From Gammaproteobacteria bacterium (GTDB lineage: Bacteria; Pseudomonadota; Gammaproteobacteria; Eutrophobiales; Eutrophobiaceae): a DNA stretch of 64,000 nucleotides. Positions 1 through 64,000 of the stretch are shown in pieces. Made by a program: the position numbers and the translations under genes. How positions within the stretch are numbered: position 1 is the first letter of the stretch; each line of letters opens with the position of its first letter. A model generated the notes under the pieces. That model was not told the origin of the DNA. It was given only the letters and a program-made list of their open reading frames with translations, and made no database searches. The stretch lies in the NCBI GenBank assembly GCA_004297165.1, contig SCUJ01000006.1:124001-188000 (forward strand). Direction: 5' to 3'.

Positions 1-29
1 CATCCCTTTAGGGTTCCACAGTGGCAGGG

Positions 30-350
30 CTAATGCAGAATTTCCGTGTGTTGCCGCCCTTGCAGGAACAGGTTGGTGATATGGCTGCCGGTGAGGATGA
101 CGTAACCCGGATAACGATCGGCGCCATTCTCGCTGATCTCGAAGCGGTATCGGCGGCAGAGGAGCGGCAGGCCATGCGACCCTTTACGGATGGACATGGA
201 TTCCAGCACCACAGTCTCATCCAGGAACTGATAACCGGCATCCTGGCAGGCCGCGCGGCAGAATTGCAGCAATTTTTCCCGTGCGCGCAGGGCTTCTGCC
301 CACCATCCGATGATCGCAACCAGTAATACAAGGTAAATCAGATAACTCAT
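30..350 (-). CDS. DUF3301 family small membrane protein
   Basis: Protein of 106 residues with one N-terminal membrane segment (about residues 2-20, rich in L, I, V) followed by a soluble part with a cysteine pair region (RAACQDAGYQFLDETVVL). The pattern matches the DUF3301 family of gammaproteobacteria, whose function is not established. It follows apbE with a 9 nt gap on the same strand and is probably co-transcribed with it. Bases 1-3 read as ATG on the minus strand behind an AAAGGG stretch, so another gene of the same direction may start at the window edge. Confidence 0.75.
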   Translation of the reverse strand: MSYLIYLVLLVAIIGWWAEALRAREKLLQFCRAACQDAGYQFLDETVVLESMSIRKGSHGLPLLCRRYRFEISENGADRYPGYVILTGSHITNLFLQGRQHTEILH

Positions 351-359
351 GACGGCGGG

Positions 360-1397
360 TCACTCGCCATTCCCGTCGGCGAGATGGGACGCAAACTCCG
401 GGGTATATTTCTCGCTCAGGCCATTATCTGTTTCGATTACGAAATAGGCGGCGATCCCTGTCTGCGCAGCGACAGTCATGGCTTGGTCCGGACCCAGGAC
501 CAGCAGGCCGGTGGCTAGGGCATCAGCCATGGCGCAGGTTTCATGCAGTATGGATACGGAATTGAGCGCATGCTCCGCCGGGCGTCCGGTGCGGGGATCA
601 ATGATGTGGGCATAACGCTTCCCGTCGCGGATATAGAAATTGCGATAATCGCCGGAGGTCGCCATCCCGGAACGGTTGAGGCGGATGATCCTTTGCACCT
701 TCCGGTCTCCGCTCTCCGGTTTTTCTATGCCGATGCGCCAGTCCGCGCCGCTGCTATTGTGCCCCGAGGCGCGGATCTCTCCGCCCACCTCGACCAGGTA
801 ATTCTGGATATATATTGAGTCGAGATAATCCGCAACCTGGTCCACGGCATAGCCCTTGGCGATACCGGAGAGATCGAGATACAGGTCCGCGCGGTCTTTG
901 CGGATGCTGTGCGTGACAGGATCCAGCGCCAGTTTTTCGATCCCCGTCCGCTCCAGCGCAAGCCTGATCTGGGTTTCATCCGGGACATCTTGCGGTACGG
1001 GGTCAGGCCCGAAACCCCAGAGATTCACCAGCGGTCCGACCGTAATATCGAAGGCCCCCTGCGTGATGCGGTTGGCCTCCACGGCGAGTTGTAAAACGGT
1101 AAACAATTCCGGGGATACCTCAATCCACTCCGTGGACGGATTGCGGTTCAGACGGGAAAGCTCGGACCCCGCCTGATAGGTGGACATGCGCCTGTCGACC
1201 TCGGTCAGGATTTGCGGGAGTCGTCGACCAAGCGTCGCGGCATCAATGCCTGTCTCTGGGGTGATTACTTTGATGTTGTAGGTCGTGCCCATGGTGATGC
1301 CGCCGAATTCGAGCGTGGGATCGGCGGGTGGATGGGTTCCGCAGGCGCAAAGCAACAGGCAGGCCAGCCTCAATACTAATGATTTACAAGTCAGCAA
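360..1397 (-). CDS. apbE: FAD:protein FMN transferase (ApbE family lipoprotein)
   Basis: ApbE attaches FMN from FAD covalently to threonine of target proteins (NqrB/C, RnfG, urocanate or fumarate reductase type flavoproteins) in the periplasm and needs Mg2+. The 345-residue protein begins with a hydrophobic signal ending in LCAC, a plausible lipobox, so it is probably an outer- or inner-membrane anchored lipoprotein. Family signatures visible are GGITMGTTYNIKV near residue 32, the DLSGIAKGYAVDQVADYL block in the middle, VEVGGEIRASG, and HIIDPRTGRPA followed by CAMADALATGLLVLG. Length is normal for the family. It precedes the DUF3301 gene. No Nqr/Rnf genes are in view, so its target is unknown. 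Confidence 0.93.
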   Translation of the reverse strand: MLTCKSLVLRLACLLLCACGTHPPADPTLEFGGITMGTTYNIKVITPETGIDAATLGRRLPQILTEVDRRMSTYQAGSELSRLNRNPSTEWIEVSPELFTVLQLAVEANRITQGAFDITVGPLVNLWGFGPDPVPQDVPDETQIRLALERTGIEKLALDPVTHSIRKDRADLYLDLSGIAKGYAVDQVADYLDSIYIQNYLVEVGGEIRASGHNSSGADWRIGIEKPESGDRKVQRIIRLNRSGMATSGDYRNFYIRDGKRYAHIIDPRTGRPAEHALNSVSILHETCAMADALATGLLVLGPDQAMTVAAQTGIAAYFVIETDNGLSEKYTPEFASHLADGNGE

Positions 1398-1411
1398 CTT
1401 GAATATTCTCG

Positions 1412-2770
1412 TCAGTTAAATCGCAGGGTGAAGATGCAGCCCTTGCCAGGCGCCGTCTTGACCGAGAGCAATCCCTTGTTCACGTGCAGGATCTGTCTGG
1501 AGATGCTCAGCCCGATGCCGGAGCCGTTGCGTTTGGTGGTGAAAAAGGGGACAAAAATATTTTCTAGGTTGACGGGGTCGATGCCGGGACCATTGTCGAC
1601 CACTTGCAGCAGGACCTTGCCCTGCCGGTTTTGAAACGCGCGCAGTTGAATGTTTGGCTCCGCCGTTTCCGTCAACGCTTCCATGGCGTTCTTGATAAGA
1701 TTAATCAAGACCTGCTCGATCATTTGCTGGTCCGCCCTGATGGCCAGATTATCGACAGGACAGCTCATCTTGAAGCGAATCCGGTTTCGTTCCAGCTCCG
1801 GGAGCATGATCGTTTGCACTTGATCGAACAGATTCAATACATAGACCGTGGTGAATGCCGGGGCCGGCACGTTGATCAGATTGGTATAGGCCCGGACAAA
1901 ATTGACCAGTCCTTTGCTGCGGGACTCAATCGATTTGATACTGCGCATCAGGTCTTCGTATTGTTCGTTCGTGAGTTCGTTGATCGCCAGACGATTTTCA
2001 TCGTGCGACATCAACATATCCTTGATGACTCCGGTCAATGAGATGATGGGCGTGACTGAATTCATGATCTCGTGGGTTAATACACGGATGAGTTTCTGCC
2101 AGGAATCTATCTCCCGCTGTTCCAGTTCGTCGCGAATATTCTGGAAGGATACCAGTTTGTAGCGTTGGTCGAGCAATTGAAACTCGGTGGCGTACAGCAC
2201 CAGTTGCAGGGTCTCATCCTCGATCTTGAGGCTGACCAGATGCCGTTCGCCGTCGGCCAGCCGCTGCAAAATCTCCGGAAGGTTTTTGTCCACCCGCGCG
2301 AACGCCTTGCCGCTTGGCAGATAGGGCGACTTGAACAGTTTCTTCGCCGAACGGTTCATCAGCGCCACCGCGCCCTCGGCATCAAGGCAGATGAGAGCGA
2401 TGCTTACATGCTCGATGACTTCCTCCAGATAGAGATAATGGGCTTCTTTCTCGAGGTTCAGACGTTGATATTCGCCGGTGATCAGTTTGTAGGCGCCGCC
2501 CAGATCGCTGAAGACCCGGCCCTTGCCTGGATTGGTGATGTTGACGGAAAAGTCATGGTGGCGGATGAACTCCAGAAAAGTGGCGAGTTCGCGGTTGGTC
2601 TTTTCAACGTAACGAATCAGATCGAAGGTGCAAATCGCGGCGAGGAGGCCGCTGATCAGTGGAGTGATCTGCCACTCGGTTCGCAGCAGTCCCCAGAACA
2701 TAACGAACGACAGCGAAACCAGCGCAAACACCCTGAGAATGACTTGCAGGCGAAAGTTCTTAAATCCCAT
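1412..2770 (-). CDS. Sensor histidine kinase (NtrB/NtrY-like)
   Basis: Membrane-bound kinase of 452 residues. Two N-terminal membrane segments (about 10-28 and 34-50) flank almost no periplasmic loop, so it likely senses membrane or cytoplasmic signals. A PAS-like region follows (about 115-215). The H-box is LTHEIMNSVTPI, the N-box NLIKNAMEAL, the G1 box VDNGPGI and the G2 box GSGIGLSI, so all catalytic elements are present. The start codon overlaps the end of the upstream response regulator by 11 nt, indicating translational coupling. It should phosphorylate that regulator, which in turn probably controls the divergent ABC exporter operon. The C-terminal F-x-L-R-F-N ending is complete. Confidence 0.92.
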   Translation of the reverse strand: MGFKNFRLQVILRVFALVSLSFVMFWGLLRTEWQITPLISGLLAAICTFDLIRYVEKTNRELATFLEFIRHHDFSVNITNPGKGRVFSDLGGAYKLITGEYQRLNLEKEAHYLYLEEVIEHVSIALICLDAEGAVALMNRSAKKLFKSPYLPSGKAFARVDKNLPEILQRLADGERHLVSLKIEDETLQLVLYATEFQLLDQRYKLVSFQNIRDELEQREIDSWQKLIRVLTHEIMNSVTPIISLTGVIKDMLMSHDENRLAINELTNEQYEDLMRSIKSIESRSKGLVNFVRAYTNLINVPAPAFTTVYVLNLFDQVQTIMLPELERNRIRFKMSCPVDNLAIRADQQMIEQVLINLIKNAMEALTETAEPNIQLRAFQNRQGKVLLQVVDNGPGIDPVNLENIFVPFFTTKRNGSGIGLSISRQILHVNKGLLSVKTAPGKGCIFTLRFN

Positions 2771-4130
2771 AACTGGCCATCTTACGGTACAACGTCGCCC
2801 GCCCCATCCCCAGTTCCTGCGCCGCCTTGCTCAGGTTGCCCTGATGTTTGGATATCGCCTTGCGAATGGCATGTTTTTCCAGGTCCCTGATATTGAGGTT
2901 GAGCGGTTCGGGGATTTGCGATTCAAGTTTGGCCAGCAAGAAGTCGTCAGGCCGCAAGGCCGTGTTTTCAGTCATGATTACGGCGCGCTCGATGGTGTGT
3001 CTGAATTCCCTGATATTGCCGGGCCAATGATAATGCTGGAGTTTCTCAACCGCGGCAGGCTGGATGCTCAGGCCGGTTTTGTTGTATTTCCTAGAGTAGG
3101 ATGCGACGAAATGCTCGGCGAGGATCGGTATGTCGGACAAACGCTCCCGCAAAGGCGGCACATGAATCTCGACGGTATTGATCCGGTAGAGCAAATCCTG
3201 GCGAAACTGGTGCTGATCGAGCATGTCGTAGACCGGTTTATTGGTGGCGCTGACCAGGCGGATATCGACCTTGATGGGCGCGTCCGAGCCAACGCGTGTA
3301 ATCGTCCGGCTCTCCAGGGCGCCGAGCAGCTTGGCCTGCATCTGCAGGTTCATATTCCCGATCTCATCCAGAAACAGGGTCCCGCCGGAGGCAATCTCGA
3401 ACCGTCCGGCACGGTCTTCCTTGGCGTCCGTAAATGCCCCTTTCTTGTGGCCGAATAATTCGGACTCGAACAGCGAGTCGGTGATGGCGCCGAGATCCAC
3501 GTTGATGAAGGCCTGATCGCAACGCAACGATTGCCGATGGATCTCGCGGGCAATCAGCTCCTTGCCGGTTCCGTTCTCGCCCAGGATCAGGACGTTGGCA
3601 TCCGTCCGTGCGACTTTTTCAATGTTGGCGAAGACCGCATTCAACGCCTCCGATGTCCCGACGATCCGGCCCGGCTCGCCGCCGATCAACCGGTTCAACA
3701 ATTGTTGTTTGGTCTTGAGCTGCTTGTTCTCGCGTTCTGTCCTGCTGAACTGGCTCGCGGCGGCGACCGTGGCCAGCAGCTTGGAGTTGTCCCAAGGCTT
3801 GATTACGAAATCCGCCGCCCCTTCCTTGATGGCCTGTACGGCGAGTTCGATGTCGCCATAGGCGGTCATCATGATCACCTTGGCGTCAGGCGCAAGTTCA
3901 TGGATCTTTTTCAGCCACTCCAGACCCTCCCGGCCAGAAGTCGCGCCCGCCGCAAAATTCATGTCGAGGAGAATGACGTCGAAATGATTTTGCGCAAGTT
4001 GCACGGGGAGCCGCCTGGGCTCGGATAGCGTGACAACGCTCTGAAATTGCTTCTTCAAGACAATCTGGGCCGCGAGCAAGACATCGGCATCATCATCGAC
4101 AATCAATATGTTTGCTGTTTCAGGCTTCAT
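2760..4130 (-). CDS. Sigma-54 activating response regulator (NtrC family, GAFTDA variant)
   Basis: Response regulator of 456 residues: receiver domain with phospho-acceptor Asp56 (VILLDMNF) and acidic triad DDD at 12-14; AAA+ domain with Walker A GENGTGKE at 184-191; the sigma-54 contact loop reads GAFTDA at 231-236 instead of the usual GAFTGA; Walker B region GGTLFLDEIGN; C-terminal Fis-type helix-turn-helix (SKAAQELGMGRATLYRKM). The GAFTDA form occurs in a subset of such activators as far as I recall, so it is probably functional. Gene order is regulator then kinase, with an 11 nt overlap. It is transcribed away from the MacB-like exporter operon, whose promoter region holds a sigma-54 element and a palindrome suitable as its binding site. 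Confidence 0.94.
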   Translation of the reverse strand: MKPETANILIVDDDADVLLAAQIVLKKQFQSVVTLSEPRRLPVQLAQNHFDVILLDMNFAAGATSGREGLEWLKKIHELAPDAKVIMMTAYGDIELAVQAIKEGAADFVIKPWDNSKLLATVAAASQFSRTERENKQLKTKQQLLNRLIGGEPGRIVGTSEALNAVFANIEKVARTDANVLILGENGTGKELIAREIHRQSLRCDQAFINVDLGAITDSLFESELFGHKKGAFTDAKEDRAGRFEIASGGTLFLDEIGNMNLQMQAKLLGALESRTITRVGSDAPIKVDIRLVSATNKPVYDMLDQHQFRQDLLYRINTVEIHVPPLRERLSDIPILAEHFVASYSRKYNKTGLSIQPAAVEKLQHYHWPGNIREFRHTIERAVIMTENTALRPDDFLLAKLESQIPEPLNLNIRDLEKHAIRKAISKHQGNLSKAAQELGMGRATLYRKMASYGI

Positions 4131-4203
4131 GACTTGCTCGCAACCGGGTCAGCGTTATGGAAAACAGTCGCTAAAATACAGAGCGTCCTGATAGATGTCT
4201 CAT

Positions 4204-4226
4204 ATTGAAACAGAGATTGTTTCAAT
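4204..4226. promoter_or_regulatory. Candidate upstream activator palindrome for the sigma-54 regulator
   Basis: Perfect inverted repeat ATTGAAACA-N5-TGTTTCAAT (9 bp arms). Its centre (4215) lies about 104 bp before the -24 GG of the sigma-54 element at 4319, the usual range for an enhancer bound by an NtrC-type activator. A half site (ATTGAAA) recurs at 4284-4290. Binding by the adjacent regulator is inferred from position and symmetry. Confidence 0.6.
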
Positions 4227-4318
4227 TTAAAACAGAATATCCATGCCATCGATTCGAACCTCCAAGATATTAATCCGTAACGTATTGAAATCATGAACAT
4301 ATAAATTCCCGTCTCGCC

Positions 4319-4334
4319 TGGCACATATCTTGAG
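4319..4334 (+). promoter_or_regulatory. Sigma-54 promoter of the ABC exporter operon
   Basis: TGGCACATATCTTGAG compared with the consensus TGGCACG-N4-TTGCA: the -24 half is exact through TGGCAC, spacing is right, and the -12 half reads TTGA rather than TTGC. Expected transcription start is near 4345, giving a leader of about 60 nt before the adaptor gene at 4407. The divergent gene pair encodes a sigma-54 activator, which supports the call. Confidence 0.72.
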
Positions 4335-4406
4335 AATACGAGACGGTAAATACGCACAGCAAAAACCGTCCCAGGTCAAAAAAGCCGCTACAACTGAAAT
4401 TTAAGA

Positions 4407-5684
4407 ATGGATCGAAAACTTGAAAAAAAAGGTTGGTCACCGGCCCGGCTGGCGCTGATTATCGGCGGCATTTCGCTCGTCCTGGTACTGGCCTCGCTGA
4501 TCTTGAAACAGTCGGGGAAATCCAGTCTGCGCATCGACTCAAGCCGGATCACCGTATCGCGGGTGGAACAAGGACAATTCCTCGAATATTACCCATCGAG
4601 TGGATGGGTGGAGCCGGAGATTTCCTATTTTCTGGATGTGGAACAAGGCGGGCGGGCGGAAGAGATCCTGGTCGAGGGAGGCCAATACGTAAACAAGGGC
4701 GATCTCATCCTCAGATTATCCAATGTTGCGTTACAACGCCAAAACATCGAAACGGAAATGCGCCTCATGGAAAACCTGGATCGGCAGCAGAACACACAGT
4801 TCGCGCGCACATCCAACAAACTCATGATGCGGGAATCGTTACAGGACCTTGAATACCAGATACTGGATCTTGAGAAACGCCACCGACGTTACAAGGCATT
4901 AACAGAGCAGAAGACCAACGATCTCTCACGCGAACAATTCGAGGCGGTCAGGGATGAGTTGGCATACAGAAAAAACCGGCGGGACCTGCTGAAAGAGCGG
5001 ATACGAATTGAAGATCAGCTCAGCGAACAACAGTTGGAGCTCGCGAATAAATCCATCGAGCGCATCAATGTGTCTCTGGACCTGTTAAATCAGATTGCCG
5101 CGAGCATGGACGTGCGCGCGCCCATCTCCGGCCACTTGTCCAGCATCAGCGCCGAGATCGGTCAGAATATTCTGCCCGGCCAGCGCATCGGCCAGATCGA
5201 TCTCTTGGACAAGTTCAAGCTGCGGGTGGAGATCGACCAGTATTATTTGAATCGGGTGGAGATCGGCACCAAGGGCAAATTCGAACTCGATGGCAGGACC
5301 TTCGGTGTTGCGGTAAAAAAGATCTATCCGGAGGTGCTGAACAATATCTTCAACGTGGACATGACCTTCATCGAAGAGCCGCCGCCCGGACTCAAGCGCG
5401 GCCAGGAACTCACTGTCGAATTGAGTTTCGGCGAACCCAGCCAAAGCCTGATGGTCTCCAAGGGCGGCTTCTACCAGCAGACCAGCGGTCGTTGGGTCTA
5501 CCTGATTACCGCGGAGGGAAAGTCCGCCGTACGCACCGATATACGGTTGGGACGCCAGAATCCGCGGCATGTGGAAGTTCTCGAAGGACTGCACGAAGGC
5601 GACTGGGTCATAACCTCGGGATACGATTCTTTCAACGCCGTGGATGAATTAATCTTTAATGAAGGGCTTGATCTGGAACGCTGA
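4407..5684 (+). CDS. Periplasmic adaptor (HlyD/MacA-like membrane fusion protein)
   Basis: Membrane fusion protein of 425 residues that would link the inner-membrane FtsX-type permeases to an outer-membrane channel or periplasmic substrate. One N-terminal anchor (about 14-34) is followed by a barrel-sandwich/lipoyl half (VEQGGRAEEILVEGGQYVNKGD), a long helical hairpin (about 115-230, rich in E, Q, R, L), the second lipoyl half (MDVRAPISGHLSSISAEIGQ), and beta-barrel and membrane-proximal domains (GLHEGDWVITSG near the C-terminus). First gene behind the sigma-54 promoter; the ATPase gene follows 37 nt downstream. No outer-membrane factor gene is present in the operon. Confidence 0.9.
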   Translation: MDRKLEKKGWSPARLALIIGGISLVLVLASLILKQSGKSSLRIDSSRITVSRVEQGQFLEYYPSSGWVEPEISYFLDVEQGGRAEEILVEGGQYVNKGDLILRLSNVALQRQNIETEMRLMENLDRQQNTQFARTSNKLMMRESLQDLEYQILDLEKRHRRYKALTEQKTNDLSREQFEAVRDELAYRKNRRDLLKERIRIEDQLSEQQLELANKSIERINVSLDLLNQIAASMDVRAPISGHLSSISAEIGQNILPGQRIGQIDLLDKFKLRVEIDQYYLNRVEIGTKGKFELDGRTFGVAVKKIYPEVLNNIFNVDMTFIEEPPPGLKRGQELTVELSFGEPSQSLMVSKGGFYQQTSGRWVYLITAEGKSAVRTDIRLGRQNPRHVEVLEGLHEGDWVITSGYDSFNAVDELIFNEGLDLER

Positions 5685-5721
5685 ACACCGATACATGGCC
5701 AACCGCGAATGGGAGCAGAGC

Positions 5722-6417
5722 ATGATGATCATAGAGACAGAAAACCTGAAAAAGCTGTACCGCACCGAAGAGGTGGAAACCACGGCCCTGGACGGCGTAA
5801 ATATAAAAATTAATGAAGGGGAATTCGTTTCCATCATGGGACCGTCCGGTTGCGGCAAATCCACCCTGATGCACCTGCTGGGCTTAATCGATAATCCATC
5901 CGGCGGCGTCTATAAATTTCAGGGCGAGGATGTCGCAGGTTACTCGGAGCGGCAGCGCGCCCCATTGCGCAAGGCCAATATCGGCTTCGTTTTCCAGAGT
6001 TTCAATCTGATTGACGAACTGACCGTGTTCGAGAATGTCGAGTTGCCGATGATATACAACAAAACCCCGGCCAGCGAGCGCAAGCCCAGGGTCGAGGCGG
6101 TGCTGGAGAAGATGAATATGGCGCACCGGATGAATCATTTCCCCCTGCAACTCTCCGGCGGCCAGCAGCAGCGCGTGGCCGTGGCGCGCGCCATCGTTAA
6201 CAATCCCAATCTGATCCTGGCCGATGAGCCTACGGGCAATCTGGACTCGGAACATGGCGAGGAGGTGATGAAGATCCTGGTACACCTGAATGAGGAGGGC
6301 ACCACCATCATCATGGTGACGCACTCGGAGGAAAACGCCGCCTATGGCGCCCGTGTGATCCGGCTCCTGGATGGGAGGATTGTCGCGGAAAATTCTCCCG
6401 AGAAGGAATACGCTTAA
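5722..6417 (+). CDS. ABC transporter ATPase (MacB/LolD-type)
   Basis: ATPase subunit of the exporter, about 231 residues. Walker [11 protein letters not shown]-loop region [21 protein letters not shown], signature [15 protein letters not shown], Walker [13 protein letters not shown] and H-loop MVTHSEE are all intact. An in-frame ATG at 5659 overlaps the adaptor stop, but the ATG at 5722 (or 5725) has GGAG 6 nt upstream and gives the family-typical start [14 protein letters not shown], so 5722 is chosen. This subfamily energises mechanotransmission by FtsX-like permeases rather than transport through the membrane pore. Permease gene follows 45 nt later. Confidence 0.92.
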
Positions 6418-6462
6418 CTCTCATTCGTAGCGCGAACAGGCAATCACCAGAGGAGAATAATC

Positions 6463-8886
6463 TTGGGTAGCTCTATAACCATCACTTTGCGAAAACTCTA
6501 TCGCGAGAAGTTGTACGCGCTGATCAACGTCGCCGGGCTCTCGCTGGGGATAGCGTGCTGCCTCATTCTGGCGCTGTACCTGCGCAGTGAGCTGACCTAC
6601 GACCAGTATCACGTCAACCATAAAAAGATTTTCCGGGTGGTTAACGAGTTTAATGTCAACGGCAAGGTCGACAGCTTTGGCATCACCTCATCGGTGCTCG
6701 GACAGATGTTGAAAGAGGAATATCCCGAGGTCCAGGATTATGTCAGGTTGCGGCCCATACAACAGAAGATCCTGTACCACTATGAGGACAAGGCATTTTA
6801 CTGGGACAACGTGTATTTTGCCGATGAAAACCTGTTTAAGGTATTCACCCACGACATCATCTACGGCGATCCGGAAACAGCGCTGAAGGAACCGAATACC
6901 GCGGCGGTGAACCAATCGTTTGCGCGGACCTTCTTCGGCGATGAAAACCCGATCGGCAAGGTGATCACGGGAGATAACGGCGTCCCCAACACGATAACGC
7001 TGGTCTTCGCCGATCTGCCGGAAAACTCCCATATCCGTTATGAAGTGATAGGTTCTTATAACAATCCGCAACTCAAGATCCCCGAGAATGTCACGGCGCG
7101 CAAGCAACAATTAATGGGAGTTAATGACTACACATTCCTGGTCATGGATGAAAACTATAACGTCGATGATTTCAAGCGTATCTCCACGGAATTCTTCGAC
7201 CGGAATATGGCAGCGCAGGGCAAGCAACTGAACGCGACCTGGCGCGCCTGGTTGCAACCATTGAAGGACATGCATCTGTATTCGGACGTCGCTTATGACG
7301 AACCAACGGGAAACCTGTACGCGCTGTATGGTTTCGCCGCCGTGGCCGTGTTTATACTGGCGGTGGCATGCATCAATTATATCAATCTGGCCACGGCGCG
7401 TTACGCCAGGCGCGCGAGGGAAGTGGGCATGCGCAAGATCCTGGGCGCTGGACGCGGTCAACTGATCGCGCAATTCATGGGCGAAGCATTGTGTTTCTCC
7501 TTGATCTCCCTGGTCGCGGGGATACTGATTGTCGAACTGGCTTTAACCCTGACCCCCATCAATCATCTGCTGGACACGAATCTGGCGCTAAATCTGACCG
7601 GGGAACCCGCCTTGCTGGGGTGGTTGATAGCGCTCGGCGTCGGCATCGGCGTTATCGCGGGCATCTATCCCGCATTTTATCTCTCTTCGGTCTCGCCCCT
7701 GTCGGCGTTGCTCTCCAATCGCAAGGCGGGCATAGCCGGGATACGCTTGCGAGAAGTACTGGTGTTGGCGCAATTCACGATATCGGTCGGCGTGATTGCC
7801 TGCACTTTACTGATGGCCGCGCAGATGCGCTATGTCTCCAACAAGGCGCTGGGTTTCAATAAGGATAACCGCATAATCGTCACGGTGAGAGGCGTGGACC
7901 TGATCGAGAAATTGGGCGTGCTCAAAACCGAGCTGGAAAAATACAAAGGTATTCTCGGCGTTACGGCCAGTGACAAACTTATCGGCGAAGACATGCCGAT
8001 TAACGGCATTCCCATCGAGACTGCAAACGGTCAAATGGAGACGACCACGATACAGCATATGTCGGTCGCGGACGATTATCTTGAGGTCATGGGCCTGGAA
8101 CTGGTCGAGGGCCGGGACTTCTCGAAAAAATTGCTGACCGATGTGGGCACCAGTTTTGTCGTGAACGAGACTTTAGTCAGGAAAATGGGTTGGGACAAGG
8201 CAATCGGCAAGCGCCTGCAGACCGGCCGTGTGATCGGCGTGATTAAGGATTTTCATTATGCCTCGCTGCACACAGAAATCGCCCCCTATGCGCTGCATCC
8301 GTTCAACGATAATTTCGATAATATCCCGCAAAATATTCGTCCCTACATTTTACGGCATATGATTGTCAATATTTCGGGAGAGGATATTCGCGGCGCCCTG
8401 GGGTTTCTTGAAGATACCTTCACCGCGTTCGACCCGAAGCATCCATTCGAATTCAAGTTCCTGGACGACTCGTTGAATGAACTGTACCTCTCCGAGCAGC
8501 GGCTCATGGAATTAACGGGGATCTTCGCCGGCATCTGTATCTTTATCGCCTGCCTGGGCCTGTTCGGACTGGCGGCTTTCACCACCGAACAGCGCACCAA
8601 GGAGATCGGCATTCGCAAGGTGCTTGGCGCTTCGGCGGCGCAGATCATCCTTTTGTTGTCGAAAAATATTCTGGCTCTGGTGGTGATCGGCGCGGTTATT
8701 GCCTCGCTGGCATCCTGGTATGTCATGATGCAGTGGCTGACCGGGTTCGCTTACCACACGGAGATCAATCCCCTGGTATTTTTACTGGCGGCGGCGCTGG
8801 CGGCAGCAGTGGCCTATATCACTCTGGCGTTGCAATCTTTCAAGACGGCCAGCGCCAACCCGGTGCTGGCCTTGCGTTACGAGTAA
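6463..8886 (+). CDS. FtsX-like ABC permease, first copy
   Basis: Permease of 807 residues with two MacB-type periplasmic domains and two FtsX-like membrane modules: one membrane segment near 20-40, a large periplasmic domain, three segments beginning at LYALYGFAAVAVFILAVACINYINLATARYARRAREVGMRKILGAGRGQ, a single segment pair, a second periplasmic domain, then the terminal three-segment FtsX module (FGLAAFTTEQRTKEIGIRKVLGAS). Start is TTG at 6463 with AGGAG 7 nt upstream; no better ATG exists. It shares the whole architecture and many identical stretches with the permease at 10386, so the two probably form a heterodimer served by the single ATPase. Quotes here are short fragments of a longer conserved block. 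Confidence 0.88.
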   Translation: MGSSITITLRKLYREKLYALINVAGLSLGIACCLILALYLRSELTYDQYHVNHKKIFRVVNEFNVNGKVDSFGITSSVLGQMLKEEYPEVQDYVRLRPIQQKILYHYEDKAFYWDNVYFADENLFKVFTHDIIYGDPETALKEPNTAAVNQSFARTFFGDENPIGKVITGDNGVPNTITLVFADLPENSHIRYEVIGSYNNPQLKIPENVTARKQQLMGVNDYTFLVMDENYNVDDFKRISTEFFDRNMAAQGKQLNATWRAWLQPLKDMHLYSDVAYDEPTGNLYALYGFAAVAVFILAVACINYINLATARYARRAREVGMRKILGAGRGQLIAQFMGEALCFSLISLVAGILIVELALTLTPINHLLDTNLALNLTGEPALLGWLIALGVGIGVIAGIYPAFYLSSVSPLSALLSNRKAGIAGIRLREVLVLAQFTISVGVIACTLLMAAQMRYVSNKALGFNKDNRIIVTVRGVDLIEKLGVLKTELEKYKGILGVTASDKLIGEDMPINGIPIETANGQMETTTIQHMSVADDYLEVMGLELVEGRDFSKKLLTDVGTSFVVNETLVRKMGWDKAIGKRLQTGRVIGVIKDFHYASLHTEIAPYALHPFNDNFDNIPQNIRPYILRHMIVNISGEDIRGALGFLEDTFTAFDPKHPFEFKFLDDSLNELYLSEQRLMELTGIFAGICIFIACLGLFGLAAFTTEQRTKEIGIRKVLGASAAQIILLLSKNILALVVIGAVIASLASWYVMMQWLTGFAYHTEINPLVFLLAAALAAAVAYITLALQSFKTASANPVLALRYE

Positions 8887-8904
8887 ATGTGAGAGGAGAT
8901 GAGC

Positions 8905-10251
8905 ATGAAAACGTTTATCAAAATACAGCTGTTAGCAACCGTTCTGATTTTCAATCACGTCATGGCGCAACAGGACATCAGCGGCATATGGCAGGGGAAA
9001 CTCGACTTGGGCGGCGATCAGTCCCTGACGGTGCAATTCATTCTGGAAAAACAGGACGACGGCGCCTGGTCCGCGATCGTGAATTCGCCGGATACCGGCG
9101 GCATCAAGAATGTAAAGGCCGGCGCGGTGGCCTTCGACGGGACCAGTCTTAACATCGACGTTGCCGAATTGAGCGGCGGATTTAAAGGTCAATTCAAGGA
9201 CGGCAAGTTCGAGGGCACGTGGTCCCAGGCCGGCAGCGACATGCCCCTCATCTTGGCGCCGTATACCAAACCGGTGTTGTCCCAGGCGGATATGGATCTG
9301 CTGGCGGGTGAGTGGGTCGGCAAGCTTGAAGTTCCGGCCGGGGCCTTGACCCTGGTGTTCCGGTTCGAAATAAACGCAGCGGGCGAACTGGCGGGATTCA
9401 TCCGCAGTCCAGATCAGGGAGGCAATGAAGCGCCGGCCGCCGATATCGAGCTGGTGGATGGTGTGCTAAGTCTCAAAGTCCCGGCGGCGCAAGTCGATAT
9501 CAAGGGCAAGCTGTCCGGCACGCAATTCGCGGGCGAATTCAAACAGGGTCAGGGAACCATGCCCCTGACAATGAATAAAGGCGAGTACGTACCGCCCAAA
9601 TACGTGTTGGCGTTGTCCAATGAGGTCATGGCGCAACTGTTGGGTGAATGGCATGGCGAATTTGAGATGCCCATGGGTACACTGACCGTGATCTATCGCT
9701 TCGAGTACAACGCCACGGGTGAATTTATCGCCAACCGGAGCAGTCCGGATCAGGGCGGCAGCGGCGTTCCGATCATGGAGGCGACCCTGACCGACGGCAG
9801 CCTGACCCTGAAGACGGCCGACGGCGGTTTTACCGGAAAACTCGACGGTGAAACCATTGCCGGCACGGTCACCAACCCGATGGGCGCCATTCCCCTCACG
9901 GTCAAGAAAGGCCAGTTTGTTCCACCGGCTTACAATCTAAAGCTGGCTAAAGAGGCCATGGACCTATTGCTGGGGAAATGGACGGGCAAACTGGCCACGC
10001 CGCAACGCACCCTGACACTGGTATTCCGGTTTGAAGCCGATGCGGCAGGTGAATACTTCGGCTTCGTCGACAGCCCGGACCAGGGCAACACCAGCCTGAA
10101 GATAGTCGAGGCCGGTTTCGCTGATGGCGAATTGTCCCTGAAAACCAAGTTCCCCAAGGCAGAGTTCAAAGGCAAACTGAACGGCGGTGAGCTTAACGGC
10201 AACTGGTCGCAGATGGGCGGAACCATGCCACTGGTCTTGAACAAGGAGTGA
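8905..10251 (+). CDS. Exported protein with four tandem beta-rich repeats
   Basis: About 448 residues. A signal peptide (MKTFIKIQLLATVLIFNHVMAQ) is followed by four repeats of roughly 105-110 residues. Each repeat has a G-x-W-x-G-K/E-L/F opening, a VxFRFE/ILE strand, a SPDQGG/SPDTGG turn, a DGxLSLK strand and a G-x-W/F-x-Q ending with MPLxL. The unit resembles the N-terminal beta domain found in front of some secreted alpha/beta hydrolases, but no enzyme domain is attached here. ATG at 8899 abuts the AGGAG; ATG at 8905 has it 6 nt upstream and is preferred. It sits between two paralogous permease genes, so it may be a periplasmic partner or substrate of the exporter; this is inference. Confidence 0.8.
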   Translation: MKTFIKIQLLATVLIFNHVMAQQDISGIWQGKLDLGGDQSLTVQFILEKQDDGAWSAIVNSPDTGGIKNVKAGAVAFDGTSLNIDVAELSGGFKGQFKDGKFEGTWSQAGSDMPLILAPYTKPVLSQADMDLLAGEWVGKLEVPAGALTLVFRFEINAAGELAGFIRSPDQGGNEAPAADIELVDGVLSLKVPAAQVDIKGKLSGTQFAGEFKQGQGTMPLTMNKGEYVPPKYVLALSNEVMAQLLGEWHGEFEMPMGTLTVIYRFEYNATGEFIANRSSPDQGGSGVPIMEATLTDGSLTLKTADGGFTGKLDGETIAGTVTNPMGAIPLTVKKGQFVPPAYNLKLAKEAMDLLLGKWTGKLATPQRTLTLVFRFEADAAGEYFGFVDSPDQGNTSLKIVEAGFADGELSLKTKFPKAEFKGKLNGGELNGNWSQMGGTMPLVLNKE

Positions 10252-10385
10252 TACTGAGCATGAGACAGTCCGCATCGCCAGCCTGTGGACCGGTCAGCCG
10301 CCGAAGCTTCTTGAGGTTATCAAATGGCTACGGAAGCCGGAAGATTGGGGAGATGAGTTAACCAACCGATAGGAGTTGAATAACC

Positions 10386-12827
10386 ATGTTCAGCAATTAT
10401 CTCAAAATTATCCTGCACAAACTCTATCGCGAGAAACTGTACGCACTTATCAATATTTCCGGACTGGCGATTGCCATTGCCTGTTGCGTGATCCTGGGAT
10501 TGTATCTGCGCAGCGAACTGACTTATGACCGTTATCAGGTCAACCATGAGCGCATATTCCGGCTGGAGCGGGAGTTCAATATCAACGGCAAGATAAACCG
10601 CTATGCCATTAACTCAACCGTGATCGGCCCGATGTTAAAAGAGGATTTTCCCGAGATCGTGGACTATGTCCGGTTACGGCCCAATCTGCAGTCGATCCTG
10701 ATCCGCCATGGCAACAACGCCTATTACTGGGACAGAACTTTCATCGCTGACGATAACATTTTCAGTTTTTTCACTCATGACATTATCCATGGCAATCCCG
10801 AGACCGCCCTGGTGGATCCAGGCAGTGTCGCGGTAAGCGAGACTTTTGCCAGGACCTATTTCGGCGACGAGAATCCCATGGGGCAGACCATCAGCACCGA
10901 CACAGGCGGGCCGCGGACCATTACCCTGGTCTTCGCCGATCAGCCAGAGAATACTCATTTGAAATACGACGTGCTGTATTCCTATAATCACGACAGCGTC
11001 GCAATACCGGATAATATGACCGCGCGCCGTGAAAACCTGTGGGGTGGTTATGATTTTACCTACCTTTTGATGCCCGAGGGTTTCCAGGCGGGTGACTTTA
11101 AGCGTATTAACGATGCGTTTTACTCCCGTCATGCCGCGGAACAAGGCAGGGCAGCCGGAACGTCTTTCCGCACCTGGTTGACACCGCTCGCGGACATTCA
11201 TTTGGACTCATCCGATCTGGAATATGATGTGCCCGGCGGTAACAAATTATATCTGTACGGATTCGCGGCTGTGGCGGTCTTTATTCTGTTGGTGGCCTGT
11301 ATTAATTACATGAATCTGGCCACGGCCCGCGCTGCCAAACGAGCCAAGGAAGTCGGCATGCATAAAATCCTAGGGGCGGGGAGGGGGCAGTTGATCATGC
11401 AGTTCCTGGGGGAGTCGTTGTGCTTCACGTTCATTGCTTTGCTGTTCGGCATTGTTTTGGTCGAAATCGCTTTGCAGATGACGCTGGTGACTACCCTGCT
11501 GGATAAGCCTTTATCCCTGGATCTATTCAGGGAACCGGAATTATTAGCTTGGCTGGCTGGTCTGGGGTTGTTGATCGGGACGCTAGCCGGCGTTTATCCC
11601 GCTATTTATCTATCGTCGATGCTGCCGCTATCCGCTTTGGTGGGAAGCAATAAAAACGCGAAGGCCAATATCCGATTCAGGGAAGGACTGGTGTTGGTGC
11701 AGTTTGTCATCTCCGTGGGAGTCATAGCCTGTACCTTGTTGATGGCGGCGCAGATGCGCTACGTCTCCAGTAAATCCCTGGGGTTCAATAAGGAGAATCT
11801 CGCGATGATCCGTTTGCAGGGTTTGGAACTGATCGACAAGATCCCGACGATGCGCAATGAATTGCTGAAGAACAATCGAGTCCTCGACATCACTTCGGCG
11901 CCCAGAATCATGGGCCAGGGTTTCCCAACCTTCGGCGGACAGGCTGAAAATAATGAAGGCGAAATGGTGACAATAACGACCCATAACTCATCCGTGGACG
12001 ATAATTTTATTGATGCGATGGGATTGGAGTTGATTGCCGGGAGGGATTTTTCAAAAAAGTTCCTGTCCGATTCCGGGGCGAACTTCGTCGTCAATGAGGC
12101 AGTGGTGCGAATGATGGGTTGGACTGAACCTGTGGGCAAACGCTTTCAGTCCGGCCCGTTTACTGGCCGGGTGATCGGCGTCGTGAAGGACTTTAACTTC
12201 AAGTCACTGCACAGCCCGGTGGAACCTTTCGTATTGACCCAGTATGTGGACAAAACCCGGCGTATTCCTGCCGAATTACTGCCAAACCCGACTCGCATGC
12301 TGGTGTTGAAAATAGCCGGGGAAAACATCCGCGAGACGCTTAAGTTTATCGAGGAGAAATTTGCCGAGTTCGATCCTACTCATCCGTTTGAATTCGAGTT
12401 CCTGGATGATACCTTGAGCCGGCTTTATCTCTCGGAGCAACGGCTCATGAAGCTGATCGGCGTCTTTGCCGGGATCTGTATCTTCATCGCCTGCATGGGC
12501 CTGTTTGGCTTGGCTGCCTTTACCACGGAACAGCGCACCAAGGAGATCGGGATCCGCAAGGTGTTGGGCGCGACGACGGCGCAAATCATTTTCATGTTGT
12601 CGCGTGGCATCTTGATCCTGGTATTAATCGGTTCAGTGGTGGCTTCCCTCATGGCCTGGTATGCCATGGACGAATGGCTGGCAGGTTTTGCCTATCGCAC
12701 TGAGATCAATCCACTGGTTTTTCTGTTGTCGGCCACACTCGCCGCAGCCATTGCTTTCATTACCCTGGCCCTGCAATCCTTAAAGACCGCCAGGTCCAAC
12801 CCGGTGCAGGCATTGCGGTATGAGTAA
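10386..12827 (+). CDS. FtsX-like ABC permease, second copy
   Basis: Permease of 813 residues, clear paralogue of the protein at 6463: same order of membrane segments, two MacB-type periplasmic domains and shared blocks such as LYREKLYALIN, ACINYMNLATARAAKRAKEVGM, RYVSSKSLGFNKEN, EGRDFSKK/AGRDFSKK and LFGLAAFTTEQRTKEIGIRK. ATG with AGGAG upstream (GATAGGAGTTGAATAACC). A gap of 134 bp separates it from the four-repeat gene. Its last codons overlap the hydrolase start by 8 nt. Divergence is greatest in the periplasmic domains, suggesting the two copies contact different partners. Substrate unknown. Confidence 0.87.
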   Translation: MFSNYLKIILHKLYREKLYALINISGLAIAIACCVILGLYLRSELTYDRYQVNHERIFRLEREFNINGKINRYAINSTVIGPMLKEDFPEIVDYVRLRPNLQSILIRHGNNAYYWDRTFIADDNIFSFFTHDIIHGNPETALVDPGSVAVSETFARTYFGDENPMGQTISTDTGGPRTITLVFADQPENTHLKYDVLYSYNHDSVAIPDNMTARRENLWGGYDFTYLLMPEGFQAGDFKRINDAFYSRHAAEQGRAAGTSFRTWLTPLADIHLDSSDLEYDVPGGNKLYLYGFAAVAVFILLVACINYMNLATARAAKRAKEVGMHKILGAGRGQLIMQFLGESLCFTFIALLFGIVLVEIALQMTLVTTLLDKPLSLDLFREPELLAWLAGLGLLIGTLAGVYPAIYLSSMLPLSALVGSNKNAKANIRFREGLVLVQFVISVGVIACTLLMAAQMRYVSSKSLGFNKENLAMIRLQGLELIDKIPTMRNELLKNNRVLDITSAPRIMGQGFPTFGGQAENNEGEMVTITTHNSSVDDNFIDAMGLELIAGRDFSKKFLSDSGANFVVNEAVVRMMGWTEPVGKRFQSGPFTGRVIGVVKDFNFKSLHSPVEPFVLTQYVDKTRRIPAELLPNPTRMLVLKIAGENIRETLKFIEEKFAEFDPTHPFEFEFLDDTLSRLYLSEQRLMKLIGVFAGICIFIACMGLFGLAAFTTEQRTKEIGIRKVLGATTAQIIFMLSRGILILVLIGSVVASLMAWYAMDEWLAGFAYRTEINPLVFLLSATLAAAIAFITLALQSLKTARSNPVQALRYE

Positions 12828-14097
12828 ATCACATTTGGGATCCAACGGCATGGTCACCTCGTCGTCCAGCGCCATCTTTCTGCTGTTTGGCATTTTGACG
12901 ACTAATGTCGGAGGAGCTCAAAGCTTGGATACACAACGCACCGCCGAGCGATTTACGATTGATGTGTCCGACGCCGTCCTCAGCGATCTCAGCGAACGCT
13001 TGGCGCGCACCCGGTGGCCCGACCAGCTACCCGGAACCGGTTGGACGTACGGGACGGATACTGCGTATCTTCGCGGGCTCGTTTCCTATTGGCGAAACGG
13101 GTTCGATTGGCGCGCACAGGAGGCGCGGCTCAACGAATTCGAGCACTACCGTGCGTGGGTCGGCGGCATGCGAATCCATTTCGTGCACGCACGCAGCAAA
13201 GACCCTGACGCGATTCCGCTACTGCTCTTGCATGGATGGCCAAGCTCGTTCGTTCAAATGCTCGACATCATTCCCCTGCTGGTCGATCCGGCAGCACACG
13301 GCCTGCCATCCATACCGAGCTTCCACGTCGTGGCGGCGTCGTTACCGGGGTTCGGCTTCTCGGACATTCCGACGCGGCCAGGAGTCGGGTTTGCGACGAG
13401 TGCGGAGATCATGGCTGAGCTCATGCACGACGTGCTGAACTACTCGCAGTATGGTGTAAGGGGCAGCGACCTCGGTGGGAACATCGTGCGACAGATCGCG
13501 CTAGGGCATCCCGATCAGGTGATCGGCGTGCATCTGACGGGCATGATCGGCACGGCCGGCGCGGAACCACCATTTACACCGGCAGAGCAGGCGTTCATCG
13601 AAGCGGATGCAGCGACACAGACGGAAAGGGCTTATGCGCGCCTGCAGATGTCGAAGCCCCAGACTCTTGCGCATGCGCTCAATGATTCGCCCACGGGTCT
13701 CGCTGCGTGGATCATAGAGAAGTTCAGGTCATGGAGTGACTGCAATGGAGACGTAGAGAACCGTTTCACCAAGGACGAACTGCTCACGAACCTAATGATT
13801 TACTGGGTCACGGGGACAGCGCCTTCCTCCGTGCGCATGTACTACGATTTCTCGCGTGAACCCCTCACCACCGGACGGATCGAGCGTCCGGTGGGGATGC
13901 TCATGTCGACCAAAGACCTGTTTCCCGCAGCCCCGCGCGAGTGGGGTGAGCGGTTTTTCAACGTGGAGCGCTGGGTTGAGACGGATGTTGGGGGCCATTT
14001 TCTCGAATGGGAGGAGCCGAAGCTCGTTGCACGAGAGTTACAGACGTTCTTTGGATCCGTCACCTCGTTCGACAACCACATTTTAGAACATCCTTAG
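12820..14097 (+). CDS. Epoxide hydrolase family alpha/beta hydrolase with signal sequence
   Basis: 425 residues. After a probable signal peptide (SSSSAIFLLFGILTTNVGGA) come an N-terminal epoxide-hydrolase lid motif (FTIDVSDAVLSDLSERLARTRWPD) and an alpha/beta hydrolase core: oxyanion-hole HGWPSS, nucleophile elbow G-S-D-L-G-G in which Asp is the nucleophile of epoxide hydrolases, and the catalytic histidine in GGHFLEWEEP. The family opens epoxides to diols by an Asp-ester intermediate; the natural substrate here is unknown. The start overlaps the permease by 8 nt (ATGAGTAA), so it may be the last gene of the exporter operon; ATG at 12850 is an alternative start. A location outside the cytoplasm is unusual for the family. 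Confidence 0.85.
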   Translation: MSKSHLGSNGMVTSSSSAIFLLFGILTTNVGGAQSLDTQRTAERFTIDVSDAVLSDLSERLARTRWPDQLPGTGWTYGTDTAYLRGLVSYWRNGFDWRAQEARLNEFEHYRAWVGGMRIHFVHARSKDPDAIPLLLLHGWPSSFVQMLDIIPLLVDPAAHGLPSIPSFHVVAASLPGFGFSDIPTRPGVGFATSAEIMAELMHDVLNYSQYGVRGSDLGGNIVRQIALGHPDQVIGVHLTGMIGTAGAEPPFTPAEQAFIEADAATQTERAYARLQMSKPQTLAHALNDSPTGLAAWIIEKFRSWSDCNGDVENRFTKDELLTNLMIYWVTGTAPSSVRMYYDFSREPLTTGRIERPVGMLMSTKDLFPAAPREWGERFFNVERWVETDVGGHFLEWEEPKLVARELQTFFGSVTSFDNHILEHP

Positions 14098-14119
14098 TAA
14101 GCTTTATCATAAGATACTG

Positions 14120-14157
14120 GATGTACTGATCGACATTAGATGTACTGATCGATATTA
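14120..14157. repeat. Two tandem 19 bp direct repeats
   Basis: Two adjacent copies of GATGTACTGATCGAYATTA at 14120-14138 and 14139-14157, differing at one base. They lie between the hydrolase stop and the VOC gene and contain the short palindrome TGATCGA/TCGAT. They could be tandem regulator half sites or a simple duplication. Confidence 0.7.
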
Positions 14158-14176
14158 AAGGTAAGAGTAAATAACA

Positions 14177-14557
14177 ATGAACACTGAACATAAACTTTCC
14201 AACATCCGGCAGATTGCCATCACAGTCAGCGATGTGGGCGCGGCATTGCCGTTCTATCGCGATGTACTTGGCTTGACGTTTCTATTCAGCCCCGCGCCCA
14301 ACCTCGCCTTTCTGGAGGCCGGCGGCGTGCGCATCATGTTGAGCACGCCTCAGGGCGCCGGCACGGTTGGTCATAACTCGATACTCTATTTCACCGTTAC
14401 GGACATTACCGCCACGCACGCCGCGGTAGTCGAGCGCGGGGCGAAGAATGAGCGGGCGCCACAGCTTACTGCCAGGATGCCTGACCACGAGCTATGGGCG
14501 AGTTTCGTGCGCGACCCGGATGGCAATTTGATTGGGCTCATGGAGGAGAAACGTTAG
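14177..14557 (+). CDS. VOC family protein (glyoxalase/dioxygenase fold)
   Basis: 126 residues forming one vicinal-oxygen-chelate module pair: opening LSNIRQIAITVSDVGAALPF with YRDVLGLTFLF, central LEAGGVRIMLSTP, second half LYFTVTDITATHAAVVERGA and C-terminal FVRDPDGNLIGLMEE. The metal-binding positions expected are partly substituted (Q/I near the start, the terminal Glu in L-M-E present), so catalytic activity is uncertain. Such proteins include glyoxalase I, fosfomycin and bleomycin resistance proteins and dioxygenases; the sequence does not decide between them. Single gene, preceded by a tandem repeat. Confidence 0.85.
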   Translation: MNTEHKLSNIRQIAITVSDVGAALPFYRDVLGLTFLFSPAPNLAFLEAGGVRIMLSTPQGAGTVGHNSILYFTVTDITATHAAVVERGAKNERAPQLTARMPDHELWASFVRDPDGNLIGLMEEKR

Positions 14558-14663
14558 GGCTCGGTAGCGCTCCGAAAAGCGAGAATTGCGGTCCGTGCTT
14601 AACCTACCGCGCCAGGGTATTCCCGGATACAATATCGCCAGTCATTTTGGAGCGAAATCCCGC

Positions 14664-14921
14664 ATGCCGACCTACGATTACCGCTGCGCCGCCAACGGGC
14701 GCGTTTATGAAGTCAATCACCCCATGGCGGTGACCATACGCAACTGGACCGAGCTCTGCGCGGCGGGCCGGCTGGATCCGGAGGATATCCCGGGGGAAAC
14801 GCCGGTGCGCAAGGTCATCAGTATGACAGGTGGGGTAATCCACAGCAGTACGCTCAGCAACCCGGAAGCGCCGCCGTGCTCAACTGGCGGACCATGTCCT
14901 GGCGGCGGCTGCGGATATTGA
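14664..14921 (+). CDS. FmdB-like zinc ribbon protein
   Basis: Small protein of 85 residues starting MPTYDYRCAANGRVYEVNHPM, the typical opening of FmdB/CxxC zinc-ribbon proteins in proteobacteria, although the second cysteine of the usual first pair is replaced. The C-terminus has a Gly/Cys-rich tail (CSTGGPCPGGGCGY) that could bind metal. The ATG at 14664 has GGAG about 11 nt upstream and the family start, so the longer frame from 14586 is rejected. The stop codon directly abuts the thioesterase ATG, so the two are co-translated. Exact role unknown. Confidence 0.8.
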   Translation: MPTYDYRCAANGRVYEVNHPMAVTIRNWTELCAAGRLDPEDIPGETPVRKVISMTGGVIHSSTLSNPEAPPCSTGGPCPGGGCGY

Positions 14922-15317
14922 ATGAGCGCTGCCATATTTCGCTGCGCAATCGAGACGCGGACCAGCGAGACCAACGCCACCGGGCATATCGATCACACCG
15001 TCATCCCCGTCTGGTTCGAGCTGGCGCGCAGACCGATATACAAGCTCTTCAATCCGAGTGAAGAGTTCAGCACCTGGAATACCATCATCCGCAAGCTGGA
15101 GCTGGACTTCCTCCTGCCGATCCATCACCGGCTGCGAACCGAGGTCCGCAGCCAAGTCTCCGCCATCGGTAACACCTCGTTCACGGTGACCCAGGAGCTC
15201 TGGCAGGAAGACCGCCTCGTCGCCACTGGCCGCGTCATCATCGTTTATTTTGACTATTCGATGCAGATGAAAGCCCCCATACCCGAGGCAATCAGGGAGC
15301 TATTGGAGTTTCCTTAA
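14922..15317 (+). CDS. Acyl-CoA thioesterase-like hotdog protein
   Basis: 131 residues with the hotdog-fold pattern of 4-hydroxybenzoyl-CoA/YbgC-type thioesterases: ETRTSETNATGHIDHTVIP near the N-terminus (the family usually has a catalytic Asp in D-x-x-G-H; here N-A-T-G-H is seen) followed by WFELARRPIYKLF and a terminal strand RVIIVYFDYSMQMKAPIP. The substitution at the usual Asp makes the precise activity uncertain. Directly follows the FmdB-like gene and is followed after 2 nt by the glutaredoxin-like gene, so the three form an operon. Confidence 0.78.
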   Translation: MSAAIFRCAIETRTSETNATGHIDHTVIPVWFELARRPIYKLFNPSEEFSTWNTIIRKLELDFLLPIHHRLRTEVRSQVSAIGNTSFTVTQELWQEDRLVATGRVIIVYFDYSMQMKAPIPEAIRELLEFP

Positions 15318-15319
15318 TC

Positions 15320-15601
15320 ATGAAAGGCGCCAGAAGACGACTGGAAGGTCACGAGTTATTTTATTTTTCAACTTGTCCGTATTGCATCCGGGTCCGGCTG
15401 GCGCTTAGGCGGTTGAAACTTGAAATTCCACTTAAAAACATCCTGACCCATCCAGAATATAACTCCGAACTGTTGGCGGGTGGAGGAGAGGAGCAGGTAC
15501 CGTGTTTACGGATTGAAAATGAACAGGGCGAAGTCCGGTGGATGTACGAATCCGGCGATATCGTCCGTTATCTGGAACGGCAATCGGGGAATTCCGCGTA
15601 A
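15320..15601 (+). CDS. Glutaredoxin-like protein (CPYC)
   Basis: 93 residues with a thioredoxin-fold N-terminal module: LFYFSTCPYCIRVRLALRRL contains the dithiol glutaredoxin motif CPYC, then a conserved cis-Pro segment EEQVPCLRIE and a terminal SGDIVRYLER helix as in GST-N/Grx proteins. It should reduce disulfides or glutathione mixed disulfides in the cytoplasm. Last gene of a three-gene set; ATG 2 nt after the preceding stop. Confidence 0.87.
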   Translation: MKGARRRLEGHELFYFSTCPYCIRVRLALRRLKLEIPLKNILTHPEYNSELLAGGGEEQVPCLRIENEQGEVRWMYESGDIVRYLERQSGNSA

Positions 15602-15624
15602 TGAACCTATGATTCCCGGTCGAA

Positions 15625-15638
15625 TTGATGCCGATCAT
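15625..15638 (+). promoter_or_regulatory. FNR-type box upstream of por operon
   Basis: TTGATGCCGATCAT matches TTGAT-N4-ATCAA in 9 of 10 defined positions (last base T instead of A). Centre at 15631.5, 89 bp before porG. A class II start would fall near 15673, but only a weak -10-like hexamer (TAAGGT, 15661) is seen, so promoter details are uncertain. Confidence 0.55.
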
Positions 15639-15720
15639 GGAATCCAACTCGCCTGAAATCTAAGGTGTTTATCCGAAATTTATTTATCTAACATTAATCC
15701 GGAAATTCAAGGCAGGCACA

Positions 15721-16278
15721 ATGTCGGTTAAAGAATTGCGGTTTCACGGCCGGGGCGGGCAGGGCGCTGTGCTCGCGGCCAAGATGGTCGCCTCGGCGGC
15801 GGCCAAGGAAGGTAAATGTGTCGGGAGCTTCCCCATGTACGGCTTCGAGCGTCGGGGGATGCCGGTGGTGGCCTTCACCCGCTTCGACGATGAACCCATC
15901 CGTGAAAAGAGCCAGATCTATACCCCTGACTGCGTTGTGGTCGTCGATCCGACCCTGCTCGGTCTGCCCAACCTGTTCGATGGCCTGAAACCCGGCGGGG
16001 TGTTGATCCTGAACAGTACGACACCGCTTGCGGAGCGACCCTGCGCGAATCTTGAATTATCCGGCGTGGTCAACGCCACCCGGATTGCCGTCGAAGAGAT
16101 CGGCCGTGATATCCCCAATACCGCCCTGGTGGGCGCGCTTGCGGCCGCCACCGGCTGGTTCACGCTGGACTCCGTGCTGGAAGGTCTGACCGAATATCTG
16201 GAGGGCGACATGCTGGAGAAAAATATCCGCAACGCCCGGCGCGGCTACGCGGAAGTCGAGGTGCAAACATGGCATTAA
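15721..16278 (+). CDS. porG: 2-oxoacid:ferredoxin oxidoreductase gamma subunit
   Basis: 185 residues with the gamma-subunit fold: opening ELRFHGRGGQGAVLAAKMVA, then GSFPMYGFERRGMPVVAFTR and a C-terminal MLEKNIRNARRGY. First gene of a four-gene set porG-porD-porA-porB, the archaeal-type split form of pyruvate:ferredoxin oxidoreductase that converts pyruvate plus CoA to acetyl-CoA, CO2 and reduced ferredoxin, or runs in reverse. Pyruvate versus branched-chain oxoacid specificity cannot be fixed from sequence alone. Overlaps porD by 10 nt. An FNR-type box lies upstream. Confidence 0.9.
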   Translation: MSVKELRFHGRGGQGAVLAAKMVASAAAKEGKCVGSFPMYGFERRGMPVVAFTRFDDEPIREKSQIYTPDCVVVVDPTLLGLPNLFDGLKPGGVLILNSTTPLAERPCANLELSGVVNATRIAVEEIGRDIPNTALVGALAAATGWFTLDSVLEGLTEYLEGDMLEKNIRNARRGYAEVEVQTWH

Positions 16279-16574
16279 GCGAAACGAAACCGCAGCGCCA
16301 ATTCGAGACCGAATCGGCCTGGTGCGACGGCAGCGTCAAGTTGCTCAACCTGCAAACCGGGACGTGGCGCACCTTGCGTCCGGTGTTGAAAATCGAAAAA
16401 TGCACCTATTGCGGACTCTGCTATCTGTTCTGTCCACCGCAATGCATCGGCGTGGCGGAGGATCACTTCCCCATTGATCTTATCTATTGCAAGGGCTGTG
16501 GCATCTGCGCCCATGAATGCCCCACCGATGCCATCGAGATGATCCCCGAAGGAGCCGCCGATGGACGCGCTTAA
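16269..16574 (+). CDS. porD: 2-oxoacid:ferredoxin oxidoreductase delta subunit (2x[4Fe-4S])
   Basis: 101-residue ferredoxin-like subunit with two complete [4Fe-4S] motifs, CTYCGLCYLFC followed by P and CKGCGICAHEC followed by P, in the usual spacing. It passes electrons from the TPP site of the alpha/beta core to external ferredoxin. ATG at 16269 lies inside the end of porG and its own end overlaps porA by 14 nt, showing tight translational coupling. N-terminal 20 residues are a non-conserved extension. Confidence 0.92.
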   Translation: MALSETKPQRQFETESAWCDGSVKLLNLQTGTWRTLRPVLKIEKCTYCGLCYLFCPPQCIGVAEDHFPIDLIYCKGCGICAHECPTDAIEMIPEGAADGRA

Positions 16575-17766
16575 GCAACCCCGTCCGGAAACCCGGGTCA
16601 TCACCGGCAATGCCGCGGCTGCCTATGCCGTGCGCCTATGCCGCCCCGATGTCGTCTCCCTATATCCGATCACACCGCAGAGCGAGGTGATCGAGACCCT
16701 GGAGCGGTTCCACGCCAATGGCACCCTGGATGCGGAAATGGTCCAGGTCGAGGGCGAAAATTCCGCGCAGAACGTGGTCTGCGGGGCCTCCATGGCGGGA
16801 GCAAGGGTCTTCACCGCCACCTCTTCCTACGGTTTGGTCTTCATGTACGACGCCATACTGCAAACGGCCGGTTATCGCGCCCCGGTGGTGATGGTGAACG
16901 TCAACCGCGAACCGCCGGGCATCCATGCGGTGTGCTCGGGCCAACAGGACATGATCGCCACCCGCGATTCCGGCTGGATCCAGGTCATTGCGGAGAGCGT
17001 GCAGGAGATCCTGGATCTCGTCATCATGGCCTATCGGCTCGCCGAGGATCGCGAGGTCCTGCTGCCGATCATGGTGAATTACGACGGCTTTTATCTCTCC
17101 TTCCTCGCGGAATCCGTGGAGATCCCGGAGCAGGAGGCGGTGGATCGTTTCCTCGCCCCGCTCAACGATCAGCCGCCCCGCCCGGTGCTGGAACCCGGTT
17201 CCTCCAAGGGTTGCGGTGCGCATGGCCTGGGCGCGGGTTATGTCGAGTTACGCCGTAAACACATGGCGGCGCTGGACCGCGCGCGCGGCAAGTTCGACGA
17301 GGTGGATGCCCTGTTTGGCGCGGACTTTGGCCGCAGTTATGGAGGGCAGATCGACTGCTACCGCACCGATGACGCCGAGATCATCCTCGTCACGAGCGGC
17401 AGCGCGGTCGGCACCGCCCGCACGGTCATCGACGCGAAGCGGGCCGCGGGCGTAAAGGTCGGGCTGGTCAAGATCCGCATGTTCCGACCCTTCCCGATTG
17501 AAGTCTTGACCAAGGCATTGCAAGGGCGGAAGGCCATTGGCGTGCTGGATCGCAGCATTGCTTTCGGCTGGGATTGCGGTCCGATGTATCAGGAGATCCG
17601 GGCGCTGACGCCAGAGATTGGGACCGTGCCTCTCCTCAGTTTCATCGACGGCCTGGCCAACATGGACATCACCAAGCCGCACATCGAGCGCGTTGTTGAC
17701 GACATCCAGCGAGCCGCGCTCGGCCACGATTATCAATCCGTCACCTGGATCGCCAGCGGAGAATAG
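16561..17766 (+). CDS. porA: 2-oxoacid:ferredoxin oxidoreductase alpha subunit
   Basis: 401 residues. Domain I (TPP pyrimidine side) contains RVITGNAAAAYAVRLCRPDV and YPITPQSEVIETLE, the Y-P-I-T-P motif that binds substrate and TPP; the glutamate-containing VEGENSAQNVVCGASMAGAR activates TPP; domain II appears as a Rossmann-like ILVTSGSAVGTAR. The C-terminal part ends with a short FIDGLANMDIT domain. Length fits the alpha subunit. Overlaps porD by 14 nt and is followed by porB after 3 nt. Confidence 0.93.
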   Translation: MDALKQPRPETRVITGNAAAAYAVRLCRPDVVSLYPITPQSEVIETLERFHANGTLDAEMVQVEGENSAQNVVCGASMAGARVFTATSSYGLVFMYDAILQTAGYRAPVVMVNVNREPPGIHAVCSGQQDMIATRDSGWIQVIAESVQEILDLVIMAYRLAEDREVLLPIMVNYDGFYLSFLAESVEIPEQEAVDRFLAPLNDQPPRPVLEPGSSKGCGAHGLGAGYVELRRKHMAALDRARGKFDEVDALFGADFGRSYGGQIDCYRTDDAEIILVTSGSAVGTARTVIDAKRAAGVKVGLVKIRMFRPFPIEVLTKALQGRKAIGVLDRSIAFGWDCGPMYQEIRALTPEIGTVPLLSFIDGLANMDITKPHIERVVDDIQRAALGHDYQSVTWIASGE

Positions 17767-17769
17767 CCC

Positions 17770-18720
17770 GTGACCACCACCGAGACCGTCACCCGTTTCA
17801 AGAAACTGCCCAAGGTAACGCAGTACTACAAAAACGAGGATCAATTCACCCCCGGCGTCGCCTTCTGCTCGGGCTGCACCCTGGAGCACAACGTGCGTTT
17901 CGTCTCCCGGGTCCTGGGCAAGGACGCCATCTTCGTCGGCACGCCATCCTGTTCGGCGCCGGTATTGAATGGCGCCAATGACGGTGCCTGGCACCGGCAT
18001 GCCCATTACGCCTGCACCATGACCGGGGTGGCCTCGAGCGCCACGGGCCTGCGCCGCGCGTTTCTCAAGGCGGGCAAGGACGCCACAATCGTCTGCTTCA
18101 CCGGGGATGGCTGCGCCATGGACGTGGGATTCCAACCCTTGAGCGGGGCCGCCGAGCGCAACGAGAAGATCATCTACATCTGTTACGACAACGAAGGCTA
18201 CATGAACACCGGGATCCAGCGCAGCAGCGGCACGCCGCTCGGCGCCAGCACCAGCACGACCCAGGTGGGCAGCACTGGGCAGGGGAAAAGCACCGGCTCG
18301 AAAAACATGCCGATGGTGATGGCCATGCACGACATACCCTTTGTCGCCACCGCCACCTTGAGCCACTTGGACGACTACGCGAAGAAACTCGACAAGGCGC
18401 GGGAGTTTTGCAAGGAGGGGTTCGTATATCTGCATGTCTTCACGCCCTGCAACGTTGGGTGGAAGACCCCGACCGACGCCTCCATCGAAGTCTGCCGGGC
18501 CGCGGTCAAGACCAATTACTTCCCGTTATGGGAGGCCGACCACGGCCGCTTCCGCATGACTTACAAGACCAAGAAGCCGCATCCTGTCGAGGACCTTACC
18601 AGCCTGCTCGGGAAATTCAAGCATCTGGACGGCGCGCAACTAGCCGCCTTGCAGGCCCAGGTCGACAAGCGCTTTCACGTTTTACAGTCCCTCTGCGCGG
18701 GTTTTACGGAAGGCGAATAA
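17770..18720 (+). CDS. porB: 2-oxoacid:ferredoxin oxidoreductase beta subunit
   Basis: 316 residues. Start is GTG at 17770 with GGAG 8 nt upstream. TPP pyrophosphate motif GDGCAMDVG with downstream YDNEGYMNTGIQRS is complete. Cysteines for the proximal [4Fe-4S] cluster appear as FCSGCTLEHN and, further on, TPCNVGW. This completes the four-subunit enzyme. Together with porGDA it gives ferredoxin-linked pyruvate metabolism, unexpected beside an aerobic cytochrome oxidase, and fits anaerobic expression through the upstream FNR-type box. Confidence 0.93.
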   Translation: MTTTETVTRFKKLPKVTQYYKNEDQFTPGVAFCSGCTLEHNVRFVSRVLGKDAIFVGTPSCSAPVLNGANDGAWHRHAHYACTMTGVASSATGLRRAFLKAGKDATIVCFTGDGCAMDVGFQPLSGAAERNEKIIYICYDNEGYMNTGIQRSSGTPLGASTSTTQVGSTGQGKSTGSKNMPMVMAMHDIPFVATATLSHLDDYAKKLDKAREFCKEGFVYLHVFTPCNVGWKTPTDASIEVCRAAVKTNYFPLWEADHGRFRMTYKTKKPHPVEDLTSLLGKFKHLDGAQLAALQAQVDKRFHVLQSLCAGFTEGE

Positions 18721-18769
18721 GCCTGTTATTGGGCGATCATTTCCCTTATTATTGCGCCCCTGATTTTCC

Positions 18770-18859
18770 GGAGAGATGGCCGAGCGGCTGAAGGCGCACG
18801 CCTGGAAAGTGTGTATACGTTAACCCGTATCGAGGGTTCGAATCCCTCTCTCTCCGCCA
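18770..18859 (+). tRNA. tRNA-Ser (anticodon GGA)
   Basis: 90 nt class II tRNA: acceptor stem GGAGAGA pairs with TCTCTCC before GCCA, anticodon loop CTGGAAA carries GGA, long variable arm TGTGTATACGTTAACCCGTA region, T-arm GAGGGTTCGAATCCCTC. CCA is encoded at 18857-18859. Confidence 0.97.
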
Positions 18860-18915
18860 ATCACCCGATTCGTGTTATCCTCAGTCCTCTCTCTTTCATT
18901 GGGGAATCTTGCGCG

Positions 18916-19290
18916 ATGAAGCTCATGGGTATAATGCTTGGACCCGCAGCACTGTTATTTCTGCTCTTTATGCCACCGGCCTCCGCTCATACGGCGATCA
19001 AGGCCACGCTACCGAGGGATGGCGCCGTGTTGCAGGAATCTCCTCCCGTAGTCGAGATTGAATTCGCCCATGCCGCCCGATTGACCTCGGTGGTGGTGTC
19101 GGGGGAGGACAAATCAGAACGTCGGCTCGAATTCACACCCGCCGGTAGCGCCATTACTTTCAAGATTCCGGAGCCCGGTCTCACCCCAGGGCGCAACGAG
19201 ATCAGGTGGAAGGCCCTCGCCGACGACGGGCATGTCATCAACGGTTCACTGACCATCATCGTAAAACCTGACGCCGCCGGGACCGAATAA
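18916..19290 (+). CDS. copC: CopC-like periplasmic copper-binding protein
   Basis: About 124 residues. Signal peptide with cleavage after PPASA leaves a mature N-terminus HTAIKATLPRDGAVL, the histidine brace start of CopC proteins that bind Cu(II); the C-terminal ADDGHVINGSLTIIV gives the conserved Asp and His ligands. Methionine-rich Cu(I) site is absent, so it is the Cu(II)-only type. A longer frame from 18811 would run through the tRNA and is rejected. Stop overlaps the copD ATG by 1 nt. Confidence 0.92.
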   Translation: MKLMGIMLGPAALLFLLFMPPASAHTAIKATLPRDGAVLQESPPVVEIEFAHAARLTSVVVSGEDKSERRLEFTPAGSAITFKIPEPGLTPGRNEIRWKALADDGHVINGSLTIIVKPDAAGTE

Positions 19291-20138
19291 TGCTGGATGC
19301 GCTGGCGGCGGTCCTGGAGGCGTTCCTGTTCGCGGGGCTGCTGTCCTGTACCGGCGCTGTATTCGCCGAAGCGACCTTGGGCGGATCCTCAGACACCGCC
19401 CGTTTCGCCGCGCAAGTCATCCGCCGCGGCGCCTTGCTCACCATCGTAGCCGGTCTGGCCGGTTCGGCGGTTCTGGTGGTGCGTCTCGGTGGGCGGTTCG
19501 ACCAGATAACCTTGTCGGCCGTTTTCCTCTCTATCCACGGCGCTGCATTCGCGCTCCAGACTGGAGGCGCACTGCTGTTGCTTGCCAGCGTTGCCGCGGA
19601 CCGTTTCACGCGTTCCCTGCGCATTGCCAATGCCGGCATCGCCATCCTCTCGTTCGCGTACCATGGCCATGCCTGGAACGCCGGTACGGGGGCGACCATT
19701 CTCGCGGTAGGTCATATCACCGCCGCAGCCTGGTGGATTGGATCGCTATGGTTGCTCGAGCGGGCCTGTTCGAGAGAAAGCCCTCCGGAACTCGCGGCCT
19801 TGGTGCGTCGCTTCGGGGCCCTGGCCGGCCGGGCCGTTGGCGGGCTGTTGCTGGCTGGCCTGATTCTCGCGATGTTAATCGTCAGTTCGGCGGCAACGCC
19901 GTTGACTTCTCCCTACCTGCGGCTCCTTGTCCTCAAGATTGGGCTGGTGGCTGGTACGTTGGGCCTGGCGGCTTACAATAAGTATCGGCTGACGCCCAGG
20001 CTCATGCTGGACGATATCGCCGCGGCCGCGTCCTTGCGATCCATGATCAGGGGCGAGTTGGTCCTCATTGGCGCGGTGCTTGCGGCAACCGCGTTTCTCA
20101 CCACGGTGACCTCGCCATTCCGGGAATTCGATTTTTAA
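19290..20138 (+). CDS. copD: CopD family copper import membrane protein
   Basis: 282 residues with about eight hydrophobic membrane segments and the family pattern SFAYHGHAWNAG, HITAAAWWIGSLWLLERAC and a conserved C-terminal domain LRLLVLKIGLVAGTLGLAAYNK. CopD works with CopC to move copper into the cytoplasm or to cuproenzyme assembly. Here the pair lies next to the cytochrome c oxidase operon, so supply of copper to the oxidase is a likely role (inference). Its 3' end overlaps the convergent coxIV-like gene by 4 nt. Confidence 0.9.
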   Translation: MLDALAAVLEAFLFAGLLSCTGAVFAEATLGGSSDTARFAAQVIRRGALLTIVAGLAGSAVLVVRLGGRFDQITLSAVFLSIHGAAFALQTGGALLLLASVAADRFTRSLRIANAGIAILSFAYHGHAWNAGTGATILAVGHITAAAWWIGSLWLLERACSRESPPELAALVRRFGALAGRAVGGLLLAGLILAMLIVSSAATPLTSPYLRLLVLKIGLVAGTLGLAAYNKYRLTPRLMLDDIAAAASLRSMIRGELVLIGAVLAATAFLTTVTSPFREFDF

Positions 20139-20500
20139 CGATTTTCCTGCGAGTGCGCCGGTTCTAACAACTTGGGTTTTTCGTCGAAGTATGCGGCGCG
20201 GGTTGAAGTCGTGTAATCACCCTCGACCGCCATCAACCCGATCAGCACGAGGAGCACCGCGGGAGGCAGGAGGATGGCGCCGATGAGCGCGAGGCGTTCC
20301 CAAGCCATGTGCATGAAGATCGCGACAATGAAACCGGCCTTGAGAAACATGAATGTGAGGATCAAGGTCCACCTCAACATGCCTTCCAGACCGAAATAAT
20401 CGACCGCGTAGGAGAAGGCGCTTAATACGAACAACATACCCCAAATGATCAGGTAGATCTTGATTGGGTGCTGCTGCTGTCCGGCCGTATGTTCCGCCAT
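20135..20500 (-). CDS. Cytochrome c oxidase subunit IV family protein
   Basis: 121 residues with three membrane segments (IKIYLIIWGMLFVLSAFSYAV, LILTFMFLKAGFIVAIFMHM, LIGAILLPPAVLLVLIGLMA). This matches the prokaryotic subunit IV (COX4_pro/CtaF) that stabilises the oxidase. Last gene of the oxidase operon, 10 nt after the subunit III gene. It converges on copD with a 4 nt overlap. Confidence 0.87.
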   Translation of the reverse strand: MAEHTAGQQQHPIKIYLIIWGMLFVLSAFSYAVDYFGLEGMLRWTLILTFMFLKAGFIVAIFMHMAWERLALIGAILLPPAVLLVLIGLMAVEGDYTTSTRAAYFDEKPKLLEPAHSQENR

Positions 20501-20510
20501 GTCGTGCTCC

Positions 20511-21182
20511 TTACCAGAGGTAGAAGAATGCGAAGATGAAGACCCACACCAGATCGACGAAATGCCAGTACAGGCCGGCTATCTCGACGATCTCGTAGCC
20601 CCGGCGCTCGTAATGCCCCCGCCATACCTTGAATGCCACGATGGCGAGGTAGAGGACGCCGACCGAGACGTGAAAGCCGTGGAATCCGGTGATCATGAAG
20701 AAGCTGGCGCCGAACTGGGCCGCGCCCAAGGGGTTACCCCAGGGGCGGATGCCCTCTTCGAGGATCAGCTTGGACCATTCGAAGGCCTGCATCCCGACGA
20801 AACTTGCGCCAAGGAGCGCGGTGATCAGCATGAACAGCGCCGCCTTTCCGCGGTTGCGGCGGTAGCCGTTGTTGACCGCCATGGCCATGGTCCCGCTGCT
20901 CGTGATAAGGATGAAGGTCATGATGGCGATGAGGATCAGAGGGATGGAGTGCCCGGCGATGGTCAGGGCGAAGACCTCGCTCGGATTGGGCCAGGGCACG
21001 GTCGTGGAATAGCGCACGTGCATGTATCCGGTCAGGAAGCAGGTGAAGATGAACGTGTCGCTGAGCAGGAAGATCCACATCATCGCCTTGCCCCACGACA
21101 CGAAGAAGGTTTGCTTGTCGGAGGCCCAGTCGCCGACCACTCCCGGCAAGCCTTCAGGCAAAGCGGCGGTATTTTCAGACAT
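20511..21182 (-). CDS. ctaE: Cytochrome c oxidase subunit III
   Basis: 223 residues and about five to seven membrane segments, with subunit III motifs MQAFEWSKLI, FFMITGFHGFHVSVG and the C-terminal GLYWHFVDLVWVFIFAFFYL. The E-W and H-G-x-H residues of the lipid-binding region are present. It lies between a second subunit III-like gene (21204) and subunit IV. Having two subunit III-type proteins in one operon is unusual; this copy is the more canonical. Confidence 0.92.
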   Translation of the reverse strand: MSENTAALPEGLPGVVGDWASDKQTFFVSWGKAMMWIFLLSDTFIFTCFLTGYMHVRYSTTVPWPNPSEVFALTIAGHSIPLILIAIMTFILITSSGTMAMAVNNGYRRNRGKAALFMLITALLGASFVGMQAFEWSKLILEEGIRPWGNPLGAAQFGASFFMITGFHGFHVSVGVLYLAIVAFKVWRGHYERRGYEIVEIAGLYWHFVDLVWVFIFAFFYLW

Positions 21183-21203
21183 GCGTAGTTAGCCTCGGAT
21201 GGA

Positions 21204-21884
21204 TTAGGTTGATAACAGCAGGCCGAACAAAATCAGCCAGACGAGCAGCAGATAATGCCAGTAGACCGTGCACAACTCGACGGTGAGACTGGCACTGATC
21301 ACTTTGTCAGCGCGCCAAATTCTCAACGTTGCCCCGGCCCAGACCCACAGACCGCCCAGGATGTGCAGCCCATGCACCGCGGTCAGCAGATAGAAAAATC
21401 CAACCGCCGGATTGGTCAGGGCAAAAAATTCCGCTTCGCGCACCTGATTCCAGGCAACGATCTGGCCGACCAGGAAACCGATGATGCAGAAACCGCTGGC
21501 TGTCAATCCTGTCTTGAGCGTATTTATCCTGCCTTGACTCTCGCCGGTGCGCGCCCATTGCATGGACAGACTGCCTAGAATCAAAAGCAGCGTATTTACC
21601 CAGAGGAAAGCGGGTTTATCGAAGGGAACCCAAGTCACGCCAGCGGCATGGTGCGGGTCCATGCGCATCATGTAAGCGGTGAAGAACAACGCAAACAGGC
21701 TCGTGATGACTCCGAGGAAAATCCATAGACCGATCTTGGCGGCTGGTAGTGTCGTGGGGCCGGCATTATGCGCCGCATCGATAGCGCCGGCCTGGATCCA
21801 GGGTTTGGCAGAGAGTCTTCTGATCAGCAGCGTCCAGACCAGCACCGCGGTCAGCAATGCGATTACGAGGGTCGAGAGTTGCAT
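21204..21884 (-). CDS. Second heme-copper oxidase subunit III-like protein
   Basis: 226 residues with about five membrane segments. The C-terminal half carries the subunit III pattern FFYLLTAVHGLHILGGLWVW and a final VYWHYLLLVWLILFGLLL, while the N-terminus is shorter than in the canonical protein at 20511. Placed directly after subunit I (5 nt gap), it probably belongs to the same complex; it may replace or complement the other subunit III. Function beyond this is unknown. Confidence 0.82.
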   Translation of the reverse strand: MQLSTLVIALLTAVLVWTLLIRRLSAKPWIQAGAIDAAHNAGPTTLPAAKIGLWIFLGVITSLFALFFTAYMMRMDPHHAAGVTWVPFDKPAFLWVNTLLLILGSLSMQWARTGESQGRINTLKTGLTASGFCIIGFLVGQIVAWNQVREAEFFALTNPAVGFFYLLTAVHGLHILGGLWVWAGATLRIWRADKVISASLTVELCTVYWHYLLLVWLILFGLLLST

Positions 21885-21889
21885 GTGGG

Positions 21890-23647
21890 TCAGTGCCTCC
21901 CGTGTTCGGACGCCGTAGCGCTATGGCTGGAAGGGGGTTCGTTTTGCGGGATGAAGTCCTGGGAATGACCCGGCACGCTGTAGTCATACGCCCAGCGATA
22001 CACCTCCGGCAGTTTCGGCCCCCAGTTGCCGTGTTTGGGCGGCGTATCGGGCGTCTGCCATTCGAGGGTCGTCGCGTTCCAGGGGTTGGAGCCCGCCGGT
22101 TTGCCCTTCATGAGGCTCCAGATGACATTAATGAAGAACAGCGACTGGGCCGCCGCTACGGTCAGTGCAGCGATAGTAATGTTGACGTTCACTGTCTGCA
22201 CCGAGTCCGGGATGAAGCTGGCGCCGAGGGTGGCATAATAGCGGCGTGGAACGCCGAGTATGCCGATGTAATGCATGGGCAGATACACGGCGTAGGTGCC
22301 CAGGAGTGTCAGCCAGAAATGCCATCTGGCCAGGTTCTCGTTGAACATCTTGCCGGTAATCTTCGGGAACCAATGGTAGACCGCGCCGAACAGCACCAGG
22401 ACGGGCGACACGCCCATCACCATGTGGAAGTGTGCGACCACGAAATAAGTGTCGGAGAGCGGTAAATCGACGGTGACATTGCCCAGGAACAGACCGGTCA
22501 GACCGCCGTTGGTAAAGGTGAAGATGAAACCTATCGCGAACAACATGGGAACGGTGTAGCGGATGTTGCCGCGCCACAGGGTCAGCACCCAGTTATAGAC
22601 CTTGATGGCCGTCGGGATGGCGATGATCAGGGTGGTCGTCGCAAAGAAGAAACCGAAGTAGGGATTCATGCCGCTGACGAACATATGATGGGCCCAGACG
22701 ACGAAGCTGAGGGCGGCAATCGCGACTATCGCCCACACCATCATCCGGTAACCGAAGATGTTCTTTCGGGCGTGGCAGCTCAGCAGATCGGAGACGATGC
22801 CGAAGACGGGCAGGGCCACGATGTAGACTTCGGGGTGACCGAAAAACCAGAACAGATGCTGAAAGAGCAGCGGGCTGCCGCCCTGGTAATCTAGATTTTG
22901 CCCTGCTGATAATATGGCTGGCATGAAGAAGCTTGTGCCCACCAGACGGTCGAGGCCGACCATCACAGCGCTGACGAACAGGGCCGGGAAGGCCAGCAGG
23001 CCGACGATGGTGGCGACGAAGATCCCCCACACGGACAAGGGCATGCGCATGAGGGTCATGCCGCGGCAGCGCGCCTGCAATACTGTAGTGATGTAATTAA
23101 GGCCGCCCATGGTGAAGGCGATGATGAACACCGCGAGCGAGGCCAGCATCATGATGATGCCCCAATCGAAGCCGGGCGTGCCGGGCAGGATGGACTGGGG
23201 CGGATACAGCGTCCAGCCGGCGCCGGTGGGGCCGCCGGGGACGAAATAACTCGTCATGAGGAGAAATACCGACAGCAGGTACATCCAGTAACTGAGCATG
23301 TTCATGAACGGGAACACCATGTCGCGAGCGCCGCACATGAGGGGGATGAGATAATTGCCGAATCCGCCGAGGAACAGCGCCGTCAGCAGGTAAATCACCA
23401 TGATCATGCCGTGCATGGTCACATGCTGGTAATAGGCGTTGGGCGTGATGAAGGAAAAAGTGTCCGGATACGCTAGTTGCAGGCGCATCAGCATGGACAG
23501 GCCCATGCCGAACAGGCCCATGACGATGGCGGTGACGCTGTATTGGATGGCGATTACCTTGTGATCCTGGGACCAGATGTATTTGGTCACGAAACTATGA
23601 GGATCGTGCAGTTCATGCTCCTGATCGGCAATTGCTACATAAGCCAT
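21890..23647 (-). CDS. ctaD: Cytochrome c oxidase subunit I
   Basis: About 585 residues, twelve or more membrane segments. Heme and copper ligands are present: low-spin heme histidine in HVTMHGMIMV, CuB and cross-linked Tyr in FGHPEVYIVALP, the HH pair in VWAHHMF, and the two axial histidines in VAHFHMVMG. HPEVY with Tyr marks an A-type, proton-pumping oxidase. A TTG at 23662 is possible, but ATG at 23647 has GGAG 9 nt upstream and gives MAYVAIADQEHEL, so it is chosen. It catalyses reduction of O2 to water. Confidence 0.95.
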   Translation of the reverse strand: MAYVAIADQEHELHDPHSFVTKYIWSQDHKVIAIQYSVTAIVMGLFGMGLSMLMRLQLAYPDTFSFITPNAYYQHVTMHGMIMVIYLLTALFLGGFGNYLIPLMCGARDMVFPFMNMLSYWMYLLSVFLLMTSYFVPGGPTGAGWTLYPPQSILPGTPGFDWGIIMMLASLAVFIIAFTMGGLNYITTVLQARCRGMTLMRMPLSVWGIFVATIVGLLAFPALFVSAVMVGLDRLVGTSFFMPAILSAGQNLDYQGGSPLLFQHLFWFFGHPEVYIVALPVFGIVSDLLSCHARKNIFGYRMMVWAIVAIAALSFVVWAHHMFVSGMNPYFGFFFATTTLIIAIPTAIKVYNWVLTLWRGNIRYTVPMLFAIGFIFTFTNGGLTGLFLGNVTVDLPLSDTYFVVAHFHMVMGVSPVLVLFGAVYHWFPKITGKMFNENLARWHFWLTLLGTYAVYLPMHYIGILGVPRRYYATLGASFIPDSVQTVNVNITIAALTVAAAQSLFFINVIWSLMKGKPAGSNPWNATTLEWQTPDTPPKHGNWGPKLPEVYRWAYDYSVPGHSQDFIPQNEPPSSHSATASEHGRH

Positions 23648-23723
23648 CCGTCCAGTCTCCAAGGTGAATTTTCAAAATCGGAATCAGATTTCATCGCCAC
23701 AGGTTTCGCGTCGCGCAGGTTGG

Positions 23724-25076
23724 TTACAGGGTATTTATATAGGCGACCACATCGTTCATGTCTTGCTCGGACGGCAACATGACCGACATCAGGACCATCT
23801 GTTTGCCATGACCGTCTCCGGCCTGCCCGCCGCGAACGCCCTGCTTGAAATTCTGTAATTGCCGGATGAGGTACCAGTCGTTGACTCCCGCCAGCCGCGG
23901 GGCGTTCTGGGACCAGAGACCCTTGCCATCCATGCCATGACAGGCGCCGCAATTCGCATATAAGTTTCTTCCTCTCTCGATGTCGCCGGTTACCGTTTGC
24001 TGAACCGGATTGTTCGGCAGGCCTTCTATATACGCTACAAGATTGTTGATGGCGGCGTCATCGGCCAGAGTCGCGGCGAAGGGTGCCATCTGCATGCCAT
24101 AAATATCCTTTTCGTTGACGCCCCGCAGGCCGTGTTTGAAAGAGTGAAGTTGCCGCTTCAGATACCAGCCTTCTCCGCCAGCAGTCTTGGGGGCATTGAG
24201 CGCCTGATTGCCCTCGCCATTGACCCCGTGGCAGGCGGCGCAGACCGCGAAGGTCGCCTGGCCCGTGACCGCATCCGCCTTGGGCGAGGCGGCGACCTGT
24301 GCAAAGGTCGGCTGTCCGGCCAACCAGGTTTGAAATTCGTTTTCCTCTTCTACGGTGACGATGCCCCGCATGGCAAAATGGGCCATCCCGCATAATTCCT
24401 CGCACAGGATGTCGAAACTGCCGGTCTGAGTCGGGGTCAGCCACAGATAAGTGATCATGCCGGGGACCAGATCCATCTTGGCGCGAAACGGGGCGACCGC
24501 GAAATTGTGCAAAACGTCCTTCGACCGCAGCAGGAATTTGACGGGTTTGTTCACCGGCAGATGCACTTCATTGCCTTCCACCAGGATATCATCCTGACCA
24601 TGCGGGTCGTCCGGGCTCATGCCGAACAGGTTATCGACGCTGAACAGGCTGGGATCGACCCTGCCGAACACGCCATCCTTGCCGGGATAGCGGAACGACC
24701 AGCTCCATTGCTGGCCCACCGCCTCCACTTCCGCGGCATCATCCGGGACATCGACGAATTTCGCCCAGACGAACAGACCCGGCGCGAGCATGGCGGCGAC
24801 CCCGACAGCCGTTATCCCCGTGAGCCAACCTTCGAGTTTCTTGTTCTCGGGTTCGTAGAGCGCCTGATTGTCTTTCCGGTACCGGTATTTGATTACGACA
24901 TAGGCGAGAAAAAAGTTGACCAGGATGAAGACCGTTCCCGTTACCCAGAACGTGATATTGACGGTGTTATCTACCGTGCCCCAATTGGAGGCGAGTGGGG
25001 TGAACCACCATGGACTTGCGAAGTGAAAAATGACGGTCGCGATGACCAGGAGAACGATTACGACTGCTAAAGCCAT
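23724..25076 (-). CDS. ctaC: Cytochrome c oxidase subunit II with two fused cytochrome c domains
   Basis: About 450 residues. Two N-terminal membrane segments are followed by the CuA domain: HNFAVAPFRAKMDLVPG and CEELCGMAHFAM supply the two Cys, two His and Met ligands. Two C-terminal class I cytochrome c modules follow, with CAACHG and CGACHG and distal methionines (GMQMAP, KQMVLMS). A single c domain defines caa3; two would make a ccaa3-like enzyme that takes electrons through its own hemes. ATG at 25076 has AAGGA 8 nt upstream; the longer TTG start at 25103 lacks it. First gene of the oxidase operon. Confidence 0.93.
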   Translation of the reverse strand: MALAVVIVLLVIATVIFHFASPWWFTPLASNWGTVDNTVNITFWVTGTVFILVNFFLAYVVIKYRYRKDNQALYEPENKKLEGWLTGITAVGVAAMLAPGLFVWAKFVDVPDDAAEVEAVGQQWSWSFRYPGKDGVFGRVDPSLFSVDNLFGMSPDDPHGQDDILVEGNEVHLPVNKPVKFLLRSKDVLHNFAVAPFRAKMDLVPGMITYLWLTPTQTGSFDILCEELCGMAHFAMRGIVTVEEENEFQTWLAGQPTFAQVAASPKADAVTGQATFAVCAACHGVNGEGNQALNAPKTAGGEGWYLKRQLHSFKHGLRGVNEKDIYGMQMAPFAATLADDAAINNLVAYIEGLPNNPVQQTVTGDIERGRNLYANCGACHGMDGKGLWSQNAPRLAGVNDWYLIRQLQNFKQGVRGGQAGDGHGKQMVLMSVMLPSEQDMNDVVAYINTL

Positions 25077-25259
25077 GCTGCTGATCCTTTTAATTAGATA
25101 CAACGCAACAATTCAGGCTGACGTATCTTACTCTGCACCACCCTATACCGCGCGGTTAATCTGTGAATCTCTTTAACGCCCCAGGTTTGTGCAACTTGCG
25201 TGACTGCCTCGAGACACACATGGGAAGAAAGTTAACCGCAGTCTTACATCAAGTCAATA

Positions 25260-25274
25260 GATTTAGTCTAAATC
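25260..25274. promoter_or_regulatory. Palindrome upstream of oxidase operon
   Basis: GATTTAG-T-CTAAATC, a perfect 7 bp inverted repeat with one central base, in the 216 bp between the macro-domain gene and the oxidase operon. On the minus strand it precedes TTGACT (25255-25250), a possible -35, so it is a candidate operator. The regulator is unknown. Confidence 0.35.
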
Positions 25275-25292
25275 GCATGTCGTATCAGTGTA

Positions 25293-25829
25293 TTACAAAG
25301 GATCGCTGGATAGAGGTGCGGCCGCGCCCAATAAATGCTGATACACGGCCAGATCCTGCACGGAAAAGCAGCAAAAAATAACTTCGTGAATGCTTTGGTG
25401 GGCAGCGAGCGTGACCCGGACCGTCCTCACCGCCACTTCAGTCGCGGTCTCGATTGGATAACCATAGACACCTGTGCTGATGCAGGGGAAGGCCAGTGAG
25501 GCGATACCATTCTCAGACGCAATTTCGATAGCGCGCCGGTAACATGACGCCAATAACTCGGCCTCGTGTTCCGCGCCGCCACGCCAGATCGGCCCGACGG
25601 CATGAATGACGAATCGGGCGGGCAGGCTAAAGCCCGGGGTGATCTTTGCATCGCCGGTCCGGCAACCCCCAAGCAGCCGGCAGGCCGCGAGCAGCTCCGG
25701 ACCGGCAGCGCGGTGGATCGCCCCGTCCACGCCGCCACCGCCGAGCAGCGAGGTATTCGCCGCGTTCACGATGGCGTCGACCTTGAGGGTGGTGATATCG
25801 GCTTGAAGCGTTTTCAGGATTGCGGTCAT
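25293..25829 (-). CDS. Macro domain protein (ADP-ribose/O-acetyl-ADP-ribose hydrolase)
   Basis: 178 residues forming one macrodomain: [34 protein letters not shown] is the nucleotide-binding loop (read in pieces [12 protein letters not shown] and [10 protein letters not shown]), followed by [16 protein letters not shown] and [15 protein letters not shown]. The pattern matches YmdB/MacroD-type enzymes that deacetylate O-acetyl-ADP-ribose and remove ADP-ribose from proteins. Starts 5 nt after the helicase stop on the same strand, so both are probably one transcript. Confidence 0.92.
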
Positions 25830-25834
25830 GCGGA

Positions 25835-27658
25835 TCAGGAACGCCGTTTTTTCGGTGATTGAACTTCGGCGTCAGCATCCATCCGGTTGATGTTCAACTG
25901 CCGACCTGCGACCCAGACCTTTTTCAGGTCCCGGTAGACATCGCGCGGCATGCCTTCCGGCAGGTCCACCGTGCTGAAGGTTTCGTGAATGGTGATGCGG
26001 TCGATGAAACGGCTGTCGAGTCCCGCCTCATTGGCAATAGCGCCGACGATGTTTTCCGGGCGCACGCCGTGTTGTTTGCCGACTTCCAGCCGGTAACGCT
26101 CCAAGCCGGCCTTGACCGGTGCGGTCGAAGGTTCAGGTTTGCGTTTGCCTTGTCGCGGTTCATCGAGCCGCTGTTGTCGTGGTTTTGAGAACCGGGAATC
26201 GGGGTCTCGCGGCTTGCCCGGGTCGCGCTTATCGTGCGCCGATCCCCGTTCGGGGTGGCGTGAGTCCCGGCCTTCACGTCGCGGGGATCTTTCCTGTCGC
26301 TCCTTTTTCCCTTCATTGGGGACCTTATCGAGGAGCATGGGGGTTTCTCCCTGGATGAGACTCGCCAATGCAGCGGCAATCTCGATGGCGGGCACATTGT
26401 GCTCGTGCTGGTATTGTTCGATGAGTTGGTTGAAAAACTCCAGATTATTCTTTGCCAGCCGATCCGTGATCTGTTGAGTAAAGCGGTTGATGCGCTGATT
26501 GTTGATCATCTCCGTGGAGGGCAGTTCCATCAGGGTGATTTTCTGTCGGGTGGCCTTTTCGATGGCGTAGAGCAGGTGTTTCTCCCGAGGCGCGATGAAG
26601 AGGATCGCATCGCCGTTGCGGCCGAAGCGGCCGGTACGGCCGATGCGATGCACATAGGCCTCGGTGTCGCAGGGAATGTCGTAATTGATGACATGACTGA
26701 TGCGGTCGACATCCAGGCCGCGCGCGGCCACATCGGTCGCCACAAGGATCTCGATCTTGCCGGATCTCAGCCTCTCGATGATGAGTTCCCGCTGTTTCTG
26801 TTGCAGATCGCCATTCAGCGCCGCGGCGTTGTAGCCGCGGGCCGCCAGTTTCTCCGCAAGTTCCACGGTGGCGATCTTGGTGCGGACGAATACGATCATG
26901 GCCTCGAATTCCTCCGCCTCGAGGATCCGGGTGAGGGCATCCAGCTTATGCATGCCGCTGACCATCCAGTAGCGCTGACGGATGCACTCGGCCGTGGTGG
27001 TGCGCACCGCCACAGTAATCTCCTCGGGGTTCTTCAGGTGTTTCGCGGCGATGCGGCGAATCTCCCTGGGCAGGGTGGCGGAAAAGAGCGCCACCTGGCG
27101 TTCCGGTGGGCTTTGCTCCAGGATCCATTCCACGTCCTCTATGAAACCCATGCGCAGCATCTCGTCGGCCTCGTCCAGCACCAGAGCGCGCAGGTCATCC
27201 AGTTTGAGGGTGCCCCGCCGCATGTGGTCCATGACGCGACCCGGCGTGCCGACCACCACATGCACGCCCTGCTTCAACTGGCGCAGTTGTCCCCGGTAGT
27301 CCTGGCCGCCATAAATCGGCAGGACATGAAAGCCCGGCAGCCGGCCAGCGTAACGCTGAAATGCCTCGGCGACCTGGATCGCCAGTTCCCTGGTCGGCGT
27401 CAGCACCAGCACTTGCGGTGCGCGCCGGTCCAGATCCAGGGTGGACAAGAGCGGCAGGGCAAAGGCCGCGGTTTTGCCCGTACCGGTTTGCGCCTGACCG
27501 ACGATGTCACGTCCGGCGAGGATATGGGGGATGGTCAGCGCCTGGATCGGCGATGGCGCCTCGTAGCCGACATCCTTGAGGGCGAGCAGTACGGGCGGAA
27601 TAATCGCCAGATCGCGGAAATCCGGCAGCGTAGTGGTATCTGTAGTTGGTTGATTCAT
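25835..27658 (-). CDS. deaD: DEAD-box ATP-dependent RNA helicase (DeaD/CsdA type)
   Basis: 607 residues. Q motif ([11 protein letters not shown]), motif [11 protein letters not shown], motif [11 protein letters not shown], motif III SATLP, motif [11 protein letters not shown] and motif [13 protein letters not shown] are all present. After about residue 440 comes a basic Arg/Lys/Asp linker, then a C-terminal RNA-binding domain of the DbpA/CsdA class ([22 protein letters not shown]). Likely unwinds rRNA or mRNA structure, in ribosome assembly and cold adaptation. Length and order are typical of DeaD. Confidence 0.93.
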
Positions 27659-27817
27659 AGTGAGATGTGTAGGGAAGGGCAGTGAAACGGTGAGTGGGGC
27701 CGCATTCTATCCCCGCAGCCCCGGAGATGCACCTGAAAATAATGGATCTGGCTGGGGGACGGCCCAGCCTATTCACAGCAGGGAAGGGTTTTTGGGTGGC
27801 GGGGCAAAATCACATAA

Positions 27818-27846
27818 AGGCGAGCAGGGGGGAACCCCCTGCGCCT
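27818..27846 (-). terminator. Rho-independent terminator after the PEP-CTERM gene
   Basis: On the minus strand the sequence folds as a GC-rich hairpin (GCAGGGGG paired with CCCCCTGC around a 3 nt loop, extended by AGGCG/CGCCT with a bulge) followed by TTTATGTGATTTT. It lies 43 nt past the stop codon of the PEP-CTERM gene. The T-run is interrupted, so efficiency is uncertain. Confidence 0.55.
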
Positions 27847-27888
27847 CTCTAAAGATTTAATTACCGGATGACTCGAATCGCCAAATGA

Positions 27889-28647
27889 CTAACTCCGTAC
27901 ATTTCGCCGCCGAAACGCCGCCAGCCCGGCAAGCCCACTGCCAAGCAGCATCCACATGCCGGGCTCCGGCACAGAGGATACCGGCACGACAACTTCGACA
28001 GATACGTTATCCAGCGCAGCGCCGTATGCGTTGTTTTCGAAGCTGGTAAATACAAGCTCGGTAAGGGTACTCGTCGCTATAAACTGCATGGTCCGCGTTT
28101 CCCAATGCATATCGGGATACATCAGCGCTGCCGGATTGCTTGTATACCAATCAGGGTAGGGCGTTGAGAAAGAAAAATTCTGGCTTGAACCACTCACGTC
28201 TACGCTCATCCCCTTTGTGTGGGAGTTATGTAGCACTTGATTTGCAAAATTGCCGGCCATATCGAAAGTTAATTCATACAGTTGACCGACATCAGTGGAA
28301 AAAGAATTGGACTTGATAGTGGCGGCGGAAAGACCGCTCATATCCAGGCTGTAGTTGCCATCGGATGCTTGCCATACGCCGTTATTAATCCAATCGGCGC
28401 TCCCGGCGGTGATCGTCCACCCATTGATTGCGGTGCTTGGGCTGTATAAGGTTATATAGCCGCCTGTGTACACGCCGCCAGTATGGGTGCCGCCTTCGAA
28501 ACTCCCGTTTACGACCAAATTGGCATGAGCTCCGTTCGCAAACAGTAAAGAAGTACACAGGACGGCCAGAATCTTTTGCGCCTCAAACCGGCGATACTCC
28601 TTGAAACAGGAAAAGACATTCAATCGCACAATATCCAGCTTCTTCAT
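27889..28647 (-). CDS. PEP-CTERM anchored secreted protein (choice-of-anchor C-like)
   Basis: About 252 residues. The N-terminus carries a signal peptide (KILAVLCTSLLFANGAHA) after a 30-residue basic extension. The mature part starts NLVVNGSFEGG, typical of beta-sandwich choice-of-anchor C proteins. The C-terminus shows the full PEP-CTERM signal: VPEPGMWMLLGSGLAGLAAF followed by RRR. Exosortase would recognise it, so an epsH-type system should exist elsewhere. ATG at 28647 has GGAG 8 nt upstream; the longer start at 28725 is unsupported. A sigma-54-like promoter lies about 90 bp upstream. Likely role is extracellular matrix or floc formation. Confidence 0.85.
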   Translation of the reverse strand: MKKLDIVRLNVFSCFKEYRRFEAQKILAVLCTSLLFANGAHANLVVNGSFEGGTHTGGVYTGGYITLYSPSTAINGWTITAGSADWINNGVWQASDGNYSLDMSGLSAATIKSNSFSTDVGQLYELTFDMAGNFANQVLHNSHTKGMSVDVSGSSQNFSFSTPYPDWYTSNPAALMYPDMHWETRTMQFIATSTLTELVFTSFENNAYGAALDNVSVEVVVPVSSVPEPGMWMLLGSGLAGLAAFRRRNVRS

Positions 28648-28736
28648 TGTCGCAACTCCATTTTCTTTTTGGTTATAAATTCGGTTTAAGCTCATTAATC
28701 GTTGTAAACGATTGAAATCAGCCACGCGTAGGCGAT

Positions 28737-28752
28737 AGCAATATACATGCCT
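28737..28752 (-). promoter_or_regulatory. Sigma-54-like promoter of the PEP-CTERM gene
   Basis: Minus strand AGGCATGTATATTGCT against consensus TGGCACG-N4-TTGCT: the essential GG and GC are present at correct spacing, with two mismatches (A for T, T for C). Expected start near 28727, 80 nt before the ATG. In many exosortase bacteria PEP-CTERM genes are under sigma-54 control by PrsK/PrsR, which fits. Confidence 0.55.
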
Positions 28753-29225
28753 GGAATGTAAATCATTGTTTATTATGATGAAGCCAAGAACATGAACGTC
28801 TCAGTCAACGATGGAATGTCGGATTTCAATATACTCAAGTGGATTACTGTAAATAATTTCGACATATATATGAGGAAAAAACAGGGGCCTTCTACCTAAA
28901 ACTCGTGATTTTTTATCGCCGCAGTTACCACCAGAAGTGAAAGTTGGTGTCCTCATCTGAGGAGGCTGAATCCCCCTCGCCGTGCTGCATTCGGGCCATG
29001 CTTAAGGAAAATTCCTCGTCATCTACTATATTCAGTATGTGAACAACATCAAAATTTAGAGTGATGTTGGAACCGGCATATCGGGACAGGGCGGAGAGAT
29101 GGGACGAATCTATCAATAAAAGGGTATGTCACCATACTCCGCATCAGCAAACCTGACTCATATATACCCGATTAAAATACCTAAAAACCAATCTAAATAA
29201 CCGGTATCAGACAGGAGTTTGTGGG
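28753..29225. other. Intergenic stretch without supported gene
   Basis: AT-rich divergent spacer between the PEP-CTERM gene and cfa. A minus-strand frame at 28925-29116 (63 codons) has only a TTG start and no ribosome site. No RNA gene, repeat or recognisable operator seen, apart from the AGGAG serving cfa. Confidence 0.6.
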
Positions 29226-30518
29226 ATGAATACTACCAGGCATCCAGCGCAGATTTTTGTTAAAGACCTGCAGGAATCGGACACTCGGACACTCCAGGGC
29301 ACCCGCGCCACTTTGCTGGATCGTCTGGCGCTCAATTTTTTATACGATGCAATCGGCCGGCCGCCGGTCGATTTCAAGTTATGGGACGGGACCCATGCCG
29401 CCAACAGCCCTGGCGGCAGTCGGTTACGGATTATTTTTCGCACCCGCAAGGCCCTGTGGCGGACCTGCCTGCGCCCGGACCCCGGTTTCGGCGACGCCTA
29501 CACAGTAGGCGAGGCGGATATCGAGGGCGATTTGATCGAAACCCTGATCGAAACCTATCGCACGATGGAACAGAGCCCCTGGCAGAATTTCCGGCGGCGC
29601 GTTCCCGGTTGGGTGGCGCTACCCTACGGCAATTCCCTGACCGAATCCAAACGTAATATCGCCGCTCATTATGACCTGGGCAACGATTTCTACCGCCTCT
29701 GGCTGGATCCCGATATGGTGTATACCTGCGCTTATTATCGCGGCGCGGATCTGGATCTCGCCGCGGCACAACAGGCGAAGCTCGAGCATGTCTGCCGCAA
29801 GGTCGGCCTGACCCCGGGGATGCGCGTCGTAGAGGCGGGTTGCGGTTGGGGTTCTCTCGCCCTGTACATGGCGCGCCACTATGGCGTCAAGGTGCGGGCC
29901 TTCAATATTTCCCGTGAGCAGATTACTCATGCGCAGCAGCGGGCCAGGGAAGAGGGGCTCGATCACGCCGTCGAGTTTATTGAGGACGATTACCGTAATA
30001 TCCGGGGCGAATACGACGCCTTCGTTTCCGTCGGTATGCTCGAACATGTGGGGCCGGACCATTACCGGGAACTTGGCGAGCTGATCAAGCGTTGCCTCGC
30101 GCCCGCCGGACGCGGTCTGATCCACAGCGTCGGGCGGAACCGCACAACCCCGATGAACGGCTGGATCCATCAACGCATCTTTCCCGGCAGTTATACGCCG
30201 AGCCTGAAGGAGATGATGGACATTTTCGAAGCCACCTCTTTTTCCATCCTCGATGTGGAAAACCTCCGCCTGCACTATGCGCGAACCCTCACGGACTGGC
30301 TGCGGAATTTTGATGACCGGCTGCCCGTGATCCGGGACAAATATAACGAGGCATTTATTCGCGCGTGGCGATTATATCTGGGTGGTTGCGTCGCCGCCTT
30401 TACGGCCGGGACGCTGCAATTATTCCAGGTAGTATTTACCCATTCTGGAAATAATCGCCTGCCCCGTTCGCGGGATCATCTCTACGCCGGGACCGAACCT
30501 GAGTTCTGGTCGAACTGA
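29226..30518 (+). CDS. cfa: Cyclopropane-fatty-acyl-phospholipid synthase family protein
   Basis: 430 residues. It has the N-terminal lipid-binding region, then NIAAHYDLGNDFYRLWLD, the SAM motif VVEAGCGWGSL, FNISREQITHAQQRA, YDAFVSVGMLEHVG and a C-terminal block RLYLGGCVAAFTAGTLQLFQ. The enzyme transfers a methylene group from SAM to unsaturated acyl chains in membrane lipids. ATG with AGGAG upstream. A flavoprotein of the geranylgeranyl reductase family follows after 6 nt, so a second modification step of the acyl chain is possible. Other SAM-dependent lipid methylation (methyl-branched chains) cannot be excluded. Confidence 0.92.
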   Translation: MNTTRHPAQIFVKDLQESDTRTLQGTRATLLDRLALNFLYDAIGRPPVDFKLWDGTHAANSPGGSRLRIIFRTRKALWRTCLRPDPGFGDAYTVGEADIEGDLIETLIETYRTMEQSPWQNFRRRVPGWVALPYGNSLTESKRNIAAHYDLGNDFYRLWLDPDMVYTCAYYRGADLDLAAAQQAKLEHVCRKVGLTPGMRVVEAGCGWGSLALYMARHYGVKVRAFNISREQITHAQQRAREEGLDHAVEFIEDDYRNIRGEYDAFVSVGMLEHVGPDHYRELGELIKRCLAPAGRGLIHSVGRNRTTPMNGWIHQRIFPGSYTPSLKEMMDIFEATSFSILDVENLRLHYARTLTDWLRNFDDRLPVIRDKYNEAFIRAWRLYLGGCVAAFTAGTLQLFQVVFTHSGNNRLPRSRDHLYAGTEPEFWSN

Positions 30519-30524
30519 GCGACG

Positions 30525-31547
30525 ATGGACAATTTCGATGTCATCGTCGTCGGGGGCGGACCGGCAGGGTCCGCCAGCGCGGGGGCCCTGGTCCGCGCCG
30601 GCCGGCGCGTCGTGGTGCTGGATCGCGAGGAATTCCCGCGGTTGAAACTCTGCGCCGGCTGGGTGACGCCCGGTGTTTTCAAGGCGCTCGGGATCGAGCC
30701 CGAGGAGTATCCGCGCGGGCTGCATGCCTTTGACCATCTGGTTGTTCATGTGGGTGGATTGACGTTCCGTCTTCCCACGCGACAGTACTCCGTGCGCCGC
30801 CTGGAGTTCGACGACTTTCTCCTCCAGCGTAGCCAGGCCGCAATTATCCGGCACGAGGTGCGCGAGATCGTCCAGCGTGACGAGACATATATCATCGACG
30901 ACGCATACAGCGCGCGTTACCTGGTCGGGGCCGGCGGGACGCGCTGCCCGGTCTACCGGACCCTGTTCCGGCACAACCTCCAACGCGACAGCCGGACGCA
31001 AATCGCGGCCCTGGAGCTGGAGTTTCCCTGCTTGTGGCGGGATCCCCGGTGTCACTTGTGGTTCTTCGAGCGGTGCCTCCCAGGGTATTCCTGGTATGTG
31101 CCGAAGTCGAACGGCATGCTCAACATCGGCATCGGTGCGATGGCGGAGCACCTCAAACAGAAGGGGCAACACCTGCATGCACACTGGGAACAGCTCATCG
31201 CCCGCCTCTGCCGGGAAGGGTTGCTCGATAGCGAACCGGGGCCGCCGTCCGGCTACTCCTATTATTTACGGGCGAGCGGCAATTCGGCGCGTCTGGGCAA
31301 TGCCCTACTGGTCGGCGATGCGGTGGGCGTCGCGAGCCGCGATCTTGGCGAGGGCATCGGTCCCGCCATCCGCAGCGGATTGAGCGCGGCCGAAAGTATT
31401 CTTACGGCCAGCCCTTATCGACCTCACCAGGGGAGCGGTCTGTCGTTCGATGAAATCCTGCACAATCGCCTCCTGCGTCTGCTCGGACGTGCGGCCTTCC
31501 GGATGCTCGGCATTACCGGCAGGGAGATCTCGCTGGAGGGTCGATAA
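30525..31547 (+). CDS. FAD-dependent oxidoreductase, geranylgeranyl reductase family
   Basis: 340 residues. Rossmann start DVIVVGGGPAGSASAGALV with the E/D at the end of the second strand (VVLDREEF), then LCAGWVTPGVF as in geranylgeranyl reductases, a middle strand motif YLVGAGGTRCPV and the second FAD motif ALLVGDAVGVASRDLGEGI. Members reduce isoprenoid or other lipid double bonds, or act as hydroxylases. The tight link to cfa (6 nt) suggests a lipid substrate. Polyprenyl quinone tail or chlorophyll-type reduction is not implied by the neighbours. Confidence 0.85.
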   Translation: MDNFDVIVVGGGPAGSASAGALVRAGRRVVVLDREEFPRLKLCAGWVTPGVFKALGIEPEEYPRGLHAFDHLVVHVGGLTFRLPTRQYSVRRLEFDDFLLQRSQAAIIRHEVREIVQRDETYIIDDAYSARYLVGAGGTRCPVYRTLFRHNLQRDSRTQIAALELEFPCLWRDPRCHLWFFERCLPGYSWYVPKSNGMLNIGIGAMAEHLKQKGQHLHAHWEQLIARLCREGLLDSEPGPPSGYSYYLRASGNSARLGNALLVGDAVGVASRDLGEGIGPAIRSGLSAAESILTASPYRPHQGSGLSFDEILHNRLLRLLGRAAFRMLGITGREISLEGR

Positions 31548-31553
31548 GCGGGG

Positions 31554-33038
31554 CTATCCGGACTTCCAGAGTTTGTCCCAGATCGCATCGATGCGATCGA
31601 CCACCGCCTGATCCATGCGGATCGGGCGCCCCCATTCCCGGTTCGTTTCGCCGGGCCATTTGTTGGTGGCGTCGATGCCGACCTTGGCGCCGAGCCCGGC
31701 GACCGGGCTTGCGAAATCGAGCGCATCGATCGGCGTATTTTCCACGATGGTGAGATCGCGTCCTGGATCGGCGCGCGTGGATACGGCCCAGATCACATCG
31801 CTCCAGTTGCGCACGTCGATATCCTCGTCGGTGACGATCACGAATTTCGTATAGGTGAATTGCCGCAGGAAGGACCAGATCCCGAACATGATGCGTTTTG
31901 CGTGTCCGGCGTACTCTTTGCGGATGCTGACTGTGGCGATGCGGTAGGAACAGGCCTCGGGCGGGAGATAGAAGTCGACGATCTCCGGAAATTGTTTTTG
32001 CAGGATCGGCACGAACACCTCGTTCAGCGCCAACGCCAGCATGGAAGGTTCGTCGTCCGGAGAGCGGCCGTTGTAGGTGGTGTGGTAGATCGGCGCGTTG
32101 CGACGGGTGATGCACTCGATCGTGAAGACCGGAAAACGCTCTGCCGTGTCGTAATAGCCCGTGTGATCCCCGAAGGGGCCTTCGAGCGCATCCTCGCCCG
32201 GCTCGATATGGCCTTCCAGGACGATCTCCGCCGTCGCCGGGGCCTGCAAGGGGATGGTCCGGCAGTTGCAGATCTCGCTGCGCGCCCCCCGGAGCAGTCC
32301 GGCGAACTGATACTCGGAGAGGGCATCCGGGATCGGCGTTACCGCCGCGAGGATCGTCGCCGGATCGGCGCCGAGCGCCACGGCGACAGGAAATTTACCC
32401 CCAGGGTTCGCGTTCAGCCAGTCCCGGTAATCCTGCGCCCCGCCGCGATGCGGCAGCCAGCGCATGATCAGTTTGTTGCGGGCGATGACTTGTTGCCGGT
32501 ACACGCCGATATTCAGACGTTCCTGCCGCGGCCCTTTGGTGATGGTCAGACCCCAGGTAAGCATCGGTCCTGCATCCCCCGGCCAGCCGGTCTGTATGGG
32601 GAATTGGTAAAGATCCACCTCCGGTCCCATGCAAATGGTCTCCTGACAGGGCGGCGTTCCGCGCACGAGACGCGGGTGAAAATGCAGCAGCTTCCTGAAG
32701 GTCGGAAACTTGTCGAGCGCATCGCCGAGGCCGGTGGGCCAGGCCGGGTCCTTGAGACTCGCGAGCAACGTTCCCAGTTCGCGCAGGTCGGCGACGGATT
32801 CCCGCCCGATCCCCATGGCGATGCGTTGAGTACTGCCGAAGAGATTGCAGAGCGCCGGGATGTTCGAGCCTTTTGGATTCTCGAAAAGCAGGGCGGGACC
32901 ATTCTCGCGCAGGCTGCGCCGTGAGACCTCGGTCATTTCGAGACAGGGATCGATGGGATGACCGATGCGTTGCAGCAGTTTGCGGCGTTCCAAATCCCGG
33001 AGAAATTCGCGCAGGTCGAGGTAAGCGGCGGTGCTCAT
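31554..33038 (-). CDS. ubiD: 4-hydroxy-3-polyprenylbenzoate decarboxylase (UbiD)
   Basis: 494 residues, normal UbiD length. Visible blocks: [57 protein letters not shown] with the catalytic Glu and [13 protein letters not shown]. It uses prenylated FMN (made by UbiX, not in view) to decarboxylate the quinone ring precursor; this step needs no oxygen. It is convergent with the lipid genes (6 nt gap to the flavoprotein stop) and divergent from ubiT, 53 nt apart. Confidence 0.95.
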
Positions 33039-33091
33039 GTTAGTGTATCATTCGTCCCCATCGATAAATTCAACCCGGTAAATTACGGATC

Positions 33092-33640
33092 GTGACCGCA
33101 AAAGCCCAAGCCCAAGCCACAAATCAGCAGCGTCAGCAGACCTTGCGCCTGTTCCTGCAGCAGGTTCCGGACCGGGTCAAGACCAAGCTGTTCGTGCGGA
33201 TCTTCAACCATCTGGCGCGAGGCCAGACCCTGGTGGAGCGGCTGCGCGAATTGGATAACCGCATCATCGGCCTGCGCATCACCGATATCCCGTGCCTGTT
33301 CCAGTTGCATGTTCTGAACGGACGGCTGCGGGCCGCGGATCAGGACTGTTGCGATGTTACCATAAGCGGCGAATTGCAGGGATTCCTGCAACTCGCCGCG
33401 CTTAACGAGGATCCCGATACGCTCTTCTTTCAGCGGGTGCTGCGGATCGATGGCGAGACCGATACAGGCGTGCATATCAAGAATATCCTGGATGCCATGG
33501 ACTACGATTGGGATGCCCATATCGATGCCGTCCTGGCCGCGACGCCCTGGCTCGCGAAGGGTGCGAAGCGTTGCCTGCATGCGTCGCGCCGCTTAATCCC
33601 GCGTGAAATCCGGCAGGGAATGGCGATCCTTAACCTGTAG
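33092..33640 (+). CDS. ubiT: UbiT, SCP2-domain protein of O2-independent ubiquinone synthesis
   Basis: 182 residues, GTG start at 33092. It carries an SCP2 sterol/lipid carrier domain (about 40-135, LRITDIPCLFQLHVLNGRL, DVTISGELQGFLQL, LFFQRVLRIDGETDTG), the UbiT hallmark. UbiT binds quinone precursors and works with UbiU/UbiV in the anaerobic pathway. Its 3' end overlaps the end of ubiV by 11 nt in convergent orientation; this antisense arrangement is unusual. No clear ribosome site is seen before the GTG. Confidence 0.9.
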   Translation: MTAKAQAQATNQQRQQTLRLFLQQVPDRVKTKLFVRIFNHLARGQTLVERLRELDNRIIGLRITDIPCLFQLHVLNGRLRAADQDCCDVTISGELQGFLQLAALNEDPDTLFFQRVLRIDGETDTGVHIKNILDAMDYDWDAHIDAVLAATPWLAKGAKRCLHASRRLIPREIRQGMAILNL

Positions 33641-34526
33641 TCTGATGAAGTCGCCGGATGCCGGCGTCCCCGTTCCAGTAGCCGTCACAACCGCCAAAAG
33701 TCTCGTACTGTCGCAGTTGCCGCACGGCATCTTGCGCTTCGATGCAGCCGTCGATCACGGCGCGGACCGTGGCGACAATTTCCGGCAGACCTTCGGCCTG
33801 CGGCGACAACCGCAGGACGTCGATGCCGCGGTCGCGCATCTCCGCATAATAGCCAATGAGATTACAGGTGGCTGCGGACTGGATCTGAATGCCATTAATC
33901 AAAAGGAAGGGTCGATCCTCCTGGGTGTCGAGCGGCATGCCATCCACGTAGTCGCCGCAGATGAAACCGCATTGATCCTTGCCGCGATTGTTGGCACGCG
34001 CGCTGAAACAACGCGCGGAAAACGCCAGCGGCAGGCGGCCGAAGGCGAGCGTCTCCACCTCGAGTCCGGCCGGACGTGCCCGCAGGATCTCGCTCAGGGT
34101 CTCCTTGCCGAGCTCCACGGGCGCGATCCAGCGGGTCGCGCCAGCCCCGGCGAGCAGGCGCAAGGTCTGCGGATTGTAAACATTGATATGCGGCCCTATT
34201 ACGAACGGGCGGCCGGTTCGCGACTGGACCGCCGCCATGTCATTTGCCTCCACCGCAAATTCGTCGTTGGCGGCGATGCGTTGCAGGATGGCCAATTCCC
34301 CCTCCGCTTCGATGAGGCTCAGGGTCGCGAGGATGACCTCCTTGCCGGCCGTGCGCAGGTCATGGGCGATTCGCAGCCAGTCGTCGAGATCCAGGGCCCG
34401 GCGCTTGGAGCAGACCGTCTCGCCCAGGTACACGATATCGATGGGCGCAGCCCGCAGGGATTCATAGAAGGCGAACACCCGCTCGCGGTTCCAGAAATAC
34501 TGGAGTGGGCCGAGGCTCAGTTTCAT
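33630..34526 (-). CDS. ubiV: UbiV, O2-independent ubiquinone hydroxylation protein
   Basis: 298 residues of the peptidase-U32-like family. [4Fe-4S] ligands fit UbiV: Cys39, and Cys173, Cys186, Cys190 in FSARCFSA and DQCGFICGDY. Cys39 matches the known E. coli position exactly; the third spacing is slightly shorter. UbiU and UbiV form a heterodimer that hydroxylates the quinone ring with prephenate rather than O2. ATG at 34526 overlaps the ubiU stop as ATGA, so the upstream ATG at 34562 inside ubiU is rejected. Family start MKLSLGPLQYFW supports this. Confidence 0.95.
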   Translation of the reverse strand: MKLSLGPLQYFWNRERVFAFYESLRAAPIDIVYLGETVCSKRRALDLDDWLRIAHDLRTAGKEVILATLSLIEAEGELAILQRIAANDEFAVEANDMAAVQSRTGRPFVIGPHINVYNPQTLRLLAGAGATRWIAPVELGKETLSEILRARPAGLEVETLAFGRLPLAFSARCFSARANNRGKDQCGFICGDYVDGMPLDTQEDRPFLLINGIQIQSAATCNLIGYYAEMRDRGIDVLRLSPQAEGLPEIVATVRAVIDGCIEAQDAVRQLRQYETFGGCDGYWNGDAGIRRLHQTTG

Positions 34527-35554
34527 TGCCAGGGTCGGTGATAGGCGCCGAGGGTGTGGCAACTGCCCTCAGCGAGAAGATTTAATTGTTCGATCCAGTC
34601 GGGCCTCGCCCGGAAGGTTTCAGGGTCGCGGTTGCAGGCGTCCAGCGCGTCGCGCAGGATCCGGGTTACGGTGGCCACATAGGCGCGACTGCGTTGCCGT
34701 CCCTCCACCTTGATGGCGCTAATGCCGGCGCGTTGGATATCGGGCAGGATCTCGATCAGGTTCAGACAAGTCGGCTCCTCGATGGCGTGATAGATATGGT
34801 CGTTCACCTTGAACCGGCCCTTGCAGATGGTGGGGTAACTGGCGGCCTCGTCATCCTTGAAGGTGTTGATGAGGATGTCGTTGAGATAGGAATCAGTGCC
34901 GGCCGCGGTCTCATGCCAGCGCACGGCATGCGCGGGGGAACAGACGCCGGCGCTGTTGGGCGATTCTGCCGTTACAAATGAAGAAAGGGCGCAACGGCCT
35001 TCAGCCATGACACATAGGCCGCCATAACCGAAGACCTCGATCTCCACGCCGGATTTCTCCACGAGCCGGCGCACCTGCTCGAGCGACAATACCCTGGGCA
35101 AAACCACCCGCTGGATACCGAAGCGCTCCCGATAGAAGGCGATCGCCTGGCGGTTGGTGGCCGAGCCCTGCACGGAAAGATGCAGGCGCAGCCCAGGGTG
35201 CGTAGCTTTGGCGTATTCGAGCAGACCAGGGTCGGCCAGGATCAATGCATCGACGCCGATGGCGGCGGCCATGTCCACCGAAGCGGCGGCCTCATCCCAG
35301 AGACGCGGCACTGGGTAGGTATTCAAGGCGAGGAAGACCCGTTTGCCGGCATTACGGGCATAATCTATGCCTTTGGCGGCCTCGTCTCGACTGAAGTTAA
35401 GGCCGGGAAAGTTTCTCGCGTTGGTATTATTGCGAAATCCGATATAAACCGCGTCCGCGCCGTTGTCGACGGCGGTCTTCAAGGCGGGGAGATTGCCGGC
35501 GGGACAGACCAGTTCAACTCGCTTTCTGTTTATGGAGGCTTGGCCTTCCTGCAT
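34523..35554 (-). CDS. ubiU: UbiU, O2-independent ubiquinone hydroxylation protein
   Basis: 343 residues, U32 family: VELVCPAGNLPALKTAVDNG at the start and a 4Fe-4S site at Cys181, Cys188, Cys205 and Cys244 (GGLCVMAEGRC, NSAGVCSP, YPTICKG). These four cysteines are in the same spacing as in E. coli UbiU (offset +12). Partner of UbiV, overlapping it by 4 nt. A small membrane protein gene lies 7 nt upstream in the same direction, then hemN, suggesting one FNR-driven transcript. Confidence 0.95.
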   Translation of the reverse strand: MQEGQASINRKRVELVCPAGNLPALKTAVDNGADAVYIGFRNNTNARNFPGLNFSRDEAAKGIDYARNAGKRVFLALNTYPVPRLWDEAAASVDMAAAIGVDALILADPGLLEYAKATHPGLRLHLSVQGSATNRQAIAFYRERFGIQRVVLPRVLSLEQVRRLVEKSGVEIEVFGYGGLCVMAEGRCALSSFVTAESPNSAGVCSPAHAVRWHETAAGTDSYLNDILINTFKDDEAASYPTICKGRFKVNDHIYHAIEEPTCLNLIEILPDIQRAGISAIKVEGRQRSRAYVATVTRILRDALDACNRDPETFRARPDWIEQLNLLAEGSCHTLGAYHRPWQ

Positions 35555-35561
35555 CGCTACC

Positions 35562-35996
35562 TCATCCGCCTCGCCGATCCGGTTGAAACCGGCCGCTGAA
35601 GAAGAGCATCCGGTGGCGTATGAACTTCGGCATGTGACTGGCGTAGACGCCGATGATGACGATCAGGCAAAGCAACGGAATCGCCGCCTCGAACCAGAAG
35701 CCGATACACACCATCAGCAGCAGCTTGACTAGAATAGCTATGCCCCTCACTTCCAGCAATACTGAAGCGGAGGCGTGCAGGTCCATCCCCAGCAGGGCGA
35801 CGCCCGAGGCGATGGTGGCGTACAACCAGGGTATGAGTTCGGTCTCCGGCAACCCAAAAATGTGACCGCCGAGAAGCGTGCCGCTGGTCAATATGTGGAT
35901 GGCGCGCGTGAGGGTCTTCAGGTTGCGGCGCAGGGGAAAATCGCGAGGCACAGCCGGGAAGAGAATATCGATCAGTTTGTCTGCGCGTCGGCCCAT
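35562..35996 (-). CDS. Conserved four-segment membrane protein between hemN and ubiU
   Basis: 144 residues. About four membrane segments (ILTSGTLLGGHIFGLP, LIPWLYATIASGVALLGMDL, GIAILVKLLLMVCIGFW, LLCLIVIIGVYASHMP) and a basic C-terminus (KFIRHRMLFFSGRF). I do not recognise a named family. The gap to ubiU is 7 nt and to hemN 46 nt, so it should be expressed with the anaerobic heme/quinone genes. A role in membrane access of quinone precursors or in electron supply is conceivable but not shown by the sequence. Confidence 0.75.
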   Translation of the reverse strand: MGRRADKLIDILFPAVPRDFPLRRNLKTLTRAIHILTSGTLLGGHIFGLPETELIPWLYATIASGVALLGMDLHASASVLLEVRGIAILVKLLLMVCIGFWFEAAIPLLCLIVIIGVYASHMPKFIRHRMLFFSGRFQPDRRGG

Positions 35997-36042
35997 CGGG
36001 ATACCGTCTCGCTGGCAGGGAGACCCTCGCCGGCGCGGGTTT

Positions 36043-37434
36043 TCAGATCGTCCGGGAGAAGGTTTGCTCGGCCTGTGTCTGCCGGAGGTATTTGTCGAAG
36101 ACAGCGCAGATGTTGCGCACCAGCAGGCAGCCGGCGGGTGAAACCCGGATGCGTTCCGCGTCGATGCTTAACAACCCGTCGCGCTCCATGCCTTTCAGGA
36201 TGCTGATCTCGTTATAGAAGTAATCGTTGAAATTGATTCGGTGCCGGGTTTCGATCTGCTCGAATTCAAGATTGAAATGGCAGATGAGCTGGGTGATGAC
36301 ATCCCGGCGCAGCAGATCGTCGCCGTCGAGTTTCAAACCCCGGAAAACCGGGATGCGTCCGGCCGTGACGAGTTTTTCATACTCGCCGATCTCGTACACG
36401 TTCTGCGAGTAACAGTCGCCCACCTTGCTGATGGCGGAGATCCCCATGCCGATGATGTCGCAGTTGGCATGGGTCGAATAACCCTGGAAATTGCGGGTCA
36501 GGGTGCCCTGTTTCTGCGCCAGGGCCAGTTCGTCGTCAGGTCTGGCGAAATGATCCATGCCGATGTAGGTATAACCTTCCTGCGTCAGATAATTGATGAC
36601 GTGTTGCAGGATGTTGAGTTTTTCCGTGGGCGCCGGCAGATCGGCCTTGTTGATCTGCTTTTGCGTCTTGAAGCGCCGTGGCATGTGGGCGTAGTTGAAA
36701 ACAGAAATTCTATCCGGGCCCAACTCGATCACTTTTTGCAGGGTGCGGGCGAAGCTTTCCACGGTTTGTTTCGGCAGGCCGTAGATTAGATCGATATGCA
36801 CGGACTTGAAGGCGTGTTTCCGGGCGGCCTCAATGACAGCGCGGGTCTCCGCAATGCTCTGGATCCGGTTGACGGCCTTCTGCACCTCGGGATCGAAATC
36901 CTGCACCCCAAGGCTGACCCGGTTGAAACCCAGGGAACGGAGCAAGGCGATGGTGTCTGCGTCCGCCTCGCGCGGATCGAGCTCGATGGAGTATTCGCCT
37001 CTGTCGTCATTGCGCAGTGAAAAGGCATCCCGCGTGTGCCTCATCAGATCGCTCATCTGGGCGTGGCTGATGAAAGTGGGAGTGCCGCCGCCCCAGTGCA
37101 ACTGCTCGACTATGCGGTCGCGGTCATAAAGGCTGCTTTGCAGCTTGATCTCCTCATACAGAAGTTGCAGGTAGGGAGCGGCATGGGCGCGGTTCTTGGT
37201 GATGATCTTGTTGCAGGCGCAGTAATAGCAAACGGTATCGCAGAAGGGGAGATGAAAATAAAGCGATAATTGTTTCGGTACCGGTTCCTCGTTGGTGGAT
37301 CGCGCTATTTCGACGTAATTGTCATGACAGAAACTCTCGTCGAACTGCACCGCCGTGGGATATGAGGTGTAGCGCGGCCCGAGGGTGTCATAGCGGGTGA
37401 TCAGATCCTTGTTGAAAATCAGGCTGTTAATCAT
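36043..37434 (-). CDS. hemN: O2-independent coproporphyrinogen III oxidase
   Basis: 463 residues, full-length radical SAM enzyme. Radical SAM cluster motif CDTVCYYCAC (C-x3-C-x2-C), HWGGGTPTF, and SVQDFDPEVQKAVNRIQ (LGVQDFDP in this protein), GLPKQTVESF. HemN oxidatively decarboxylates coproporphyrinogen III without O2. The N-terminal IPxxYPTAVQF region (GPRYTSYPTAVQF) is typical of true HemN. Preceded by an FNR box 70 bp upstream of the ATG, and followed by the membrane protein, ubiU and ubiV. Confidence 0.96.
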   Translation of the reverse strand: MINSLIFNKDLITRYDTLGPRYTSYPTAVQFDESFCHDNYVEIARSTNEEPVPKQLSLYFHLPFCDTVCYYCACNKIITKNRAHAAPYLQLLYEEIKLQSSLYDRDRIVEQLHWGGGTPTFISHAQMSDLMRHTRDAFSLRNDDRGEYSIELDPREADADTIALLRSLGFNRVSLGVQDFDPEVQKAVNRIQSIAETRAVIEAARKHAFKSVHIDLIYGLPKQTVESFARTLQKVIELGPDRISVFNYAHMPRRFKTQKQINKADLPAPTEKLNILQHVINYLTQEGYTYIGMDHFARPDDELALAQKQGTLTRNFQGYSTHANCDIIGMGISAISKVGDCYSQNVYEIGEYEKLVTAGRIPVFRGLKLDGDDLLRRDVITQLICHFNLEFEQIETRHRINFNDYFYNEISILKGMERDGLLSIDAERIRVSPAGCLLVRNICAVFDKYLRQTQAEQTFSRTI

Positions 37435-37503
37435 GGCTAGACGAGTTTCGATTGGTAGTGGTGGGACGCGGGGTATTTAAGCATCTAAACGACCGCCGGC
37501 TGG

Positions 37504-37517
37504 ATGATCCAGATCAA
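37504..37517 (-). promoter_or_regulatory. FNR box of the hemN-ubiUV transcript
   Basis: Plus strand ATGATCCAGATCAA; 9 of 10 defined bases of TTGAT-N4-ATCAA. On the minus strand a TTAAAT hexamer (37480-37475) would give a start near 37469, 41.5 bp from the box centre, i.e. class II geometry. A weaker site (TTGACGGCGATCCG) sits at 37529-37542. Confidence 0.68.
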
Positions 37518-37620
37518 GTTTTGCGTGCTTGACGGCGATCCGTTCAATTTGTGATCGGGATCTGGTAATCATGAGCGAAAGTCTGCTCCCTTACCGCGAT
37601 CAGGTTCGTGGCCGCGTTGT

Positions 37621-38391
37621 TCAGTGACCCGTTGCGCTGCGGCTCTTGCTGGAGGATTCCTTGTTGCCCGTGCACATGCAACGTATCCCGTGCTCATTCA
37701 CGATCTTGATGAGTTTTCTGTCGATGACGATGAGCTTGTCCTTCTGCAGGCGGCTGAAGATTCGGCTAACCGTTTCAACCGTGAGTCCGAGGTAATTGCC
37801 GATCTCCTGTCTGGACATGGGCAATCTGAATTCGGTGGAGGAATAACCCAGCACATGCAGGCGCGAGGAGAGATTGACCAGGAAGGTCGCGATCTTTTCC
37901 TCGGCGCTCTTCTTGCCAAGTAGTAACAACGATTGGTTCTCGCTGGAAAGCTCACGGCTCATCAGACGATAGATCTGGTGCTGGAGCCCGGGTATCTGTT
38001 GGCAGAGTTCTTCCAGTCGGGTGAAAGGGACGGCGCAGAAGCTGCTGGTTTCAAGCGCTACCGTTGTGCAAACGTGTTTCTCAGTATCTATCGCATCCAG
38101 GCCGAGCAGTTCACCTGGGAGGTAGAAGCCGAGGATTTGTTCATTGCCTTCCTCGGTGGTCCGATAGGCCTTGATGGCGCCCGAGCGCACGGCATAAAGT
38201 TGCTGGAATTTATCGCCGGTGTGGAAGAGGTAATCGCCGCGTTGCAGGGGGCGCACTCGCTTGATGATCTTTTCGAGTTCATTCAAATCGTCAACCTTGA
38301 GGCCCCACGGCAGACATAATTCAACCAGGCTGCAGTTGCCGCAGGATACCTTGAATTTTGAGATATCAAAGATCTGGTGTGTAGAACTCAC
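37621..38391 (-). CDS. fnr: FNR/ANR-type oxygen-sensing transcription regulator
   Basis: 256 residues. Fe-S ligands Cys17, Cys20, Cys26 (C-x2-C-x5-C) and Cys108 match FNR. Then a CRP-like nucleotide fold (about 45-145), dimerisation helix and an HTH domain with recognition helix LTVETVSRIFSRLQ; the E-x-x-S-R of this helix is the FNR type that reads TTGAT. As an O2 sensor it loses the [4Fe-4S] cluster in air. Three FNR-type boxes occur in this window, so it is the natural regulator of the surrounding genes. No clear own box upstream. Confidence 0.94.
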   Translation of the reverse strand: MSSTHQIFDISKFKVSCGNCSLVELCLPWGLKVDDLNELEKIIKRVRPLQRGDYLFHTGDKFQQLYAVRSGAIKAYRTTEEGNEQILGFYLPGELLGLDAIDTEKHVCTTVALETSSFCAVPFTRLEELCQQIPGLQHQIYRLMSRELSSENQSLLLLGKKSAEEKIATFLVNLSSRLHVLGYSSTEFRLPMSRQEIGNYLGLTVETVSRIFSRLQKDKLIVIDRKLIKIVNEHGIRCMCTGNKESSSKSRSATGH

Positions 38392-38579
38392 TTGATGCCT
38401 CGTACCGGGTTACGAATTTGAGTGGACGAATACCGATAACGGGATGCAATCGTACCAAAAACATGGGCTAATCGCGAAGTTTATTTAGCGAAGTTTGTCG
38501 TTGTCAAAACGGGGGTTTTCGTGATTTAACAAAACCTCACACGCTGCCGGGTTAATATATGCAAGTATTATCTGCGCTT

Positions 38580-39218
38580 TCAAAAACTCATGCCGAACAT
38601 AATGACGGCGCATTCATCCGCCACCTTTGCCGCCGCGCCCAGCATGGCCTTGGTCACCGCACTCAATGCCGTATCACGCGCTCGCCGCATGGTGAGAGGT
38701 AATTTTAAGGAGTTGCTGAGAAGTCTGGTTTCGTCGATATATAAATTCAGGATTTTGAGAATGAATTCGTGAAACTGACCCCTATCAAGAACTGCCTGGA
38801 TTGCCTTGCGCAACCTGGGCTGTTTTTCCATTTGTTGGAGGATTCGATACACGCCATCCAACAAGAGTCGCATTCTCTCGGCGCGGATAGCCTCGATATC
38901 TTCATGTCGAATCTGGATGCCTATGTTAGGCATGTGAGACTTGCGGACAAATTGGCGATCGATCTCACGAGCCTTTTGCAGCAGAATGCGAATTTCCCGG
39001 TCGCCGGGGGGCGATTGCTGACGGGAGGACTGAAATGCCACCTCAATCACCGCATGATCCTTCTCTATCTCTTTCCGTACATTGTCGAGGAGAAAGCCGC
39101 TGAACGGCGGCAAGAGCAGTTTGAAAAACGGATTGTGTTTCAACGTGGCGAGGGTCTGGCCGTTGAATTCATGCATCATCCAGGCGCTCGCAGCGCAGAG
39201 GAGGCGATACTTGTTCAC
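38580..39218 (-). CDS. Unknown soluble protein after the UbiE-like methyltransferase
   Basis: 212 residues, GTG start at 39218 (ATG alternatives at residues 14-15). No signal peptide or long membrane segment; mostly helical with many charged residues (EIEKDHAVIEVAFQSSR, REIRILLQKAREIDRQFVRK, RAERMRLLLDGVYRILQQMEK). I recognise no domain. It begins 16 nt after the methyltransferase stop on the same strand, so the two likely share a transcript that starts at the FNR box region divergent from frd. A link to anaerobic quinone metabolism is inferred from context only. Confidence 0.65.
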   Translation of the reverse strand: MNKYRLLCAASAWMMHEFNGQTLATLKHNPFFKLLLPPFSGFLLDNVRKEIEKDHAVIEVAFQSSRQQSPPGDREIRILLQKAREIDRQFVRKSHMPNIGIQIRHEDIEAIRAERMRLLLDGVYRILQQMEKQPRLRKAIQAVLDRGQFHEFILKILNLYIDETRLLSNSLKLPLTMRRARDTALSAVTKAMLGAAAKVADECAVIMFGMSF

Positions 39219-39234
39219 TTACTGCCTGAACGAG

Positions 39235-40011
39235 TCAACTGACAGGCGAGACTTTTTGGGCCTTGTGAAATCCGAGGAGTCCCCCGAGGAGAGTCTTGTG
39301 CGTGACGTTGGCAAAACCCAGGTGGCGCAGCAGTTCGGACAGTTCCTCCGCGGAATAGAAATTACTGAGCACCTCCAGAAAGTAATCCCGACAATCCAAT
39401 GCCTTTCTGCCGCTGCCAAAGATCTTTGCGGTGAGAGTCAGGCACGCCCCGAGATAGGTATAGTGCAGTTTCCCAACCAGGCGGTTCCTCGGGCGCAACA
39501 TATCGGCGTGATAAAAGAAGCCGCCGGGTTTTAAAACCCTGAGGATTTCACTGAATACATCGAACAGCCGCAGGTGCCTGGAGGCGTATTGAATAGTTAC
39601 CAGATCGAAGTGATTGTCGGGAAAAGGTAGCTTGTGGACATCGTCGATGACGCTTTCGATATGAAAACCTTTGCGCTCAGCCCGCTCCCTACCCACCTTC
39701 TGCATCTCCTGATTGCGATCGATGGCGATTATCTGGAGATCAGGTTGCCGCTCCAGCAGGGCGATGCCCGTAGCATTGGTGCCCGCGCAGACATCGAGCG
39801 CCTTGTAACCAGGACGCAGGTCGATGGTGGAGAGGAAAGTATCCCGAAACCACCCGAAAAGCCCGAGGCTCGCGACATAATTGGCGCTGTCGTAATACGA
39901 GGCGATATCGGCGAAGACACTGTCCAGGTCATCGCGCCAGACCTGCTTGAAGGCGCTTTCCCGGTAATGTTCGTGTGCGGAGAATTGAGTTGCCTGTTTC
40001 CCGTTCGCCAT
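39235..40011 (-). CDS. UbiE/MenG-like SAM-dependent methyltransferase
   Basis: 258 residues with the UbiE layout: SYYDSANYVASLGLFGWFRDT, a SAM motif reading LDVCAGTNATGIALL (UbiE has D-L-A-G-G-T-G), motif II IIAIDRNQEMQKVGRER, LPFPDNHFDLVTIQYASRHL, RVLKPGGFFYHADML and a C-terminal GGLLGFHKAQ like UbiE TAGVVALHRG. So it is a divergent relative of the ubiquinone/menaquinone C-methyltransferase, not UbiE itself. Its gene is divergent from frdA across a perfect FNR box; a role in making or modifying a quinone for fumarate reduction is possible. It is not RquA-like. Confidence 0.8.
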   Translation of the reverse strand: MANGKQATQFSAHEHYRESAFKQVWRDDLDSVFADIASYYDSANYVASLGLFGWFRDTFLSTIDLRPGYKALDVCAGTNATGIALLERQPDLQIIAIDRNQEMQKVGRERAERKGFHIESVIDDVHKLPFPDNHFDLVTIQYASRHLRLFDVFSEILRVLKPGGFFYHADMLRPRNRLVGKLHYTYLGACLTLTAKIFGSGRKALDCRDYFLEVLSNFYSAEELSELLRHLGFANVTHKTLLGGLLGFHKAQKVSPVS

Positions 40012-40171
40012 TAGTTCGTTGCACCTCGGTTATGCGGTAAGTTTTTTGGCTGGATTGCGCCGTTCAATGCGGCAGGCCAAGAGGTATAATACAGTGATAT
40101 CATAATTGCAGAATGTCGATTTGGAAAGCTGGCGCGTTGGCGGGAAATTTGGGTTTGACTCTGGTTATGAA

Positions 40172-40185
40172 TTGATCTGCATCAA
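40172..40185 (+). promoter_or_regulatory. Perfect FNR box of the frd operon
   Basis: TTGATCTGCATCAA, exact match to TTGAT-N4-ATCAA. TATCAT at 40208-40213 forms a -10 whose start near 40220 is 41.5 bp from the box centre, the class II FNR distance. The box is 160 bp from the divergent methyltransferase start and may influence that gene as well. Confidence 0.8.
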
Positions 40186-40288
40186 GATGCGGGGCCAGTA
40201 CCGTGATTATCATGAACATTGGTCTTCAACCAATAAAAATTAAATACAGGCCGATGATCCGTTCGGCAGGTCGGGAGTAATACTGAGC

Positions 40289-42091
40289 GTGGACACTATC
40301 AAGACCGATATCGTTATTGTTGGCGGCGGGGGGGCTGGGCTACGCGCCGCCATAGCCGCAGCGGAAAAAGATCCCGGACAGTGCATCGCCCTGGTCTCCA
40401 AGGTTTATCCCATGCGCAGCCATACGGTTGCCGCTGAAGGCGGCGCCGCCGCAGTGACCCAGCCGCATGATAATCTCGAATATCACTTCAACGATACGGT
40501 CGCCGGCGGCGATTGGTTATGCGAACAGGACGTGGTCGAATATTTCGTGGCCCATGCCCACGAAGAACTGGTCCAGATGGAGCACTGGGGCTGTCCGTGG
40601 AACCGCAAGGAGGACGGACACATCAACGTGCGCGCCTTCGGCGGTATGAAGATCGAGCGTACCTGGTTCGCGGCGGACAAGACTGGGTTTCACATGTTGC
40701 ATACCCTCTTTCAGACCTCCATCAAATATCCATCGATCAAACGCTTCGATGAATATTTCTGCGCCGATATCGTGGTTGACGAGGGGCGCGCCCAGGGCGT
40801 GGTGGTAATCGAGATCGCGACAGGACGGATCTGTTTCATCCAAGCCAAGGCGATCGTCCTCGCAACCGGAGGCGCCGGCCGGGTTTTCCGCGAAAATACC
40901 AACGGCGGCATCGTTACTGGCGATGGAATGGCGCTGGCTTATCGTCGAGGAGTGGCATTGCGCGACATGGAATTCATGCAATATCACCCAACCTGCATGC
41001 CAGGAACCGGTCTTCTCTTTACCGAGGCCTGCCGTGGCGAGGGTGGTTACCTGTTGAACAAGGATGGGTATCGATTTCTTGAGGATTATGGATTGGGCCC
41101 CCCCAGTCCCGAACCGCGCAACAAATTCATGGAATTAGGACCGCGCGATCGGGTAAGCCAGGCGATATGGCATGAAAAGCAGAAAGGGCGGACCATTGAC
41201 AATCCCCACGGCCAGGTAGTGCATCTGGACATGCGACATCTGGGCGAAAAGAAGCTGCGCGAACGACTCCCGCAGATCTATGAACTGGCCGAGGAATACA
41301 TGGGGATTGACCCGGCGCATGAACCCATTCCTGTCCTGCCGGGCGTCCATTACACCATGGGCGGCATCGAAACAGACGGCCGCACCGCGACGAATCTTCC
41401 GGGACTCTATGCCGTGGGCGAGTGCGCGAGCGTAGGCATCCATGGGGCGAACCGACTCGGCTCCAACTCCTTAGTCGAGCTCTGCGTGTTCGGCAAGGTA
41501 GCGGGTGAGGAAGCCACCCAATTTGTCAAAACCACGAGCAATTCCCCCACGGGTACGCTGGAGCGGCAGGCCAGTGAAATCGGCAACCGTTTGCGCGGAT
41601 TGGTGGACAACCCCTCCGGCAAGGAGCGCATCGCGGTCATCCGCAGCGAGATGGCAAAAAGCATGGAGGACGGTTGCGGTATCTACCGGACCGAAGCCGG
41701 CATGCGCGCCACCTGCGACAAACTGGCGGAACTGAAACAGCGTTATCGATCCATAAATATCGAGGACAAATCCAGCGCCTGGAACACCGAATGGCTGCTG
41801 GCGATAGAGTTGGGTTATCTACTGGAGGTGGCGGAAACCATCGCTAGTTCGGCCTTGAACCGCAAGGAATCGCGCGGCTCGCATCAACGCCTGGAAGGCT
41901 TGGAACAGCGCGACGATCAAAATTACCTCAAACACACGCTGGCCCGTTACGCTGGCGAGGGTCCGCCGAAGATTGAATATTCCCCGGTGAAAATCACCAA
42001 GCTGGAGCCTGGCATTCGCGCTTATGGCGAGGCCGGTGAAAAGGCCGAGGCGGAACGAAAAAAGAAGAAGGAAGCGGCGCATGGCAAATAA
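40289..42091 (+). CDS. frdA: Fumarate reductase flavoprotein subunit
   Basis: 600 residues. FAD-binding IVIVGGGGAGLRAAIAAAE, covalent FAD histidine His45 in SHTVAAEGG, substrate motifs HTLFQTSIKYP, MEFMQYHPT, TEACRGEGGYLLN, ERLPQIYELAEEY and HGANRLGSNSLVE are intact. The genes that follow are two small membrane anchors, frdC and frdD, as in E. coli, so the enzyme most likely works as a quinol:fumarate reductase. GTG start with GGGAG 11 nt upstream. A Lys/Glu-rich C-terminal tail is present. Under the FNR box at 40172. Confidence 0.95.
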   Translation: MDTIKTDIVIVGGGGAGLRAAIAAAEKDPGQCIALVSKVYPMRSHTVAAEGGAAAVTQPHDNLEYHFNDTVAGGDWLCEQDVVEYFVAHAHEELVQMEHWGCPWNRKEDGHINVRAFGGMKIERTWFAADKTGFHMLHTLFQTSIKYPSIKRFDEYFCADIVVDEGRAQGVVVIEIATGRICFIQAKAIVLATGGAGRVFRENTNGGIVTGDGMALAYRRGVALRDMEFMQYHPTCMPGTGLLFTEACRGEGGYLLNKDGYRFLEDYGLGPPSPEPRNKFMELGPRDRVSQAIWHEKQKGRTIDNPHGQVVHLDMRHLGEKKLRERLPQIYELAEEYMGIDPAHEPIPVLPGVHYTMGGIETDGRTATNLPGLYAVGECASVGIHGANRLGSNSLVELCVFGKVAGEEATQFVKTTSNSPTGTLERQASEIGNRLRGLVDNPSGKERIAVIRSEMAKSMEDGCGIYRTEAGMRATCDKLAELKQRYRSINIEDKSSAWNTEWLLAIELGYLLEVAETIASSALNRKESRGSHQRLEGLEQRDDQNYLKHTLARYAGEGPPKIEYSPVKITKLEPGIRAYGEAGEKAEAERKKKKEAAHGK

Positions 42092-42833
42092 CGAAAAAAC
42101 TATCGAGATTGAGGTGTTGCGCTATCGTCCTGAAGAGGACGACAAGCCATTCCTGCAAAGTTTCAAGGTCCCGTTCACCGATGATATGTCCGTGTTGCAG
42201 GGCGTACAGTACATCAAGGATTACCTGGATGGATCGGTGAGTTTCCGCTGGTCGTGCCGCATGGCGATCTGCGGCAGTTGCGGGATGATGATAAACGGCG
42301 TGCCCAAACTCTCGTGCAAGACCTTTCTGCGGGAATATTACCCAGGGAAGATCACGCTGGAGGCATTGAAGCATTTCCCGATAGAAAAGGATTTGGTGAT
42401 CGATCTCTCTGACTTCATCGGCAAACTCGAGAGCATCAAGCCATACATCGTACCGGATGCCCCCCGCGCGCTGGAGGAAGGAGAGTATCTGCAAACTCCG
42501 CGGCAACTCGATCGCATCGCCCAGTTCAGTTCCTGCATCAATTGTATGCTGTGTTATGCGGCGTGCCCTCAGTATGGACTGAAACCGGAGTATCTCGGTC
42601 CGGCAGCGATCGCACTGCTGCACCGATACAACGAAGATAATCGGGATTCGGCCAAAGCGGAGCGCATGCAGCTTCTCAATGCCCATGAAGGAGTCTGGGG
42701 TTGTACCTTGGTCGGCTACTGTTCTGAGGTATGTCCCAAGGATGTCGATCCTGCCGCCGCCATCAACCGCAACAAAGTGAACAGCACTATTGATTATCTC
42801 CTGCGCTTCGTTGCGCCACGGGGAGGGAACTGA
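42081..42833 (+). CDS. frdB: Fumarate reductase iron-sulfur subunit
   Basis: 250 residues. [2Fe-2S] motif SCRMAICGSCGMM with a later Cys (KLSCKTF), then a ferredoxin-type domain with FSSCINCMLCYAACP and WGCTLVGYCSEVCPKD carrying the [4Fe-4S] and [3Fe-4S] cysteines. ATG at 42081 lies within the end of frdA (11 nt overlap) and matches the family start, so the earlier ATG at 42024 is rejected. Connects the FAD site with the membrane anchor. Stop overlaps the frdC ATG by 1 nt. Confidence 0.95.
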   Translation: MANNEKTIEIEVLRYRPEEDDKPFLQSFKVPFTDDMSVLQGVQYIKDYLDGSVSFRWSCRMAICGSCGMMINGVPKLSCKTFLREYYPGKITLEALKHFPIEKDLVIDLSDFIGKLESIKPYIVPDAPRALEEGEYLQTPRQLDRIAQFSSCINCMLCYAACPQYGLKPEYLGPAAIALLHRYNEDNRDSAKAERMQLLNAHEGVWGCTLVGYCSEVCPKDVDPAAAINRNKVNSTIDYLLRFVAPRGGN

Positions 42834-43225
42834 TGAGCACGCGCAAGCCCTACGTCAGACCCATGACGGGATGGTGGTTGAAAAACCCCGTTTATATCCG
42901 TTATATCCTGCGCGAGTCCACTGCGGTGTTCGTCGGAATCTATGCAGTCATTCTGTTAATTGGTCTCATACGTCTCAGTTCCGGCGAGGCGGCCTGGAAC
43001 GGTTGGATCGATGCAATGCGCAGTCCCGGGGCAATTCTGTTCCATTGCGTGGCGCTCGGCGCGGCTGTCTATCATGCAATTACCTGGTTTGCGGTAGCGC
43101 CGAAGGTGATGCCGCCGCTGTATTTCAAGGGCGAAAAGGTGCCGGTCGAAAAACTTGTGACGGCTCAGTATATTCTTGCCGGCGTCATCTACCTGGTCCT
43201 GCTGGGCCTGATCCTCTGGAGTTAA
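42833..43225 (+). CDS. frdC: Fumarate reductase membrane anchor FrdC
   Basis: 130 residues, three membrane segments (TAVFVGIYAVILLIGLIRL, PGAILFHCVALGAAVYHAITWF, LVTAQYILAGVIYLVLLGLIL). The opening RKPYVRPMTGWWLKNPVYIRYILRE is split here as KPYVRPMTGWWLKN and YIRYILRES, which match the known FrdC N-terminus. Contains the quinone site side with Glu in ILRES. Overlaps frdB by 1 nt and is followed by frdD after 1 nt. Confidence 0.94.
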   Translation: MSTRKPYVRPMTGWWLKNPVYIRYILRESTAVFVGIYAVILLIGLIRLSSGEAAWNGWIDAMRSPGAILFHCVALGAAVYHAITWFAVAPKVMPPLYFKGEKVPVEKLVTAQYILAGVIYLVLLGLILWS

Positions 43226-43226
43226 T

Positions 43227-43580
43227 ATGCACAAACGATCCAATGAACCTATAGTATGGAGCCTGTTCGGTGCCGGTGGCGTAGTGGTTGCCTATAGCAT
43301 GCCGGTTTTCATACTTATTACGGGAATTGCGGTGCCGATGGGAATAGTCTCAGCCGATGTGCTCGCCTACGACCGTCTAGCTGGTTTTGCCGCAGGCTGG
43401 TTCGGAAAACTGTTTCTGCTGGTAATTATCAGCCTGCCGTTGTGGCAGTCCGTCCACAGGATATTCCTCAGTCTGCATGATTTTGGCATCACTGGCGGTG
43501 AAGTCTTCTTTCGGGTCGTATTGTATGGCGCTGCGCTCTGGGGCACTCTGCTCCCGCTTTATCTGCTGATCGGAATGTGA
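43227..43580 (+). CDS. frdD: Fumarate reductase membrane anchor FrdD
   Basis: 117 residues, three membrane segments with SNEPIVWSLFGAGGVVVAYS near the start and RIFLSLHDFGITGG in the loop after the second segment (FrdD-type H-D motif), ending with FLPLYLLIGM-like LLPLYLLIGM. Completes the membrane dimer that binds menaquinol or another low-potential quinol. Such an anchor would favour menaquinone or rhodoquinone rather than ubiquinone. No menaquinone genes are seen in the window. Confidence 0.93.
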   Translation: MHKRSNEPIVWSLFGAGGVVVAYSMPVFILITGIAVPMGIVSADVLAYDRLAGFAAGWFGKLFLLVIISLPLWQSVHRIFLSLHDFGITGGEVFFRVVLYGAALWGTLLPLYLLIGM

Positions 43581-43938
43581 ATAAGATACGTCGTCAATTA
43601 ATGTATACAGAAACTGTCAATGAAATGGTAAAAGTTGTCGATTCTGTTTACAGAAACAATTTGATCCAGCTCCTCTCCTAACTTGTTGACCAGAAAAGTA
43701 AAAGTGTGATTTTAATCACAATCTGGCAGGATAAAAGCCTTAGTACCGTCGGGAATTTTTACAAAACAAATTAATGTATTATAAAACTATAATAATTATC
43801 TTATTGAAAAATAAATAAAATTATTAATTGGTATGTAGTTTGCAGATCTTTCCTGTCACAAACGTATATACATGTTATACGCAGGAAATCCGTGACTTAC
43901 CAAGACAAAATCTATCGACCAGTAATGAGGGTATTCTG
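43581..43938. other. AT-rich intergenic stretch after frdD
   Basis: No coding frame of its own. Holds two near-identical stretches (TGTATACAGAAAC at about 43601 and TGTTTACAGAAAC at about 43644), half an FNR site (TTGATCCAG, about 43663) and the CRP-like site at 43705. Confidence 0.6.
43705..43720 (+). promoter_or_regulatory. CRP/Vfr-type operator
   Basis: TGTGATTTTAATCACA has the core TGTGA-N6-TCACA exactly. It precedes the small membrane ORF at 43939 by 218 bp. Another CRP-family protein, not the FNR at 37621 (whose helix reads TTGAT), would bind it. Confidence 0.5.
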
Positions 43939-44103
43939 ATGATGACTAGGGGGCTCATCGAAGGAGTAGGTGACTGTCAGGCCAGCCGTCATATCAGTAA
44001 TGTAATGACGCTGAAGACATTGGCGCGTAATGCTTTTTTTCTGCTGGTGGCAATCGTCGCGGCGGCCGCACTGCTGGGGCTTTTCATACCAGTCAATCAC
44101 TAA
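43939..44103 (+). CDS. Small single-segment membrane protein
   Basis: 54 residues. ATG at 43939 has GAGG 8 nt upstream; the longer frame from 43828 has no ribosome site. A hydrophilic N-terminal half (MMTRGLIEGVGDCQASRH) precedes one membrane segment (ARNAFFLLVAIVAAAALLGLF) near the C-terminus and a short tail PVNH. No family recognised. Similar small proteins are often oxidase or transporter accessory subunits. Behind a CRP-like site and followed by strong hairpins. Moderately supported only. Confidence 0.45.
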   Translation: MMTRGLIEGVGDCQASRHISNVMTLKTLARNAFFLLVAIVAAAALLGLFIPVNH

Positions 44104-44134
44104 AGTCTGGAATCACCTGAATGGAGCGGTCTGC

Positions 44135-44160
44135 TCCTGTCGGAAAATCCGCCGACAGGA
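44135..44160. other. Hairpin pair downstream of small ORF
   Basis: TCCTGTCGG and CCGACAGGA form a 9 bp stem with an 8 nt loop; a smaller stem GGAGC/GCTCC (44123-44137) lies directly before it. No T-run follows, so it is not a clear intrinsic terminator; may protect or process the transcript. Confidence 0.4.
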
Positions 44161-44280
44161 TGTCTGACCGTCCCCTCACGAAATAAATTCAAATTAAAGA
44201 AACTCTGAGTAAGTACATCCTGCAATTCTCAGAGCACATCCATGTGCCGGACAGAACCTCTGATTAATTCACGGAATTGA

Positions 44281-44357
44281 TGGTGCCCTGGACAGGAGTT
44301 GAACCTGTGACCTTCCGCTTAGGAGGCGAACGCTCTATCCTACTGAGCTACCAGGGC
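44281..44357 (-). tRNA. tRNA-Arg (anticodon CCT)
   Basis: 77 nt. Minus strand GCCCTGG...CCAGGGCACCA closes the acceptor stem with encoded CCA; D-arm GCTCAGTAGGATAGAGC, anticodon loop TCCTAA carries CCT, T-arm CAGGTTCAACTCCTG. Recognises AGG codons. Confidence 0.97.
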
Positions 44358-44421
44358 GAGTGTGATACCGGCTGCGAGTATACCATAACGGGACTGCGTG
44401 GACGGGTCATGAACCGGCCCC

Positions 44422-45222
44422 ATGATTCTAGCGGGCAAACTCATGGCATTAATCTTCCTCATCGCTGCCTTGGCCCTCCTGACGGGGTTTCTGTCCGGAT
44501 TATTGGGCATAGGCGGTGGGATAATCATGGCGCCTCTCTTGTTGTTTATCCCGCCCGTGATGGGATTCGAAACGCTGCCCATGCAGCTCGTTGCAGGATT
44601 GACTGTTGTTCAGGGTCTGCTGGCGGCGGTTGCTGGTGCGTTCGTCCACTTTAGATTGCTGACTGTCTCCATGCGACTCTGCAAGATCATGGGGCCGGTG
44701 ATCTTTATCGCCGCCCTGCTTGGCGGGGCAGGGGCGAAATGGGTTGCCAACGAGATTCTCTTAATTGTCTTTTCCATGTTGGCCGCGATCGCTGCGTTCC
44801 TCTTGTTTACCCGACGCGTGGCGGAAGAGGAATACCCTGATGTCAAACAAGTTGTTATCAATCCCGGCAGGGCCATCCTGACTGCGGTTGCTGTTGGCGG
44901 TCTGGGAGGTCTCGTCGGACAGGGCGGATCATTCCTGCTCATTCCGTTAATGATTTATTATGTGCGCATCCCAACAAGGATTGCCATCGGCAGTAACCTG
45001 GTCATTGTCATTTTCTCCACGGTCGCCGGAATCATCGGCAAATCTGCGACCGGGCAGATCGATTGGACACTCGCTGCGCCTATTATCCTGACGGTCATCC
45101 CAGGGACCCTTCTGGGTAGCGCACTGGGACACAGGGTACAGGTATTGCTGTTGCGACGCATTCTGGCCATTCTGATAGCAGTCGCTGCATGCCGGATGTG
45201 GTGGACATTGCTGGTCACGTGA
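44422..45222 (+). CDS. TauE/SafE family anion permease
   Basis: 266 residues with about eight membrane segments in two similar halves: FLSGLLGIGGGIIMAPLLLF near the start and AVGGLGGLVGQGGSFLLIPL in the second half, the G-x-G-G-G repeats of the TSUP family. These permeases move sulfite, sulfoacetate or related anions. Exact substrate not determinable. Start at 44422 or ATG at 44443; both have weak ribosome sites. Lies alone between tRNA-Arg and the convergent aminotransferase. Confidence 0.88.
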   Translation: MILAGKLMALIFLIAALALLTGFLSGLLGIGGGIIMAPLLLFIPPVMGFETLPMQLVAGLTVVQGLLAAVAGAFVHFRLLTVSMRLCKIMGPVIFIAALLGGAGAKWVANEILLIVFSMLAAIAAFLLFTRRVAEEEYPDVKQVVINPGRAILTAVAVGGLGGLVGQGGSFLLIPLMIYYVRIPTRIAIGSNLVIVIFSTVAGIIGKSATGQIDWTLAAPIILTVIPGTLLGSALGHRVQVLLLRRILAILIAVAACRMWWTLLVT

Positions 45223-45257
45223 CCCACGACGGTTCTCAACAGCCAACCAAAGCTAAC

Positions 45258-46442
45258 CTAACTGTTGTAAATCTGCATTGCCGCCTCGATCGCCACGCCG
45301 CTGTATATGGGCGCCTTCATGTCGGTGAGGATCGCATCCAGTGCGCCAAGTAGAAGCAGCACATTCTTTCGATTAGAGGCGTGGCCCATGAGGCCGATGC
45401 GCCAGATCTTTCCGGCCATGGCCCCGAGCCCGGCGCCAATCTCGATGCTGTAATCGTTGAGCAGACGTTGCCGTACTACTGCATCCTGAACTCCTGGCGG
45501 GATGGTTATGGCATTCAACTGTGGCAAACGATAAGCCTCTTCCACCACGAATGCCAGACCCATGGCCTCAACCCCGGCACGCAGTGCAAGATGGTTTTTG
45601 CGGTGCCGTTGCCAGGCATTTTCGAGGACTTCCTCCTGTAGCATTACGAGGGCTTCATGCAGTCCATAGAGCGCATTGATCGGAGCGGTGTGATGGTAGG
45701 AACGCTGCGCCCCACCATCCCAGTAACCGAGGACAAGGTTGAAGTCCAGAAACCAGCTCTGCACCTTATGTTTGCGCGATTTCACCTTTTCCACGGCCCT
45801 GGGACTGAAGGTGATGGGCGAGAGGCCGGGTGTGCAGGATAGGCATTTCTGGGATCCTGAATATACGGCATCCAGTTGCCACTCGCTGACCTTAAGCGGC
45901 GAGCCGCCCAGAGCGGTGACTGAATCGACAATAATCAGGCATTCGTATTTATGCGCGATCCCGGCGATGGTTCTGACATCGGATAAGGCCCCTGTGGATG
46001 TCTCCGCCTGAACCACGGCAACGACTTTGGCATCCGGATTGGCCTTCAATGCCGCCTCCACTTTATGCGGATCAGCGGGTTTGCCCCACTCATCCTGCAC
46101 CATGACTGGCACGGCGCCGCAGCGCTCGGCGTTTTCCTTCATGCGGCCGCCGAAGACCCCGTTCTGGCAGATGATCACCTTCTCCCCAGGCTCCAGAAGA
46201 TTCACGAACGCCGCTTCCATTCCCGCCGATCCGGGGCCGGAGATGGGCATGGCCAGCGAATAATCCGTTTGAAAGGCATAACGCAATAAACCCTTCAATT
46301 CATCCATCATAGTCACAAACGCTGGATCCAGATGCCCCAAGGTCGGCCGGGACATCGCCTCCAGTACCCGAGGGGGAACATCGGAAGGGCCGGGACCCAG
46401 CAGTGTGCGTTGCGGGGGGTGAAAGGAACGGACTGTAGTCAT
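45258..46442 (-). CDS. Alanine/serine:glyoxylate aminotransferase
   Basis: 394 residues, PLP class V family. [18 protein letters not shown] at the N-terminus, [16 protein letters not shown] with the PLP Asp, and the [13 protein letters not shown] Lys that forms the Schiff base. It transaminates glyoxylate to glycine using alanine or serine. The ATG at 46442 with AGGAA upstream gives the family start [11 protein letters not shown]; the longer frame to 46496 is rejected. Divergent from the pilin gene, about 115 bp between starts. In autotrophs this serves photorespiration-like glycolate salvage; that is not shown here. Confidence 0.92.
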
Positions 46443-46557
46443 GCGTTTTTCCTGTATGTATTGGTTATATATGAAGTGGATGGATTCTATCATCATGTTC
46501 TGCGATTATGCAGAGCCTAGAATTCTTTCGCCTTGTGCCCGAGAGAGGAGATTCGCG

Positions 46558-47049
46558 ATGATTTACCGGATTGATATCATTAGCTGGTCGACCAAAAGGA
46601 CAACCGCCAAGCCCACTGGATTCACACTCATCGAATTGATGATCGTGGTAGCAATCATAGGCATTCTCGCTGCGGTGGCGATTCCTGCCTACAACAATTA
46701 TATTGCCCGGGCCCAAGTCTCGGAGGCAGTCATGCTTACCTCAGGGCTGAAGACGCCTCTGGCGCAATATCATTCCAACTCAGGGACATTCACGGGACTT
46801 ACCGGAATCGCTTCCTTTGGTGCGACCGCGACCGGGAAGTTTGTATCGACCATCACCCTAACCGGAGGGAGTGGGGCAACGATTATCGTGCAAGCGGCGT
46901 TGAAGACGCAAGCCGTTAACGCTGTCATTAAGGGACAGACATTCGCCATGAGCACCACGGATGGAGGATCGACCTGGGATTGTGGTGACCAGGCTATCGG
47001 CTCCTTGAATACCATACCTTCTGAATTTCTACCCCTTGCCTGCAGATAG
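46558..47049 (+). CDS. pilA: Type IV pilin (PilA-like)
   Basis: 163 residues. A long leader of about 21 residues ends in KPTG and is followed by [20 protein letters not shown], the class IVa prepilin signature cut by PilD with Glu5 retained. The C-terminal pair of Cys (WDCGDQ and LPLACR) forms the D-loop. Start ATG with AGGAG upstream; the longer frame from 46441 overlaps the divergent promoter. No pilus assembly genes neighbour it, and no clear sigma-54 promoter is seen, unlike PilR-controlled pilins. Confidence 0.93.
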
Positions 47050-47321
47050 ATATTTATAGTCAGACTCATCAGGTGAGGTGCCAGACCCGATTTACTTGAG
47101 GCAGGCGCTGCCTGAATTCACTTTCCCATTGCCCGCTATGGCTGGCTGCAACATCATTAGGATCGCCCCGGGCAATCCTTATCGGAATATCCTTTCCGGT
47201 TGCCGATCCGTAATTGTTTTAGCTTCGGGAGGTCGTGAATTGTGGTCAGCTTATTCGAGTGACCTTGCCAAATATTTGGCCATTAGGTTTGTTTATTGAG
47301 GTAGTTGCGTCGGGTTCCTTA

Positions 47322-48905
47322 TCAGACCTCAGGCAGATCAGAGCCGCCAACCCAGAAGCCATGTACCTGACCGGGGATTCGATAGGGCATATGTACCGTG
47401 GCAATGACACCGTCTTCAGGATGTTGTGCGTCGATAAGGATTAAATCCGAGCGGCTGTTTTCCTTCAGTCGTGTGGCTATGCCGATGAGATAGCCATCCC
47501 CCTCTGGCGCATCCTTGCGGCGCGGCACGAAACACATCTCGGCGAGCGTCGTATCGGGACCTGGATTGTAGAATTTCGCTAGCTGTGTCTGGTGATCCAC
47601 TATCGCCCAACCCTGCCGGCCGGCTTGCAGGAAGCCGAAACGATAGTGAACGGTGTGATAACGGTCATCCTGGCGGGCCAGTACTCCCCGAACCTCCGGA
47701 TAGAGGATCTCCACTTCGAAATTATCCTGCTTGCGCGACAGATCGACCCGCATTCTTCGGATCTGACCGGACGCGGCGTTCGGATCAAAACTCTCGTGCA
47801 GTTGTGGAAAAAACGGAAACTGATTCGTGGGCGCTCCGTCCATGTCGAAATACACCTTCGATCCATCGGACCAGTTGCCCATGGTGTGCGTGGCCATCTC
47901 GCCCTTCCCCTTGAACCAGCGGAGGTCCGATCCATCGCCGCCGCGCGCCATCACGCCGAGCCAACTCGGCAGAGTGGAGTCCCAGGCGAAATGCGGCCCG
48001 TTCCTGGCAAGGATCTCCCGACTGGAGACCATCGGGATCACGAGAAACATGATGTGTTTTTCGGTCACGCCAAAATCATGCAACATTCCGGCATAAGGCA
48101 CCTTGATCCAGGCAGACCACGTGACCTTTCCCGTTTTCGGATCGACGCTGATGATCTCGACATCATCAGTAAGCAGACCTTTCGCCTCGTAGCCAAAACC
48201 GATCAATTCGCCCGTGTGTGAATCGATTTTCGGATGGGCGGTAAAGGTCTCCCCCTTGAGACCACCGCCGAAGGTATAGTAATCATCGAGCGTCTCCAGA
48301 GTCAGCGGGTCCATGGCCACCGGCGGGCTGTCTTCCTTCAAGGCCAGCAGTTTCCCGTGATGATAAAAAACCTGAGTGTTGGCCGTGCCGCGGCTCAAGC
48401 CCTTCACGCTGGGGGCGTCCGTCCCTGGATTGCGGTACATGCCGAACAAGGAGCTCCTTGCCGCGTGCTGGGCCTTCCAGCGCTGGGTGCGTACATAACG
48501 GCTGCGATAATCGACATGCCCATCCTTGATGCGGAACATGGTGACGTGACCTTCGCCATCGAAGGGAATATCGTTTTCATATTGCGCCGGTTTCGGATAT
48601 TGCGGGTCCGGCCCGACCCGATAAAAGACGCCGTCGAGGTCCGCCGGGATGTCGCCCTCGACTTCACAATCGTAGAGATCGTTTTCGGAACGTGAGACGG
48701 CGCCTCCACCGCCGAACAGACGCCTATCTTCCGGGAACGATAATCCGGCTTCGGCACTCCTCATGGACGCGAGTCCTGTCGAAGTCACGGCGCCGCCTGC
48801 CAAGGCCGCCCGGAGAAAGCTCCTCCGATCCAAAGTCAAAGTCGAGTCTGGTTCAAGACCGGCGCGTGTGACGGCGCCCGCCGGCAATCCGGATTGTTTC
48901 TGCAT
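47322..48905 (-). CDS. Carotenoid oxygenase family protein with Tat signal
   Basis: About 527 residues. A twin-arginine signal (LDRRSFLRAALAGGAV) after a 25-residue extension sends it out folded. Seven-bladed propeller iron ligands are four histidines found in ETFTAHPKID, GMLHDFGVTE, QLHESFDP and GQVHGFWVGG. Such enzymes cleave carotenoids, stilbenes or lignin-derived alkenes with Fe(II) and O2. M38 of the longest frame, at 48905, has GAGGG 8 nt upstream and is preferred to ATG 48911. A CrtI-like oxidoreductase lies near, but no synthesis genes are seen. Confidence 0.9.
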   Translation of the reverse strand: MQKQSGLPAGAVTRAGLEPDSTLTLDRRSFLRAALAGGAVTSTGLASMRSAEAGLSFPEDRRLFGGGGAVSRSENDLYDCEVEGDIPADLDGVFYRVGPDPQYPKPAQYENDIPFDGEGHVTMFRIKDGHVDYRSRYVRTQRWKAQHAARSSLFGMYRNPGTDAPSVKGLSRGTANTQVFYHHGKLLALKEDSPPVAMDPLTLETLDDYYTFGGGLKGETFTAHPKIDSHTGELIGFGYEAKGLLTDDVEIISVDPKTGKVTWSAWIKVPYAGMLHDFGVTEKHIMFLVIPMVSSREILARNGPHFAWDSTLPSWLGVMARGGDGSDLRWFKGKGEMATHTMGNWSDGSKVYFDMDGAPTNQFPFFPQLHESFDPNAASGQIRRMRVDLSRKQDNFEVEILYPEVRGVLARQDDRYHTVHYRFGFLQAGRQGWAIVDHQTQLAKFYNPGPDTTLAEMCFVPRRKDAPEGDGYLIGIATRLKENSRSDLILIDAQHPEDGVIATVHMPYRIPGQVHGFWVGGSDLPEV

Positions 48906-49072
48906 TGGCATCGCCCTCTGATTGCGTAAATCGTGTTTCCGGCCGCTGTCCTCGGCAGCGGCCGGGCAAACATAGCACAACGGATCGCTGGACACCATTA
49001 TCCATCGGGTTATCATTGTTACTCCATCCAGTGATTCACCATTACAACACGAACGAGATAAGGTAGTAGCTT

Positions 49073-49582
49073 ATGGCCAGTTCAGAACAAGATCGATCAT
49101 CTCCCTTGCGCCTTGGCGGCGGGCCGCCACGGACATTCGCGGATCCGCAGAATGAATTCGAAGAGGCGTTAATCCAACTCAGCCGGAAGGAGTTGCCGGT
49201 CCAGAAATTCCTGGAAAAATTCTTCAATTCCAACGTCTATATCCTGCTGCCGGAAGGACAGGTGAAAAATATAGGGGATCAGGCGAAACTGGTTCCGCAT
49301 CCGCGGGTCTTCGCGCTGGCGCGGCCCGGACACGATTCGGTCTGTGTCTACTCGCATCCGTCGCGGGCGCATCCGACCCGCGAGCTTTATCCCGACTTCA
49401 AGTTCGAATACGAGGTCAACGCCGGGAACTTTCTGTTCGGGATTGAGGGCAGCGTGGGGGTGTCGATCAATCCGTATTGGGATATTAATTTTGAGTGGAG
49501 CAATCACCAACTCGCCGCGATGAAGGAGCAGATGCGGCGGCAGACGCCGGAACCGGATTGCGGGCAGGAGCCCGTGCACTGA
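49073..49582 (+). CDS. SseB-like domain protein
   Basis: 169 residues, cytoplasmic, no signal peptide. FEEALIQLSRKELPVQKFLEKFF and VYILLPEGQVKNI, then RVFALARPGHDSV, and GVSINPYWDINFEW resemble the SseB N-terminal fold. SseB-type proteins often occur as accessory or immunity-like proteins of unclear role. Partner gene of the PqqD-like protein 11 nt downstream; both appear as one unit. Function unknown. Confidence 0.6.
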   Translation: MASSEQDRSSPLRLGGGPPRTFADPQNEFEEALIQLSRKELPVQKFLEKFFNSNVYILLPEGQVKNIGDQAKLVPHPRVFALARPGHDSVCVYSHPSRAHPTRELYPDFKFEYEVNAGNFLFGIEGSVGVSINPYWDINFEWSNHQLAAMKEQMRRQTPEPDCGQEPVH

Positions 49583-49593
49583 GGATACCTGCC

Positions 49594-49977
49594 ATGGATA
49601 AATCAAGGTATTTCTTCAGGACCGTGGTCTATGCCAAGCGCGGCAAACAGGTGACGTTGGTCGATTTGCACAATCCCAGGGAAGATACGCCGGTGCTGGA
49701 ACCCTGGCTGAGTCTCGTGATCAACCTGGCGGATGGACGGCACACAATCCAGCAACTGATCGATTTCATGAAAAGCAAATACGCCGAGTCTGTTCCGGAA
49801 AATCTGGAACAGACCATCGAGTCGGTGCTGACCCGGCTCACCGAGGCGGATGCGATCCGATTATCCGAGCGCGCCGTGGACCTGCCGTATTATCTGGCCA
49901 TGCCGGCGGAGAAACTGGATATCGAACTCGCGAAAAAAATGATGGCGGAAGACAATTTTCGCCAGGGCAGCGCCTGA
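49594..49977 (+). CDS. PqqD-like peptide-chaperone fold protein
   Basis: 127 residues. LEPWLSLVINLADGRHTIQQLIDFMKSKY is read in two parts (LEPWLSLVINLADG and HTIQQLIDFMKSKY) followed by VLTRLTEADAIRLSE; the alpha-beta pattern D-G-x-x-T-x-x-x-L and a terminal L-x-E-A-D/G-x-I match PqqD-like RiPP recognition elements. PqqD proteins hold precursor peptides for radical SAM enzymes, but no such enzyme or precursor gene is adjacent. ATG at 49594 has GAGG 9 nt upstream; the 49495 start is rejected. Confidence 0.65.
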   Translation: MDKSRYFFRTVVYAKRGKQVTLVDLHNPREDTPVLEPWLSLVINLADGRHTIQQLIDFMKSKYAESVPENLEQTIESVLTRLTEADAIRLSERAVDLPYYLAMPAEKLDIELAKKMMAEDNFRQGSA

Positions 49978-49989
49978 TAACCTGGGGCA

Positions 49990-51576
49990 TCATCCAAGAT
50001 CGCGCAGTATCTCCCGCGCTGCATTATAACCAGGTGCGCCGCTGACCCCGCCGCCGGGATGCGTCCCGGACCCGCACATATAAAGATCCCGCAACGGCCC
50101 CCGATATTGACCAATGCCGGGAAGCGGACGCGCGCAGTACAACTGATCGAGGGAGAGAGCGCCATGAAAGATATCGCCCCCAATCAGGCCGAACTCCCGT
50201 TCCAAATCCAGTGGCGTAAGGATGCTGCGTCCGAGGATGCTGCCCTTGAAGTTCGGCGCGTAGCGATCGACGGTGTTCAGGATTAGGTCGGCCGCCTCTT
50301 CTTTCGCCGTGTCCCAGGACCTCCCATCCGGGAGTGCAGGGTTGAAATGCTGACAGAAGAGACTTGCAACATGCGCGCCGGGAGGGGCGAGGGAGTCATC
50401 CACCGTGCTCGGGATCAGCATTTCGATTACGGGCGCCTGTGACCACCCCAGTCGGCGAGCATCCCACCAGGCCTGTTCCATATACTGTAATGAGGGGGCA
50501 ATGAGTATTCCTGATTGCAGATGCCTCAGATCCGGGTCATCACGGGGGGCGCCGCAAAAGCGCGGCAGTTCCGCAAGCGCGACATTCATCCGGAAGCTTC
50601 CCGAACCGCTTTTATACCGGTGCATGCGCGCCAGAAACTCCGGTTCGAGATCGGACGGTTCAATCAGGTTGAGGTAAAGCAAGCCGGGATGGACATTCGC
50701 TACTACGGCCGTGGCGCGTATCGATTCTCCGGACTCCAGCAATACCCCGCTCACCCGGCCCTTTTCGACCAGGACCTTGGCGACCGGGGATTCGAGACGG
50801 ATCCGGACGCCTCTGGCCTCCGCTTCCTTCGCCATTGCTTGGGTAACCGCACCCATGCCGCCTATGGCGTGGCCCCATTCCCCGCGTCTTCCATTAACCT
50901 CGCCCAGCACATGATGCAACAACACATAGGCCGTACCAGGGCTGTAAGGACTTGCGAAATTTCCGACAATGGCATCGAATCCGAACAGGGCGCGGATTGA
51001 TTCAGTCTCGAACCAGGATTCGAGCAACTCCCCCGCGCTGTTGGTGAAGAGTGTAATAAGGTCCGCACGAGAACACGCTGGAGTCTTGCGCAAACGATTA
51101 AGCAGACGCAATCCGGTGAGCATATCGCGCACGCCATTAAACGGATTAACTGGCGTCTCCAGCAGCAGCGGGCGCAGGAAATCGGCCGCGCCTGAGAGCA
51201 TTCGCTGATATTCCGGCAAATGTGAGGCGTCCTGGCTGGAAAAGCGCGCGAATTCCGCTTGGGTCTCCGCCAGCGTGGGGCCAGTGCGCAGGTAGTTTCC
51301 GTCCAGCGGCAGGAAATTGGAATACGGTCGCGGCAGGATACGCAGGCCGTGTCGGTGCAGGTTCAGATCCTCGATGATCCGGCGTTGGAGCAGGCTGACC
51401 GTATAACTCGCCGTGGAATTGCGAAAACCCGGTATGAATTCCTCGGTCACGGCCGCGCCGCCGACAACCCCGCGGCGTTCCAGGATGGTGACGCGCAGAC
51501 CGGCCGCGGCGAGATAACAGGCACAGACCAGACCGTTGTGACCGCCTCCGATAATCAGGATGTCGTCGTTAGGCAC
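49990..51576 (-). CDS. Phytoene dehydrogenase-like FAD oxidoreductase
   Basis: About 528 residues. N-terminal DDILIIGGGHNGLVCACYLA with ERRGVVGGAAVTEEF, a middle HAIGGMGAVTQAMA and a C-terminal MCGSGTHPGGGVSGAPGYNA region are typical of the CrtI/NOX-like (PYROXD2-type) family. These desaturate carotenoids or oxidise other lipids. Start at GTG 51576 has AAGGAAACC upstream and gives the FAD motif near the start; the longer frame to 51633 is unsupported. It converges with the PqqD-like gene and is divergent from the arsR remnant and arsM. Confidence 0.85.
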   Translation of the reverse strand: MPNDDILIIGGGHNGLVCACYLAAAGLRVTILERRGVVGGAAVTEEFIPGFRNSTASYTVSLLQRRIIEDLNLHRHGLRILPRPYSNFLPLDGNYLRTGPTLAETQAEFARFSSQDASHLPEYQRMLSGAADFLRPLLLETPVNPFNGVRDMLTGLRLLNRLRKTPACSRADLITLFTNSAGELLESWFETESIRALFGFDAIVGNFASPYSPGTAYVLLHHVLGEVNGRRGEWGHAIGGMGAVTQAMAKEAEARGVRIRLESPVAKVLVEKGRVSGVLLESGESIRATAVVANVHPGLLYLNLIEPSDLEPEFLARMHRYKSGSGSFRMNVALAELPRFCGAPRDDPDLRHLQSGILIAPSLQYMEQAWWDARRLGWSQAPVIEMLIPSTVDDSLAPPGAHVASLFCQHFNPALPDGRSWDTAKEEAADLILNTVDRYAPNFKGSILGRSILTPLDLEREFGLIGGDIFHGALSLDQLYCARPLPGIGQYRGPLRDLYMCGSGTHPGGGVSGAPGYNAAREILRDLG

Positions 51577-51626
51577 AGGTTTCCTTTGATGACAGGAGAT
51601 CCGGATCAGAATACAAATCCCAGGTA

Positions 51627-51838
51627 ATGACAAGCTTCCTGGTTTGCGGACATCGAAATAGAAAAATTACATCGGCGCTGGTGGCCATCGTGCAACGCCT
51701 GATCCAGATCGGATCGGGCTGATCAAGGGCGAGGTGGAAGGTCCCAGGGTTTGCTATTGCGTAGATGCACGTGCCTGGGAGAGCGCCAGAAAGGCATTAA
51801 ACGAGGTATTCGGAGGTTTTAAGGGATGTTGTGAATAA
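51627..51838 (+). pseudogene. Frameshifted ArsR-type winged-helix remnant
   Basis: Frame 1 reads from ATG 51627 to VAIVQRLIQIG and ends at a stop after the next two codons; the frame in register with LIKGEVEGPRVCYCVDARAW continues to TAA at 51838 ending in GCCE. A 5 bp tandem duplication (ATCGGATCGG, 51708-51717) shifts the frame. Removing one copy gives a continuous 68-codon frame whose second half resembles the C-terminal winged helix of ArsR arsenic regulators (GEVEGPRVCYC, terminal Cys pair). The usual N-terminal half is missing. Confidence 0.6.
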
Positions 51839-51853
51839 TTTTTTGGCAAAAGC

Positions 51854-51869
51854 ATCGTAATATTACGAT
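51854..51869. promoter_or_regulatory. Perfect 16 bp palindrome before arsM
   Basis: ATCGTAATATTACGAT is fully self-complementary and lies 22 bp before the arsM ATG and 15 bp after the arsR remnant stop. This A/T-cored palindrome is typical of ArsR-family operators, so it is likely the former arsR/arsM control site. If the regulator is dead, arsM may be expressed constitutively or controlled by another ArsR. Confidence 0.6.
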
Positions 51870-51890
51870 ATTTATAGAGGAGCACAAGTC

Positions 51891-52697
51891 ATGAGCGAGA
51901 GTGAAGGTTTGAAACGGTTGGTCAGGGATAAATACGGGGCGCTGGCCGCGCGAGATAACGAGAAAGATCAGGGCGACTGTTGCTGCGCCGATGCGGGTTG
52001 CGGGACGGATATGGCCCCGCTGGTCAGCGGATATGAGGAACAACAAGGTTATAACCCGGATGCCGACCTCGGGCTCGGCTGCGGCCTGCCGGTGGATCTC
52101 GCGGGTTTGCATCCCGGCGATACCTTGATCGATCTCGGCGCCGGGGCCGGTAACGATTGCTTCATCGCCCGCGCCGCAGTCGGCGAAAGTGGTCGTGTGA
52201 TTGGCATCGACATGACGCCCGAGATGATCGCCAAGGCCAGGCGCAACGCGGAAAAATCCGGTTTCGACAATGTCGAATTCCGGTTGGGCGAACTCGAAAA
52301 TCTGCCGGTGGAAGATAATCTTGCCGACGTCGTGGTGAGTAACTGCGTCTTTAACCTGGTCCCCGACAAGGCCAGGGCATTCAGGGAAACCTGGCGGGTC
52401 TTGAAACCGGGCGGTCATTTCAGCATCGCGGACATCGTGACCCTGGGAGAGTTACCCCACGAGTTGCAACGCGTGGCGGAGTTGTATACCGGCTGTATCG
52501 CCGGGGCCATGGATCGGGATGCCTATTTGCAGTTGATCCGCGCCGCGGGTTTCAAAGCGGTCCGGGTGCAAAGAGAGTCGCGGATCGCCATACCGCGGGA
52601 GTTGCTCATGCGGCATGGCATCCCAGCCGAAATCGCCGGGAAGCTCGCAGATCAGACCACGGTCATGAGCATCACCGTGACGGGTGAGAAGCGCTGA
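51891..52697 (+). CDS. arsM: Arsenite SAM methyltransferase
   Basis: 268 residues. ArsM methylates arsenite via SAM to mono-, di- and trimethyl forms. SAM fold DTLIDLGAGAGNDC, GIDMTPEMIAKAR, ADVVVSNCVFNLVPDK, RVLKPGGHFSIADI. The three As(III)-binding cysteines fit Cys64 (LGLGCGLP), Cys152 (SNCVFN) and Cys202 (YTGCIAGA); a Cys-rich N-terminal segment DCCCADAGC adds more. RBS AGAGG before the ATG. Preceded by a broken arsR and an intact palindrome. No arsenic transporter gene in view. Confidence 0.95.
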   Translation: MSESEGLKRLVRDKYGALAARDNEKDQGDCCCADAGCGTDMAPLVSGYEEQQGYNPDADLGLGCGLPVDLAGLHPGDTLIDLGAGAGNDCFIARAAVGESGRVIGIDMTPEMIAKARRNAEKSGFDNVEFRLGELENLPVEDNLADVVVSNCVFNLVPDKARAFRETWRVLKPGGHFSIADIVTLGELPHELQRVAELYTGCIAGAMDRDAYLQLIRAAGFKAVRVQRESRIAIPRELLMRHGIPAEIAGKLADQTTVMSITVTGEKR

Positions 52698-52762
52698 AAC
52701 CGCGGCCTGCGTGCCGGGCATTCCATCCAGGCGCACAGGCTGGGAAGCCCTGCGTCGGTGTG

Positions 52763-52833
52763 TATAATGTCGGTGGGTCAAGCCCACGTCCGGGCGGTGA
52801 CCACCGCCGGGATAATGTTGTCAAGGTCAACAT
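52763..52833 (+). promoter_or_regulatory. Promoter and three-hairpin leader of the DPP III gene
   Basis: Perfect -10 TATAAT at 52763-52768, with a weak -35 (CTGGGA at 52740). Then three consecutive hairpins: GTGGG-N5-CCCAC (52773-52787), a 10 bp stem with one mismatch (52790-52811) and ATGTTG-N7-CAACAT (52815-52833). The structured leader ends close to the ATG at 52862. Confidence 0.4.
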
Positions 52834-52861
52834 CAACTAGAACTCCATGAGGGCGTGGATC

Positions 52862-54982
52862 ATGCAATGGCTAAGGCACCCTGGGATTTTTATTGTTCTT
52901 GTTTTTATATTTGCGTGTGGAGAGACCGACATGCCAGCCGAAAAGCAACCGCCAACCGGGGCGAGCAGGGATAACGCCAAGGGCGAGGACTGGCGGAAGG
53001 CGGCGCCCATACCGGCGCGGACGGTGCAGGATAAAGACGGTTTTCTCTGGCAGACGGAACAGTTCGCGGATGTGCGCATCCTGCGTTACCGGGTCCCCGG
53101 ATGGGAGAAGCTCACCCTCCAGCAGAAAAAGCTGGCCTATTATCTGACCCAGGCGGGTCTCGCGGGACGCGACATCCTCTGGGATCAGCATTACCGCAAT
53201 AATCTTGCGCTTCGCGATGTCCTCGAATCCATATACACGAAGTATCCGGGCGACCGGACGACGCTCGGCTGGCAAAGATTCGAGACCTATCTCAAACGGG
53301 TCTGGTTCGCCAACGGGATCCACCATCATTATTCCATGACCAAATTCAAACCGGAGTTTTCCCGGGAATACCTGAACGAAGTCGTCGCTGCGAGCGGCAT
53401 CGATATCGAAGAGATGTTGCTCAAGGCGATCTTCGATCCGGGGCTGGATGTCAAGCGCGTCGAGCTGGATCCGGCGAAAGGGTTGCTGGAAAACTCGGCC
53501 GTCAATTTCTACGAACCGGGCCTGAAAACCGAGGATGTGACTGCCTTTTACCAGGCCAAATCGACTGTGGAATCCGCCACCCCCCTCTCCTGGGGCCTGA
53601 ATGCAACGCTGGTCAGAAATGACGCCGGCGAACTGGAGGAACACCCCTGGCGGCTGGATGGGTTGTACGGCGAGGCGATCGCGGAGATCGTCGCCTGGCT
53701 GGAGCGCGCGGTGACGGTCGCGGAAAACGAGCCCCAGGCCGCGGCGCTCCGGAAACTCATCGAGTACTACAGCAGCGGCGATCTGGCCGATTGGGATGAG
53801 TACAACGTCCTCTGGGTGCAGGCTACAGAAGGCGATATCGACTACATTAACGGTTTCGTGGAGGTCTACAGCGATCCGCTGGGTTATCACGGATCTTATG
53901 AGACGATCGTACAGATTAAGGATGCGGAGAGTTCGGAACGTCTCAAGGTGTTGATGGACGAGGCCGCCTGGTTCGAGACCCATTCCCCGATCCTGCCGGC
54001 GCACCGGCGCGAGAATGTCGTCGGCATCACCTACAAGGTTGTCAACGCGGTGGGCGAGGCCGGCGACTCCTCACCGTCGACGCCGGTCGGGGTCAATCTG
54101 CCGAACGCCAACTGGATCCGCGACCGCTACGGTTCGAAATCCGTCAGTCTCGGCAACATCGAACACGCCTATCACGAATCCGCGGGGACCGTGCTCACGG
54201 AGGAGTTCGCGAACGATCAGGAAGAGATCGATCGGGATCGCCAGTACTCCGCGATCACCGAACCCCTTCACACCGCCCTGCATGAGGTGATCGGACATGC
54301 CTCGGGCAAGCTGGAAGAGGGGGTGGGCACTCCCGCGGACACCCTGAAGAATTACGCCTCGGCCCTGGAGGAGGGCCGCGCCGATCTTGTCGCCCTGTAT
54401 TTCATTGCGGATCCCAAACTGTTGGAGTGGGGGCTGCTGCCCTCCGCGGAGGCGGCCTGGACCGCCTACGACAGCTACATCCGTGGCGGCCTTATGGTGC
54501 AGTTGCGCCGGGTCGAACCAGGAGCGGACATCGAGGAGGCCCATATGCGCAACCGGGCCTTCATCGCGCGCTGGGTCATGGAGCGGGGTAAAACTGACAA
54601 TGTCATCGTGGCCACGCAACAGAATGGCAGGACGAGTTACGATATCCGGGATTACGACCGGCTGCGCGAATTGTTCGGCGAGTTGCTGCGCGAGGTGCAA
54701 CGCATCAAATCACAGGGCGATTATCCCGCCGCGCAGGCCCTGGTCGAAAACTATGGCGTGAAGATCGATCCCGGGCTGCATAAGGAAGTTCTGGAACGCG
54801 CCGCGAAACTGGATATCGCACCTTACGCGGGCTTCATTAATCCGGAGTTGCATCCTGTTGTGGATGCGGCCGGGGAAATCACGGACATCGAGATAGTTTA
54901 TCCGGATGACTTCGCAGGGCAGATGCTGGCATACAGCAGGGACTACGGACATCTGGCGAAAGAAGATTCACAAAACGAATAA
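52862..54982 (+). CDS. Dipeptidyl peptidase III (M49) lipoprotein
   Basis: About 706 residues. N-terminal signal ending in FIFACGET is a lipobox, so the enzyme is probably membrane-anchored in the periplasm. The M49 zinc motif H-E-V-I-G-H and downstream E-E-G-R-A-D (usually E-E-C-R-A-D) supply the three zinc ligands and active Glu. It removes dipeptides from N-termini. ATG at 52862 has GAGGG 8 nt upstream and starts the signal peptide; the frame from 52847 has none. A structured leader lies upstream. An exported peptidase gene follows. Confidence 0.88.
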   Translation: MQWLRHPGIFIVLVFIFACGETDMPAEKQPPTGASRDNAKGEDWRKAAPIPARTVQDKDGFLWQTEQFADVRILRYRVPGWEKLTLQQKKLAYYLTQAGLAGRDILWDQHYRNNLALRDVLESIYTKYPGDRTTLGWQRFETYLKRVWFANGIHHHYSMTKFKPEFSREYLNEVVAASGIDIEEMLLKAIFDPGLDVKRVELDPAKGLLENSAVNFYEPGLKTEDVTAFYQAKSTVESATPLSWGLNATLVRNDAGELEEHPWRLDGLYGEAIAEIVAWLERAVTVAENEPQAAALRKLIEYYSSGDLADWDEYNVLWVQATEGDIDYINGFVEVYSDPLGYHGSYETIVQIKDAESSERLKVLMDEAAWFETHSPILPAHRRENVVGITYKVVNAVGEAGDSSPSTPVGVNLPNANWIRDRYGSKSVSLGNIEHAYHESAGTVLTEEFANDQEEIDRDRQYSAITEPLHTALHEVIGHASGKLEEGVGTPADTLKNYASALEEGRADLVALYFIADPKLLEWGLLPSAEAAWTAYDSYIRGGLMVQLRRVEPGADIEEAHMRNRAFIARWVMERGKTDNVIVATQQNGRTSYDIRDYDRLRELFGELLREVQRIKSQGDYPAAQALVENYGVKIDPGLHKEVLERAAKLDIAPYAGFINPELHPVVDAAGEITDIEIVYPDDFAGQMLAYSRDYGHLAKEDSQNE

Positions 54983-55031
54983 CCGGCAGTGCGCGAATTA
55001 ACTTGCTCACGCTGAGAGATCTGGGGGGGCG

Positions 55032-57107
55032 ATGAAATTCATAAACGTCAAGATCTGGTTTGTGGTGTTGAGCATGGTGACATTCATGCAGATTGATGTA
55101 TCCGCCCAGGCGAGAATCGAACCGACGGTGCAGGTGGCGATCGACCGGGCGGGGCAGACGCTTACTGCGGATCTATTGCGCGAATATGTCAAGACCGTGG
55201 CCGATGATGACATGGAGGGCAGGGCGCCCGCGAGCCGTGGCGATCGACGCACGCGCGAATATCTGGCGGACACTCTGGCGAAAATGGGTTATTCCCCAGG
55301 CGCCGCCGATGGCGGCTGGCAGCAACACTTCGATCTCATAAGCATCGATTCAAAGGTGCCTGAACGCTGGCGCTTCTCCTCCTCTAACGGCGATCTGGAT
55401 CTGCTGCGTCATGACGAATTCGTGGCTACGAGCGATGTCCAGAAGGACACGTCTGTGATTACGGATGCCGAGGTGGTCTTCGTGGGCTATGGAATCCAGG
55501 CGCCGGAGTATCAGTGGGACGATTACAAGGGGATGGACCTGCGCGGCAAGGTTTTGCTTATGCTGAACAATGACCCGGACTGGGATGAAGACCTGTTCGC
55601 GGGCAAAACCCGGCTTTATTACGGGCGTTGGACTTACAAATACGAAAGCGCGGCGCGCCAGGGCGCGATCGGCGCCATCATCATTCATACCCGCGAGTCG
55701 GCGGGCTATCCCTACCAGGTAATCCAGACCTCGAATGAGGGCGTGCAGTTCCAGCTCCCGGCGGGGACTGAACCGCGGCTTCAGATCGCCGCATGGGTGG
55801 AGGAGAAGGCAGCGCAACGACTGGCAGCGCTTGCCGGATTCGATCTGGCTGATCTGATCGAGGCGGCGCGCGATCGCGACTTCCAGCCAAGACCGCTCGG
55901 CATCCGCACCTCGTTGACGCTGGAAAATACCGTCCGGACGGTGCAGACGGCGAATGTCCTCGGTCTCCTGCCCGGCAGCGATCCCGATCTCGTGCGTGAG
56001 GCGGTGATTTACACGGCCCATCACGATCATTTCGGCATCGGTGCGCCCGATGGCGAGGGGGACGCCATTTATAACGGCGCACTCGACAACGCCGCGGGCG
56101 TGGCCCAGGTCCTTGCAATTGCGAAGGCGTTCAGCAAATTGCCGGAGCGCCCGCGACGCTCAATCCTCTTCGCCTTCGTGGGCGCCGAGGAACAAGGTCT
56201 GCTGGGATCGGAATACTATGCCGCCCATCCGACCTTTCCGCCCGGACGGATCGCCGCGAACATCAATTACGACAGCGGCAATATCTGGGGCAGGACCCGC
56301 GACCTGACCCTGCTGGGACTCGGTAAATCGACCCTGGATCAAGTGGCGACAACACTTGCGGCACAACAGGGACGCATGGTCAAACCGGATCAGATGCCGG
56401 ATCGAGGCTTTTTTTATCGGTCCGATCAATTTAATTTCGCCCGTATCGGCGTGCCGGCCATGTATATTAAAACGGGCAGTGAATTCATCGATCGGCCACC
56501 GGGCTGGGGAATGGAACAGATTGAGTATTTCGAAAACCATCATTACCATCAACCCAGCGATGAATATCGCGACGAATGGGATCTTTCCGGTATGGTTGAA
56601 GATGCAAGGTTAGGCTTTACAGCGGGCGCGATCGTCGCGAACGCGGATCGGATGCCCGAATGGTATCCGGGCGATGAATTCGAAGCCGTCCGAAAACAAG
56701 CCATCGAGGATCTATCTACCGTGTCTGCCGAGCCGCAACGGGAGACCTGGCGCCGGGAGGTGCGGGATGCGGAGGCGGCCTTCGCCGCCATGGTTCGCGA
56801 GCGCGGCGTGGGGGAGGCATTCCTGCACTTCGCCGCGGCGGATGCCGTGCTGAATCGCAACGACCGCCTTATCAAGGGCAAACCTGCCATTCGTGAATAT
56901 TTTGCCGGCCAGACCCTGCGCGATGTGAAACTCGAATGGACGCCGGAGTTTGTCGATGTCTCGGCGAGTGGCGATCTGGCTTATACCTATGGCCCTTATA
57001 CATTCAGCGCGAAGGACGCCGAGGGCAAACCAGTCGCGGCGGAGGGGATCTTTCACACGGTCTGGAAGCGCCAGCCGGATAGCGGCTGGAAGTTTGTCTG
57101 GGATTGA
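55032..57107 (+). CDS. M28 family peptidase with C-terminal SnoaL-like domain
   Basis: 691 residues, signal peptide (VVLSMVTFMQIDVSA). PA-like insert region near 120-260 (VFVGYGIQAPEY), then the M28 zinc site: TAHHDHFG, GALDNAAGVAQVLA, GAEEQGLLGS, NINYDSGN and HHYHQPSDEY. A final approximately 130 residues (RDAEAAFAAMVRERGVGEA to the end with W-K-F-V-W-D) look like a DUF4440/SnoaL fold, an uncommon fusion partner. Secreted aminopeptidase. RBS GGGGGG 3 nt upstream. Confidence 0.88.
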   Translation: MKFINVKIWFVVLSMVTFMQIDVSAQARIEPTVQVAIDRAGQTLTADLLREYVKTVADDDMEGRAPASRGDRRTREYLADTLAKMGYSPGAADGGWQQHFDLISIDSKVPERWRFSSSNGDLDLLRHDEFVATSDVQKDTSVITDAEVVFVGYGIQAPEYQWDDYKGMDLRGKVLLMLNNDPDWDEDLFAGKTRLYYGRWTYKYESAARQGAIGAIIIHTRESAGYPYQVIQTSNEGVQFQLPAGTEPRLQIAAWVEEKAAQRLAALAGFDLADLIEAARDRDFQPRPLGIRTSLTLENTVRTVQTANVLGLLPGSDPDLVREAVIYTAHHDHFGIGAPDGEGDAIYNGALDNAAGVAQVLAIAKAFSKLPERPRRSILFAFVGAEEQGLLGSEYYAAHPTFPPGRIAANINYDSGNIWGRTRDLTLLGLGKSTLDQVATTLAAQQGRMVKPDQMPDRGFFYRSDQFNFARIGVPAMYIKTGSEFIDRPPGWGMEQIEYFENHHYHQPSDEYRDEWDLSGMVEDARLGFTAGAIVANADRMPEWYPGDEFEAVRKQAIEDLSTVSAEPQRETWRREVRDAEAAFAAMVRERGVGEAFLHFAAADAVLNRNDRLIKGKPAIREYFAGQTLRDVKLEWTPEFVDVSASGDLAYTYGPYTFSAKDAEGKPVAAEGIFHTVWKRQPDSGWKFVWD

Positions 57108-57212
57108 AAGTAAGATACATCAGGCTTGCTTGATTAATCCGTTATGTTTTTCAGCTACACTTAGAAAAACACCGAGTAACTGTCATTGCAAAGAATCGAA
57201 GAATAATCGCGA

Positions 57213-58514
57213 ATGGCTGAAGCGGGACAATCCGGCGGGCGTCAGGTTTACATTGTGGACGGCGCGCGCACTCCTTATATAAGGGCCCAGGGCGTGCCGG
57301 GACCCTTCAGCGCCTCCGATCTCGCGGTCGCCGCCGGAAGACCGCTGCTCCTGCGGCAACCTTTCTCCCCCGACAGTCTCGATGAGGTAATCCTCGGCAA
57401 CATCATGTCGGCGCCGGATGAGGTGAACATCGGCCGTGTCGTCTCGCAACGCCTGGGCTGCGGCGTCGCAGTTCCGGCATGGACCGTGCAACGGAATTGC
57501 GGCTCCGGCATGCAGGCGATCGATTGCGCCTACCGGAATATCCTCGCGGGCCGTTCCGGTCTTGTTCTGGCGGGCGGAACCGAGGCCATGAGCCGCGCCC
57601 CGCTGCTGTTCAACGCGGCGATGGCCGCCTGGCTCGGCCGGCTGAACGGGGCGAAGGGGCTGCCGGCGAAACTGCAACAAATCGCCCGTTTCCGGCCGGG
57701 GATGTTGCAGCCGGTGATTGCCTTGTTGCATGGCCTCACGGACCCGGTCGTCGGCATGAACATGGGCCAGACGGCGGAGGAACTCGCGTTTCGCTTCAAC
57801 ATCAGTCGCGCGGACATGGACGGTTACGCGGTGCAGAGTCACCTGCGCATGGTCGCCGCCCGCGCGGAAGGACGTCTGCCCGAGATCGAACCGCTCTACG
57901 ACCAAAAAGGCCATTGTTATGATCACGACGACGGCGTCCGTCCGGACAGCTCGGTGGAAAAACTGGCGAAATTGAAACCAGTCTTCGATCGCCACTTCGG
58001 CGCGGTGACCGCGGGCAACAGTTCGCAGATCACCGACGGCGCCGCCTGGGTCATCCTCGCGGATGCGGAGCACGTGCAACGCCATAACCTCCTGGCGCTT
58101 GCCCGGATCGTGGATGTGGAATGGGCGGGACTCGCGCCGCAACAGATGGGCCTCGGACCCGTGCATGCCATGACCCCGCTGCTGCAAAGACAAAACCTCC
58201 ATCTGGCCGATATCGATTATTTTGAGATCAACGAGGCCTTCGCCGCGCAGGTGCTGGCCTGCGCTGCGGCATGTCAGGATCCGGATTTTTGCCGGAAGGA
58301 TTTGGCCCTCGCCGGGGTGCTCGGCGCGATCGATCCTGCACGCCTCAACGTTGATGGCGGCGCTATCGCCGTGGGACATCCCGTCGGCAGCAGTGGCGCG
58401 CGGATCGTCCTGCATCTCTGTCATGTGCTGGCGCAGAAACAGGCCCGGCGCGGACTGGCCGCCATCTGCATCGGCGGCGGGCAGGGCGGCGCGCTGCTGC
58501 TGGAGAGGGTCTGA
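57213..58514 (+). CDS. fadI: Acetyl-CoA C-acyltransferase (FadI-like thiolase)
   Basis: 433 residues, thiolase family with FadI length. YIVDGARTPYIRAQGVPGPF at the N-terminus, active Cys in VQRNCGSGMQ, YFEINEAFAAQVLAC and GHPVGSSGARIV, final CIGGGQGGALL with the second Cys. It splits 3-ketoacyl-CoA to acetyl-CoA. The stop overlaps the fadJ start by 1 nt, as in fadIJ pairs used for (often anaerobic) fatty acid oxidation. Synthesis of short-chain acids cannot be excluded. Confidence 0.92.
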   Translation: MAEAGQSGGRQVYIVDGARTPYIRAQGVPGPFSASDLAVAAGRPLLLRQPFSPDSLDEVILGNIMSAPDEVNIGRVVSQRLGCGVAVPAWTVQRNCGSGMQAIDCAYRNILAGRSGLVLAGGTEAMSRAPLLFNAAMAAWLGRLNGAKGLPAKLQQIARFRPGMLQPVIALLHGLTDPVVGMNMGQTAEELAFRFNISRADMDGYAVQSHLRMVAARAEGRLPEIEPLYDQKGHCYDHDDGVRPDSSVEKLAKLKPVFDRHFGAVTAGNSSQITDGAAWVILADAEHVQRHNLLALARIVDVEWAGLAPQQMGLGPVHAMTPLLQRQNLHLADIDYFEINEAFAAQVLACAAACQDPDFCRKDLALAGVLGAIDPARLNVDGGAIAVGHPVGSSGARIVLHLCHVLAQKQARRGLAAICIGGGQGGALLLERV

Positions 58515-60550
58515 TGACGCCGCGGCAATTGCAACATTGGCGGGTGGAGAAGGATTCGGACAATCTCTTCTGGTGTTATCTCGATCAGAAGGACGCCACG
58601 GTAAATGTCCTATCCACGGCGGTCCTGCGCGAATTCGCGGAGGCCCTGGATCAAGTAATCGCGGGACGACCCACGGGGCTCGTCATCGCCTCGGGCAAGG
58701 AAAACGGTTTCATCTCCGGGGCGGATGTCGGCGAATTCAAATCGATAGAAAACAGCGAGCAGGCGCTGGGGATGGTCGAGGAGGCGCACGCACTCTTTAA
58801 TCGCCTGGAGCTTCAGACCTTCCCGACGCTCGCCCTGATCAACGGTTTCTGTCTCGGCGGCGGACTGGAACTTGCGCTTGCCTGCCGTTACCGCATCGCC
58901 GTGGACGATCCCACCGTCCGCATCGGTCTGCCGGAGGTGCGGCTCGGGATCCATCCCGGATTCGGCGGCACGGCGCGTTTAATCGATCGCACCGGCGCCC
59001 TGCAAGCCCTGCCGCTGATGCTAACCGGCCGGTTGCTGGACCCGCGCCGCGCGAAGAAACTTGGCCTGGTGGACCACATCGTGCCCCGCCGGCAACTCGT
59101 TCACGCCGCGCGGGCGGTATTACGCGATCCCCCGCTGCGCGACCCATTGCCCTGGCACAAACGCATCATCGGGGCCGAGCCGCTGCGGCCGTTGGTCGCC
59201 AATTTCCTGCGCCGCCAGGTTGCGCGTCAGGCCCGGGAGGATCAATATCCCGCGCCCTACGCCCTCATCGAATTGTGGCGGAGATTCGGAGGTGATCGAC
59301 GGATACTGCTGCGCGAGGAGGCGAAATCGGTTGCGCGGCTGATCGTAACGCCGGTATCCAGAAATCTGGTGCGGGTCTTCGGCCTGCGGGAGCGCCTCCG
59401 CGCCAGCGCCGGAAGAGAATACCAGGCCAAGCATGTCCACGTGGTTGGCGCCGGGGTCATGGGCGGGGACATCGCGGCCTGGTGCGCGTTACGGGGGCTC
59501 CGGGTCACCTTGCAGGATCGGGAACCGGCCTTGATCGCGCCAGCCATGCAACGCGCGCACGCCTTGTTCAAGAAACGACTCAAGACGGGACATCTTGTCA
59601 TGGCCGCGTTGGATCGCCTGATCCCCGACCACAAGGGCCTCGGCATCAGCCACGCGGATGTGATCATCGAGGCCATCGTCGAGAAGCTGGAGATCAAACA
59701 GGGATTATTTCAGGATCTCGAAACGCGGGCGCGGCCCGAGGCCCTGCTCGCCACCAACACCTCCAGCATCCCGCTGGAGGAGATCGGCACGGCCCTGCGC
59801 CGCCCGGAACGCCTGGTGGGGATCCATTTCTTCAATCCCGTGGCGCAGATGGAACTTGTCGAGGTCATCCACGCGACGGCAACGGACCCGGCCGGCATCC
59901 AGCAGGCTCGGGCCTTTTGCCGGCAGATCGATCGCCTTCCACTGCCGGTCAGGAGCTCTCCCGGCTTCCTGGTCAACCGCGTCCTGACGCCGTATCTCCT
60001 GGAAACCATGACCATGATCGAGGAGGGCATCCCGGGCGCGCTCATCGACAAGGTCGCGAAAAAATTCGGCATGCCGATGGGCCCGGTGGAACTCGCCGAT
60101 ACTGTGGGACTGGATGTCTGTCTCTCCGTGGCGGAGAAGATGTCCACGAAGCTGGAGGTGACGATCCCGGACAAATTGCGTGAGATGGTGGCCGCGGGGC
60201 AGTTGGGCCGCAAGTCCGACCGCGGTTTCTATGTCTACCGCAACGGCCGTCCCGTGAAACCGGAGATCAGCACCGCAGGCGTTGACGAGTACGAGGTGAA
60301 GGATCGCCTGGTCTTTCGCATCCTCAACGAATGCGCCGCCTGTCTGCGCGAGGGTCTGGTCGCGGATACGGATGCGCTCGATGCCGGCATGATCTACGGC
60401 ACCGGTTTCGCGCCCTTCCGCAGCGGTCCCATGAATTATGCGAATCTCCTTGGCGCCGGTTTCGTGTGCGATCGGTTGAACGCCATGGCGCAGCGTTATG
60501 GCGGGCGCTTCAACCCGGATGCCTGGTGGCAACGGCCGCTGGAGGATTGA
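58514..60550 (+). CDS. fadJ: Enoyl-CoA hydratase/3-hydroxyacyl-CoA dehydrogenase (FadJ/FadB-like)
   Basis: 678 residues. N-terminal crotonase half: GFISGADVGEFKSI, INGFCLGGGLELALACRYRIA (read in parts), LPEVRLGIHPGFGGT with the catalytic Glu. C-terminal 3-hydroxyacyl-CoA dehydrogenase: VHVVGAGVMGGDIAAWCALRG start, FFNPVAQMELVEVI and FLVNRVLTPYL. It supplies the hydratase and dehydrogenase steps. 1 nt overlap with fadI and 2 nt gap to the ligase. Confidence 0.93.
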   Translation: MTPRQLQHWRVEKDSDNLFWCYLDQKDATVNVLSTAVLREFAEALDQVIAGRPTGLVIASGKENGFISGADVGEFKSIENSEQALGMVEEAHALFNRLELQTFPTLALINGFCLGGGLELALACRYRIAVDDPTVRIGLPEVRLGIHPGFGGTARLIDRTGALQALPLMLTGRLLDPRRAKKLGLVDHIVPRRQLVHAARAVLRDPPLRDPLPWHKRIIGAEPLRPLVANFLRRQVARQAREDQYPAPYALIELWRRFGGDRRILLREEAKSVARLIVTPVSRNLVRVFGLRERLRASAGREYQAKHVHVVGAGVMGGDIAAWCALRGLRVTLQDREPALIAPAMQRAHALFKKRLKTGHLVMAALDRLIPDHKGLGISHADVIIEAIVEKLEIKQGLFQDLETRARPEALLATNTSSIPLEEIGTALRRPERLVGIHFFNPVAQMELVEVIHATATDPAGIQQARAFCRQIDRLPLPVRSSPGFLVNRVLTPYLLETMTMIEEGIPGALIDKVAKKFGMPMGPVELADTVGLDVCLSVAEKMSTKLEVTIPDKLREMVAAGQLGRKSDRGFYVYRNGRPVKPEISTAGVDEYEVKDRLVFRILNECAACLREGLVADTDALDAGMIYGTGFAPFRSGPMNYANLLGAGFVCDRLNAMAQRYGGRFNPDAWWQRPLED

Positions 60551-60552
60551 GC

Positions 60553-62400
60553 TTGCCGGACCGGATCATCAGCGCCGCTGAGGCGGGTACGCTGGCAGGA
60601 CTCTTCCGGGAACGCGTCCGCCGCAGTCCCGAAGAGACTGCCTATCGCTTCTACGACGCACTCAACGAGACCTGGACCGATGTCTCCTGGGGCCAGATGG
60701 CGCGGGAGGTGCGCCGGTGGCAGAGCGCGCTGATCGCGGAAAAACTGAAACCGGGCGATCGCGTCGCCATCATGGCGCGCAATTCCCGGTTCTGGGTGAT
60801 CTTCGATCAGGCGGCATTGGGTCTCGGCCTCGTGGTCATCCCGCTGTATACGGAGGACCGGCCGGATAATGTCGAATTCGTCCTGGACGATGCCGGCGTC
60901 AAACTGCTGGTGATCGGCGGGCAGCCGCAATGGGACCGGCTCAAGGACCGGGTCCGCAAGCTGCGCGGGTTGAAGCGCATCGTGAGCGTCGGCGCGATCG
61001 CGGAGCCCGACGAGGATCGGACCGCGCACCTGTCCCTGCTTACCGACTGGCTGCCGGAGCGATCGGACGAGGTCCAGACCCCGGCGCTTACAGGCAAGGA
61101 CCTCGCGACCATCGTCTACACATCCGGCACGACCGGGCGTCCCAAGGGCGTGATGCTGTCCCACTGGAACGTACTCAGCAACGCCTGGGCCGGTTTGCAA
61201 ACGGTGAAGGTGGAGGCCCATCATCTGTTTCTGTCCTTCCTGCCCTTGTCACATACCTTCGAACGCACGATCGGCTATTATCTGCCCATGATGGCCGGCG
61301 TCACCGTGGCCCATACCCGCAGCATCGCCGATCTCCAGCGCGATCTGCAAACCATCCGGCCCACCAGTCTCATCGCGGTCCCGCGCATCTTCGAGCGGGT
61401 GCATGCGAAGATCCTGGAGAATCTCGCGACTAAGTCCGTCATCACGCGCCATTTGTTTGACCTTGCCATCGCGACCGGCTGGCGGCGCTTCGAATATCTG
61501 CAAGGTCGCGCGCGCTGGCATCCGAGCCTCGCCCTGTGGCCGGCGTTGAAGCGTCTCGTCGCCGACAAGATCACCGCCAATTTCGGCGGCCGTCTTGAGG
61601 TCGTCATCAGCGGCGGCGCGGCCCTGCCGCCCGAGGTTTCCAAAGTCTTCATCGCCCTCGGCATCCCCATCCTCCAGGGCTATGGATTGACGGAGGCGAG
61701 TCCGGTCGTCAGCGTCAACCGGATCGACAACAACCGGCCGCAGGGGATTGGCCTGCCCTTGCCCGGCGTGGAGGTCCACGCCGGCGAGCATGAGGAACTC
61801 CTGGTCCGGGGCGATAACGTCATGACCGGCTACTGGAATAATCCCGAGGCGACCGCCGCGGCGCTCGATGCGGACGGCTGGCTGCATACCGGCGATCGGG
61901 TGCGCATCGAGGACGGGCACATTTTCATCATCGGGCGGCTCAAGGACATCATCGTGCTCTCGACCGGCGAGAAGATCCCGCCCGTGGACATGGAGCACGC
62001 CATCAGCGCGGATCCGCTATTCGATCAGGCGATGGTCATCGGCGAGGCCCGTCCGGCCCTGACTGCGCTGGTGGTGTTGAACCCCGCCCAATGGGAGAAG
62101 CTCGCCGCCGCCAACGGAATCAGCGTGACGGAATACGACACGCATACGGCGGAACGCCTGTTCCTCGATCGCATTGCTAAATCCCTGCATAACTTTCCGG
62201 GATATGCCCGCATCCGGAGGGTGGCTGCGACCCGCGAGGAGTGGACCGTGGAGAATGGCCTGCTGACGCCGACGCTGAAGGTCAAACGCCCGCAGGTGCA
62301 GGCGCATTACGCGGACGCCATCGAGGCGATGTACCATGAGTATGACGAACCCCGGGGCGCAACCGCGAAGGCGCCTGCCAATGCCGACAAATCAGAATAA
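60553..62400 (+). CDS. Long-chain acyl-CoA synthetase (AMP-forming)
   Basis: About 615 residues. The TTG start at 60553 has GGAGGA 6 nt upstream; the long frame from 60331 lies inside fadJ. AMP-binding core: TIVYTSGTTGRPKGVMLSHW, GYGLTEASPVVSV, DGWLHTGDRVRIEDG and GRLKDIIVLSTGEKI with the catalytic Lys. It activates fatty acids before beta-oxidation in the fadI-fadJ operon. Closest to FadD15/long-chain type, with substrate preference unresolved. Confidence 0.93.
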   Translation: MPDRIISAAEAGTLAGLFRERVRRSPEETAYRFYDALNETWTDVSWGQMAREVRRWQSALIAEKLKPGDRVAIMARNSRFWVIFDQAALGLGLVVIPLYTEDRPDNVEFVLDDAGVKLLVIGGQPQWDRLKDRVRKLRGLKRIVSVGAIAEPDEDRTAHLSLLTDWLPERSDEVQTPALTGKDLATIVYTSGTTGRPKGVMLSHWNVLSNAWAGLQTVKVEAHHLFLSFLPLSHTFERTIGYYLPMMAGVTVAHTRSIADLQRDLQTIRPTSLIAVPRIFERVHAKILENLATKSVITRHLFDLAIATGWRRFEYLQGRARWHPSLALWPALKRLVADKITANFGGRLEVVISGGAALPPEVSKVFIALGIPILQGYGLTEASPVVSVNRIDNNRPQGIGLPLPGVEVHAGEHEELLVRGDNVMTGYWNNPEATAAALDADGWLHTGDRVRIEDGHIFIIGRLKDIIVLSTGEKIPPVDMEHAISADPLFDQAMVIGEARPALTALVVLNPAQWEKLAAANGISVTEYDTHTAERLFLDRIAKSLHNFPGYARIRRVAATREEWTVENGLLTPTLKVKRPQVQAHYADAIEAMYHEYDEPRGATAKAPANADKSE

Positions 62401-62917
62401 CCTCCCGTTAATCTTCAAGGCCGTCGCCTTCGCCGCCGCCAAACACCGGGACCAGCGGCGCAAGGACGCGGAGGCCACGCCTTATATCAACCATCCCATC
62501 GCGGTCGCCGAGCTACTCGTCAACGCCGGCATTCAGGACCCGGAGGCGATCTGTGCCGCCCTGTTGCACGACACCATTGAAGACACGGAAACCTCGGCGA
62601 TAGAGCTGGAGGCTTTGTTCGGCGGGCGCATCGCCGCGATAGTGCTGGAAGTGACCGACGATAAAAAGTTGGAGAAGGCGGAGCGCAAACGCCGGCAGGT
62701 GGAGAAGGCCGCGGATGCGAGCGGGCCGGCCCGGCTGGTGAAACTCGCAGACAAGATCTGCAACCTGCGGGACATCAACAGCAGCCCGCCGGCCGGCTGG
62801 ACGCTGGAACGCAAACAGGAATACTTCGATTGGGCCAAACAGGTCGTCGACCGGATCCGGGGTGTCAACGTCAGACTCGAAACATTGTTTGATGAGGAAT
62901 ACGCGCGGCGACCTTGA
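62381..62917 (+). CDS. HD-domain hydrolase (SpoT/Mesh1-like)
   Basis: 178 residues. HD phosphohydrolase fold with YINHPIAVAELL, AALLHDTIEDTE (H-D motif) and ARLVKLADKICNLRDI. Single-domain relatives hydrolyse (p)ppGpp (Mesh1) or NADPH. No synthetase domain is fused. An ATG at 62336 would also be possible and overlaps the ligase by 65 nt; 62381 has AAGG 9 nt upstream and is preferred. Last gene of the fad cluster. Confidence 0.85.
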   Translation: MPTNQNNLPLIFKAVAFAAAKHRDQRRKDAEATPYINHPIAVAELLVNAGIQDPEAICAALLHDTIEDTETSAIELEALFGGRIAAIVLEVTDDKKLEKAERKRRQVEKAADASGPARLVKLADKICNLRDINSSPPAGWTLERKQEYFDWAKQVVDRIRGVNVRLETLFDEEYARRP

Positions 62918-62997
62918 TGAGGCCAATTTGTCGCGCCACAGACACTCGCGCCATTTTAATTGTCGCGCAACGGATATGTGCGACGAATTAATGAATC

Positions 62998-63080
62998 GCC
63001 CTGAGCTTGTCGAAGGGCAACGAATTCGAGCGGAATCAACGAGTATTCTATTCATGCTTCGACAGGCTCAGCACGAACGG
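62998..63080. repeat. REP-like inverted element
   Basis: GCCCTGAGCTTGTCGAAGGGC (62998-63018) and TTCGACAGGCTCAGCACGAACGG (63058-63080) are related in inverted orientation (GAGCTTGTCGAA against TTCGACAGGCTC). Similar stretches are frequent intergenic repeats in proteobacterial genomes. Lies after the HD gene and before the end of jetD. Confidence 0.7.
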
Positions 63081-63147
63081 GTGCTTGTAAAGAGCTTCCT
63101 TAGCATGCATGCGGAAACCAATGACACGCAGCTTTGTGCATACGACA

Positions 63148-64000
63148 TTAACAGAGGGATTGTCGCAGCCGGTTTGCCAGCCACCCGAACCCGACTCTCT
63201 CTTGCTCGAGCCGGAGACCTTCGCGGATTCGGTTGTCGCGCAAGTCGGTGTAAAGGGCCTGCTCATCAGGTGTCAGTCTGTTTAGTGCGGTTCGCAACGG
63301 AGTGTCTTCGAACCCCCAGAAAGCACGATGGGCTTCCAGCGTCGCGCGGTCCATGAGAAACGAAGCGACATGACTGAAATGCGCCCTCAACTGGTCCAGG
63401 ATGCCGAAGCCATGAGTATCGATATCGCCCCAGTAATGGATCGCGCAACTTGCGAGCCATTGGGCTTGCGCCAGAGCCTCCCAGCCATAACCTGCGCCGA
63501 AGATGACGATGGCGCCGGCCATCTCCGGAAAGGCCAGAAAGTTGGTTTCGTTCTCGGTGATGAACACCCGCTGCACGAGTAGACACAGGGAGGCGAAGCT
63601 TTCGGCATCTAGCGTAATGTCCGCGCAGCCAACGACGCCGGATAGCGACGGTAAAGAGGCGTCCAACAGGCGGAAGCGGATGCGCGCCGGTTTGTCCCGG
63701 AAGCCGTAGCGGCGGGCGAATTGGCCAACGCCACCGGCGGCGGCATCGATAGTGTCGACGGGCAGTGCCTGATCGAAGAGTTCGATCAGAATGCCCCGGT
63801 GGGTCTCGATGAATTTGCTGTCCACTCCCGGCACATCCACTTGTCGCAGATAGATGTCGGGGCGCGGATGCGCCGCCATCCACTGCACCACTGCCAGGAG
63901 GCGTTGCCAGCGATCGGCCAGTTCCAGCGCCTTCAGGGGGCGTCGAATGAGCCAGGGTGCAAGCTGTGGCAGCGCATCACCGGTTTGCGACCACAGTTCC
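63148..64000 (-). CDS. jetD: Wadjet anti-plasmid protein JetD (start beyond window)
   Basis: 284 codons present, open to the right edge, so the N-terminus is missing. The visible N-terminal part (LPQLAPWLIRRPLKALEL, RQVDVPGVDSKFIE) is the DUF3322 domain; the C-terminal part is DUF2220, a Toprim-like nuclease with YWGDIDTHGFGILDQLRAHF and ENETNFLAFP (F-ITENETN). In Wadjet, JetD is the endonuclease that cuts small circular DNA after the JetABC condensin-like complex loads. jetA, jetB and jetC would be expected just beyond 64000 on the same strand. Confidence 0.88.
   Translation of the reverse strand, partial: ELWSQTGDALPQLAPWLIRRPLKALELADRWQRLLAVVQWMAAHPRPDIYLRQVDVPGVDSKFIETHRGILIELFDQALPVDTIDAAAGGVGQFARRYGFRDKPARIRFRLLDASLPSLSGVVGCADITLDAESFASLCLLVQRVFITENETNFLAFPEMAGAIVIFGAGYGWEALAQAQWLASCAIHYWGDIDTHGFGILDQLRAHFSHVASFLMDRATLEAHRAFWGFEDTPLRTALNRLTPDEQALYTDLRDNRIREGLRLEQERVGFGWLANRLRQSLC

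Follow-up and report, generated by a model that had tools for sequence, protein, structure and literature searches.

The window analysed here, a 64,000-nucleotide stretch of a gammaproteobacterial contig, contains a 276-bp intergenic region from which regulator and kinase genes run leftward and the genes of an exporter run rightward. The initial annotation had described a near-consensus -24/-12 element, a perfect 9-bp inverted repeat about 104 bp upstream and an adjacent NtrC-type regulator with a GAFTDA loop, and had read them as a full regulatory circuit placing an FtsX/MacB-type exporter under sigma-54 control. The locus thus raises the question of what the inverted repeat represents and how far such a circuit is supported by related loci. 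The genes around the divergent region are the following.

360-1397, leftward, after the kinase: ApbE-family protein
1412-2770, minus strand: sensor histidine kinase, 452 aa, with a HATPase_c domain and LTHEI at 231
2760-4130, minus strand: NtrC-family response regulator, 456 aa, with receiver, AAA+ and Fis-type HTH domains
4407-5684, plus strand: periplasmic adaptor of the HlyD/RND_mfp type, DarC-like, 425 aa
5722-6417, plus strand: ABC ATPase, LolD/DarD-like, 231 aa
6463-8886, plus strand: duplicated FtsX/MacB_PCD permease, ADOP/DarB-like, 807 aa, TTG start as listed
8899-10251 as listed, plus strand: secreted repeat protein, 448 aa, between the two permeases
10386-12827, plus strand: second permease of the same family as the first, 813 aa
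Beyond the second permease, rightward: epoxide-hydrolase-like protein

All three parts of the regulator (REC, Sigma54_activat and the Fis-type HTH) scored above the Pfam cut-off, and its Walker A and Walker B motifs read GENGTGKE at 184 and GGTLFLDEIG at 249. The hydropathy profile of the kinase has two N-terminal transmembrane peaks, at 10-28 and 34-52, with the periplasmic loop nearly absent, and a Pfam scan of the protein returned HATPase_c only, with no match to HisKA. The genome (3.53 Mb) carries one copy of rpoN. PADLOC matches of the regulator and the ATPase were rejected as generic AAA+/ABC similarity.

The FtsX/MacB_PCD permease bears out the description of the exporter as FtsX/MacB-type, but not as MacB proper, which is one fused chain, whereas the ATPase (5722-6417) and the permease (6463-8886) are separate genes here. 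The adaptor, the LolD-like ATPase and the duplicated FtsX permease resemble those of the DarBCD darobactin exporter, ADOP and MacAB; the nearest models are DarBCD and ADOP, with all scores under the curated NCBIfam cut-offs (DarC 171.6/450, DarD 275.2/375, DarB 90.1/700, ADOP 283.5/622.3). The second permease (10386-12827) possibly belongs to the exporter operon. Neither Pfam nor NCBIfam yielded a match to the secreted protein of 448 aa; its single-sequence AlphaFold model (mean pLDDT 75, pTM 0.32) consists of four similar blocks of ~8 strands each, and a fold search with the protein gave TM-scores of at most 0.25 and no convincing match. No signal-biosynthesis gene was found among the nine proteins scanned between 360 and 14097.

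Inverted repeat, tandem dyads and related divergent regions

The inverted repeat, the -24/-12 element and the GAFTDA loop all lie where they had been placed initially, and the distance from the centre of the palindrome to 4319 is 104 bp, as described. The DNA elements of the region are these.

4196-4212, plus strand: predicted upstream enhancer dyad 1, TGTCTCATATTGAAACA
4204-4226, no strand assigned: perfect 9-bp inverted repeat, ATTGAAACA-GAGAT-TGTTTCAAT, formed by dyad 1 (right half), 5 intervening nt and dyad 2 (left half)
4218-4234, plus strand: predicted upstream enhancer dyad 2, TGTTTCAATTTAAAACA, spaced 22 bp from the first
4278-4290, minus strand: one-mismatch IHF-like site, TAACGTATTGAAA, of little weight by itself
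4319-4334, plus strand: predicted sigma-54 -24/-12 element, TGGCACATATCTTGAG, 84 bp past dyad 2 and 88 bp 5' of the adaptor start codon
4358-4373, minus strand: predicted second sigma-54-like element, TGGGACGGTTTTTGCT, directed to the regulator gene

Of 4,000 shuffles of the 276-bp intergenic region, 15 contained an equally perfect 9-bp inverted repeat (gap 3-7 nt), and TGAAACA-N4..6-TGTTTCA is found at a single place in the 3.53-Mb genome. A repeat search returned a 19-nt direct repeat at 22-bp spacing, spanned by an imperfect inverted repeat of 17 nt, and two adjacent 17-bp dyads were therefore suspected. The initial annotation had missed the longer tandem structure of which the 9-bp repeat forms the centre. 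Exact matches to TGTYTCANNNTNAAACA, a pattern derived from these sites, number two in the window's own genome, both of them the window dyads, and a tandem TGT-N9..12-ACA pair arose in 6 of 20,000 shuffles of the window region alone.

For comparison, adaptor searches with set E-value limits gave hits in 4 of 369 genomes sampled from the class, in 17 of 398 sampled from the phylum and in 54 of 147 belonging to one family; under the family's limit of E 1e-60 there were 65 adaptor places, of which 48 were taken with flanks and 17 left out. A first scan of genome contigs with the regulator as query had given four distant or partial relatives only. We compared 66 loci, dropped four that had no adaptor (L033, L034, L044 and L050) and kept 62 plus the window. 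Regulator and kinase were divergent around 44 of the 62 adaptors, which with the window makes 45 divergent and 18 other regions. The conserved unit comprises five genes (short-loop kinase, regulator, adaptor, ATPase and permease); these are the only gene clusters common to most loci, a conserved substrate-synthesis gene being absent among them.

Visual inspection of the aligned divergent regions revealed a pair of almost identical sites together with a -24/-12 element. With motif limits set after inspection of the sequences, a tandem TGT-N9..12-ACA pair at a spacing of 20-23 bp was present in 39 of the 45 regions, the window included; dinucleotide shuffles (200 rounds over all 45 regions) yielded such a pair in 0.225 regions on average and in 2 at most, a comparison in which the rows are related sequences and not independent. 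L047, L094 and L102-L105 failed this strict test and contain, as judged by eye, related dyads with a mismatch or another spacing. A typical ortholog has two 16-bp TGTTCNNNNNCGTACA sites 21 bp apart. The 37 sites used for training were picked by a regular expression that fixes the letters TGG, TTG, TGT and ACA, and the letters of the site left free by it (C5, C11 and G12) are conserved at 95-100% in the 37 regions. The spacer from dyad 2 to the -24 element is 61-65 bp long in 36 of the 38 regions measured; it is 87 bp in L129 and 84 bp in the window, whose pair thus lies about two helical turns further upstream than in the orthologs.

In the family sample, the strict tandem pair was found in 28 of 147 genomes, at one place each, and the reversed control pattern in none. 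All 28 pairs lie directly upstream of the adaptor gene, and the 54 adaptor-positive genomes include all 28. At the 18 exporter regions without a divergent regulator, the pair was never found. Because the strict pair occurs once per genome and always at the exporter, the regulator looks, from the distribution of its predicted sites, dedicated to a single target, the neighbouring exporter. Other regulator targets in the window's own genome were unsupported: one- and two-mismatch matches numbered 35 and 38, a similar order of magnitude to the 14 and 23 of the control, and were scattered singles.

The window departs from its relatives in the letters of its half-sites, which are TGTYTCA/TGAAACA-like as against TGTTC/GTACA in the family. 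The recognition region of the regulator reads GRATLYRKM in the window, TRAALYRRM in the usual case and GRTTLYRKI in L044, the closest relative with a different genome (same genus, regulator 76% identical), the upstream DNA of which is lost at a contig end. From this one case we infer that the operator and the recognition helix may have changed together in the window lineage. The exact letters of the window dyads are known from one genome, and, judged by its predicted sites, the window stands apart within the family.

Promoter elements, activator loop and proposed circuit

At 4319-4333, TGGCACATATCTTGA is the sole match to TGGCAC-N5-TTG[AC] in the 64 kb, with 0.21 expected; 44 of 4,000 region shuffles reached its sigma-54 score on the plus strand. 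Under a looser consensus score, 27 sites on both strands of the 64 kb equal or beat it. The element keeps the GG and the G of the sigma-54 consensus, and its -12 part reads TTGA rather than TTGC; among the 37 ortholog sites the -12 words are TTGT (26), TTGA (5), TTGC (5) and TTGG (1). A PSSM trained on those 37 sites placed the element 20th among 127,954 positions, with a score of 6.6; in leave-one-out scoring, no ortholog fell below 9.7. This PSSM over-weights A/T context, its top window matches being at 4206 and at 4373 on the minus strand; for that reason it was dropped as a detector, and its result was counted as evidence against the element and not as a test. Taken alone, the -24/-12 element of the window is suggestive, no more.

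The spacers of the related regions also hold sites resembling the IHF consensus, WATCARxxxxTTR as printed in PMC3897727. A perfect WATCAANNNNTTR is present in 7 of 38 spacers (shuffle mean 0.38, maximum 3) and a site with at most one mismatch in 27 of 38 (shuffle mean 8.7, maximum 17), and in many orthologs the IHF-like site ends 5-6 nt ahead of the TGG. The one-mismatch site of the window is within chance for a single region.

The GAFTDA loop occupies residues 231-236 of the regulator, and the earlier numbering of Asp235 is correct. The 45 regulators have GAFTGA in 34 cases, GAFTDA in 8, and GSFTDA, GAFTNA and GSFTGA in one each. GAFTDA is also listed for DVU2106 in PMC4641369, and DVU2106 activates the orp promoters together with sigma-54 and IHF, according to PMC3897727. 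The designation as a GAFTDA activator therefore holds for the presence of the loop but not for its being unusual, as 8 of 45 regulators and the sigma-54-active DVU2106 share it; GAFTDA is a common variant, and no special explanation is needed. Covariation between D or G in GAFTxA and the base following the -12 TTG was rejected, since the 37 ortholog sites showed no pattern (G-loop regulators: TTGT 24, TTGA 5, TTGC 4, TTGG 1; D-loop regulators: TTGT 2, TTGC 1).

The recurring five-gene layout, the dyads and the -24/-12 element at fixed spacing support the proposal that the adjacent regulator controls the exporter through sigma-54, far more strongly than the window does by itself; the full circuit said to be readable from the sequence is an inference. 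The locus is very probably a dedicated local two-component switch, in which the regulator, bound to both dyads, activates sigma-54 transcription of the exporter. The kinase, with two membrane helices and without a periplasmic sensing domain, would pass phosphate to the NtrC-type regulator, dimers of which would occupy both dyads (4196-4212 and 4218-4234), which lie on the same side of the helix, and assemble into an AAA+ ring. DNA looping, perhaps aided by IHF, would carry the ring to sigma-54 RNA polymerase at 4319, where ATP hydrolysis would open the promoter and adaptor, ATPase and permease would be transcribed from a start expected near 4345. Phosphorylation, hexamer assembly and sigma-54 dependence are steps expected here from the family to which the regulator belongs.

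With 13.5 of 14.5 points, the minus-strand element at 4373-4358 ranks first in the 64 kb by sigma-54 consensus score, and the predicted starts of the two face-to-face elements both lie within a few bases of 4346. This element outscores the one at 4319 and had been missed in the initial annotation. It is possible, although we consider it rather unlikely, that TGGGACGGTTTTTGCT is a sigma-54 promoter for the regulator and kinase genes, in which case one enhancer would serve both sides and the system would amplify itself. Beyond its rank in the 64 kb, a score of this size was reached on the minus strand by 3 of 4,000 region shuffles, and L101 and L102 have a minus-strand TGGCACG-N4-TTGA 53 nt before the regulator start with extra dyads nearby, which suggests self-activation in those two loci. 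The wider comparison speaks against such a role: minus-strand scores of at least 11.5 occur in only 8 of the 45 regions, at inconsistent positions, and the median sigma-54 score is 9.5 on the minus strand vs 12.0 on the plus strand. In the window, moreover, the minus element opposes the exporter promoter head-on and implies a 5' leader of ~215 nt.

That a single regulator dimer binds one 23-bp palindrome at 4204-4226 we hold to be improbable. Its 9-bp arms are perfect and better than either 17-bp dyad, but in the orthologs the two-fold axis falls within each 16-bp TGTTCNNNNNCGTACA site, the sites being 21 bp apart, and the facing half-sites form no perfect palindrome; the four half-sites of the window keep the family's steps of 10, 12 and 10 bp. 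Of the expected conservation of the palindrome above this exporter family, the two-dyad layout is kept and the 9-bp word is not. An ordinary sigma-70 promoter for the exporter, with the palindrome bound by some other regulator, is most improbable: the imperfect -12 element favours it, but no sigma-70-type match was found in 4100-4450 (0.9 expected by chance), the -24/-12 element of the orthologs stands at a fixed distance from the dyads, and where a divergent NtrC regulator is lacking (18 exporters), the dyads are missing too. We return to the two-dyad switch, in which the palindrome is predicted to be the facing inner half-sites of two tandem dyads and not the operator unit. As judged from the sequences, the window carries an outlying version of this recurring five-gene module, its DNA more structured and its activator loop more ordinary than initially described.

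Sensing, known systems and relatives elsewhere

In 44 of the 45 kinases, L132 being the exception, the two N-terminal hydrophobic stretches nearly touch and are too close together for a sensor domain in the periplasm to fit between them. With less than even confidence, and from architecture only, we propose that the exporter may be its own sensor: the short-loop kinase would read the working state of the FtsX-type permease, and substrate load would be turned into sigma-54 transcription of the exporter alone. If this is true, the five-gene modules would be a widespread Gram-negative counterpart of Bce flux-sensing in which an enhancer replaces the OmpR-type promoter, and the window would represent a lineage with operator and recognition helix altered together.

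In Bce systems, a kinase with a minimal extracytoplasmic loop is coupled to an FtsX-like exporter (PMC5786555), and the transporter acts as the sensor. The Bce modules of Firmicutes (BceRS-BceAB) thus share with the present one an FtsX-like exporter linked to a short-loop kinase, whereas here the regulator is of the NtrC/sigma-54 type, a periplasmic adaptor is present, the kinase is of a separate class and there is no OmpR-type regulator. Filing the locus as a Bce system was rejected because its regulator is NtrC-type and not OmpR-type. For Vfm of Dickeya, PMC9306890 proposes an ABC permease as co-sensor for an NtrC-type system with a short-loop kinase, and PMC10714721 reports ATPase activity and oligomers for VfmH. 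Vfm (VfmI/VfmH, with the ABC transporter VfmG), which we liken by architecture, has an NtrC-type regulator and a linked ABC permease as here; it comprises 26 genes including signal biosynthesis against the conserved five here, and VfmH acts on vfmE and downstream genes whereas the window-type regulator appears to have one target. The orp operons of Desulfovibrio vulgaris share the GAFTDA activator DVU2106 (PMC4641369), a divergent layout and palindromic sites (PMC3897727), and also IHF between enhancer and sigma-54 promoter and local targets, as proposed here (PMC3897727); DVU2106 is listed as a single-component regulator of cell-division genes, unlike the response regulator of an exporter described here.

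The module is present in about one third of one family's genomes (54/147, E 1e-60) and also in another phylum. No description of its enhancer was found in a library of open-access papers, from which most subscription papers are missing. Its fixed geometry and single target would make it a clean system for the study of enhancer spacing, and the signal that induces the promoter would offer a route to the substrates of a common exporter type.

The five-gene order was found in Pseudomonadota genomes and on two Hymenobacter (Bacteroidota) plasmids, which represent the Bacteroidota in this comparison. The plasmid of Hymenobacter volaticus has a matching annotated gene order, a GSFTDA regulator, 17-bp dyads TGTATCAGTACCGGACA and TGTATCGAAACCGAACA at a spacing of 23, and TGGCACAATCCTTAC 62 nt beyond the dyads, with TTAC in place of TTG at -12; on the second plasmid the gene order is kept and the reading frames are broken. 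Pseudoalteromonas piscicida has the gene order, the dyad pair and TGGCATGCAACTTGA. The sites of these two species show that 17-bp dyads and a TTGA -12 also exist outside the window. In the kinase tree, L044, the window and Hymenobacter form one group (support 0.956); the regulator tree, in conflict with this, places the first two with L132, L103-L105 and Pseudoalteromonas (0.732).

Several more distant loci differ in their arrangement. L049 (G000:C12:286000-300000) is a paralogous exporter in the same genome, its adaptor 24% identical, with a near-perfect sigma-54 element, TGGCACACGCCTTGCA, 28 nt before the predicted adaptor start and no regulator found adjoining. L048, L106 and L108 belong to a distant subfamily of exporters, with adaptors 23-25% identical and TGGCACG ~50 nt before the adaptor. 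In L048 and L106, the regulator and kinase genes follow the exporter genes on the same strand; the L108 stretch has the regulator only. In L133, L141, L143, L144 and L145, related exporters adjoin another gene (cluster 9, common to six loci), tandem dyads are absent and sigma-54 scores are low; the start of the cluster 9 protein is presumably CadC/ToxR-like. On a plasmid of Janthinobacterium lividum (L206), adaptor, ATPase and permease lie amid an apparent non-ribosomal peptide region, next to a phosphopantetheinyl transferase, a cyclic peptide exporter gene and SbnA, and these neighbours hint that the substrates of such exporters include peptides.

Follow-up and report, generated by a model that had tools for sequence, protein, structure and literature searches.

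A new subfamily of UbiE/Coq5-type methyltransferases, co-occurring with oxygen-independent ubiquinone synthesis in Gammaproteobacteria and sharing, in one family, a predicted FNR box with frdABCD

The known low-potential carriers of proteobacteria are menaquinone and rhodoquinone, and menaquinone genes are missing from many facultative anaerobes that have fumarate reductase or other enzymes working at low potential. The potentials of ubiquinone, rhodoquinone and menaquinone are +100 mV, -63 mV and -80 mV, respectively, and because of these values a host with ubiquinone only and FrdABCD would profit from another quinone (PMC6529003). RquA is a SAM-dependent rhodoquinone synthase whose reaction, with Mn2+, is the transfer of an amino group (PMC9814641); its signature consists of Gln and Val at positions 3 and 7 of motif I (PMC7813818). 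The oxygen-independent ubiquinone pathway was found also in 73 of 84 RquA genomes (PMC11707229), and rquA is present in a menaquinone-less gammaproteobacterial symbiont with frdABCD (PMC8269255). Other described relatives of the enzyme reported here are UbiE/MenG/Coq5 (PF01209, TIGR01934) and MpqE, the methyl-plastoquinone methyltransferase (NF052510), which is likewise a quinone methyltransferase of the UbiE family.

The host genome (3.5 Mb, 99% complete) had as its neighbour of the same genus in the set the MAG Gammaproteobacteria bacterium RIFCSPLOWO2_02_FULL_56_15. In the window, i.e., the whole stretch of 64,000 nucleotides that was analysed, the following features surround the methyltransferase, abbreviated MT below:

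31554-33038, minus strand: ubiD-type decarboxylase (TIGR00148 495.6 bits, cut-off 244.9; NF008175 781 versus 788)
33092-33640, plus strand: ubiT, SCP2 domain (NF047962 110.6 bits, cut-off 46.9)
33630-34562, minus strand: ubiV (NF047965 378.8 bits, cut-off 275)
34523-35554, minus strand: ubiU (NF047963 525 bits, cut-off 440)
35562-35996, minus strand: ORF of 144 residues between hemN and ubiU, without family match, 74% conserved in the relative G001
36043-37434, minus strand: hemN, oxygen-independent coproporphyrinogen III oxidase (TIGR00538 620 bits)
37621-38391, minus strand: fnr, oxygen-responsive regulator (NF008365 279.7 bits, cut-off 228)
38580-39218, minus strand: ORF of 212 residues, 16 bases downstream of MT
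39235-40011, minus strand: MT, UbiE/Coq5-type methyltransferase of 258 amino acids (PF01209 111.2 bits)
40172-40185, no strand assigned: perfect predicted FNR box, TTGATCTGCATCAA, in the intergenic region common to MT and frdA
40289-42091, plus strand: frdA, flavoprotein of quinol:fumarate reductase (NF006686 1035 bits, cut-off 854)
42078-42833, plus strand: frdB, iron-sulfur subunit (NF009051 413 bits, cut-off 333)
42833-43225, plus strand: frdC, membrane anchor (NF003445 105.1 bits, under its cut-off of 143)
43227-43580, plus strand: frdD, membrane anchor (NF003977 119.6 bits, cut-off 60)

The gap between the start of MT (40011, minus strand) and that of frdA (40289, plus strand) comprises 277 bases, and the perfect FNR site which the original prediction had placed there was confirmed. 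Rightward of it lies frdABCD (40289-43580, plus strand), an E. coli-type quinol:fumarate reductase with both membrane anchors, of which FrdC scored under its own cut-off. Leftward follow, all on the minus strand, MT, the ORF of 212 residues, fnr, hemN, a small membrane-like ORF, ubiU and ubiV, and beyond these ubiT (plus) and the ubiD-type gene (minus). The 212-residue gene, which had been foreseen behind MT, is thus located outside the range then considered. The location of the locus near ubiUVT, under predicted FNR-type control, is supported: ubiU, ubiV and ubiT pass their cut-offs, and both an FNR box and fnr are present. The gap matches the promoter-type pattern TTGAT-N4-ATCAA in a genome encoding FNR, and a perfect site appeared in just 19 of 20,000 dinucleotide shuffles of its 277 bases. 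Whole gene order is retained in G001, a relative with 83% identity, and G017 has kept frdAB, MT and the 212-residue ORF up to the end of the contig; the box at these frd loci agrees in 10 of 10 positions (host and G017) and in 9 of 10 (G001), and sites with 9 of 10 positions were found also at the MT loci L018, L048 and L050. Contig C141 of G017 (locus L078) runs from within ubiU to the tail of the 212-residue gene; a molybdopterin oxidoreductase is situated between these ends and, unlike in the host, no fnr or hemN.

MT passes the gathering score of Pfam PF01209 (20.1) and remains under every curated equivalog cut-off for UbiE/MenG (128.4 versus 216 at best; TIGR01934, 132.8 versus 158.35) as well as under that of MpqE (NF052510, 107.8 bits versus 335). 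Phylogenetic analysis placed 22 MT sequences in one clade (support 100/100) with a very long stem of 2.59 changes per column. Cut-offs and tree rule out an ordinary UbiE or MenG: MT represents, with full support, a new subfamily among the UbiE/Coq5 methyltransferases which is neither of the two, and a description of it under a UbiE-like name was not found in the open-access literature. The host possesses its own canonical UbiE (279.7 bits, with LDVAGGTGDM and FGLRN) elsewhere in the genome, where a UbiJ-like gene is its neighbour; MT is unlinked to ubiEJB. Two main types of MT can be distinguished, and the genomes G118 (L049/L050) and G161 (L045/L048) carry one copy of each.

An AlphaFold model of MT (pLDDT 88.5) had yeast Coq5 (4obw) as its closest solved fold (Z 25.6, rmsd 2.1 over 213 residues; next Z 22.5). 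In the alignment with UbiE/MenG the N-terminal pattern YD..N...S.G, the SAM-binding Asp residues and Arg145 are retained (Asp73, Asp98, Asp124); Arg145 aligns with the catalytic Arg of Coq5 in IRNFT. The differences are a motif I reading LDVCAGTNATG, with CAGTN for GGTGD, as had been noted for its core VCAGTNATG, a three-residue insertion close to the conserved Cys207/Tyr210, ahead of Tyr210, which the aligned UbiE/MenG lack, and His instead of Asn next to the catalytic Arg: Arg145-His146 is invariant in the 22 MT sequences, and all aligned UbiE/MenG have Arg-Asn (LRN). The ring C-methyltransferase CouO has His120 and Arg121 as its catalytic pair; the CouO base corresponds in position to Arg201 of Coq5, for which the role of base has been proposed (PMC5289526). 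In MT, Arg145-His146 would probably deprotonate a ring hydroxyl, whereupon SAM would be attacked by the ring or by one of its substituents.

RquA resembles MT in being derived from UbiE, in its altered motif I, its sparse distribution and its occurrence with oxygen-independent ubiquinone synthesis. The two differ at motif-I positions 3 and 7, where MT has Asp73 and Gly77 and the Gln and Val of RquA are absent; an identity with RquA, which the original prediction had also denied, is rejected as far as this published signature goes. A search of plasmids for RquA gave only UbiE/MenG and generic methyltransferases among the matches listed, and in G104 and G234 (both with frd and UbiU, without MenD) the search for RquA led to another UbiE-like paralog with the canonical Asp/Gly motif. 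This second family of UbiE-like proteins has the motif ALRHVAD together with a canonical motif I and comprises L085 (G234), L086 (G104) and L057, which is on a Roseomonas plasmid and adjoins a gene for a lysophospholipid acyltransferase; G234 and G104 have FrdD and UbiU, no MenD and no MT.

The 212-residue protein was present in 11 of 20 genomes with MT and in none of 50 others (P 8e-8), most of which contain UbiU; a divergent copy (28%) in G653 also adjoins MT. Wherever the full context could be seen its gene comes after that of MT, at a distance of -1 to 33 bases. The model is all-helical (pLDDT 90.2). No curated match was obtained in Pfam, NCBIfam, PHROGs or PADLOC, the match to PF17388 (E 0.0034) being under the gathering score; Foldseek yielded nothing significant (best E 0.29), and VIA-align rows reached Z 6.2, which is in the chance range for helical bundles. 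Matches to PDB profiles covered a 37-residue stretch of fimbrial constructs and were judged spurious. The protein accompanies only one type of MT, as is seen where G118 and G161 have both, and MT can therefore probably work without it.

Among 369 genomes of the class, some of them incomplete, MT was found in 15, belonging to 12 families; in the sample of 299 genomes of the phylum it occurred only in the host and one more genome, both of the same class. UbiU exceeded its cut-off in 92 of the 369, namely in 12 of 15 genomes with MT and in 80 of 354 others (P 7.4e-6, kinship being handled by a count of families only, where UbiU accompanies MT in 9 of 12). It was under the cut-off in the remaining three genomes with MT, one of which is just 72% complete. 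FrdD with a strong score was detected in nine of the 369 and, among the 15, in the host alone (P 0.31); a general tie of MT to FrdD is absent across the class sample. Since UbiU is enriched and FrdD stands at chance, MT tracks oxygen-independent ubiquinone synthesis and not FrdABCD, so that of the two co-occurrences which had been suggested as a check that with UbiU was obtained and that with fumarate reductase was not. The UbiTUV pathway shares with MT the locus in host and G001, the FNR box and the co-distribution; however, MT is not a known member of it, and most genomes with UbiU are without MT. MenD exceeded its cut-off in 22 of 369 genomes; all of these belong to the 354 without MT and none to the 15 that carry it, a difference which is not significant (P 0.39). 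RquA is seldom found with menaquinone. A comparison with menaquinone genes had been proposed; the host has no MenD above cut-off and no MqnA/D, the latter having been looked for in this genome only.

The reading preferred here, for which a probability of about 0.5 is estimated, is that under low oxygen the target of MT would be the ring of ubiquinone or of one of its precursors, and that the product of MT would join or tune the quinone pool of hosts which make ubiquinone without oxygen and which are, as far as tested, menaquinone-less. This product would be used by FrdABCD, by a DsrOP-type complex or by dehydrogenases of the NapC/cytochrome b type. The helical protein of 212 residues would serve as accessory factor in substrate presentation or complex assembly, and FNR would turn on MT, its partner and frdABCD together in the host. 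The ring of ubiquinone is fully substituted. C-methylation of the ring could not add to mature ubiquinone, and therefore the substrate should be a precursor, or the reaction a different one. MT could also catalyse an unusual reaction of SAM, as RquA does, yet its active site appears methyltransferase-like, which would set it apart from the amino-transferring RquA. Methylation of the quinone chain, as in the methylene-ubiquinone of methanotrophs, was considered for MT, and no evidence for it was found.

More tentatively, and with the odds rather against it, MT, alone or together with the helical protein, could make a hitherto unknown benzoquinone of low potential, or else form rhodoquinone along a path that is not related to RquA. 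In proteobacteria with ubiquinone only, this quinone would replace menaquinone in anaerobic respiration, be it of fumarate, of sulfur or of another kind. FrdABCD may also run toward succinate oxidation.

Alternatively, the UbiTUV pathway could have recruited MT as an isoenzyme of UbiE for low oxygen, with the same C-methylation step as its task. The UbiE fold and the catalytic Arg are retained, MT co-occurs with UbiU, and it lies in the neighbourhood of FNR and ubiUVT in host and G001. This nevertheless appears unlikely, as the canonical step needs no oxygen and the host has a canonical UbiE, the stem of the clade is as long as given above, the change of Asn to His and the altered motif I are unlike any aligned UbiE/MenG, and two MT types stand side by side in G118 and G161.

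The neighbourhoods of the 22 aligned MT loci, in which not every neighbour was annotated, bear on the nature of the substrate. Seven of them have respiratory neighbours with a link to quinones (frd, DsrOP-cytochrome, NapC/cytochrome b). The genomes G146, G325 and G383 come from different families, and their MT copies fall into two clades; in all three, MT stands directly behind genes for a DsrO-type iron-sulfur protein, a DsrP-type membrane protein (364.5 bits in G146, cut-off 350) and a multihaem cytochrome. In G393 the gene before MT encodes a protein with matches to NapC, cytochrome c7 and cytochrome b561, and in G030 a 2-oxoacid:ferredoxin oxidoreductase and an RnfB-like protein are encoded downstream of MT. 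The general link to quinones which had been proposed is strengthened by the DsrOP and NapC/cytochrome b neighbours, together with the UbiE/Coq5 fold and the co-occurrence with UbiU. About two thirds of the 22 loci show no recognised respiratory gene next door, as far as their partial annotation goes. UbiE-type folds methylate many substrates, including other aromatic molecules, and the substrate could thus be a non-quinone lipid or aromatic compound made at low oxygen (tetrapyrrole, carotenoid, isoprenoid chain), as the several loci without respiratory neighbours would allow; the retained quinone-site pattern, Coq5 as top fold, the recurring quinone-linked neighbours and the tie to UbiU likewise render this improbable.

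Three of the 22 loci are linked to frd (frdABCD in host and G001, frdAB at the contig end in G017), and these represent one event, confined to the family of the host. That the pair of MT and 212-residue protein is dedicated to fumarate reductase and makes the quinone of FrdABCD, as originally predicted, would agree with the divergent arrangement and common FNR box of these three loci, with the lack of MenD and MqnA/D in the host and with rquA in the menaquinone-less frdABCD symbiont (PMC8269255), but is very improbable in view of FrdD in only one of 15 genomes with MT and of the pair in several other families with no frd beside it. A wide occurrence of the pair without fumarate reductase, which had been named as speaking against the proposal, was accordingly seen in part, namely as many families without frd next to the pair.

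With a UbiE-type enzyme which tracks oxygen-independent ubiquinone synthesis, there is a single gene with which to probe how menaquinone-less cells manage. Should MT alter the quinone pool, genome-based predictions of quinones for Gammaproteobacteria would need a new entry; should it leave the pool alone, it would still be an enzyme family with a partner awaiting assignment.

Some further observations concern single loci and the remainder of the window. A stand-alone DsrO/DsrP-like pair with a multihaem cytochrome is located just upstream of MT in L051 (5175-8348), L052 (551-3763) and L053 (5168-8320). In the window, a flavoenzyme of the geranylgeranyl reductase family (30525-31547, plus strand) and a protein resembling cyclopropane-fatty-acid synthase (29226-30518, plus strand) adjoin ubiD/ubiT and might have isoprenoid chains or lipids as targets. 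An arsenite methyltransferase is encoded at 51891-52697 (plus strand; NF008823 324.7 bits, cut-off 263), and a 2-oxoacid:ferredoxin oxidoreductase of three genes, the alpha subunit of which is nearest to PorA/PadG, at 15721-18720 (plus strand). The C-terminal part of a JetD (Wadjet) protein, with 355 bits in PADLOC, lies at the edge of the window (63148-63891, minus strand).
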